Shown one piece after another: positions 1-29,859 of a stretch of 29,859 nucleotides of DNA. The stretch's first letter is position 1. Every line of letters begins with the position of its first letter. Made by a program: the position numbers and the translations under genes. Source of the DNA: a virus; the IMG/VR virus record IMGVR_UViG_3300018080_000456, positions 1 to 29,859 of that record; one strand, written 5' to 3'. The notes beneath the pieces are model-generated. The model was not told the origin of the DNA and searched no databases. It saw only the letters and a list, made by a program, of their open reading frames with translations.

Positions 1-564
1 GGGACGCTGCTGTTGGCTTCTGCGGGAGAACTCACTCTCAACGATCAGCACCTCTCTGCTGCCATCCCGATTTCTGAGTCGGGAACGACCGGGCTGGATG
101 CTGCCTTTACTGCGACCTCTATCGTTGGCGCTCTCAACGAGCTGAAGGGTGGCGCTACCGACGAGTACACCTCTTGGTACGCGCAGCCGGACGAGGACCT
201 GACGGCAGGTCAGCCTGTCACGGCGTACAACTCGGGGACGAATGGAATCATTTCGGTTGCGGACGCCAACGATGCGAACAAGAAGTACGGTCTCTGTGGT
301 GTTTGCGTGACCGGGGCCACCACGGCCAGCGGTGACGATGCTGAGATCGCCACCACGGGTGTGGTCGACGTTACTTCGAACGCTTCGGAGACGTGGTCGG
401 CGGGTGATGCGGTGTACCTGGACACCAACGCCGGGTGTGCCACCACGACCGCTCCGAGTACGTCGGGGGATGTGGTTCAGAGGTTGGGTTGGGCGACCGG
501 TGATTCCGGTGCTACCACTTCGCACGAGATCGTTCTGGCCATTGGCGAGCCGACCCTCGTCTAG
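1..564 (+). CDS. Virion surface/fibre-like protein, 5'-truncated
   Basis: The frame is open from base 1, so the true start lies upstream; the TTG at 13 is only an internal codon. At least 187 residues are present. The first residues (GTLLLAS) resemble the GTILLASASG repeat in the next protein, and TSIVGALNELK (about residues 39-49) is a linker type common in phage fibre and surface proteins. The C-terminal two thirds is rich in Gly, Thr, Ala and Asp with no long hydrophobic or charged helix, and its pattern (TAGQPV... GDAVYL... VVQRLGWA) resembles the small beta-barrel capsid-cement or fibre-tip domains of tailed phages. It ends in TAG, 23 bp before the next gene. A virion location is inferred from composition and position; the exact role is unknown. 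Confidence 0.6.
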   Translation, partial: GTLLLASAGELTLNDQHLSAAIPISESGTTGLDAAFTATSIVGALNELKGGATDEYTSWYAQPDEDLTAGQPVTAYNSGTNGIISVADANDANKKYGLCGVCVTGATTASGDDAEIATTGVVDVTSNASETWSAGDAVYLDTNAGCATTTAPSTSGDVVQRLGWATGDSGATTSHEIVLAIGEPTLV

Positions 565-587
565 GCCAGAAGCTCTGAGGAGCTTTC

Positions 588-3128
588 ATGGCTGACAGGT
601 ACCTCTACGGTTCGATTTCTAGTCCTTCTGCCGGGGAGTTGACACGGGTCCGTCTCGCTGAGTCGGATCGTGCGCTCCTCGGCGGTTTGGTACGAGGTTC
701 TGCTTCCGTCGATCTCGGTTCAGGAGGCGCGGTCGAGCTAACGGGGGTCGCTACTTCCAAGTTCCTCGTCGACAACTCCGGTTCGAACCTTGAGCTTGGG
801 GTTGCGGGCGGCGGTGCTCAGAAGGTCGAAATCTTCTCAGAGGGGACAGGCGCTGATTCGATCAAGCTCGGTACTTCAGCCGGTATCGATGTTGGTTCGG
901 GCCTGACCACTTCTTTCAGTTACAACAATACCGAGGGCGCGGGTGAGCTTCTGGTGAAGCGCAACAACGTGACCCTCTTGACCTTCAACCAGAGCGGTGG
1001 CGTCACTTTCGACCTTCCGCTCAGCCAAGACTTCGACGTGACCGTCTCGAACGGCGGTGCCATGAACTTCAACTCGGGTTCCGGCACCATCTTGTTGGCG
1101 TCTGCGAGTGGTACAGTGGATATCGATGCCGGGGCCAATTTCGATGTCGACGTCGATGGCTGGATCGGTTTGGATACTTCAGGCACCGGTACCATACTAC
1201 TTCGCACCGTAGACGGTCTAGTTAAGCTACACGCGGGAACCGATGCCTCTTCTGTTGCAAATGTGGAACTGGATGCGGGGGGTTCCATTCTACTAGACTA
1301 TCGGGCTAATGATACTGGTACCGAGGAATTCACGGTTAGTAGGAACGGTACGGGTGTTCTCACTTGCAGCTCTACGGGGTCGGTAGCTGCGTACCCTGTC
1401 TCGGGCCAAGATCTTATTCTTAATCCTTCTGGGGGTGGTGATTGCGATATTCAAATCGGAGTGGGTGGAGGAGCTTTTAAGATCTCTGGTAGCGATGCTT
1501 TTGCGCTCGTTACGCTGGGGGGTTCTACGACGTGGAACTACGGGGGCAGTTCCGGTTCGTTTTCCTTGCAGCGGGCGAGCGGTAATATCTTCGCGATCAC
1601 CACAGCAGGGCAGGTGGACATCACACCTGTCAGTGGTCAAGACCTGAACCAGACCACGGCAGGTGCGGGTAGCATCACTCTCACTTCCGGAGATGATTTT
1701 TCTGTTGATGCAAACGACGACCTCACGCTGACCTATGATAGCGGGGACTCTACTGGAGATTTTTCTGTTGTTCGGAACTCCAATACGATTCTGAGCGGGG
1801 ACCACGCAGGGACTCTCAAGATTCAGAGACGCATCGTCTTCCCCAGAGACGGTACGGAACTGGCGACGTACTTGAACTCGACGAGCAACTATACGGTCAT
1901 CCTTGATCCGTCATTCACCTACTCGTTGACCCATACTAGCGTCCTTCAGGTTCGAGGGAACACGAGGGTCATGGGTTCGACCCGCTTCGGTTCGACAGCT
2001 ACGGTAACGATCAGCCTGGACACCAACAACGCCAACAACTACTTGGAGGTCACTGATCAGGTGATCTTCGAGAACGTTCGGTTTGCTTCGTCTGCGTGGG
2101 ACAGCACCACTTCTTCTCCTCCCTACGCCATCAAGTTCTCGTCAGGGGCGCAAGGGAGCATGGTGTCGAACTGCACGTTTGCTGCCAATCTTCGGGTGAA
2201 TCCTGCTGCTACGGATTGCTGTCTGCTCTTCTTGGACGACGTCGAAGACCTCACCATAGCGAACAACAAGGGCATCCAGTGCTCGGCCAACTGGTTCGTT
2301 CGAGGGGACCACACGGTGGGCCGGTGCTCGAACATCGACATCCTCAACAACCAAGTCGACAGCTACCCGACGAACAACAGCTCGGCGGGTGCAGGTATTT
2401 TCATCCCGCAGGACTCCTACCGTTGGTTGATCACGGGTAACTACCTGAGAGCCGATACCGGAGGGGACGTGGACGATGGCTGTTGCGTCTACATCGAGTC
2501 CGACTCAGGGCTCGACTGTGGGCGTCACCTCATAGAGGGGAACCATCTCGAAAGGGTCTCGAACTCAGGGGTGAACACCGCTCCGCTCGTCTACGTGGGT
2601 CAGCCCGACGTGACCATCAATGGAAACTACCTACATGGCCGTAGGATCGGTTTCGAGACCACGGGGACGCCTACAGAGGGCTTGGTCGAAGTCTACGCAC
2701 CTCGTTGTGGGATTGTGGGGAACGAGTTCGCTCTGTACAACACTTCTCGCGTTGGCGTACTCGTGTACTACATCGACGCGAACAGCGATGAACTCAAGGG
2801 TACCGTTGTCAACAGCAACCGCTTCACCGGTATCCACGGAACCGCGACTTCTGACGGACACGGCATCTACCTCCTTGAGAGTGGTGCCGACCCGGCGACC
2901 TACGCTATCGGGGGGAGCGCCAACGGCAATTTCTTCGATGGTGACGACAAGAGGTACTGCCACGGCCTAACGGCTGAGACGGGAACAAATGGTAAGCCCG
3001 AACTGTGGTCGGTAGTCGGGAACTCCATGTACCAAGACTCGGGATCGAATGACGGTATGTCCGAGACCGCCACGTCTTCCCAGTGGGGTACTTCTTCGGT
3101 GGTAGCCAACAACGCCACTCAGTCATGA
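588..3128 (+). CDS. Tail fibre / appendage protein with beta-helix region
   Basis: 846 residues. The ATG at 588 follows GAGGAG at a good distance. Residues 1-400 are a series of short beta-strand repeats (GSGTILLAS, GTGTILLRT, GSILLDY, GAGSITLTSGDDF) of the kind seen in intertwined trimeric fibre shafts. From about residue 420 (RDGTELATYLNS) the protein changes to a ladder of Asn-rich turns (ISNN/ILNNQ/ITGNY/IEGNH/INGNY/VVNSN spaced about 25-40 residues), typical of right-handed parallel beta-helix (pectate-lyase-like) domains of phage receptor-binding or polysaccharide-degrading proteins. The last 80 residues look like a separate cap. No catalytic residues can be assigned by eye, so depolymerase activity is only possible. 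Finding it upstream of the portal is unusual, as fibres generally follow the baseplate genes; a capsid fibre is an alternative. Confidence 0.7.
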   Translation: MADRYLYGSISSPSAGELTRVRLAESDRALLGGLVRGSASVDLGSGGAVELTGVATSKFLVDNSGSNLELGVAGGGAQKVEIFSEGTGADSIKLGTSAGIDVGSGLTTSFSYNNTEGAGELLVKRNNVTLLTFNQSGGVTFDLPLSQDFDVTVSNGGAMNFNSGSGTILLASASGTVDIDAGANFDVDVDGWIGLDTSGTGTILLRTVDGLVKLHAGTDASSVANVELDAGGSILLDYRANDTGTEEFTVSRNGTGVLTCSSTGSVAAYPVSGQDLILNPSGGGDCDIQIGVGGGAFKISGSDAFALVTLGGSTTWNYGGSSGSFSLQRASGNIFAITTAGQVDITPVSGQDLNQTTAGAGSITLTSGDDFSVDANDDLTLTYDSGDSTGDFSVVRNSNTILSGDHAGTLKIQRRIVFPRDGTELATYLNSTSNYTVILDPSFTYSLTHTSVLQVRGNTRVMGSTRFGSTATVTISLDTNNANNYLEVTDQVIFENVRFASSAWDSTTSSPPYAIKFSSGAQGSMVSNCTFAANLRVNPAATDCCLLFLDDVEDLTIANNKGIQCSANWFVRGDHTVGRCSNIDILNNQVDSYPTNNSSAGAGIFIPQDSYRWLITGNYLRADTGGDVDDGCCVYIESDSGLDCGRHLIEGNHLERVSNSGVNTAPLVYVGQPDVTINGNYLHGRRIGFETTGTPTEGLVEVYAPRCGIVGNEFALYNTSRVGVLVYYIDANSDELKGTVVNSNRFTGIHGTATSDGHGIYLLESGADPATYAIGGSANGNFFDGDDKRYCHGLTAETGTNGKPELWSVVGNSMYQDSGSNDGMSETATSSQWGTSSVVANNATQS

Positions 3129-3194
3129 TAGGGGTAGATCGGGAAGGTGTTCTTGTATATTAGGGAGTAGAACACTTTACCCAAGGAGAACGCC
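3129..3194 (+). promoter_or_regulatory. Possible weak promoter in 66-bp gap
   Basis: TATATT at 3156-3161 could be a -10 box. The nearest relative of the conserved TARAAT block found at the other three sites is TAGATC at 3135-3140, but the spacing is only 15 bp and the CCC extension is missing. The region also contains AAGGAGAA directly before the ATG at 3195, a strong Shine-Dalgarno. Promoter function is a guess. Confidence 0.25.
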
Positions 3195-3551
3195 ATGTCT
3201 GACAAGAAGAAGCCCGACCTCACCCCTGTCGAAGACAAGCCCAACGACGAGAATCCCACCACTGAGGAGCCGGTCTCTCCTCGTAGGGCCGTCGTGAAGC
3301 TCAACCGCGCCCATCGTGCGGAGGTTCGGTTGGCGTACATGACCATCACTGAGGCCGAGACTCGGTTCCGCTCGGCCCAGGATGCCATGCGTACGGCGCA
3401 GACCAACGTCATGAGCGCGAGGGACGACTCGGTGAAGGTCCAGCAGCAGATCCTGCGGGAGCTGAACCTGTCGCCTGACAACCAAGTCGACGTGGAGCGC
3501 CTCGTGGTCGTACCTCCGCAGGGAGAGAGCTACGTGAAGGAAAATGGCTAA
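3195..3551 (+). CDS. Small charged protein with helical core, unknown
   Basis: 118 residues; ATG at 3195 after AAGGAGAACGCC. The N-terminal 30 residues are disordered-looking and rich in Lys, Pro, Asp and Glu; residues 40-95 (VKLNRAHRAEVRLAYMT onward) form a predicted amphipathic helix or coiled coil with heptad-like Ala/Leu/Val spacing. The C-terminus overlaps the portal start by 8 bp (ATGGCTAA), so the two are probably translationally coupled. I do not recognise a family. Its place directly before the portal suggests a head-assembly helper or minor structural protein, but that rests on position alone. Confidence 0.7.
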   Translation: MSDKKKPDLTPVEDKPNDENPTTEEPVSPRRAVVKLNRAHRAEVRLAYMTITEAETRFRSAQDAMRTAQTNVMSARDDSVKVQQQILRELNLSPDNQVDVERLVVVPPQGESYVKENG

Positions 3552-6500
3552 TTTCGTTCCGACCCGTCGTGGGGAAGTCTTCAAGCCCCGCATCGTCTCT
3601 TCAGACCCCTCTTACGGTCGCAGGGAGCTAGCGGCGAGCGTTCTACCCAAGAACGCCACGCTGGCCCCCTCTGCGGGCCGTCGGGAGGCCGCAGGCTTCT
3701 TCGGTGGCAACATGCCGATGGGGGTATCTCCGTACCCGTCCGGGGGTGGTGGGAGCGCCATGTACCACATGCAGCGCCCCTACATGCCTGGAGTCGAATC
3801 TCCTGACCGAGTCCAGTACCCGAAGACTCGTCAGGAGGCCAACAGAGCCTGGCGACTGTTTCACGAAACGGACCCCATCTTCGGGACTGCCGTGGACATG
3901 TATGCCGAGATGCTGGTCAGCGATTTTGACATTTCTGTCGGGGACGAGAAGAGCCGAGAGATCCGGGACACGCTGGAGTACATGTGCCAGGTCTCGCATC
4001 TCATGGATCGGTTACGATATATAATCAAAGAGTACTTGGTCATGGGGGAGGCGATCCCTCACTGCTTCTTTGATGACAGCCTCGGTATCTGGACCTACAT
4101 CGCCATGCACAACCCGGACTACATCGACGTTGTCGATGCTCCGGTGGTCAACATGGACCCGATCATCAACTTCGTGCCTGACGAGGAGCTTCGGCGCATG
4201 CTCGCGGACGGATCTCCCGAGGCCAGGGAGTTCCGGTCGAGGTTGCCGGCGGAGTTCGTGTCCAAGATCATGGCACGGCAGAAGATCCGTCTGTCTCCGT
4301 TGAACACCACGTTCATCGCCAGGAAGCTTCATCCCTACCAGGTACGGGGGACTTCTTTGGCGAGCAGGATGTGGCGGATCTTCATGGTCGAGGACGCGGT
4401 GTACAACTCGACCATCGCCACGTATCGGCGTCATGCGGCGCCGGTCAAGGTGCTCAAGCTCGGTGATCCCGCCACGGGGTGGATTCCCGCTCCAGGGGCG
4501 GAGTCGAAGCTCTTGGAGATGCTCAATAGGGCCGAGGTCGATCCTCAGTGTTTCGTCCCCGAGACGCTTGTTACCCTCGGGGACGGTTCTCAGCGCCCCA
4601 TCGGAGACTTGGACATCGGGGACGAGTTGCTCGACAAGGACGGCGCTCCTTGTAGCGTGCTTGCTCTGGAGCGTGAAGGTACTGATCAGCTTGTTGAGAT
4701 CGATGTGGTGGGGTCTCCTTCTATTCGGTGTACCCCGAATCACAAGTGGCCTGTGTGGGGAGGGCCACGGACGTGTTCATGCGGTTGTGGAGAAGTCATC
4801 ACGGGAGGGAACTTCTCCCCCGGTCATGGTACGCATCCCGGAGGTTACCGCTACCAGGAAATGCCTGCGGATGCCCCCAAGAAGACGCAGACGGGGAAGG
4901 TCCGTTTTTTGGAGGGCTTTGACCCCTACCAGAAGCTTCTATCGACCCAGTTGCGCCCTGGGGACTACTTGATGATCCCTCGCCGGTTTGAGGAGAATCG
5001 TCCCGAGAACGTGACGCGCGAAAAGGCGCGTCTGCTCGGGTACTACGTCGCGGAGGGGAATACTGTTGGGGTCTACGAGCGGGAGGACGGCAGTGTCCGG
5101 AAAGGCTTTGAGCTTTCCTTCGGTGCGGACGAAAAGGACACCTTGGTACGGGATGCTTGCTCCATTGTGGAGGCTCTGTGCGATTACCGTCCGGAGGTCT
5201 TCTATGGAGACCGTTCCAACTGCCAGGTGCGTGCTCGCAGGAACGCGAGCATTGATCTTGCTGAATGGCTCGAACTCCACGGAGGTTCTGGGGCTCGGAC
5301 GAAGAGGCTTTCCGGGGAGGTCATGTCGTGGCCGCTTGATCTCAAGTACGAGTTCCTGAAGGGGTACATCGGAGGAGATGGGAGCAGTATTCGGAAGAAG
5401 CCGGGCAGTTCCGGTCGCTATGTTGAGGTTTCGTCTAGCTCTCGCAACCTGATTAATCAGGTGAAGCTGATACTCGCTCAGTGGGGGACGTACGGCAATT
5501 TCAGTGAACGAGAGCAGTCAGAAGAGACTTTCGGTCCTGGTAATGCGCAATATCGCTTGCACGTATACGGTCAGGCTGCTGCGGACCTTTCTCGTGATAT
5601 CTGGGGTTTCGAGTTGCAGGACGTGGAGGGCCGTACTCCACGTCAGTGGTGGACCGACAACGACTACCTGTATGTGAAGGTTCGTGGCGTGAAGGTCGTG
5701 GAATGCGAGGAGCCGCAGACCGTGGTCAACATGACGGTCAGCGGAGATCACTCTTACCTCACTGATTGTATTGGAACCCGGAATAGCTGGCTGATCTACC
5801 ACTACGGCATCAACTTCGAGGCCTGGGGTACGAACGACCGCGCGGTCACCATCAACAAGGAGCACGACGTAATCGAGAAGGTCAAGCTCCTCGCGCTGGG
5901 CCTCTCGAAGTCCTTCATGACGGGGGAGGTCACCTATGCCTGCTCTGTCGACGGAACTTCTGTGCGTCTTAGTGACGGTTCATATAGCGAGATCCAGGAT
6001 ATACAGCGCGGGGACGTCGTCGTGGATCGGTTTGGACATCCCCGTGGAGTTACGGATGTCCTGAAGTACCCGTCTCCCGACGAGATGGTGAAGCTCACGC
6101 TCTACGGTGATCGAGAGCTGACTCTTACGGATAACCACAAGCTCCCTGTTTTCACTCGACCGCATGAGTGTCTCTGTGGGTGCGGAGAGGATCTTGGGGA
6201 CGCTAAGGCGACCAGTGGAGGTCGCCGGAAGTGGCGTTCTTTCTCACCTCAGCACCACAAACTCTCGATGCGCGGTGGTCGCGACCGAGAGTGGGTCGAC
6301 TACATGCACGGAGATAGGGTCATCGCTTCTTTCCCCGCTGAGCACGAGCCTTTCCAGCGCTTGCGCGCGGATGAGGTTCGGGTGGGGGACTGGTTGATGA
6401 TTCCGCGTGGGTTCGAGGAGTGCGGGGTAGAGGCAACTCCGGGGAATCTAGCCAGGGCGAGATTGCTGGGGTACTACACGGCGGAAGGCTCTACGGATTT

Positions 6501-7938
6501 CACCGCGTCTGACTCAGGTAACAAGGTAACGCGGTTCTCGTTCGGGCGTGTCGACTGCGCCAAGGAGAGCTTCTACGTTGCCGATGTCGCAGAAATCTTG
6601 GAGTCGCTCGGGCATCTTTGTACGATCCAGAGAAACCTGAAGCATCCTGAATCGGAAGCCCCATCCTACACGGTCTACGTCCCGACAGCCGCTACCGGGA
6701 TGAGCAACTATTTGGAGAGCCGAGCTGGGAAAGGTAGCGACTCTAAGAACTTCTCGTCGGAAGTGATGGGTTGGGGTCTGGAGCTGAAGCGGGAACTCTT
6801 GAAGGGGATGTATCGCGGGGACGGTTATCTCTTCAAGCAAGGTAACCGCCTCGATGTTGTGTACACGACGACCTCGACGCAGCTGATGCGGCAGCTCGAA
6901 GTGATCCTCACCCAGTTGGGCTACTCTTGCTACGTGCACACTTCTCCGGAGCGTGAGGACGAGAAGGGCTACGTTCACAAGGAGTGCCATTACATCACCT
7001 GTGCGGGAAAGCAGGCTCGCTCTCTTGCGGAACTCATCTGGTCGGACGTTCCCGATGTGTGGGCCGGTATCGACCGGGAGGGGTTCGACCGCGACGACTG
7101 CCAGGGTGAGCGTCACGAAGTCTTCGTGGACGATGAGTTCGTTTACCTTCCGGTGAAGTCGGTAGAGGTTGTTAGGGTCGATCAAGAGGCTCACCCCTAC
7201 GTGTACAGTCTCACGGTGGAGGAGACCAGCAGCTACACGCTCGACAACATCGCTTCGTTCAACTCCGCCAAGTCCGGTCTCCAGGTTTTCCTACGTAGGT
7301 TGCTGTCTCTGCGGCAGTTCCTGGAGAACATGTGGCTCTACCCCAAGTACTTCCGGCCGATCTCCGAGATCAACGAGTGGACCACCTCTTCTCCGAGTGA
7401 GGTCAACCACAAGTACCGAATCAAGCGCACAGCTCAGGAGATCCAGGAGCAAAACCTGGTTCTGATGCCGACGGTCAAGTGGAAGAACAAGCTCGACCCC
7501 AGCGTGGACCAAGATCTGCTCAACGCGTACAAGATGCTTGAGCAAGGCTTCGGGATCAAGCTGTCCAAGTCCACGGTGACGTCGGCTGTCGGCGTAGACT
7601 GGCAGGACGAGCTGGACAAGAGCCTGCGCGAGTTCAAGAGCGCCGAGGAGATGAAGAAGCAGACCCTGGGCAAGGCTGACCTCCAGAAGTACGAGCAGCA
7701 GGGTGGTCCGCAGGGTGCGCAACCTCCGGGGACTCCTGGTGCAGGTGCGAAGCCTCCAGCAGCCGCAGGTAAGCCTCCAGGGGGCGCAGCCCCTGCCGGA
7801 GGTGCTGGGGGTGGTCTTCTGGCTCCTGGTGGCATGAACGACGCTTCACAGCCTCCTGGTAGCGCTGAGGGCGGCGGAGTTCTCCAGGAGACCATCGAGT
7901 CGCCTTCCGGTGGCGGATTGCCGACCGGTGTCGGTTAG
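3544..7938 (+). CDS. Portal protein precursor, interrupted by two inteins
   Basis: The reading frame encodes 1464 residues, but residues 336-747 and 800-1240 are inteins. The joined exteins (335 + 52 + 224) give a 611-residue portal, a normal size for the dodecameric vertex ring through which DNA is packaged and ejected. Extein sequence such as ANRAWRLFHETDPIFGTAVD, YHYGINFEAW, the junction VTYA/SAKSG and LPTVKWKNKL-like helical segments, followed by a long Pro/Gly/Ala-rich tail (about residues 1380-1464), fit portal proteins of large myoviruses. Both inteins sit in the most conserved parts of the extein, with Ser as the +1 residue (S748, S1241). The start ATG overlaps the preceding gene by 8 bp. 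It is followed by a MuF-like gene, the usual portal neighbour. Splicing itself is inferred. Confidence 0.85.
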   Translation: MANFVPTRRGEVFKPRIVSSDPSYGRRELAASVLPKNATLAPSAGRREAAGFFGGNMPMGVSPYPSGGGGSAMYHMQRPYMPGVESPDRVQYPKTRQEANRAWRLFHETDPIFGTAVDMYAEMLVSDFDISVGDEKSREIRDTLEYMCQVSHLMDRLRYIIKEYLVMGEAIPHCFFDDSLGIWTYIAMHNPDYIDVVDAPVVNMDPIINFVPDEELRRMLADGSPEAREFRSRLPAEFVSKIMARQKIRLSPLNTTFIARKLHPYQVRGTSLASRMWRIFMVEDAVYNSTIATYRRHAAPVKVLKLGDPATGWIPAPGAESKLLEMLNRAEVDPQCFVPETLVTLGDGSQRPIGDLDIGDELLDKDGAPCSVLALEREGTDQLVEIDVVGSPSIRCTPNHKWPVWGGPRTCSCGCGEVITGGNFSPGHGTHPGGYRYQEMPADAPKKTQTGKVRFLEGFDPYQKLLSTQLRPGDYLMIPRRFEENRPENVTREKARLLGYYVAEGNTVGVYEREDGSVRKGFELSFGADEKDTLVRDACSIVEALCDYRPEVFYGDRSNCQVRARRNASIDLAEWLELHGGSGARTKRLSGEVMSWPLDLKYEFLKGYIGGDGSSIRKKPGSSGRYVEVSSSSRNLINQVKLILAQWGTYGNFSEREQSEETFGPGNAQYRLHVYGQAAADLSRDIWGFELQDVEGRTPRQWWTDNDYLYVKVRGVKVVECEEPQTVVNMTVSGDHSYLTDCIGTRNSWLIYHYGINFEAWGTNDRAVTINKEHDVIEKVKLLALGLSKSFMTGEVTYACSVDGTSVRLSDGSYSEIQDIQRGDVVVDRFGHPRGVTDVLKYPSPDEMVKLTLYGDRELTLTDNHKLPVFTRPHECLCGCGEDLGDAKATSGGRRKWRSFSPQHHKLSMRGGRDREWVDYMHGDRVIASFPAEHEPFQRLRADEVRVGDWLMIPRGFEECGVEATPGNLARARLLGYYTAEGSTDFTASDSGNKVTRFSFGRVDCAKESFYVADVAEILESLGHLCTIQRNLKHPESEAPSYTVYVPTAATGMSNYLESRAGKGSDSKNFSSEVMGWGLELKRELLKGMYRGDGYLFKQGNRLDVVYTTTSTQLMRQLEVILTQLGYSCYVHTSPEREDEKGYVHKECHYITCAGKQARSLAELIWSDVPDVWAGIDREGFDRDDCQGERHEVFVDDEFVYLPVKSVEVVRVDQEAHPYVYSLTVEETSSYTLDNIASFNSAKSGLQVFLRRLLSLRQFLENMWLYPKYFRPISEINEWTTSSPSEVNHKYRIKRTAQEIQEQNLVLMPTVKWKNKLDPSVDQDLLNAYKMLEQGFGIKLSKSTVTSAVGVDWQDELDKSLREFKSAEEMKKQTLGKADLQKYEQQGGPQGAQPPGTPGAGAKPPAAAGKPPGGAAPAGGAGGGLLAPGGMNDASQPPGSAEGGGVLQETIESPSGGGLPTGVG
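4549..5784 (+). other. Intein 1 in portal gene (412 aa, LAGLIDADG type)
   Basis: Residues 336-747 of the precursor. It begins with Cys (CFVPETLVTLGDGS, block A) and has block B as TPNH (His400). Two LAGLIDADG (DOD) homing-endonuclease motifs are visible: LLGYYVAEG at 497-505, with the acidic residue E504, and FLKGYIGGDG at 604-613, with D612. Block F is VVNMTVSGDHSYLTDC and the C-terminus is GTRN followed by Ser. The penultimate residue is Arg instead of the usual His. Just after block B there is a CSCGCGE motif (C411, C413, C415) with FSPGHGTH about 10 residues later, a possible small metal site. This is a class 1 intein, and both endonuclease acids are retained, so it may still be mobile. 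Confidence 0.9.
5941..7263 (+). other. Intein 2 in portal gene (441 aa, LAGLIDADG type)
   Basis: Residues 800-1240 of the precursor. It starts with Cys (CSVDGTSVRLSDGSYSEI) and has block B as TDNH (His865). The DOD motifs are LLGYYTAEG at 974-982 (E981) and LLKGMYRGDG at 1085-1094 (D1093). The C-terminal region is VYSLTVEETSSYTLDNIASFN followed, after the Asn, by Ser. It therefore lacks both the usual penultimate His (Phe1239 here) and the His of block F. A CLCGCGE motif (C876, C878, C880) with a following FSPQHHK matches the same insertion in intein 1, and the two share motif order and wording (GYYxAEG, EHEPFQRL/DPYQKL, GDWLMIPRGFEE/GDYLMIPRRFEE), so they are probably related by descent. Splicing efficiency is uncertain given the missing His residues. 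Confidence 0.88.
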
Positions 7939-9004
7939 GTCTCGTACCAGAGTCGAGGCGGAGGAGATCTTCAACGGGTGGCCCGAGGAAGACCCCATTC
8001 TGGCTTACGACGACTTCTTCATCGGGGGTTCTACCGGGGATGAGCTGCCGGGGTACAACACCGAGTGTTTCTCTGATCAGCTGACCGGTATCGTTACGGT
8101 CCAGGATCTGAAGAACCCTCCCTCGACGGAAGCTCTGGTAGAGGCGGTTGACGACTTCGATCAGTTCGTGGTCGATCAGGTGAACCTCCTTCACGAGGAC
8201 CGTTACGGGGAGCTGTTCTTCGCCGTTAAACGGGACGCGTTTCGGCTGTTTGGTTTCTCCGCTATCAGGTCCGGGGCGGCCGGTGATGTCCCTCTCCAAG
8301 AGGTGGACTTGGTCTTGGACGAGAACGACTACTACATACTGGAATACTTGAAGACCACTACCTCTGACTACTTCAAGGTTGCCCAGGTGGCTCTTCTCGT
8401 GGCGTACGACAACATGGGGGTAGACACGGTTCGCTTCTGTCAGAAAGACGGTTGCCCCCTGTGTGTGGCCCACGAGGGGCTCTTCTATCGCGTGAACAGC
8501 CTGATGGACCGTTTGTGCTCGGGTGGCAACGTTCCCCATCCTTACTGCGAGTCCACATGGGCTCCTGTGATCGACCGGTCGAGCTACTACGGTCCCTTGC
8601 TTGGACATCTGAATGTGGAGCGGTTGGAGCACGGCGGTGTGGAGCTGCTGAACGTTCCTGCCGAGTACGTGGAGGAGATCAAGTTGATCGCGGAGAAGCT
8701 CGACTTCGAGCGTATCCGCTTTGTGAACATGGTTGACTACTCACTGAACGACTCTTCGTACCAAGGGGACCTGGACGGGGTGGTTGTTCTCGTGGAGGAG
8801 GATACCTTGGTGGTTCACAACGGGTACGTTGGGATCAACGGTCCTGTGGAGTTTCTCCGGGAGTTCTCAAGGCCGGTGGTCAACCTCTCGAAGATCTCTC
8901 TTGATGACGTCAGGGACCCCACGGTGTACTATGTAGGCGGACGTTCCGCAGTACGTCACGAGGGTAAATTCTGGGACGCTAGCACGGGAGAGCGTCTCGC
9001 GTAG
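7910..9004 (+). CDS. MuF-like minor head / head morphogenesis protein
   Basis: Up to 364 residues from a GTG at 7910; a second in-frame GTG at 7928 is equally possible, since neither has a clear Shine-Dalgarno. It overlaps the portal end and is likely coupled to it. Near residues 177-220 is CQKDGCPLC-(x)n-PHPYCESTWAPV, which matches the end of the Phage Mu gpF-type domain (two cysteines, a short loop, then HPxC(R/E) and a hydrophobic strand). The MuF protein lies next to the portal in very many phages and is a minor capsid or ejected protein needed for head morphogenesis. After about residue 240 there is an extra, mostly beta C-terminal domain with no recognised family. The assignment combines motif and position; sequence similarity was not tested. 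Confidence 0.6.
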   Translation: MADCRPVSVRSRTRVEAEEIFNGWPEEDPILAYDDFFIGGSTGDELPGYNTECFSDQLTGIVTVQDLKNPPSTEALVEAVDDFDQFVVDQVNLLHEDRYGELFFAVKRDAFRLFGFSAIRSGAAGDVPLQEVDLVLDENDYYILEYLKTTTSDYFKVAQVALLVAYDNMGVDTVRFCQKDGCPLCVAHEGLFYRVNSLMDRLCSGGNVPHPYCESTWAPVIDRSSYYGPLLGHLNVERLEHGGVELLNVPAEYVEEIKLIAEKLDFERIRFVNMVDYSLNDSSYQGDLDGVVVLVEEDTLVVHNGYVGINGPVEFLREFSRPVVNLSKISLDDVRDPTVYYVGGRSAVRHEGKFWDASTGERLA

Positions 9005-9013
9005 GAGGTAGAG

Positions 9014-9121
9014 ATGGGTTTCAAGAAGACCGGAGACGCCACACCGACGGGGAAGCCCTTTACCCCTAAGGTACCCAAGGACGACAAGAAGGGTTCGGCC
9101 CCGCAGCCTCCGAAGAAGTGA
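9014..9121 (+). CDS. Tiny Lys/Pro-rich protein (35 aa)
   Basis: ATG at 9014 is preceded by TAGGAGG that is fused to the stop of the previous gene, an ideal ribosome binding site. The 35-residue product is one third Lys and Pro (MGFKKTGDATPTGKPF at the start, PQPPKK at the end), with no hydrophobic core, so it is probably unfolded on its own. Its stop TGA overlaps the GTG start of the next gene. Such small basic tails between portal and protease could be a capsid-internal or DNA-contacting peptide, but no function is shown. Confidence 0.6.
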   Translation: MGFKKTGDATPTGKPFTPKVPKDDKKGSAPQPPKK

Positions 9122-9444
9122 GGTTCTTCGCTGTAAACCAAGGGGACTCTCCTGTAGCGGTGGTGTTTCATGATCACCGCGAGGGGGTACTCTACTGCCG
9201 TTCTCGTTCTGCTTCCTTCCTTGCAGCCTTTGATGCCGTTTGTGCCAGATCGGGGGTTGACCTGGTTCGAGAGGGGGACCAAGGTAGGGTACTTCGAGCG
9301 ATCCACGCGGGGGTAGAGGATTACGCTTGGGCCGAAAACGCGCTTGATCAGCTCAGTACAGGGTTCTGGTCTGTAGCGGAAAATGGTAGAGTGGCCGATG
9401 TAGCCTCCGGTATTGATTCGATAATCCGGAAATATCTCACCTGA
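9118..9444 (+). CDS. Hypothetical protein (108 aa)
   Basis: GTG at 9118 overlaps the upstream TGA as GTGA, which suggests reinitiation; no separate Shine-Dalgarno is evident. The protein begins MRFFAVNQGDSPVAVVFHDH and has alternating beta and helix segments; the C-terminal half (VEDYAWAENALDQL...VASGIDSIIRKYL) is helical. I do not recognise a family. It is the last gene before the promoter region at 9445-9533, so it closes the portal transcription segment. Confidence 0.6.
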   Translation: MRFFAVNQGDSPVAVVFHDHREGVLYCRSRSASFLAAFDAVCARSGVDLVREGDQGRVLRAIHAGVEDYAWAENALDQLSTGFWSVAENGRVADVASGIDSIIRKYLT

Positions 9445-9465
9445 TCATATAGTCGAAATCTTTTT

Positions 9466-9495
9466 TAAAATCCCGACACCGTAGTTGCGTATAAT
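9466..9495 (+). promoter_or_regulatory. Late-type promoter upstream of protease
   Basis: TAAAATCCC begins at 9466; 18 bp after the TAAAAT hexamer is a perfect TATAAT at 9490-9495. The same TARAATCCC plus -10 arrangement occurs at 15510 and 22760. The predicted transcription start is near 9502. The surrounding 89 bp are AT-rich compared with the coding sequence, as expected for a promoter. It would drive the protease-scaffold-capsid genes. Confidence 0.65.
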
Positions 9496-9501
9496 CTTTG
9501 G

Positions 9502-9537
9502 ATGAACGACGCTTTCGTTGTTTTGAAAAGATCATGA
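9502..9537 (+). CDS. Candidate 11-codon leader peptide
   Basis: ATG at 9502 lies about where transcription from the TATAAT at 9490-9495 should begin, so this ORF would be leaderless or nearly so. It encodes MNDAFVVLKRS and its TGA overlaps the protease ATG at 9534 as ATGA. The protease start itself has only a poor AAAAG as ribosome site, so reinitiation after this peptide is an attractive way to translate it. Purely inferred from geometry; the peptide could be chance. Confidence 0.35.
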   Translation: MNDAFVVLKRS

Positions 9538-10451
9538 GCTTCAAGAAAACAGCTGCGGCGCAAGTTCTGGGCGTTCAGCCTCTGGGCGGGGCGTGGAATA
9601 AGGTTGCTTCGGGCAAGTTCTCCTCCGTCTACATGGACGACGGGTACGGTCTCAACTTCGAGGCCATCCTGGACACGGTTGCGGACACTTTCAAGATTTC
9701 TCGCGACCCGCGTGACTACTTGCTCATACCGTGCAGGGCTTGTAGCGCGGATCGTCCGAACGAGAACATGGATGCGTTCCGGAGAGAGGAACTTCTTCGG
9801 TTCGATCCCCCTATCGGCCGCCGCGTCTACTCCACCTTCCAGCTGAAACCCCACTTCGTCAACCACAACGCCAGCAACTACGCACTGTCGCGCGGAGTCC
9901 TCATCGACTCGCACTTCAACGATCAGAACGCTGCCACGGACGCGGTCAAGACGGCAGTCTTCGAGGCCACCGGCAAGGATGTGGTCAACGATGAGTTTGT
10001 CGAAGTTCTGATCGCTGCCGACATGACCAAGGACCCGCATCTCGCGGAGGCCTACAAGGGTGGCGCTGTTGATCGTTTCAGCATGGGTTGCGACGTCGAG
10101 AACACCGAGTGCTCGGTGTGCGGTAAGGTAGCCTCGACGACTCTCCAGTTCTGCGATCACGTCCGGGGTAAGCATTCCCGGATCGCGTATCCCGTCGATG
10201 GCGGCGGTGAACGTCGCGCCTTCGAGTGGTGCGGGGGTACTATCTTCGCGGAGCTGAGCGCGGTTGACGATCCCGCTGATAAATCTGCTGAGATCCAGGA
10301 GGGTATCCTTCGGGTGGCTGCCACGGACCCGCAGGCTCATTCCTTGACAGAAGATCAGGTGCGTGAGATCACCACCTACGTTGCGAAGAACGCCAGTAAG
10401 ATCCCGGAGTCCCTGGCTGGGCTGATTAACTCAGCTTTGGCGGGACGTTAG
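9534..10451 (+). CDS. Prohead maturation protease
   Basis: 305 residues from ATG 9534 (a TTG at 9498 in the same frame is less likely, because it would lie at or before the predicted transcription start). The region YLLIPCRACSADRPNENMDAF, then STFQLKPHFVNHNASN with His111, then FVEVLIAADM and VDRFSMGC with Ser183 follows the order of phage head maturation proteases, with the His and Ser as likely catalytic residues by analogy with the HK97/U35 type. After the Ser there is a CSVCG...CDH metal-binding-like segment (C193, C196, C207, H209), often present in proteases of large myoviruses. It would cleave scaffold and capsid termini inside the prohead. It lies directly before the scaffold and capsid genes, which supports the call. 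Confidence 0.72.
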   Translation: MSFKKTAAAQVLGVQPLGGAWNKVASGKFSSVYMDDGYGLNFEAILDTVADTFKISRDPRDYLLIPCRACSADRPNENMDAFRREELLRFDPPIGRRVYSTFQLKPHFVNHNASNYALSRGVLIDSHFNDQNAATDAVKTAVFEATGKDVVNDEFVEVLIAADMTKDPHLAEAYKGGAVDRFSMGCDVENTECSVCGKVASTTLQFCDHVRGKHSRIAYPVDGGGERRAFEWCGGTIFAELSAVDDPADKSAEIQEGILRVAATDPQAHSLTEDQVREITTYVAKNASKIPESLAGLINSALAGR

Positions 10452-10461
10452 GAGAGGTCTG

Positions 10462-12429
10462 ATGACAATGCCGTTTACCGAACGATTCAAGCTCTTCAAG
10501 ACCGTGGCGGATCTTCACGCCAAGGGCACGATCAACCTCTCGGCATCAGACCAGGAGCGCATCGAATCCGAGACCATGGATCTCGTTCGTAAGTCGGTAT
10601 TGAACCGGACGGCCATGTCCGCCCCTCCGGGGTTCGAGAAGGTTCTCATGGAGCTGGAGAAGGCTCCCGATGCCGACGCGGCGTACAACGTGATCGTCGA
10701 CTTCCTGAAGACCGAGGGAATCATCAAGGAAGAGATCGAGAGGGCTGAGGAGGCCGAGATTCTGGAAGACGAGCTGGCGGACGTCAAGGAGAAGGCTACC
10801 GATGGTCCCTCGTCTCCGATCACGGAGAAGGTCAAGGAGATGGGTGGCGGCGATCCCATCGAGGTCAAGCTCGACGACAAGCCGGTGCCCTCGATGGGTG
10901 GAAAGCCCGACGAGGAGAAGCCTCCCAAGAAGGACGAGTCCGGCGAGGAGAAGCCTCCCAAGAAGGACGACAAGCCCGAGGAAAAGAAGGACGACAAGCC
11001 CGAGGAAAAGAAGGACGACAAGCCGGACCTCTCCAAGGAGCGCGAGGCCACGTTGCGGCGTGCGCAGGAGCAGGAGCACGGAGACATCCAGGAGCTTCAG
11101 GAGCGCGCAGAGGAAGCCGGCACTTCTCCTTCAGCGGAGGAGATGGGCATCTCGGATGCCGGGGAGGGTTCGATGGCTCACGAGGACACTACGATGCCTG
11201 CCAGGGCGAAGAAGATCAAGATCGCCATCACCCGAAGCCGTACGCTGGTCGCGCATCACGAGGATCATGGCGCGATCTTCCACGCAGTTCCTGCTGACAA
11301 GTATCGCAACGACCCCGAAGCTCTTCGGCGTTTGGCCAACCGTGTGTACGGGCTCGCTGTTTACCAGGGGTTTAGCAAGGCCGCTGAGTTCTGTAACGCG
11401 AAGATGCTGCGGGCTGCCGGTGTCGACGATGACATCGAGCTGAACAGCGCCGAGGAAGTCGAGCCGAAGAATCAGGGCATCCTCGCGGACGCCGAGGACG
11501 TCAACCGTCAGGAGTACGACGACTCCGATCCGGACTCGGCGCTTCCCGGTGGCGAGGTTGATACCAGGGAGAAGCCCGACAAGGTGACCCCGCGCACCCT
11601 GAGCGGTGAGCGCAGGGCTGTCCTGCGGCGAGCGCGCCTTACTTTCGAAGCTCGCAAGAAGGCTGAGGGCGAGACCAAGGACATCCTCGACGAAGCCGAG
11701 AACGTCATCGAGGAGAAGAAGCCCTCCAAGCCGTCCATGGACTCCACTTCCGACGCCGACACCAACGCCCAGGAGCAGCACAACGGTTCCGAAGGTGATG
11801 TTCTCTCGGGCGGAGATGACGTGATTCGTTCGGCGCACGCCAACTTCAAGAAGCTCTACGACGAGCGGACGAAGAAGGCTGTCGCTGAGGCCAAGGAGGA
11901 CTTCGTCCGGAAGTTCGCTCGTGCGGTCCGGGTGGCGTCGTCGCGGATGCGCCTCAACCATGAGGAGCACCCGATCAAGGTTGCCGCCGTCGACGTCCTG
12001 TCGGCGGAGTCCGGTGACATCGAGTTCGCCAACGGTGACGTCTATTCGGGTATGGACGTTTCCGCCGCCGTCGATCTGACGGAGCTGATTACCGCAGAAG
12101 GTCATGACAGGTTCGTGGAGGCTCTCTTGGAGAAAGCCGCCGACCTGATGGCCAAGGACGCCTCGTACCTCAAGGACGCGGAGGAGGACCTCAGGAACCT
12201 CGCTCCGGTTGCTGTGAGGGGATCTGCCGAGGCGACTGATATGCGACGTACCTCTCGTCGCGCTTCTCTGGTTCGTAGGGAAGCCGCCGAGGGCAATTTC
12301 GAGGTCGATGGGGCTCCTGCATCCAGCCCTCCGCAATCTTCAGGTGTCGCTGATCTTCGTAGCGCTATTGGTGGAAGCACTCTTCTGGGACGTAGACTCG
12401 GACGTCTCGGCGGGGTCCAGGGCCAGTAG
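10462..12429 (+). CDS. Scaffold / prohead core-like protein
   Basis: 655 residues; AGGAGAGG precedes ATG 10462 (ATG 10468 is an alternative). It is very rich in Glu, Lys, Asp and Ala. Residues 85-150 are helical (EERAEEAEILEDELADVKEK style), and residues 151-190 are a low-complexity KPPKKDE / KPEEKKDD repeat. Two further helical, charged stretches follow, and the C-terminus is Arg/Ser-rich and glycine-ended. A long, acidic, coiled-coil protein between prohead protease and major capsid is the normal position and style of a scaffolding or core protein that is degraded on maturation. At 655 residues it is larger than most scaffolds, so it may also contain an internal head-protein part. No enzymatic motif was seen. 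Confidence 0.6.
   Translation: MTMPFTERFKLFKTVADLHAKGTINLSASDQERIESETMDLVRKSVLNRTAMSAPPGFEKVLMELEKAPDADAAYNVIVDFLKTEGIIKEEIERAEEAEILEDELADVKEKATDGPSSPITEKVKEMGGGDPIEVKLDDKPVPSMGGKPDEEKPPKKDESGEEKPPKKDDKPEEKKDDKPEEKKDDKPDLSKEREATLRRAQEQEHGDIQELQERAEEAGTSPSAEEMGISDAGEGSMAHEDTTMPARAKKIKIAITRSRTLVAHHEDHGAIFHAVPADKYRNDPEALRRLANRVYGLAVYQGFSKAAEFCNAKMLRAAGVDDDIELNSAEEVEPKNQGILADAEDVNRQEYDDSDPDSALPGGEVDTREKPDKVTPRTLSGERRAVLRRARLTFEARKKAEGETKDILDEAENVIEEKKPSKPSMDSTSDADTNAQEQHNGSEGDVLSGGDDVIRSAHANFKKLYDERTKKAVAEAKEDFVRKFARAVRVASSRMRLNHEEHPIKVAAVDVLSAESGDIEFANGDVYSGMDVSAAVDLTELITAEGHDRFVEALLEKAADLMAKDASYLKDAEEDLRNLAPVAVRGSAEATDMRRTSRRASLVRREAAEGNFEVDGAPASSPPQSSGVADLRSAIGGSTLLGRRLGRLGGVQGQ
10912..11019 (+). 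repeat. In-frame tandem repeats in scaffold gene
   Basis: A 26-bp block starting GAGGAGAAGCCTCCCAAG occurs at 10912-10937 and again at 10945-10970 (period 33 bp). It is followed by two exact 24-bp copies starting AAGCCCGAGGAAAAGAAG at 10972-10995 and 10996-11019. All keep the reading frame and encode KPPKKDE and KPEEKKDD units. The near-identity at DNA level suggests recent slippage or unequal recombination, so copy number may vary between relatives. Confidence 0.9.
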
Positions 12430-12461
12430 CTTCGAAGTAGGCAAAGCAGAGGAGCAAACGA

Positions 12462-13241
12462 ATGTCTTTCTCACCGCGCATGGAGGCGTTTCGGGTATCG
12501 AGCCGAGCAATCGGTATCGACCTGATGCGCTCCCAGTACACGCGGAACCTGGGGCATTTCGTCGCTTCCGCTTCTTCCACGTTCCGGGCCGGGATGCTCG
12601 TTCAGTTGAACAGCAGCCAGGAGATCGAGATCTGTGGTAACGGCGGCGCGACGAATCCCTTCGGCTTCGCGAAGTACACGAAGGCGAACACGCTCTACGC
12701 GTCTGTCGTTGGCGAGCAGATCCAGCTCGTTGGCGTAGCCGCCACCAATCTCGCGCATTCGAACCTGTGGGTTCCGGGCGCGACGGGCGGTGTTCGGGTC
12801 TACAACCTGACCACGGGTACGGTCTACACCGAGGGCGCCGGTAGCGACTACACGGCGAACTACACCAACGGTCAGATCACCCGCGTGGCTGGCGGTACCA
12901 TCGCTGACGGCGAGATCGTCGGCGTGGACTACCAGTACACGGTGACCGAGCAGGAGCTGAAGTTCGAGGGCCGCAACTTCTGGAACTTCCTGAATGACGT
13001 TGACATTCAGGATCGGAAGATCACCGTGATCAACGACTGGTCACTGATCTTTACGACCCAGTACGATGTCGCCCAGACCTTCGCGGTCAACGATGCCCTC
13101 ACCGCTGGCACTTCGGCTGCCAACATGGAGGGTCTCGTGACGAAGGGTGGCGCCGGTCCGTACATCGGCCGCGTCTACCAGGTCCCGACCCCCGATGACC
13201 CGTTCCTCGGCGTCCAGTATGCCGGCGGACCCACCAGCTAG
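12462..13241 (+). CDS. Probable capsid decoration / head structural protein
   Basis: 259 residues; ATG 12462 follows AGAGGAG. The N-terminus is MSFSPRMEAFRVSSR, then a mostly beta sequence (FRAGMLVQLNSSQEIEIC, FGFAKYTKANTLYA, VRVYNLTTGTVY, EIVGVDYQYTVTE). No TM segment or catalytic motif. The pattern 'AGMLVQLNSS...E' with 'G.AKYTKA' recalls capsid-associated beta-barrel proteins. It sits between scaffold and major capsid, with strongly GC-rich codons like those of the capsid gene, which points to a high-copy virion protein such as a decoration protein. The identification is by context only. Confidence 0.5.
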   Translation: MSFSPRMEAFRVSSRAIGIDLMRSQYTRNLGHFVASASSTFRAGMLVQLNSSQEIEICGNGGATNPFGFAKYTKANTLYASVVGEQIQLVGVAATNLAHSNLWVPGATGGVRVYNLTTGTVYTEGAGSDYTANYTNGQITRVAGGTIADGEIVGVDYQYTVTEQELKFEGRNFWNFLNDVDIQDRKITVINDWSLIFTTQYDVAQTFAVNDALTAGTSAANMEGLVTKGGAGPYIGRVYQVPTPDDPFLGVQYAGGPTS

Positions 13242-13255
13242 GAAGGAGGCTGACG

Positions 13256-14518
13256 ATGTCCAATCCGTTCAAGAGCATCAGCAAGAATCGTCGCCCCGGC
13301 CCCTCGCGGTCCGCGCAGAGGAATGGCGACCAGACCCGGCGACAGCGCGCTCCCCGTCGCGAGGCTTCCGAGCAGCCGCGTGACCGCATGGCCGTACGTC
13401 CGGGCCGCTTCGCCAACAAGCGCGACGAGGGCCTCTTCGAGGGCAACGGCACGTTCAACCCGCAGCGGTACGACCTTCCGTCGAGCCGTCGCGCCACCGC
13501 CAGCAGCACCGACCGTCGCATGTTCGACGGCAGGGGTGAGATCAACGCGCACGACAAGCGCGAGGCGATGACGCAGATCCATCAGCTGATGAACGAGGTC
13601 ACGAAGAAGAACGCTCAGGCGCTCTCCTTCTACCGTCCCGACACGGAGACCTCGATCAGCAAGGAAGCTCGGCGCGACATTCTCGCCGCCGCGCTCACCG
13701 ACCCGACCGGACAGGGCTTCCACATCGTCGGTCAGGAGCTGGCGCTCCCGATCAAGGCGATCCTCGACTACGAGGGCTTCGCGCGGAAGATCTACCGGGT
13801 TCGGAAGCTGGCCCAGGCCGAGCTGTTCCGTATCCCGCTGGACATCCGTTCGACGGCGTGGGTCATCGGCCAGGACGGTCAGTCCCCCGAGAGCCGCATC
13901 AAGACGAAGTGGATCACCCCGCCCGAGTGGAAGGTGACGAGCTTCCCGGCCATCGACATCATGGACATCTACCAGATGAACTTCGATGTCCTCGACCGGG
14001 CGCAGGACACCGCGCGTCAGGAGATCGAGCTTCAGGAGGACAAGGCTGCGATCAGCCTCATCGACGAGGCCGCGCAGACCGACAACGCCGTGACCACGTT
14101 CGCGACGTTGGGCATCGGCGCCTTCGAGGACGTCCGGTTCCAGGTCGAGCGCCATCGTCTGATGGTCGAGAACTTCCTGATCTCGCGGTCCGAGCTGAGC
14201 GACATCGTCAAGACCATGTCGACCAGCGTGGACCCGGTGACGGAGCGCGAGCTGATCCTCGCGGGTTACATCGGCAACGTCCTGAACGCCCAGATTCTGA
14301 CCGCCGCAGGCACGGGGGTTGAAGAGGTGATCGAGCCCGGAAGCTTCTATGCCACGACGGGCGCGGATTACATGGGCGAGATGGGTGTCAGGATCGAGCT
14401 GTTCTCCGAGCCGTACAACAAGTACAGCCACCAGGAGACGGTCAAGGGCTGGGCCTTCATCGAGATGGTCGGGTTCGCGATTGCCAACGCTCGCTCCTGC
14501 GCCAAGGGCCAGAAGTAG
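13256..14518 (+). CDS. Major capsid protein (HK97 fold)
   Basis: 420 residues; AGGAAGGAGGCTGACG precedes ATG 13256. The basic first 75 residues (many Arg/Pro/Ser) are probably a delta-domain or protease-removed arm. The body has the HK97-like order: long helix with EARRDILAAALTDPTG, then LALPIKAILDYEGFARKIYR, strands with WVIGQDGQSPESRIKTKWIT, the spine helix QEIELQEDKAAISLIDEAAQ, and a C-terminal EPYNKYSHQETVKGWAFIEM-(VG)-FAIANARS, a signature of large-phage capsids. It forms the icosahedral shell. It follows protease and scaffold genes, the classical order, and has the most GC-biased third positions in the window. A long antisense open frame here is a by-product of that bias. Confidence 0.85.
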   Translation: MSNPFKSISKNRRPGPSRSAQRNGDQTRRQRAPRREASEQPRDRMAVRPGRFANKRDEGLFEGNGTFNPQRYDLPSSRRATASSTDRRMFDGRGEINAHDKREAMTQIHQLMNEVTKKNAQALSFYRPDTETSISKEARRDILAAALTDPTGQGFHIVGQELALPIKAILDYEGFARKIYRVRKLAQAELFRIPLDIRSTAWVIGQDGQSPESRIKTKWITPPEWKVTSFPAIDIMDIYQMNFDVLDRAQDTARQEIELQEDKAAISLIDEAAQTDNAVTTFATLGIGAFEDVRFQVERHRLMVENFLISRSELSDIVKTMSTSVDPVTERELILAGYIGNVLNAQILTAAGTGVEEVIEPGSFYATTGADYMGEMGVRIELFSEPYNKYSHQETVKGWAFIEMVGFAIANARSCAKGQK

Positions 14519-14540
14519 CGCGTGACGTGGAAGCAGGTGC

Positions 14541-14569
14541 AGGCGGCGGCGCATCGCGCGCCGCCGCCT
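14541..14569 (+). terminator. Strong hairpin after capsid gene
   Basis: GGCGGCGGCGC at 14542-14552 pairs perfectly with GCGCCGCCGCC at 14558-14568 around loop ATCGC; A14541/T14569 add a twelfth pair. It starts 22 bp after the capsid stop. There is no U-tract, so it may act as a weak or factor-assisted terminator, or protect the 3' end of capsid mRNA. It is the most stable hairpin I see. Confidence 0.6.
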
Positions 14570-14581
14570 AATCCGATGAAC

Positions 14582-14598
14582 CCCGCTTCGGCGGGAGG
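14582..14598 (+). promoter_or_regulatory. CCCGC-loop-GCGGG hairpin before GGGAGG
   Basis: CCCGC 14582-14586, loop TTCG, GCGGG 14591-14595, running into GGGAGG (14593-14598). The GGGAGG is 35 bp from the next start, too far for initiation there. A near copy, CCCGC-GTA-GCGGGAGG, lies at 26435-26450. It may be an mRNA processing or pausing element. Confidence 0.4.
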
Positions 14599-14632
14599 TA
14601 GGGTAACACCCTGGCACACCTGAAGGTCACTG

Positions 14633-15478
14633 ATGGTACGTACGACAGGTTCGCGGGTCCCGGTTTTGGACACGTCCGGGTCCGTCCTGTCGTACACCCA
14701 TCCCGCCAGGGCGAGAAAACTGGTCAAGAAGGGGAAGGCTGTCGTGGTGAAGCGAGAGCCTTTCATCATCAAACTGGCGAGAGATCCCAGGGAGGTTGTC
14801 ATGAACGGTCAAGGTAACAGGGTTCCGATCATCACCAACTTCACGGAGTACTTCCGTGAGGAGCGCGACGTCTACGTGCAGAACCGCAGTAACACTCAGG
14901 TGTCGCTCCAGTTCGAGCTTATCGTGGGTCGCACCGAGTCGATCCTCATCCCGAAGGGGAAGAAGCCGATCAACTTGACGCAGCTCGTTCCGTTCCACGC
15001 CATCAAGGCGTCCACGGACCTGCGCAAGATGGTCAACCGCCGTCCGCCGGTACTCGTCCTCATGGACGAGGGGGAGTACTTGGAGTACTACGAGAAGCTC
15101 GGTGCTCAGTACGGTATCTCGGCTGAGGAGGCCATCGACATGGCTCATCAGGAGCAGTCTGACCTCCAGAACCGACGCACTTTCACGAAGCCCTCTCCGG
15201 AGCCGCGCAAGACCATCGAGCAGATGGCCGAGGAGCGTGAGGCGGAGCCCATGGACCCCCAGGACAAGGTCACGGCGCGTGTAGTGGGCATCTGCAACAG
15301 CGTGGGGGACGACGTCGAGGAGAAGGACCGGATGAAGGCCGGGCCGATGTTGGACGAGTTGCGGGATCTCGACGAGGGGCAGCAGCTCACGCGGGGAGAT
15401 CTGGAGTACTTGCTCGGACACGGTTTCTACCCGTCGGTGAAGAAGTGGGCAGAGCGTGAGTTGGGTGCGCGCTTCTAG
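14633..15478 (+). CDS. RRXRR-domain protein fused to capsid-adjacent protein
   Basis: 281 residues from ATG 14633 (weak AAGGT before it). Residues 9-48 (VPVLDTSGSVLSY, then HPARARKLVKKGKAVVVKRE and PFIIKL) match the RRXRR / PLMP-type domain that starts IscB-like and HNH proteins. From residue 57 the sequence (MNGQGNRVPIITN...DVYVQNRS..., IPKGKKPINLTQLVPFHAIK, STDLRKMV) is an unrelated beta-rich domain followed by a helical charged C-terminus, resembling a small structural protein often found beside the capsid gene in large phages. The internal ATG at 14801 (codon 57) has an ideal AGGGAGG at 14789-14795 and could be the main start. So the RRXRR part may be an extra N-terminal module or an independently expressed remnant. 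No RuvC or HNH motifs follow. Confidence 0.6.
   Translation: MVRTTGSRVPVLDTSGSVLSYTHPARARKLVKKGKAVVVKREPFIIKLARDPREVVMNGQGNRVPIITNFTEYFREERDVYVQNRSNTQVSLQFELIVGRTESILIPKGKKPINLTQLVPFHAIKASTDLRKMVNRRPPVLVLMDEGEYLEYYEKLGAQYGISAEEAIDMAHQEQSDLQNRRTFTKPSPEPRKTIEQMAEEREAEPMDPQDKVTARVVGICNSVGDDVEEKDRMKAGPMLDELRDLDEGQQLTRGDLEYLLGHGFYPSVKKWAERELGARF
14801..15478 (+). CDS. Possible internal-start form of the capsid-adjacent protein
   Basis: The ATG at 14801 is preceded by AGGGAGGTTGTC, the best ribosome site in this area, whereas the longer frame's start at 14633 has only AAGGT. This form (225 residues) would lack the RRXRR domain and hold the DVYVQNRS/INLTQLV/DLRKMV beta-rich domain and the acidic helical tail only. 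It is annotated as an alternative product of the same gene, not as an independent gene. Which form dominates cannot be decided by sequence. Confidence 0.45.
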   Translation: MNGQGNRVPIITNFTEYFREERDVYVQNRSNTQVSLQFELIVGRTESILIPKGKKPINLTQLVPFHAIKASTDLRKMVNRRPPVLVLMDEGEYLEYYEKLGAQYGISAEEAIDMAHQEQSDLQNRRTFTKPSPEPRKTIEQMAEEREAEPMDPQDKVTARVVGICNSVGDDVEEKDRMKAGPMLDELRDLDEGQQLTRGDLEYLLGHGFYPSVKKWAERELGARF

Positions 15479-15509
15479 CTCCTCCTTCTGAGAACTTCCT
15501 CTTCAATTT

Positions 15510-15544
15510 TAGAATCCCCACATTCGACTATGCTATCGTATATA
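15510..15544 (+). promoter_or_regulatory. Late-type promoter upstream of 156-aa gene
   Basis: TAGAATCCCC starts at 15510; TATCGT at 15534-15539 follows the TAGAAT hexamer after 18 bp, with a second TA-rich box TATATA at 15539-15544. Matches the 9466 and 22760 sites. The next ATG at 15579 has AAGAGGTG in front. Either -10 could be used. Confidence 0.55.
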
Positions 15545-15578
15545 GTCACCAGGACACGTACGTCTAAAGAGGTGAATC

Positions 15579-16049
15579 ATGGGAAGATACAGGCAGCGAG
15601 AGATCGAGATCGATCTCCCTGATGGTCAGGAGATCAGGGTGACGGATGCCCCTGTCAGCGAGCCGATCAAGAACCTGACCATCGACATCATTCCGCTCTA
15701 CGACGGTCCGAAGACTCCGGCTGGTGCGGGTAACGTCATCGTCAAGACCTTCTACGGCGGCGGCTACGGTCAACCAGCCAAGGCTTACGCTGTCCCGAAC
15801 TACGAGACGGGTATTCAGCAGGGGTCGACGGTTACTCTTCCGGCGAACACTATTACGTTTCCGCTGACTGTTTTTCAGGGTTCTACCAACCTGGAGATCT
15901 TCCCGGCTGACCGAGTCCGGGATGGTTGGCGTGTTCGGGAGGACGGTAACCGGGCGCGTGCGTTGCACATCTACAACAACTGTGGCGGCGGAGCCCCCCT
16001 CCGGTGCAAGGTTGTCTTCGTGTCGGAGACCGTCTCCGAGTCGGGCTAG
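15579..16049 (+). CDS. Virion-type beta protein, unknown
   Basis: 156 residues; AAGAGGTGAATC before ATG 15579. It is a predominantly beta-strand protein (IEIDLPDGQEIRVTDA, VIVKTFYGGGYGQ, TVTLPANTITFPLTVFQG, ALHIYNNCGGG, CKVVFVSETV). No enzyme motif, TM or signal peptide is visible. It is the first gene after a late-type promoter, and its composition is like phage coat or accessory virion proteins. No family recognised. Confidence 0.65.
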   Translation: MGRYRQREIEIDLPDGQEIRVTDAPVSEPIKNLTIDIIPLYDGPKTPAGAGNVIVKTFYGGGYGQPAKAYAVPNYETGIQQGSTVTLPANTITFPLTVFQGSTNLEIFPADRVRDGWRVREDGNRARALHIYNNCGGGAPLRCKVVFVSETVSESG

Positions 16050-16058
16050 GAGGACATC

Positions 16059-16379
16059 GTGGAAGAGTTCATCGTCATTCTGACCGAGTATGGCCCTTAC
16101 GTGGGTCTCGCTGTGGTAGTGGCTGGAGTCGTGCAGGCGTTCAAGCAGGGCTTCAAGAAGTTTTTCACCAAGCATCATGTCGGGATGCGCATCCTTCCGT
16201 TCATCCCGATTCTCTTGGGCATGGTTGGGGGATTACTGCTTCCTCCGGAGTCCTTCGCGGACAAGCTGCTCATCGGTGGTGCGCTCGGTACGTGTTCGAG
16301 CCTGATCTACAAGGCTCTTACTCGTACGTTTGCCAGCAAGGCCAAGCTGATGGCTAAGGCCGGTTCTCGGGAGGGTTGA
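16059..16379 (+). CDS. Holin-like small membrane protein
   Basis: 106 residues from GTG 16059, after TAGGAGG fused to the preceding stop. Three hydrophobic segments are seen: about 13-27 (VGLAVVVAGVVQAF), 43-60 (ILPFIPILLGMVGG), and 69-84 (LLIGGALGTCSSLIY), joined by a basic loop (KQGFKKFFTKHH), with a Lys/Arg tail. Small size, multiple TM and a charged C-terminus are typical of holins, which time membrane permeabilisation. No endolysin neighbour is seen in this window, so it may alternatively be another phage inner-membrane protein. Confidence 0.5.
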   Translation: MEEFIVILTEYGPYVGLAVVVAGVVQAFKQGFKKFFTKHHVGMRILPFIPILLGMVGGLLLPPESFADKLLIGGALGTCSSLIYKALTRTFASKAKLMAKAGSREG

Positions 16380-16382
16380 GTC

Positions 16383-17165
16383 ATGGAACGTGCGATCAAG
16401 GATGCCGGGTTGAAGCGGCTGGCCAAGCAGTACGGACCCAAGCGCGCCGGACATGGCGATGAGTTGCGTGTGTTGAACGAGGCTCTGGGGATCGTCGAGG
16501 AGAGTGCTCTTCCTCCGCATGCGGCGCTCGAAGAGGCGGATAAATACCTGAACGAGAATGACGTCATGAGTTTCGGCGTGGAGGTGCTGCCGTACGAGAG
16601 CGGCGGCCCTCTCAGGGATCAGGAGGTCCTTTATCTCAACGCCGGAGATACCTATGTCCCTACCCTGATGTATACGGACGCGGAGGGTTTTTTCATCTCG
16701 TCGTGGGGTGACTGGCTCGAAGAGGCGGAGCGCCAGCACGAGGAGTCAGAGGAGGAGCGTCGGTGTCCGTATTGCGGGGAGTGGAGCGGTGAGCTGGAGG
16801 AGTACGGAGAATGTCCGTATTGCCAGAGCGACATCTACGGTCAGCGACCGCACGAACGTAAGGGTGGAAGGTCTCTCGATAGAGTGGCGCAGGAGGACGC
16901 TCCTGTCATGGACGAGGATCGCGTAGACGCTCTTATGCATGGCGGAGTCCCTGGGGTTTTGGACTGGACGGAACTCTTGAGCTATATTTCCAGATTCATC
17001 AATAGGAACGCGCATACGGCCAATTTGACGGCCCCGGAAGCGTTGTTTTACGCGCAGAATCTTCTGGATTACTCTGTGCACTATATGCTGAATGACTGGG
17101 ACGCGCTGGAACTGATTGTTGAGGGACTTGAAGGTGCAGAGGACGCTGTTGGTCGTAACCGCTGA
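16383..17165 (+). CDS. Zinc-ribbon protein, unknown function
   Basis: 260 residues; ATG 16383 lies 3 bp after the previous stop, with GAGGGTTGAGTC as the likely ribosome region. The N-terminus is helical; residues 60-120 include FGVEVLPYESGGPLRD and LYLNAGDTYVPTLMY and SWGDWLEEAER, a beta-rich segment I cannot name. Residues 128-147 carry CPYCG...CPYCQ (C128, C131, C144, C147), a zinc ribbon. The C-terminus is again helical (about 195-250). The zinc ribbon may bind nucleic acid or merely stabilise the fold. It lies between membrane proteins; role unknown. Confidence 0.6.
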   Translation: MERAIKDAGLKRLAKQYGPKRAGHGDELRVLNEALGIVEESALPPHAALEEADKYLNENDVMSFGVEVLPYESGGPLRDQEVLYLNAGDTYVPTLMYTDAEGFFISSWGDWLEEAERQHEESEEERRCPYCGEWSGELEEYGECPYCQSDIYGQRPHERKGGRSLDRVAQEDAPVMDEDRVDALMHGGVPGVLDWTELLSYISRFINRNAHTANLTAPEALFYAQNLLDYSVHYMLNDWDALELIVEGLEGAEDAVGRNR

Positions 17166-17515
17166 TGTCTTGGCTGAAGAAAGCTTGGCGCTGGTTGAAG
17201 CGTAACTGGGAGTGGATCGCGGGTACTGTCGTGCTCCTTTTCGCTGCGTTTTTCGGGGCGACCATTATCCGAGATCAGAAGAAGCGCCTCATTCAGCAGC
17301 ACAAGGTTAAGGTGCTCAAGGCCGAGCGAGAGGTTGCGCGTCTCGAAGGGAAGCGCGACATCATTCGCGAGCGCGAGGGCGACGTAGAGGAAGAGATCAA
17401 AGCCATTGATGCAGACATTGAGAAGCTCAACGAGAAGATTAAGAACGAGCGGGACGAGGTAGACCGTCTCTCTTCGAAGGAGAAGCTCGAAGAGTTCAGA
17501 AAGCTGAGGTACTAG
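17165..17515 (+). CDS. Membrane-anchored coiled-coil protein (spanin-like?)
   Basis: 116 residues; ATG 17165 overlaps the previous TGA. The start is very Trp/Lys-rich (MSWLKKAWRWLKRNWEWIAG), followed by a TM segment at about 17-36, and then a continuous heptad-type coiled coil to the end (KVKVLKAEREVARLEGKRD, EEIKAIDADIEKLNEK). This matches the architecture of inner-membrane spanins (N-terminal TM, periplasmic coiled coil), but no partner lipoprotein with a lipobox is seen, so it could be another membrane-tethered helper. Assigned by architecture only. Confidence 0.5.
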   Translation: MSWLKKAWRWLKRNWEWIAGTVVLLFAAFFGATIIRDQKKRLIQQHKVKVLKAEREVARLEGKRDIIREREGDVEEEIKAIDADIEKLNEKIKNERDEVDRLSSKEKLEEFRKLRY

Positions 17516-17516
17516 C

Positions 17517-17822
17517 ATGAGGAATACCACTTTCAGCGATGATTCCCTTTATCGTATTGCCAGCAAGACCGCGCAGGAAGAATACCTGGCGTGGGATTCT
17601 CTTCACTACTGGAAAGAGGAGCTGGCGGCGATAGAGGACCGGCTCCTCGATACGGGTGGGTACTGGTACGATATGGCGTGGGACGCTTGGGACCAGGCGC
17701 ACAGGCTCGCTGATGAGGGGAAACACGAGGAAGCCTCTGAGCGGTTGGATGCCGTAGAGCGCATCGTGGAAGAGTTCACTGCGATAGACACGACACCGTC
17801 CGGTGCCCCTAAGGGTCTTTAG
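17517..17822 (+). CDS. Small helical protein, unknown
   Basis: 101 residues; ATG 17517 starts 1 bp after the preceding stop, with GAGGTACTAGC before it. It is rich in Trp, Tyr, Glu and Asp (AWDSLHYWKEELAAIEDRLL, WYDMAWDAWDQAHRLADEG), consisting of two or three amphipathic helices with a TPR-like rhythm. No TM or signal. Family unknown; likely soluble. Confidence 0.6.
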   Translation: MRNTTFSDDSLYRIASKTAQEEYLAWDSLHYWKEELAAIEDRLLDTGGYWYDMAWDAWDQAHRLADEGKHEEASERLDAVERIVEEFTAIDTTPSGAPKGL

Positions 17823-17827
17823 TCGCC

Positions 17828-18280
17828 ATGAGGCTGCTCCTTCTCGTCTTCGTCTTCATCACCCTGCTGACACCGTCAGTTGTTCTCGCGGAGGACGTGG
17901 AGAGTGTCGAGCTGGAGCACGAGGGCCATCCGGGTTTCTGGTTCCCCGAAGAGAGCGCGACCCGGATGCTCAAGGACCTCAAGGAGCTTCCTCCGCTCCG
18001 TCTCAAGGTATCGAAGCTGGAGCTGAAGGTTGAGAAGTTCGAGGACTACACGTTACTGCTGAAGCGTGACATAGAGATCACTGAGAAGATCTCCGGCAAG
18101 TGGGAAAAGGCTTTCAACGATCAGGTCTCGGTGACAGAGGCTCAGCAAGACTACTACGAGAGCGAGATCGAGTCTTTGCGGAAGTGGTATCGATCTCCCA
18201 TTCTTTGGTTCAGTGTCGGTTTTGTGGGTGCTGCTGCGCTCGCTGTGGGTTTGAATTTCGGTTTGGCCGAAACGAGATAG
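17828..18280 (+). CDS. Secreted/membrane coiled-coil protein with signal peptide
   Basis: 150 residues; ATG 17828. An N-terminal signal peptide is clear (residues 1-21; hydrophobic LLLLVFVFITLL core, cut after VLA before EDVESVELEHEG). Then a charged, helical coiled coil (LKDLKELPPLRLKVSKLELK and onward), and a C-terminal hydrophobic TM at about 126-146 (ILWFSVGFVGAAALAVGL). This signal-coiled-coil-TM order would place most of the protein outside the cytoplasm. With the neighbour at 17165 it may be part of an envelope-disrupting pair, but no lipobox cysteine or catalytic motif is present. Confidence 0.5.
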   Translation: MRLLLLVFVFITLLTPSVVLAEDVESVELEHEGHPGFWFPEESATRMLKDLKELPPLRLKVSKLELKVEKFEDYTLLLKRDIEITEKISGKWEKAFNDQVSVTEAQQDYYESEIESLRKWYRSPILWFSVGFVGAAALAVGLNFGLAETR

Positions 18281-18292
18281 AGGAGACACGAC

Positions 18293-18679
18293 ATGGCAAC
18301 TCTGGCGGTGACGGGGCGCATGACCCTTCCGAACTCTCCGGGCGGTTCCACCACGCCGATCATCATCGGAACCCCGGAAGTGACCCCTGACGACTCTGAC
18401 ACTGGCGTTGAGGTGACTTACGCCGAGAAGGTGGTGTTCGAGTACACCATCGCGCCTGCCGGTATCCAGCCGGTGAACTTCGGTACCGTCGCGGACGGCA
18501 AGTTCGTCTATGTGGGGACCGACAAGGCGGTCACGTACAAGGTCAATGGCGGCACGGAGGTCTTTAACCTCGCTGAGGGCGGTTTCATCATGTGGAACGG
18601 CGCGACCTTGACAGCGTTGGAGATCACCAATCCTGGTGTCCTCGACGCGAACGTGTACGTCCTGATCGTAGGAGAGTAG
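18293..18679 (+). CDS. Small virion-type beta protein
   Basis: 128 residues; GAGGAGACACGAC before ATG 18293. The N-terminus is low-complexity Pro/Thr/Gly (about 8-35), the rest is beta-strand rich (EKVVFEYTIAPAGIQPVNFG, GKFVYVGTDKAVTYKVNGG). No membrane part. It starts the structural genes after the accessory block. Likely a minor capsid or connector-associated protein; no family recognised. Confidence 0.6.
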   Translation: MATLAVTGRMTLPNSPGGSTTPIIIGTPEVTPDDSDTGVEVTYAEKVVFEYTIAPAGIQPVNFGTVADGKFVYVGTDKAVTYKVNGGTEVFNLAEGGFIMWNGATLTALEITNPGVLDANVYVLIVGE

Positions 18680-18680
18680 G

Positions 18681-19589
18681 TTGATCATCCAGCCCGGAGC
18701 TGAGCACCCGTCCGTGGCGAACATGACGGAGCTTGTTCGTACGAATGCGGTGCGTCGAATAGACATAGAGCTGCAAGACTCCACGGGGTCCGTCATTGAC
18801 ATTGAGACGGGTGTTGACGCGGCTGGAGATCCCAAAGGCGAGCTGGAGGTCGAGGTCACGGATGTTGGCGGCAACGTCATCTACTCCGAGGCCTACAACC
18901 CGCCGTTGGCCGATCCCGATCAACGGCGTTTGAAGAACCTCACTACGGGAAAGTACTATCTCAGGTTTGGTTCCGAGGACGGCGAGACGGACACGGCGCA
19001 GACGTTGTTGTTCAATTGGCACTCGCGGCAGAACGCTACCTCCGAGGATGCATACCGTACGCAGGTTGTAGAGGTGGTTACGCCGAGAACCTTGTCGTTG
19101 CTGCCGGCTCTTCGTTTGCTCATCGACAAGACGGTCAAGCCCAACCTGCCAGAGAAGTACTGCTTCATCGGGTACACCGACGGCATGCTGGCTCTCTTCC
19201 TCAAGCTGGGGTTGGCGTACATCAACACCTTCCAGCCCTATCCGATGTGGCACAATATCGATTACTTCCCCATTGAGCTGCATTCGGACATCCTACTCCG
19301 GGCTGCGCTCTACCAGGGAATCACGAGTCAGCTCCTGTTCTCCATCGACACCGACGTTCCGAACTTCTCGGATTCCGGTCACAGCTTTGTTCTGCAACAC
19401 GCCACGCCTCTGGCGGGGTACATCCAGCAGCTCCGCGCTGAGCTGGAGGAGCGTGTTCCCAACTTCAAGCGACACTTCATCAACTCCGGTACCATAGGTG
19501 TCGAGGTTCGTATGGACATGGCGTTCTCGATGATGCTGGCCAGTGCACCTCCAGGGTCCTTGTTCCGTAACCTGTGGAGTTCGAGCTGA
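18681..19589 (+). CDS. Neck/connector-type virion protein, unknown family
   Basis: 302 residues from TTG 18681, with TAGGAGAGTAGG just before and 1 bp after the previous stop. The N-terminus is beta-rich (VRRIDIELQDSTGSVIDIET, GKYYLRFGSEDG) and residues from about 130 onward are helical (RTLSLLPALRLLID, CFIGYTDGMLALFLKLGLAY, ILLRAALYQGITSQ), ending FINSGTIGVEVRMDMAFSMM. That helical half looks like other large-phage head-to-tail proteins. Located between head and tail modules, it could be an adaptor or neck protein. Function not proven. Confidence 0.55.
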   Translation: MIIQPGAEHPSVANMTELVRTNAVRRIDIELQDSTGSVIDIETGVDAAGDPKGELEVEVTDVGGNVIYSEAYNPPLADPDQRRLKNLTTGKYYLRFGSEDGETDTAQTLLFNWHSRQNATSEDAYRTQVVEVVTPRTLSLLPALRLLIDKTVKPNLPEKYCFIGYTDGMLALFLKLGLAYINTFQPYPMWHNIDYFPIELHSDILLRAALYQGITSQLLFSIDTDVPNFSDSGHSFVLQHATPLAGYIQQLRAELEERVPNFKRHFINSGTIGVEVRMDMAFSMMLASAPPGSLFRNLWSSS

Positions 19590-19756
19590 TGACCGAAGAG
19601 ATCCGAGCAGACCTCTTCGATCCTGCCAAGAAGGACAACCAGAAGACGGTCAACCTTTTCGATGATGGACGGTGGCGGAAGCTGATCGATGAGTACGACG
19701 GCGGACAGGGTCGGCCGCTCGATGAGTTGTTCGAGGAGCTTTTGGAGGGACGGTGA
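19589..19756 (+). CDS. Small acidic protein (55 aa)
   Basis: ATG 19589 overlaps the previous TGA (TGATG) with TGGAG upstream, and is preferred over the in-frame GTG at 19574, which lies inside the preceding gene. The sequence MTEEIRADLFDPAKKDNQKT, then NLFDDGRWRKLIDEYD and a Glu/Leu-rich C-terminal helix, is acidic and probably helical. Its TGA overlaps the next GTG. Unknown function; the tight coupling suggests stoichiometric expression with its neighbours. Confidence 0.6.
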   Translation: MTEEIRADLFDPAKKDNQKTVNLFDDGRWRKLIDEYDGGQGRPLDELFEELLEGR

Positions 19757-20865
19757 CCACGTGTACTCCCAGTGGCCTTAACGGCAACGGTTCCGGAAAC
19801 GGGAACGGCTCGAACGGCAACGGTGACGGCGACCAAGGTGTGTGCGGGCCGAAGCGTCCGGGTTGTATGGACCTGGGACACATGGCCGTCGGCTACTGGG
19901 GTCGCGACATTCATTCCCACGTCTTCGGTGAGCAGCAACTCTCCAAGGAGAGGGCGCTCCTGATCGAGCAGATTCTCGCCGGTAGTATTCGTGCTGATCT
20001 CTGGCAGGGTGTCGAGGACGGCGTCAAGTGCGGGTGCTACAAGGAGTCGAACCAGCAACCGGATCGGAAGTGCTCTGCCTGTCACGGAGTGGGAAAGGTT
20101 CCTGGGTTCTTCAAGTTCGGCTACGAAACCCTCTGGATGACCGGCATGGACGTTGACGCGACGTTGACGAACCTGCGCCTGTCCAAGAATTTCAAATCGG
20201 CCAAGCTCGAACTCGTAGATGATGCACTCTCAGGTACTATCGAGAGCGCTGACAAGCCGTTTATCCGTGACGTCCTGGGTTCTACCTGGGAAGCCGACTA
20301 CTGGTCTCTGGTGCGCGAGGACGGCGTCTCTGACGTCGTTGTGGAGTTCTCTCTGGACTCTGGCGGTAGCTGGAGCCCGATCTGTGACTTGCTGACGGTC
20401 AACCCGAGCAGCGGCAACATCCGTTTCCGGGCTACCTTGACCAGGGATACCGCGAACGTTCTGTCGCCTTTTTTCGAGGTCGTCCGGGCCAGGTACGCCA
20501 CCATCGCTCTCAGCAGGGAGGACGTTGGCGGCTCCTACAGGATGGGTCCCTGGATTCTCATCATGCGAGAGCCTCCGACGACGGGGTACAAGAAGCAGGA
20601 GTACGGTGACATCCCGCTGGAGGACGGGTTGGAGTTCTGGACAGCCGGATTGTCCTTGTTCGATCCCACGATCACCGTGGGGAGCGAGGAAGAGATGATC
20701 AAGGGTCCGAACGTGCTGATCGAGGTTCTCGATGGCGCGCGTGCAGGCAACCGGTACGTGACCACGACCTGGAAGAACTCCGATCCCTTTGGGTACATCA
20801 TCACGTCACAGACGTTCAAGATTCGTATTGCAGACCCGGTCGAGCCCATGAGTCTCGTTTGGTAG
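19753..20865 (+). CDS. Zinc-motif virion/neck protein
   Basis: 370 residues from GTG 19753, overlapping the preceding TGA. The N-terminus has an Asn/Gly run (NGNGSGNGNGSNGNGDGD, residues 10-27). Residues 93-113 carry CGC...CSACHGVGKV (C93, C95, C107, C110), a DnaJ-like half zinc motif, as in virion proteins of many large myoviruses (CPxC...CxxCxGTG type). The rest is beta-rich (VVVEFSLDSGGSWSPICDL, VVRARYATIALS) with a Trp-rich end. Its place between neck genes and the sheath suggests a neck, tail-completion or baseplate-related part. Which one is open. Confidence 0.55.
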   Translation: MTTCTPSGLNGNGSGNGNGSNGNGDGDQGVCGPKRPGCMDLGHMAVGYWGRDIHSHVFGEQQLSKERALLIEQILAGSIRADLWQGVEDGVKCGCYKESNQQPDRKCSACHGVGKVPGFFKFGYETLWMTGMDVDATLTNLRLSKNFKSAKLELVDDALSGTIESADKPFIRDVLGSTWEADYWSLVREDGVSDVVVEFSLDSGGSWSPICDLLTVNPSSGNIRFRATLTRDTANVLSPFFEVVRARYATIALSREDVGGSYRMGPWILIMREPPTTGYKKQEYGDIPLEDGLEFWTAGLSLFDPTITVGSEEEMIKGPNVLIEVLDGARAGNRYVTTTWKNSDPFGYIITSQTFKIRIADPVEPMSLVW

Positions 20866-20874
20866 GAGGACAGA

Positions 20875-21591
20875 ATGTTCACTCGAAGCCTGATGAAGCG
20901 CGGTTTCTTGGAGGGTGCGGAAGTCCGCATGGCGTCTTTCATGGAGAAGCGCAAAGCCGCCCTTCCTCCGGAGTACCACCAGTACCTCTGGGATGCTGTG
21001 ATGTCCGACGATGTGAGCTACGTTGACCGGCTCATGGATGCCGGGGCTGACGTTGAGGAGATCTACGAGTTGGCGTACGAGCACAACGCAGAGAAGGTGC
21101 TTGGGTACCTGGACTCGATGATCAAGGTTGCGCTCCGTCGTCGTGCCGCTGAAGGTGATCGTCTCGACGGTGGTCTCGGGGACGATATGTACCCGAGCGA
21201 TTTCTGCCTGTGTCAGGTCTTCGAGGGTGTTCGCGTGGAGATGGAGCACACCGACGACCCCAAGCTCGCGCTGGAGATCGCCCTCGACCACCTGGTCGAG
21301 GACCCCAAGTACTACACTCATCTCAACGAGATGGAGGAGAAGTACGCGTCTACCGATCCTGTAGAGGACGCTGCGGCGTGGGCTCTACAGGACATGGCTG
21401 CTCGGGATCAGGGTCGGGGGCTGTCGATCCACATCGCAGCCAAGATGTTCGGGGTCGACACCTCCGAGGTGGCTCGGAGGGTTCGCGCGCTGGAGCAGCA
21501 GGAGTCCGACTGGCGGGATGCCATGGATACCCTGAGGGACGAGTACATGCGCCCGTACACGTATGATCCGGATATGGACGAGAGGGCCTAA
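20875..21591 (+). CDS. DUF5661-like protein
   Basis: 238 residues; AGGAGGACAG before ATG 20875, with the AGGAGG overlapping the preceding TAG. Around residues 115-155 is CLCQVFEGVRVEMEHTDDPK...EIALDHLVEDPKYYTHLNEM, which matches the conserved pattern of DUF5661 (VE-EHT-D-xx-A-EIA-DHL-E-P-YY-L-ME), found in many large-phage and plasmid proteins. The N-terminal part is an ankyrin-like or helical region (DRLMDAGADVEEIYELAYE). The C-terminus (AKMFGVDTSEVARRVRALEQ) is a possible helix-turn-helix followed by a coiled coil. Function unknown. Confidence 0.6.
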   Translation: MFTRSLMKRGFLEGAEVRMASFMEKRKAALPPEYHQYLWDAVMSDDVSYVDRLMDAGADVEEIYELAYEHNAEKVLGYLDSMIKVALRRRAAEGDRLDGGLGDDMYPSDFCLCQVFEGVRVEMEHTDDPKLALEIALDHLVEDPKYYTHLNEMEEKYASTDPVEDAAAWALQDMAARDQGRGLSIHIAAKMFGVDTSEVARRVRALEQQESDWRDAMDTLRDEYMRPYTYDPDMDERA

Positions 21592-22748
21592 TGGTTGATG
21601 ACTTCTCAGGGCCGCGCGAGTACCGACCCACGCAGCCGTTCGATCCTGACGATCCGCCCAGGTTTGGTCAGCTGATCGAGACGACCAAGGACGCCTTCGC
21701 GTCCGAGATTCGTCGTTTCTTCGATTACCGTTCGGATGACATCCGGGCTAAGATCGGAGAGTTCCCGGCCATCGAGAAGTTCGCTCACATGGGAACCAAC
21801 AACACCACGCAGTCCATGGAGACCGTGATGAACTTCATCATGAGCTTTGGGGACACTCCGGACAAGTTTCCGATGGTGGTGATTACGTCTGCCAACGCCA
21901 AAGAGAAGGCGTTGGGTCTTGGTGATGTTCACGCGGTGACGAATCAGACTCTTCCTCGCCTGACCGCTGAGAATGGGGGTCCTTACGACCTCTCACCGGG
22001 GTGGGAGCTTCATATCCGTACGTGGCCTCTCGGGCTGGACAACGATCCTGTGGATACTGTGATTCTGTTCGAGGACATCCTGTTCCCGGATATCCACAGC
22101 GCTACGGTGGACGATGTCATCCAAGCCATCAACGCCCAGGTCCTGTATACTCACGCGCAGAAGAACGGTACCGGACAGCTTCAGATCGTCAGCGGGGGAC
22201 CTGCCGCTCACGGAACTCCGAACGCTATGGAGGTCATCGGAGGTACCCCTGATTGCTTGTTGGCGTTGGGGTACAAGACCGGTCAGTACGTCACGTACCT
22301 CGACTACGAGGTCAACCCTCCGTATCGTAGGTATGCCGTGGCTGCCGATCTCACCATCAACATCGATGTGGTCGCGGACAGCTTGAACACCCGTACGGCT
22401 TTGGCCGATCTGGTGTACGATTTTTTCACTTTTTACATGTCACGTCAGTTCTTCCAGATGCTCGGGCGTTCATACGACGACCCCGAGTTGAGCCCTCCGG
22501 AGTGGTTCCAGATCATCTTGAAGAGAGAATTCACCTGGGCTGGCGAGTACAACGTACCCCGACAGGGCGGAGAGCAGCAGGCGTTTATCCACTCCATCCG
22601 GGGTAGCGTGCCTGTGGTGACGGCGGACTTCGTGGATCGGCCCTTCAACAGAGGCGAGTACACCTTTATCCGCGAGACGGATCTGGTGAGTACCGAGGAG
22701 CTGCCCCAAGGGGACTATTTCGGTGCCAATTACTTGAAGATAGGTTGA
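21591..22748 (+). CDS. Tail/neck virion protein upstream of sheath
   Basis: 385 residues; its ATG overlaps the previous stop as TAATG. The N-terminus is acidic and Pro-rich; residues 20-110 are mixed, containing MGTNNTTQSMETVMNFIMSF. Residues about 137-226 (VDTVILFEDILFPD, VDDVIQAINAQVLYTHAQK, LQIVSGG..., LLALGYKTG) contain a beta-alpha domain like the two domains inserted in the sheath. The last third (ADLVYDFFTFYMSRQFFQML..., PEWFQIILKREFTWAGEYNV) is typical of neck or tail-terminator proteins located before sheath genes. Ends TGA, 71 bp before the sheath. Confidence 0.55.
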   Translation: MVDDFSGPREYRPTQPFDPDDPPRFGQLIETTKDAFASEIRRFFDYRSDDIRAKIGEFPAIEKFAHMGTNNTTQSMETVMNFIMSFGDTPDKFPMVVITSANAKEKALGLGDVHAVTNQTLPRLTAENGGPYDLSPGWELHIRTWPLGLDNDPVDTVILFEDILFPDIHSATVDDVIQAINAQVLYTHAQKNGTGQLQIVSGGPAAHGTPNAMEVIGGTPDCLLALGYKTGQYVTYLDYEVNPPYRRYAVAADLTINIDVVADSLNTRTALADLVYDFFTFYMSRQFFQMLGRSYDDPELSPPEWFQIILKREFTWAGEYNVPRQGGEQQAFIHSIRGSVPVVTADFVDRPFNRGEYTFIRETDLVSTEELPQGDYFGANYLKIG

Positions 22749-22759
22749 CCCCTTGTCTT

Positions 22760-22788
22760 TAGAATCCCGAGGCCGGGCACGCTATACT
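22760..22788 (+). promoter_or_regulatory. Late-type promoter upstream of tail sheath
   Basis: TAGAATCCCG begins at 22760; 17 bp after TAGAAT is TATACT at 22783-22788. Same motif as 9466 and 15510. Transcription would begin near 22795, with a good GGGAGG before the sheath ATG. Drives the sheath-tube-chaperone-tape measure genes. Confidence 0.6.
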
Positions 22789-22819
22789 AGGTCACAACGA
22801 ATCTAAGGGAGGATTCCAG

Positions 22820-25321
22820 ATGGCAATCTCGATTTCACGATACGTTGACCCTGGCGTATATATCTCGGAGGTAATCACTCCGGGTTCCGTTTCGGTGACG
22901 TCCGAGAGAACGCTCGCTCTGGTCGGGATTGCGCCCCGGACTCGTCGTAGCGTCGACGAGGAGATCGTTCGCGGAAAGGTGTACGACGAGACCTTGACCG
23001 TGGCGTCTTCTAGCCCTCATACGGCTACTCTGTCGAACGCTTCGAACAGATCCCGCAACGAGGCCGTCCTGTATATGAACGACAACGAGCTGGGTCTCGG
23101 AGATTGGTCGTTCAACCCGGCGGTCTTGACCGGCTCGGAGTGGGGCGCTGCCACGGTGGACGTATCCACCGCTGGCGGTACTCACAACTTCACCGTGTCT
23201 CTCGATGGGAAGCGCGCGGTGACCATCGATTTCGGTGTTGCCCCGGTTGGCATCATCGCGGCCCCTGCTACGGCGACTGCGGACGAGGTCGCGGCATACG
23301 TCAACTACGAGTTGGGTAATCCCTTGGGGACCTACTACAGCACTTACGGTGCTGCATACTCTGCGGTGGCAGCGGCGGTCGCTGGTGTGACGCAGAAGTA
23401 CATCACTCTCACGTCTCCCTCGACGGAGTCTGCCAGTGACGTGAAGGTCTTCCTGTCGATGGAAGAAGACGCCGCGTCCATCATTTCAAACGCTGCGTGG
23501 GTTCCGGCGGCTTCGGGTGGGGTGCAGGCCGCGACGTCCATCACGGTTGCTGACGCCGCTTACAACTCCGCCGCCACCTACACCATCGAGTACATCTCAA
23601 TCGAGACGCTCACAGACGCTCTGTCCGGAGCCGGCACTTCGACGCCGCTGTCCGACATTGTCAGCGTGGGTTCGTATCCGGGCGGTATCGACTACATCAA
23701 GAACTACGATTACGAGAATGGTGCTTCCAACGATCTTGATTGGGACACCACTTCGTGGTCGCAGGCTACGGTGACTTCGGTTGACTTCGTTGCGTCTCCT
23801 CCGACGATTGTGGCCGGCGTGAACGACCAGTTGCTCATCCAGATCAACGGTCTCACCCAGGTGGCGGTTACGCTAACCCCAGGCGCTCCGACCAACGTGA
23901 CCACGGTGGCGGATGACATCAACACGGCACTGAACAGCATCGCTACCGCCTACGGTCCCGAGTTCAGCCATGTGGCGCAGGTGTTGGGCAACACGGTGGT
24001 GCTGACAGCTCCGGATGCGTTCGAGAACACGCCGGCCGAGAAGGGCGCCGCGTCCTCGATCATGTTCCTGTCGAACGCCACCGACGCCTTCACGACCATC
24101 TTCGGCAACATCACGCAGCCCTACATCGTGAACGGGACCGGACAGCGTCCCGCTTACGGGACCTCCTTCTACAGCACTTACGACTACACCCGGCCTTCCA
24201 CGGACTACTCCACCGCTCACCGGGTCTTCGATGTCGACCAGCTCTACGCGTATACGACGCAGCTCAACCTGAGCAACTACATCCGCAACCATCTGTGTAT
24301 CGCAGGTGAGATTGCTTTCGAGAACGGAGCGTCTTCGCTCTACTTGGTCCAGGTCAACGATGCCACGGTGCCGGGTTCTCCCACGCAGACCCAGATCAAC
24401 TCTGCTATCGACGTGGCCAAGGAGTACGTCAACATCACCGAAGTGTTGACCCTCGATACGGCGCTGGAGACGATGGTTTACCAGATGAACCATGTGTCCA
24501 GCGAGTCGTCGATGCTGGAGAAGCACTATCGTCGCGGCTGGTTCGGCATGGCCAGGGACACCGACGTCGGTGATCCCGATACGCCGGGGACCCTGATCTA
24601 CGCGTCCACCCAGACGCTCCAGCCGGGCAACAACTCTCCGGGGCGCGGGCGCATGCACCTTATCGCTCCGCCGAACGCTACCCGTACCCTCACCCTGGAT
24701 ACGGGACAGGAGGTCAACGTCGATCTAGACGGGACCTACATCGCGGCGGCGGTGGCGTCCATCTATGCGGGTCTCCCGAGTCCCTCGTCGGCGCTCATCG
24801 GTCTCCAGATCACCGGCTTCACCGCTGACGGTTTCGGGACCTACCTGCGCGGGGAGCGGCACGCTCTGGCGGACAAAGGTGTCCTCGTAGTCACCTACGA
24901 CGCAGGTCGCTTCGTCATGCTCGATCCTCTCACCACCGAGGCCGGCGGGGGCAAGGTGGTGCAGTTCGAGGAGCCTTCAGCGAGTGCGCAGAAGGACGCT
25001 GTCACCAAGACTGTCGATACGTTGCTCACGAGCAACGTTGTGGGTATCGTTCCGGACGACCTCGCGGACTTCATCACAGACTGCAAGAAGTGGATTCTGC
25101 TCGGTATCCTGGCGAACATCAACAACGGTTCCATCGCGGCTTACCGCGATTCTTCCGGTCTCCCGAGGGACATCGACGCCACCACGGACATCCAGGTGTA
25201 CCAGTCCTCGACCGATCCGAGGACGTTCTACTTCAAGTACTGGTACAACCTGAAGTACCCGGCCAAGCGGTTCTTCGGTGAGTTCTCCGTCGACAACCCC
25301 TTCTTCAGCGTGGCAGCGTAG
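22820..25321 (+). CDS. Tail sheath protein
   Basis: 833 residues; GGGAGG upstream. The start MAISISRYVDPGVYISEVIT and VSVTSERTLALVGIAP are the classical N-terminus of contractile sheath proteins; the end contains IVPDDLADFITDCKKWILLG, DIQVYQSSTDPRTFYFKYWY, RFFGEFSVDNPFFS, the conserved sheath C-terminus. The sheath forms the contractile outer tube. Two insertions are visible: about 120-230 (FTVSLDGKRAV..., VAAYVNYELGNPLGTYYSTY, YITLTSPSTES) and about 335-430 (NDQLLIQINGLTQVAVTLTP, VADDINTALNSIATAYGPEF), which resemble each other and a domain in the preceding protein. They probably decorate the tail surface. Confidence 0.85.
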   Translation: MAISISRYVDPGVYISEVITPGSVSVTSERTLALVGIAPRTRRSVDEEIVRGKVYDETLTVASSSPHTATLSNASNRSRNEAVLYMNDNELGLGDWSFNPAVLTGSEWGAATVDVSTAGGTHNFTVSLDGKRAVTIDFGVAPVGIIAAPATATADEVAAYVNYELGNPLGTYYSTYGAAYSAVAAAVAGVTQKYITLTSPSTESASDVKVFLSMEEDAASIISNAAWVPAASGGVQAATSITVADAAYNSAATYTIEYISIETLTDALSGAGTSTPLSDIVSVGSYPGGIDYIKNYDYENGASNDLDWDTTSWSQATVTSVDFVASPPTIVAGVNDQLLIQINGLTQVAVTLTPGAPTNVTTVADDINTALNSIATAYGPEFSHVAQVLGNTVVLTAPDAFENTPAEKGAASSIMFLSNATDAFTTIFGNITQPYIVNGTGQRPAYGTSFYSTYDYTRPSTDYSTAHRVFDVDQLYAYTTQLNLSNYIRNHLCIAGEIAFENGASSLYLVQVNDATVPGSPTQTQINSAIDVAKEYVNITEVLTLDTALETMVYQMNHVSSESSMLEKHYRRGWFGMARDTDVGDPDTPGTLIYASTQTLQPGNNSPGRGRMHLIAPPNATRTLTLDTGQEVNVDLDGTYIAAAVASIYAGLPSPSSALIGLQITGFTADGFGTYLRGERHALADKGVLVVTYDAGRFVMLDPLTTEAGGGKVVQFEEPSASAQKDAVTKTVDTLLTSNVVGIVPDDLADFITDCKKWILLGILANINNGSIAAYRDSSGLPRDIDATTDIQVYQSSTDPRTFYFKYWYNLKYPAKRFFGEFSVDNPFFSVAA

Positions 25322-25344
25322 GCGAGAGGGGAGGAGGCTAAGAG

Positions 25345-25791
25345 ATGCCAGTTCCGCAGACAAACATCCGCACCAGCCATGCAATATCGATCCTGGCAGG
25401 AGGGGTGCCCATTGGGCAGATCCAGACGTGGGCGCCCAACCAGTCTCGTACCATAACGCCAACGTACGAGTTGCGGTCGGAGACGAGTGGTGAGGTGACG
25501 GAGAACGTTCCGGGGAACATCACCGGCCTGACCGTCCAGGTGGCGCGTTACGACCTCTTTGCTTCCAAGATGGAGGAGGTCTGGGGTACGGCGAAGGCTC
25601 TCTGGATGCTGTCCGACCAGCTCAATCCCTTGGAGCTGCGCGAGAAGTGGAGAAACCCGGACGGCGCTACCGAGTTCTACCACTACGAGGGTTGCTGGTT
25701 CTCGCAGATCGGTCGCAACATGCAAGCTCAGGGCGACCGTATCGTGATGGTCAACGCGACCCTCAACTACGTCAAGATCCGACCGCTCTAG
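25345..25791 (+). CDS. Tail tube protein A
   Basis: 148 residues; GGGGAGGAGGCTAAGAG before ATG 25345. The sequence MPVPQTNIRTSHAISILAGG, IGQIQTWAPNQSR, VQVARYDLFASKMEEVWGTA, and NMQAQGDRIVMVNATLNYVK fits the beta-barrel tail tube (T4 gp19-like) placed after the sheath. It would form the inner tail tube. It is closely similar to the next gene, indicating tandem duplication. Confidence 0.75.
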   Translation: MPVPQTNIRTSHAISILAGGVPIGQIQTWAPNQSRTITPTYELRSETSGEVTENVPGNITGLTVQVARYDLFASKMEEVWGTAKALWMLSDQLNPLELREKWRNPDGATEFYHYEGCWFSQIGRNMQAQGDRIVMVNATLNYVKIRPL

Positions 25792-25798
25792 GCCTCAC

Positions 25799-26404
25799 AT
25801 GCCAGTACCCGTCACGCAAGTACGCACTAGCCATGCGATCTCTATCAGAGCGGGCGGGAAGACCATCGGACATATCCAGACGTGGGCTCCTTCCCAGGCG
25901 AGGGACGTCAAGCCGAAGTACGAGATCAACGCTGTCGGTCTCGGGGCGCCCATCGAGCACGTTGCCGGCATCTCGTCTTCCCAGACCGTTCAGGTGGCGA
26001 GGTACGATCTCTTCACGAAGAAGATGGAGGAGATCTGGGGGACCGACAAGGCACTCTACATGCTCACCGACCAGCACAACCCGTTCGACGTTGAGGAGAA
26101 ATGGGTCAGGTACGGGAAGAAGGACGACTCCCCGTTCACCCCGTGGCTTCAGTCGGTCAGCGACAGCATGCTCAACACTCTCGGCAACACTAAGGTCGGG
26201 GGTGCACTGGGTATCGGGACCGAGAACGACCTCGATGGTATCGACACCGGGGCCGTCCCTCAGGGGATGGAAGTGAGCGTGGAGAAGCTCTGGTACTCGG
26301 GTTGCTGGTTCACCAGTCTGGGTCGGAACATGCAAGCGCAAGGAGACCGTATCGTCTCAGTCAACGCAACGATGGTCTACACCAAGGTGAGACCTCTGTT
26401 GTAG
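25799..26404 (+). CDS. Tail tube protein B, with an inserted domain
   Basis: 201 residues; ATG 25799 comes 7 bp after the previous stop and has no obvious Shine-Dalgarno, so coupling is likely. It aligns with the neighbour end to end: RTSHAISIRAGG, IGHIQTWAPSQAR, VQVARYDLFTKKMEEIWGTD, GRNMQAQGDRIVSVNAT. It differs by an extra stretch at about residues 103-163 (RYGKKDDSPFTPWLQSVSDS, NTLGNTKVGGALGIG, DLDGIDTG) replacing a ten-residue loop. Either it forms a special tube ring (tip or terminator-proximal), or the tube is a hetero-assembly. The stop is followed by a stable GTCGC-GAAA-GCGAC hairpin. Confidence 0.75.
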   Translation: MPVPVTQVRTSHAISIRAGGKTIGHIQTWAPSQARDVKPKYEINAVGLGAPIEHVAGISSSQTVQVARYDLFTKKMEEIWGTDKALYMLTDQHNPFDVEEKWVRYGKKDDSPFTPWLQSVSDSMLNTLGNTKVGGALGIGTENDLDGIDTGAVPQGMEVSVEKLWYSGCWFTSLGRNMQAQGDRIVSVNATMVYTKVRPLL

Positions 26405-26408
26405 GTTT

Positions 26409-26422
26409 GTCGCGAAAGCGAC
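26409..26422 (+). terminator. GNRA hairpin after tube gene
   Basis: GTCGC at 26409-26413 and GCGAC at 26418-26422 enclose a GAAA tetraloop. Starts 4 bp after the stop. It lacks a U-tract, so it is a partial terminator or an mRNA-stability/processing element between highly expressed tube genes and the lower-expressed chaperone. Confidence 0.4.
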
Positions 26423-26434
26423 TCACAATTAGAC

Positions 26435-26454
26435 CCCGCGTAGCGGGAGGAGGA
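26435..26454 (+). promoter_or_regulatory. CCCGC-GCGGG hairpin abutting Shine-Dalgarno
   Basis: CCCGC 26435-26439, loop GTA, GCGGG 26443-26447, running directly into AGGAGGAG, which is the ribosome site for the GTG at 26464. The hairpin could limit ribosome access or mark a processing point. It is nearly identical to the element at 14582-14598. Confidence 0.45.
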
Positions 26455-26463
26455 GCGAAAGCC

Positions 26464-27000
26464 GTGTTGCCTTCAAACGACAATCAAAGTCCCAAAAAGA
26501 TGTTGCTGGACCTTGCTCGGGAACTCGATGGCGAGACCATCGAGGATACTTTCCTGTGGATGGGCCGTGAGTGGACGATACGTCTGCTGACGGAGGAAGA
26601 GTCGAACTGGCGTAACTCGTTCATCAACACCGGGTCGCGCATCTCGACGGTTTCTTCCTGGAGGTTGCCCACACTGTCCATCGGCATTCGCGCCATCAAC
26701 GGAATTCCTGTCTTCGAGTTCTTCCGCGAGGAGTGGGAGAGCACCGAGGAGGGACGTCAGATCGTGCAGCTCGTCGATGGTCGGGGGCGTTACAATCAGA
26801 AGTACTTCGCGGCCGAGTACCTGATGCAGTACCTGGCGGAGCGTCCTCCGGAGCGTCTGGAGGAGATGTGGGGTTTCTGGGAGTCTCTCGAACAGCGTAG
26901 GGAGGACGCCCAGGACGCAGCAAAAAAATCCTCCGGGGAGGGTTCGGAAGAGGGCGAGAAGCCCACTGGGACCGAGTCTTCCCCGTCTGGCGACGAATAG
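26464..27000 (+). CDS. Tail assembly chaperone, short form (gpG-like)
   Basis: 178 residues from GTG 26464, chosen because AGGAGGAG lies at 26448-26455; the frame is open further upstream but that part overlaps the tube gene and is not sequence-like. The text MLPSNDNQSPKKMLLDLARE, EDTFLWMGREWTIRLLTEEE, RLPTLSIGIRAINGIPVFEF is a small helical-plus-beta protein with an acidic Ser/Glu tail (SGEGSEEGEKPTGTESSPSG). It sits between tail tube and tape measure, where gpG-type chaperones occur. Only the frame-0 product ends at 27000; some ribosomes should slip at 26922-26928 to make the longer product. Confidence 0.7.
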   Translation: MLPSNDNQSPKKMLLDLARELDGETIEDTFLWMGREWTIRLLTEEESNWRNSFINTGSRISTVSSWRLPTLSIGIRAINGIPVFEFFREEWESTEEGRQIVQLVDGRGRYNQKYFAAEYLMQYLAERPPERLEEMWGFWESLEQRREDAQDAAKKSSGEGSEEGEKPTGTESSPSGDE

Positions 27001-27755
27001 CTTCTCGCCTTCGGATCAAGGCCAAGGTCTTGACGAAGCGACAGATCCCCATCGGGGACCCCCGTATCAAGGGGATGAACGATACCCAGTGGGTGTTTGA
27101 GCTTGAGGCGATGAACAAGGAGGACTTGGATCGGTACAAGGACATCGAGCTGATGGCGGACATAGTGAAAGACCAGGTGGTGAGCATGTTGGGCCTCAAC
27201 CTGTGTCCGGTGGAGGACGAGGAGACGGGGTTGCTTCGGATGCCTACTCCTGACGAGATCATGCCACTTTCTGTGATGACTGGGCGTGATGACGTCCTCT
27301 CGATGATCAAAGACCGTACCGAACAGCTCCATACCCAGCAGGAGGTGGCGGGTCAGCTCGCTGCATCGGGCCAGGTTGGTGACGACGGTCGCCCCGTCGA
27401 TACCGGTGTCGTGGAGATGACCCCCGACGAGCTGGAAGCCTTCATGGAGGACGACGGCGACGTCGAGTGCGACAGCACCCCTGAGGAGCTGCAACGGATG
27501 ATGTCCTGGGGTGGTCGGGACAACCAGGCCCTTCTGGAGTCTCTGGTTCTCAACAAAGACGACATCGAGGAAAACTCCCTGTCGGATGTCGCTGCGCGCA
27601 CTATCGGTCAAGCCCGGCATGACATGAAGCGCGAGCATTCTCAGCAGCACATTGTGGAGCACGTTGATTTGGTGTCGGTCCAAGTCACATCGGACAAGTC
27701 CGTGGAGGCAGAACCGAGCCTCGACAGGCCGACTGTGATCGTGGAGAGTGATTGA
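26464..27755 (+). CDS. Tail assembly chaperone, -1 frameshift product (gpGT-like)
   Basis: Frame-0 residues 1-155, then after slippage at A AAA AAA reading continues at 26928 in the -1 frame to the TGA at 27753-27755, about 430 residues in total. The -1 frame is open all the way from the slip site, including 100 bp upstream of the TTG at 27030 that is the first possible independent start (which has only a weak ribosome site). The added part begins after a basic stretch (GFGRGREAHWDRVFPVWRRI) and contains acidic, helical regions (IELMADIVKDQVVSMLGLNL, DDIEENSLSDVAARTIGQAR). In lambda the equivalent fused product binds tail tube and tape measure. Stop overlaps the tape measure ATG. Confidence 0.78.
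26922..26928 (+). promoter_or_regulatory. Slippery heptamer A_AAA_AAA (-1 frameshift site)
   Basis: Seven As in the exact codon phase GCA AAA AAA TCC (codons from 26920), the canonical X_XXY_YYZ. Downstream, GGAAGA (26946-26951) can pair with TCTTCC (26977-26982) with an inner GGGC-GAGAA-GCCC stem (26952-26964); an alternative tight CCTCC/GGAGG pair is adjacent at 26930-26941. The pairing could stimulate slipping. Confidence 0.8.
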
Positions 27756-29859
27756 TGGCGACCACTGAAGAGTACCTGCTTCGATTCGACCTGGATAAGT
27801 TCCAGGCTCAGATCGACGACGTTCGGAGGACCTACACGGATTTCGGCAGGTCTCTTCAGGGTCTCATTTCCCGTACGGACGAAGAGCTGGTCTCTCTCCA
27901 GGAGCAGGCGGCGTCGGTCAATGTCAGTCTCTCTTCGATCACTCCGCAGATGGAGCGGTCGGTCCAGATCATGGAGTCCGGGGTAGGCTCTACGTCCAAC
28001 CTCCTCGAAGAGATGTCACGTCATAGCGAGAAGATCGCTAACGACATGACTCGCCTGTCGGGGGTCAAGATGGGGGCCGCTACCAAGGACCCCACACCTC
28101 CTCAGCTCAGCGCAGCGGAGGCCAAGGCGGAAATCGTCAAGGAGAGCGTTCGCCTGGCCAGCATGTCCTCCGACGAGGTCAAGCATGCGGCTTTGGAGTC
28201 GATCAAGAAGATTCAGGAGGCCGATAAGGCCTCGGTGATGGTTATCAACCGCGCTAAGCGGTACTTGAAGTCTGAGCTGGACGCCGCCAAGGGTCAGGTC
28301 AAGAGCGTGCTCAGTCATGTTCCTGGCGGCGTTATGACTGCCGGGGGCATCGCTGGGGGTCTCCTGGCTGCGATGGTCATGGGGTATCAGGAGAGGGACC
28401 GTCTTCGGTGGCAATCGGGAGAGATTCTGAATGTCTTCGAAGCTACCGGAGAGGCGCTTTCTTCGAAAGCATCGAAGCGAGCTACTCGGTTCTTCTCTGG
28501 GTTCCAAGAGACCGCGCAGTGGTTCTACGGGGTGGCCAAGGAGGAAACGCAGGCTGTACTGAAGAGCATGGTTGACGCTGGGTACCGGTCGAAGGACTTC
28601 ATGACCACGTACAACAAAGACTTGGGTCTTGTTGGCAAGAACGTGACTGTTGCGTCCATCGCCGTGGACAAGCACTTCAACCAGAAGACCGGTACCTCCA
28701 TGAGCAACATCATCAAGATCACTACTGAGCTTGGTGATTCTCTCGATACCGCTACGGACAAGTACGTCAAGCTGGCTTTCGCGGGGCAGCGTAGCGCGAT
28801 GGGTATCGGTAGGTTCGTCGATTCTGTCATCTCAGGCTCCTCCGCGATGCAGCAGTACGGCGTTGACGTGTCCAACGTTGCGTCCGTCATGGAGACCATC
28901 CGGAAGCACTACGAGGACATGGGGCTCGATCCCCGATACGCGGGCAATCAGGCCTCGCAGGTCATCGGTGGCATGTCCGCAGGTCTCGCGAACCTCAACC
29001 CGAGCATGAAGGCTGTTCTGGCGCAGCAGATGTTCCCTGAGCTGAACGCGCTGGACGCCCTCCAGAAGTGGGAGGACGGTTTTCTTCGTGTTGCTGAGGG
29101 TGGGGGCGACGACTTCATGCAGAAGGCGTTGGTGCTTTTCACTCAGTGGTCCAGTCGCGGTGGTCGTAGTCGTGCTCAATCCATCCGTGTCATGGAGTAC
29201 CAGGGTATGGATAACCGTACGGCGGCGACGTTGTACGATCTGGGGGAGAAGCTCGCGCGGACCAACGATTTGTCCGAGCTGTCGAAGGATGAGACGAAGC
29301 ACCTGCGTCGTGCCTTCATGACGGAGAGTCAGCGGGTATCATCGTTGCACAAGACGCAGCGTCGTCTCTACCGTGCGATAGGTGAGATCGGTCGCGGCTT
29401 GATCAAGGTTCTCGTGGGGCTGCTAGGGGTTATCGTGACAGGTATCCGTGCGCTCCCGGATATCGTTTCCGCTGCGGTTTCAGGTAGCCCCGGTCAGGTG
29501 CAGACCGAGCTGAGTCGCATCAGTGATCAACTCGACACGCTGAACGCGCACATGGGTACCGGTGTGGACCAGATCATGAAGGGCGCGGGTATGGTTCCCG
29601 GCATCTTGGGTAAGGAGTTCGGACGGGACTTCAAGCCCCTTTTGGACGCACTGAACTACAAGGTTCCTACGGGCGGCGGCATGAGGCCTATTACCTCTCT
29701 GGAGGATGCGGATGCGGCTGCCAAGGAGCTAGGGAGTGTTTTTAGTGACCTGGCGGGGGACGAGGACTTTCGTCGTCAGGTCAAGGACCAGATGACGGTC
29801 GACTTCTTGAAGAACGCTGCGTGGGCGTCGGAGATGATGAAGCTCATGCACGCTCCTGA
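27755..29859 (+). CDS. Tape measure protein, N-terminal part (3' truncated)
   Basis: ATG 27755 overlaps the previous TGA (TGATG). The frame is open for 701 codons to the end of the window, so the gene continues outside. The N-terminus has long helices with heptad-like spacing (FDLDKFQAQIDDVRRTYTDF, DEELVSLQEQAASVNVSLSS, MERSVQIMESGVGSTSNLLE), a hydrophobic segment at about 194-212 (GVMTAGGIAGGLLAAMVMG), Gln/Met/Gly-rich regions (VISGSSAMQQYGVDVSN, YAGNQASQVIGGMSAGL), and a second hydrophobic stretch near 550 (LIKVLVGLLGVIVTGIRAL). Long helical protein with TM-like patches, right after the chaperone pair, fits the tape measure that sets tail length and helps DNA ejection. The true total length is unknown. 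Confidence 0.75.
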   Translation, partial: MATTEEYLLRFDLDKFQAQIDDVRRTYTDFGRSLQGLISRTDEELVSLQEQAASVNVSLSSITPQMERSVQIMESGVGSTSNLLEEMSRHSEKIANDMTRLSGVKMGAATKDPTPPQLSAAEAKAEIVKESVRLASMSSDEVKHAALESIKKIQEADKASVMVINRAKRYLKSELDAAKGQVKSVLSHVPGGVMTAGGIAGGLLAAMVMGYQERDRLRWQSGEILNVFEATGEALSSKASKRATRFFSGFQETAQWFYGVAKEETQAVLKSMVDAGYRSKDFMTTYNKDLGLVGKNVTVASIAVDKHFNQKTGTSMSNIIKITTELGDSLDTATDKYVKLAFAGQRSAMGIGRFVDSVISGSSAMQQYGVDVSNVASVMETIRKHYEDMGLDPRYAGNQASQVIGGMSAGLANLNPSMKAVLAQQMFPELNALDALQKWEDGFLRVAEGGGDDFMQKALVLFTQWSSRGGRSRAQSIRVMEYQGMDNRTAATLYDLGEKLARTNDLSELSKDETKHLRRAFMTESQRVSSLHKTQRRLYRAIGEIGRGLIKVLVGLLGVIVTGIRALPDIVSAAVSGSPGQVQTELSRISDQLDTLNAHMGTGVDQIMKGAGMVPGILGKEFGRDFKPLLDALNYKVPTGGGMRPITSLEDADAAAKELGSVFSDLAGDEDFRRQVKDQMTVDFLKNAAWASEMMKLMHAP

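Follow-up and report, generated by a model that had tools for sequence, protein, structure and literature searches.

Inteins as such, genes with several inteins, inteins in portal genes, a phage terminase with two inteins and close spacing between inteins are all known. The closest studied neighbours of the locus described here are the inteins a to d of the haloarchaeal MCM gene (PMC10643990), where, as here, several close LAGLIDADG inteins share one conserved gene and, according to the accessible part of that report, single and double occupancy is patchy. Two nearby homing endonucleases are described there as hindering each other. Mycobacteriophages (PMC5050341) also have portal inteins (six, in cluster C1), along with seven terminase-like sites; the accessible part of that report mentions no double portal intein, and these inteins are set beside the lineage discussed below by their description. 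Two inteins in one phage packaging gene are known from the terminase of a crAss-like phage (PMC7886860), where they are of the Hint-Hop type and the accessible text mentions no radiation within the gene. Pairs of inteins 48 or 85 residues apart have been described in archaeal CDC21 and DNA polymerase (PMC8966425), which are cellular genes, the 48-residue pair being mini-inteins as far as that text goes. The locus compared with these systems is a phage portal gene in a single IMG/VR record of 29,859 bases, the whole of which is referred to as the window.

A portal gene with two inteins

The open reading frame (ORF) at 3544-7938 on the forward strand (1464 aa) was confirmed as a phage portal gene interrupted by two complete LAGLIDADG inteins, I1 and I2 (Table 1). 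It matched the portal family phrog_16240 in a profile search. The initial annotation had read the frame as two complete class 1 inteins of 412 and 441 residues, each with paired LAGLIDADG motifs, in more than half of the gene and around a 52-residue extein. The coordinates and ends of both inteins were reproduced, both motif pairs aligned, the middle extein was found at ORF residues 748-799 and the inteins account for 853 of the 1464 residues (58%). The predicted spliced portal has 335 + 52 + 224 = 611 aa.

Table 1. Features of the window (nucleotide positions) and intein insertion points in the portal family (residue positions).
Feature	Position	Strand	Remarks
Portal gene with two inteins	3544..7938	+	1464 codons plus stop; phrog_16240, E 2e-66
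N-extein, 335 aa	3544..4548	+	78% identity to intein-free L006, contiguous there with next extein
Intein I1 (site D), 412 aa	4549..5784	+	ORF residues 336-747; Cys1 ... Arg-Asn, then Ser+1; CFVPE...GTRN, then SWL
I1 LAGLIDADG motif 1, LLGYYVAEG	5032..5058	+	I1 residues 162-170; alignment
I1 LAGLIDADG motif 2, GYIGGDG	5362..5382	+	I1 residues 272-278; alignment
Middle extein, 52 aa	5785..5940	+	L006 model: strand, helix, loop
Intein I2 (site F), 441 aa	5941..7263	+	ORF residues 800-1240; Cys1 ... Phe-Asn, then Ser+1; CSVDG...ASFN, then SAK
I2 LAGLIDADG motif 1, LLGYYTAEG	6463..6489	+	I2 residues 175-183; alignments
I2 LAGLIDADG motif 2, GMYRGDG	6805..6825	+	I2 residues 289-295; alignments
C-extein, 224 aa	7264..7935	+	74% identity to L006
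Head maturation protease gene (context)	9498..10451	+	phrog_18299, E 1.4e-32
Major head protein gene (context)	13256..14518	+	phrog_2522, E 1.7e-58
Insertion points A, B	A 85/86, B 173/174		L006 numbering
Insertion points C1, C2, C3, G	C1 284/285, C2 287/288, C3 289/290, G 298/299		L006 numbering
Insertion point D (I1)	335/336		L006 numbering
Insertion points E, H, F', F (F: I2)	E 377/378, H 383/384, F' 386/387, F 387/388		L006 numbering

Class 1 inteins are described as having Cys or Ser at position 1, a C-terminal Asn and Cys, Ser or Thr at +1 (PMC4031507, as far as its accessible text goes). I1 and I2 both carry Cys1, the C-terminal Asn and Ser at +1, and the Cys start and Ser +1 that had been noted for both were seen at all junctions. 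The aligned LAGLIDADG motifs contain acidic residues in both inteins. Against the ORF, LAGLIDADG_3 (1e-20, two stretches), Hom_end_hint (5e-11) and TIGR01445 (1.2e-7) scored over their cut-offs; Intein_splicing reached 2.5e-8, but with 34.3 bits at a cut-off of 35.8, and TIGR01443 stayed just below its cut-off (15.3 against 15.6 bits). A six-frame Intein_splicing search of the window gave a single match of 13.4 bits, below the cut-off. The closest PDB structures to an AlphaFold2 model of I2 (mean pLDDT 87.4) were those of the PI-SceI (VMA1) intein, entries 1ef0 and 1vde (E 1.3e-18 and TM-score 0.52 for 1ef0). I2, by its predicted fold, and PI-SceI both combine a splicing domain with a LAGLIDADG endonuclease, but PI-SceI shares only about 16% identity with I2 over the alignment and sits in a different host gene. 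A splicing domain is thus indicated by the profiles of the ORF and by the fold of the model, the fold evidence concerning I2 alone. Self-splicing and homing activity of I1 and I2 are predicted from their sequences.

In the alignments I1 lacks the penultimate His, and I2 lacks both this residue and the block F His. Not every intein needs these residues, the penultimate His being missing in about 5% of functional inteins (PMC4031507, accessible text), and splicing could be slow. The losses in I2 raise the alternative that at least one of the inserts, most of all I2, has degenerated and now splices poorly. This is very unlikely, as the frame is open, the dN/dS of I2 between the window and L007 is low (0.07, at a dS of 2.3 that is close to saturation), near-identical copies are found in L002 and L003, the same His residues are missing in L007, L011 and the mini-intein of L117, and a phage unable to splice its portal should not survive. 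For I1, dN/dS was not estimable because the synonymous sites were saturated.

The portal fold was modelled on the intein-free homologue L006 (mean pLDDT 67.7, pTM 0.54), and the model matched solved portals (best 6qjt, Z 19.7, rmsd 6.7, 345 aligned). The assignment as a portal thus draws on the sequence profile and, at modest confidence, on this fold. In the L006 model, sites C1-C3 and G lie within or at the end of helix 277-298, and site D between helix 317-332 and strand 337-341. Sites E, H, F' and F occupy the stretch that runs from helix 359-372 to the opening residues of helix 386-423. We take these regions to be the stem helix, the clip and the tunnel loop together with the beginning of the wing helix, and the strand, helix and loop of the middle extein presumably form clip, stem helix and tunnel loop. 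Because the junctions fall in this predicted clip, stem and tunnel-loop region, an unspliced subunit would probably be unable to build a ring, and the precursor probably cannot enter the portal ring before splicing.

Among the neighbouring ORFs, 588-3128, 7910-9004, 20875-21591, 21591-22748, 22820-25321 and 27752-29857 gave no PHROG family at the thresholds used.

Presence and absence of the inteins in related portals

A first portal scan returned 11 loci, onto each of which the five pieces of the portal gene were mapped. The double-intein arrangement of the window was found with 99.8-100% protein identity in L002 (192-kb contig), L003 (129-kb contig) and L004 (6.4 kb, up to the contig end inside I2). 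I1 without I2 was present in L010 and, up to its contig end, in L005. I2 without I1 was found in L007 and L008, and L011 carries an intein at the I2 site plus one at another site. Neither intein was present in L006, L009, L012 and L013, which are contiguous at both junctions; L013 is Virus Rctr197k, from a phage collection. Taken per insert and with later loci included, I1 was found in L002-L005, L010, L067 and L117 and missing from L006-L009, L012 and L013, and I2 was found in L002, L003, L007, L008 and L011 and missing from L006, L009, L010, L012 and L013. The inserts are therefore in frame with exact junctions, and homologous portals that would align along these stretches as ordinary portal sequence were not what was seen: relatives lack the inserts exactly at the junctions. 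Chance or misassembly was ruled out by the recurrence of the arrangement in L002-L004 and by the homologues that are contiguous exactly there. Identity to relatives at the same site was 53-58% for I1 (L005, L010) and 54-76% for I2 (L011, L007).

An intein hot spot

Later portal scans returned 29, 50, 1 (the contig of an Actinomycetes MAG) and 58 loci, with many contigs recurring. From these, 54 portals were kept, no pair of which exceeded 90% identity. Contigs or viruses that recurred were counted once, and four portals truncated by contig ends (L087, L095, L110, L115; readable parts intein-free) and three distant phages without an intein-sized insert (L015-L017) were set aside. Four other incomplete portals were retained, namely L005, L086, L252 and L010, the last of which lacks its start. 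L134 and L143 came only from the intein scan described below, and L013 and L014 from the phage collection.

Among the 50 portals from the portal-protein scans, the window included, 15 had at least one intein, six had two or more and two had three (14, 6 and 2 in the first 40; 1, 0 and 0 in the 10 added later). The initial annotation had called double inteins within a portal unusual. Within this phage group the description does not hold, with two or three inteins in 6/50 scanned portals. A search of open-licence literature turned up no portal described as having more than one intein. Three inteins each were present in L069 (ORF of 1996 aa) and L117 (ORF of 1623 aa). In annotation, such portals show up as long ORFs, roughly 1000 to 2000 residues in length, which are easily mislabelled.

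The 54 distinct portals together hold 26 inteins at eleven insertion points (Table 1), up to three per gene, which makes this portal family an intein hot spot. Ten is the cautious count of sites, because F' is one codon off F and occurs in one portal. The sites are clustered: six of the ten gaps between them span no more than 10 residues, where random placement would give about 2.3 such gaps (p about 0.006, or 0.014 with F' merged into F, the threshold of 10 residues having been picked after the data were seen). They also lie at conserved positions (p 0.0016 with eleven sites, 0.02 with seven representatives). Neighbouring inteins are 51-52 residues apart in three cases, the window, L067 (C1 + D) and L117 (D + F). 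As a side observation, two or more inteins occurred in 6/37 complete portals against 3.5 expected (permutation p 0.05), as counted before the ten later portals were added; we do not take this as co-occurrence beyond chance.

One intein clan in several head genes

A scan with an intein alignment returned 77 loci. Its peptide pattern was drawn mainly from portal inteins, which may leave relatives in other genes under-represented. The high-scoring ORFs outside portals that could be identified were three terminases (L124, L125, L129) and a head protease (L127, a homologue of the head maturation protease gene); a fourth terminase intein (L195) came from an intein-profile search. An intein-free portal was found in the genomes of L124, L127 and L109 and on the contig of L125.

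In the careful tree of 41 inteins, the portal inteins formed a clade of 27 rows with three terminase (TerL) inteins and the protease intein (support 100/99; 100/100 without two long rows), and L011_B was the sole portal intein in the tree outside this clan. With L195 and L256 added, the clan comprised 29 rows in a quick tree (SH-aLRT 100). The mini-intein L117_F (210 residues) was excluded from the trees; by BLAST its two ends are 48% and 57% identical to I2. By these trees, all but one of the portal inteins placed in them belong to one lineage, which has also moved to terminase and head-protease genes. A portal-only intein clade was rejected (p-AU 0.0001); this and the other AU tests were run after the tree was seen.

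The penultimate His is missing in every clan member with a readable end (28/28, plus L256; L005 is cut), and present in 13/14 inteins outside the clan, the remaining one being cut by the match boundary. Both LAGLIDADG patterns were found in 27/29 clan members, the misses being L117_F (both) and L195 (first). A Cys pattern, C-x-[CT]-G-C-[GD], occurs in 22/29 clan inteins; a clan-specific zinc finger was considered and rejected, the pattern being found also in 6/14 inteins outside the clan.

The location of the clan in portal, terminase and head-protease genes, the lost His and the Cys cluster could be taken to mean that metal- or redox-sensitive splicing serves as an assembly checkpoint that times the activity of these proteins, and zinc-inhibited splicing of DnaB has been reported for mycobacteria (PMC7360933). 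Such a function is highly improbable given the occurrence of the Cys cluster outside the clan and, because 35/50 scanned portals are intein-free, given that no intein is required.

Site fidelity and change of site

The five inteins at site D, I1 included, formed one clade (100/100 in the careful tree, 99 in the quick tree). For the F-site inteins a single clade was rejected (p-AU 0.0015), and site F, that of I2, was by the trees colonised more than once. L143_F grouped with L129_TerL (100/100 in the careful tree; 39.5% identity). The portal L143 and the terminase L129 are on the same contig, so one virus carries sister inteins in two of its head genes, and the pair reflects an old move between these genes. 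L089_F grouped with two E-site inteins at 95/88 in the careful tree, a placement left open by the quick tree. On the phylogeny of the portals, a minimum of five changes is required to explain where the D inteins occur, and seven are required for the F-site inteins.

I1 and I2 might also be sister copies from an ancient duplication within the gene instead of separate acquisitions. They align over their full length (29% identity, E 1e-45), and because D and main F inteins as one clade were not rejected (p-AU 0.25), an ancient duplication keeps some room. Neither tree groups I1 with I2, however, and other viruses carry separate, site-specific relatives of each, so that we regard this origin as unlikely.

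The +1 position of site D is taken by Ser in 4/4 readable occupied portals against 6/39 empty ones, where Ala is usual (Fisher 0.0017, ignoring shared ancestry). At site C1 it is Ser in 3/3 occupied and 3/41 empty portals (Fisher 0.0015, likewise ignoring shared ancestry). There is no such contrast at sites A, E and F, because Ser is common in empty portals too. At D and C1 the +1 nucleophile was either in place before the intein or arrived together with it.

Two further observations concern site D. Horizontal transfer of the D intein was considered because the careful tree pairs L010_D with L067_D (100/87) although their portals are distant; the quick tree leaves this pairing open, and we make no claim of transfer. 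The window and L010 use the same codon at 84% of 38 residues in the middle extein versus 53% of 360 elsewhere, with the best sliding windows directly 3' of I1, in one of six pairs examined. Recent co-conversion beside I1 is an unlikely fit, because both I1 copies are saturated at synonymous sites.

Searches beyond the portal

A LAGLIDADG_3 search of eight IMG/VR contigs and Rctr197k, nine records in total, gave nine matches in six of them, every one within a portal ORF. TIGR01445 gave one non-portal match in the same records, below the cut-off, in a 469-residue frame of Rctr197k. An intein-profile search of 37 records included the 192-kb contig from the virus of the window, where it found no inteins besides the two in the portal. 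Clan inteins reached 306.8 bits or more in their best stretch, except for the L117 mini-intein, and weaker matches outside the clan members came from G005, G009, G010, G019, G028 and G032.

The single clan may in part be an effect of sampling, with inteins having entered the portal many times from outside instead of spreading within head genes. The scan used one peptide pattern from a portal-intein alignment, and the bacterial genomes searched with the intein profile belong to one phylum, that of the L118 MAG. Yet many distant inteins from other genes came up in the scan as well and fall outside the clan, and I1 and I2 each matched one record, weakly, among 50,697 phages. Eight of the 296 genomes of that phylum matched the intein profile at E 1e-20 or better, and for an origin in these host genomes the best score was 105 bits apart from the portal contig of the L118 MAG, against the 306.8 bits or more of the clan inteins. 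Repeated entry from outside is on these grounds rather improbable.

Origin of the double-intein portal

We consider it highly probable overall that the window encodes a two-intein portal precursor shaped by homing and stepwise acquisition. The two class 1 inteins would splice themselves out of the precursor, joining the 335, 52 and 224 residues into one portal protein. Through its LAGLIDADG endonuclease, each intein probably spreads to intein-free portal alleles when related phages co-infect a host. By the trees, the one lineage has changed site repeatedly. The most likely route to the double state is a stepwise one, starting from alleles with one intein such as those of L010 (I1) and L007 or L008 (I2).

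For the wider pattern we lean, by a modest degree, towards a single intein lineage that radiated inside one phage gene, its endonuclease re-targeting repeatedly to nearby conserved sites and sometimes to terminase and protease genes. The same slight inclination extends to two dense patches of such re-targeting, at portal residues 284-299 and 377-388 (L006 numbering). The search of open-licence literature turned up no portal gene described as having many of its sites occupied by one lineage. The means by which inteins come to occupy new insertion sites is a long-standing question, and donor and target sites are directly comparable here because one lineage holds about ten points plus two other head genes. 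If the radiation took place, ectopic movement of inteins, usually held to be very rare, would be common in these phages, which would then offer a natural series for watching the re-targeting of an endonuclease.

The portal gene of the window thus consists of ordinary parts in an unusual evolutionary pattern. Its neighbouring inteins offer a phage test of the mutual hindrance of endonucleases, with co-infection controllable once a host is cultured. The haloarchaeal MCM inteins occupy, as described in the accessible part of the report (PMC10643990), four sites of an archaeal helicase; the gene concerned here is a phage portal with eleven insertion points, and by the tree nearly all of its inteins belong to a single clan.

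Codon usage of the middle extein

Between the two predicted inteins of the portal gene in the window, the middle extein reaches a third-position G+C content of 94%, versus 77% in the N-extein. Its codons are unusually like those of L010, the portal of a relative, and the first intein (I1) is common to both.

Variation among related inteins

Coordinates of the features are collected in the table. The predicted intein at portal insertion site F in L143 begins with Thr, followed two residues later by Cys, where the others begin with Cys or Ser. Ser rather than Cys was found at the start of three inteins of the clan, the clade joining portal, terminase and head-protease inteins. At site F of the L117 portal, which also carries two full inteins, a mini-intein has lost both LAGLIDADG motifs. 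In the L134 portal, the intein at site C3 contains a CxCGCG cluster and then a second Cys-rich stretch (CINCG...CSNC), with Thr as the +1 residue; the second intein of this portal lies one codon off site F.

The intein profile search also located a more distant intein (131.6 bits) inside a head-protease ORF adjoining the L056 portal. Three stretches matched the profile with lower scores in each of the L161 and L167 ORFs.

Weak likeness to an HNH family in a window ORF

The first 57 residues of an ORF in the window bear a weak likeness to HNH endonuclease family phrog_2214 (E 2.9e-5).

Features of the window and related loci
Locus	Coordinates	Feature	Residues
Window	5785-5940	Middle extein	
Window	14633-15478	ORF downstream of major head protein gene	
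L011	8673-9986	Clan intein, initial Ser	
L068	3367-4503	Clan intein, initial Ser	
L069	5095-6192	Clan intein, initial Ser	
L117	6070-6699	Mini-intein	210
L134	3637-8169	Portal ORF	
L143	3840-7244	Portal ORF	
L161	2184-6644	ORF	1487
L167	2100-7136	ORF	1679
L196	3011-7372	Head-protease ORF	1454
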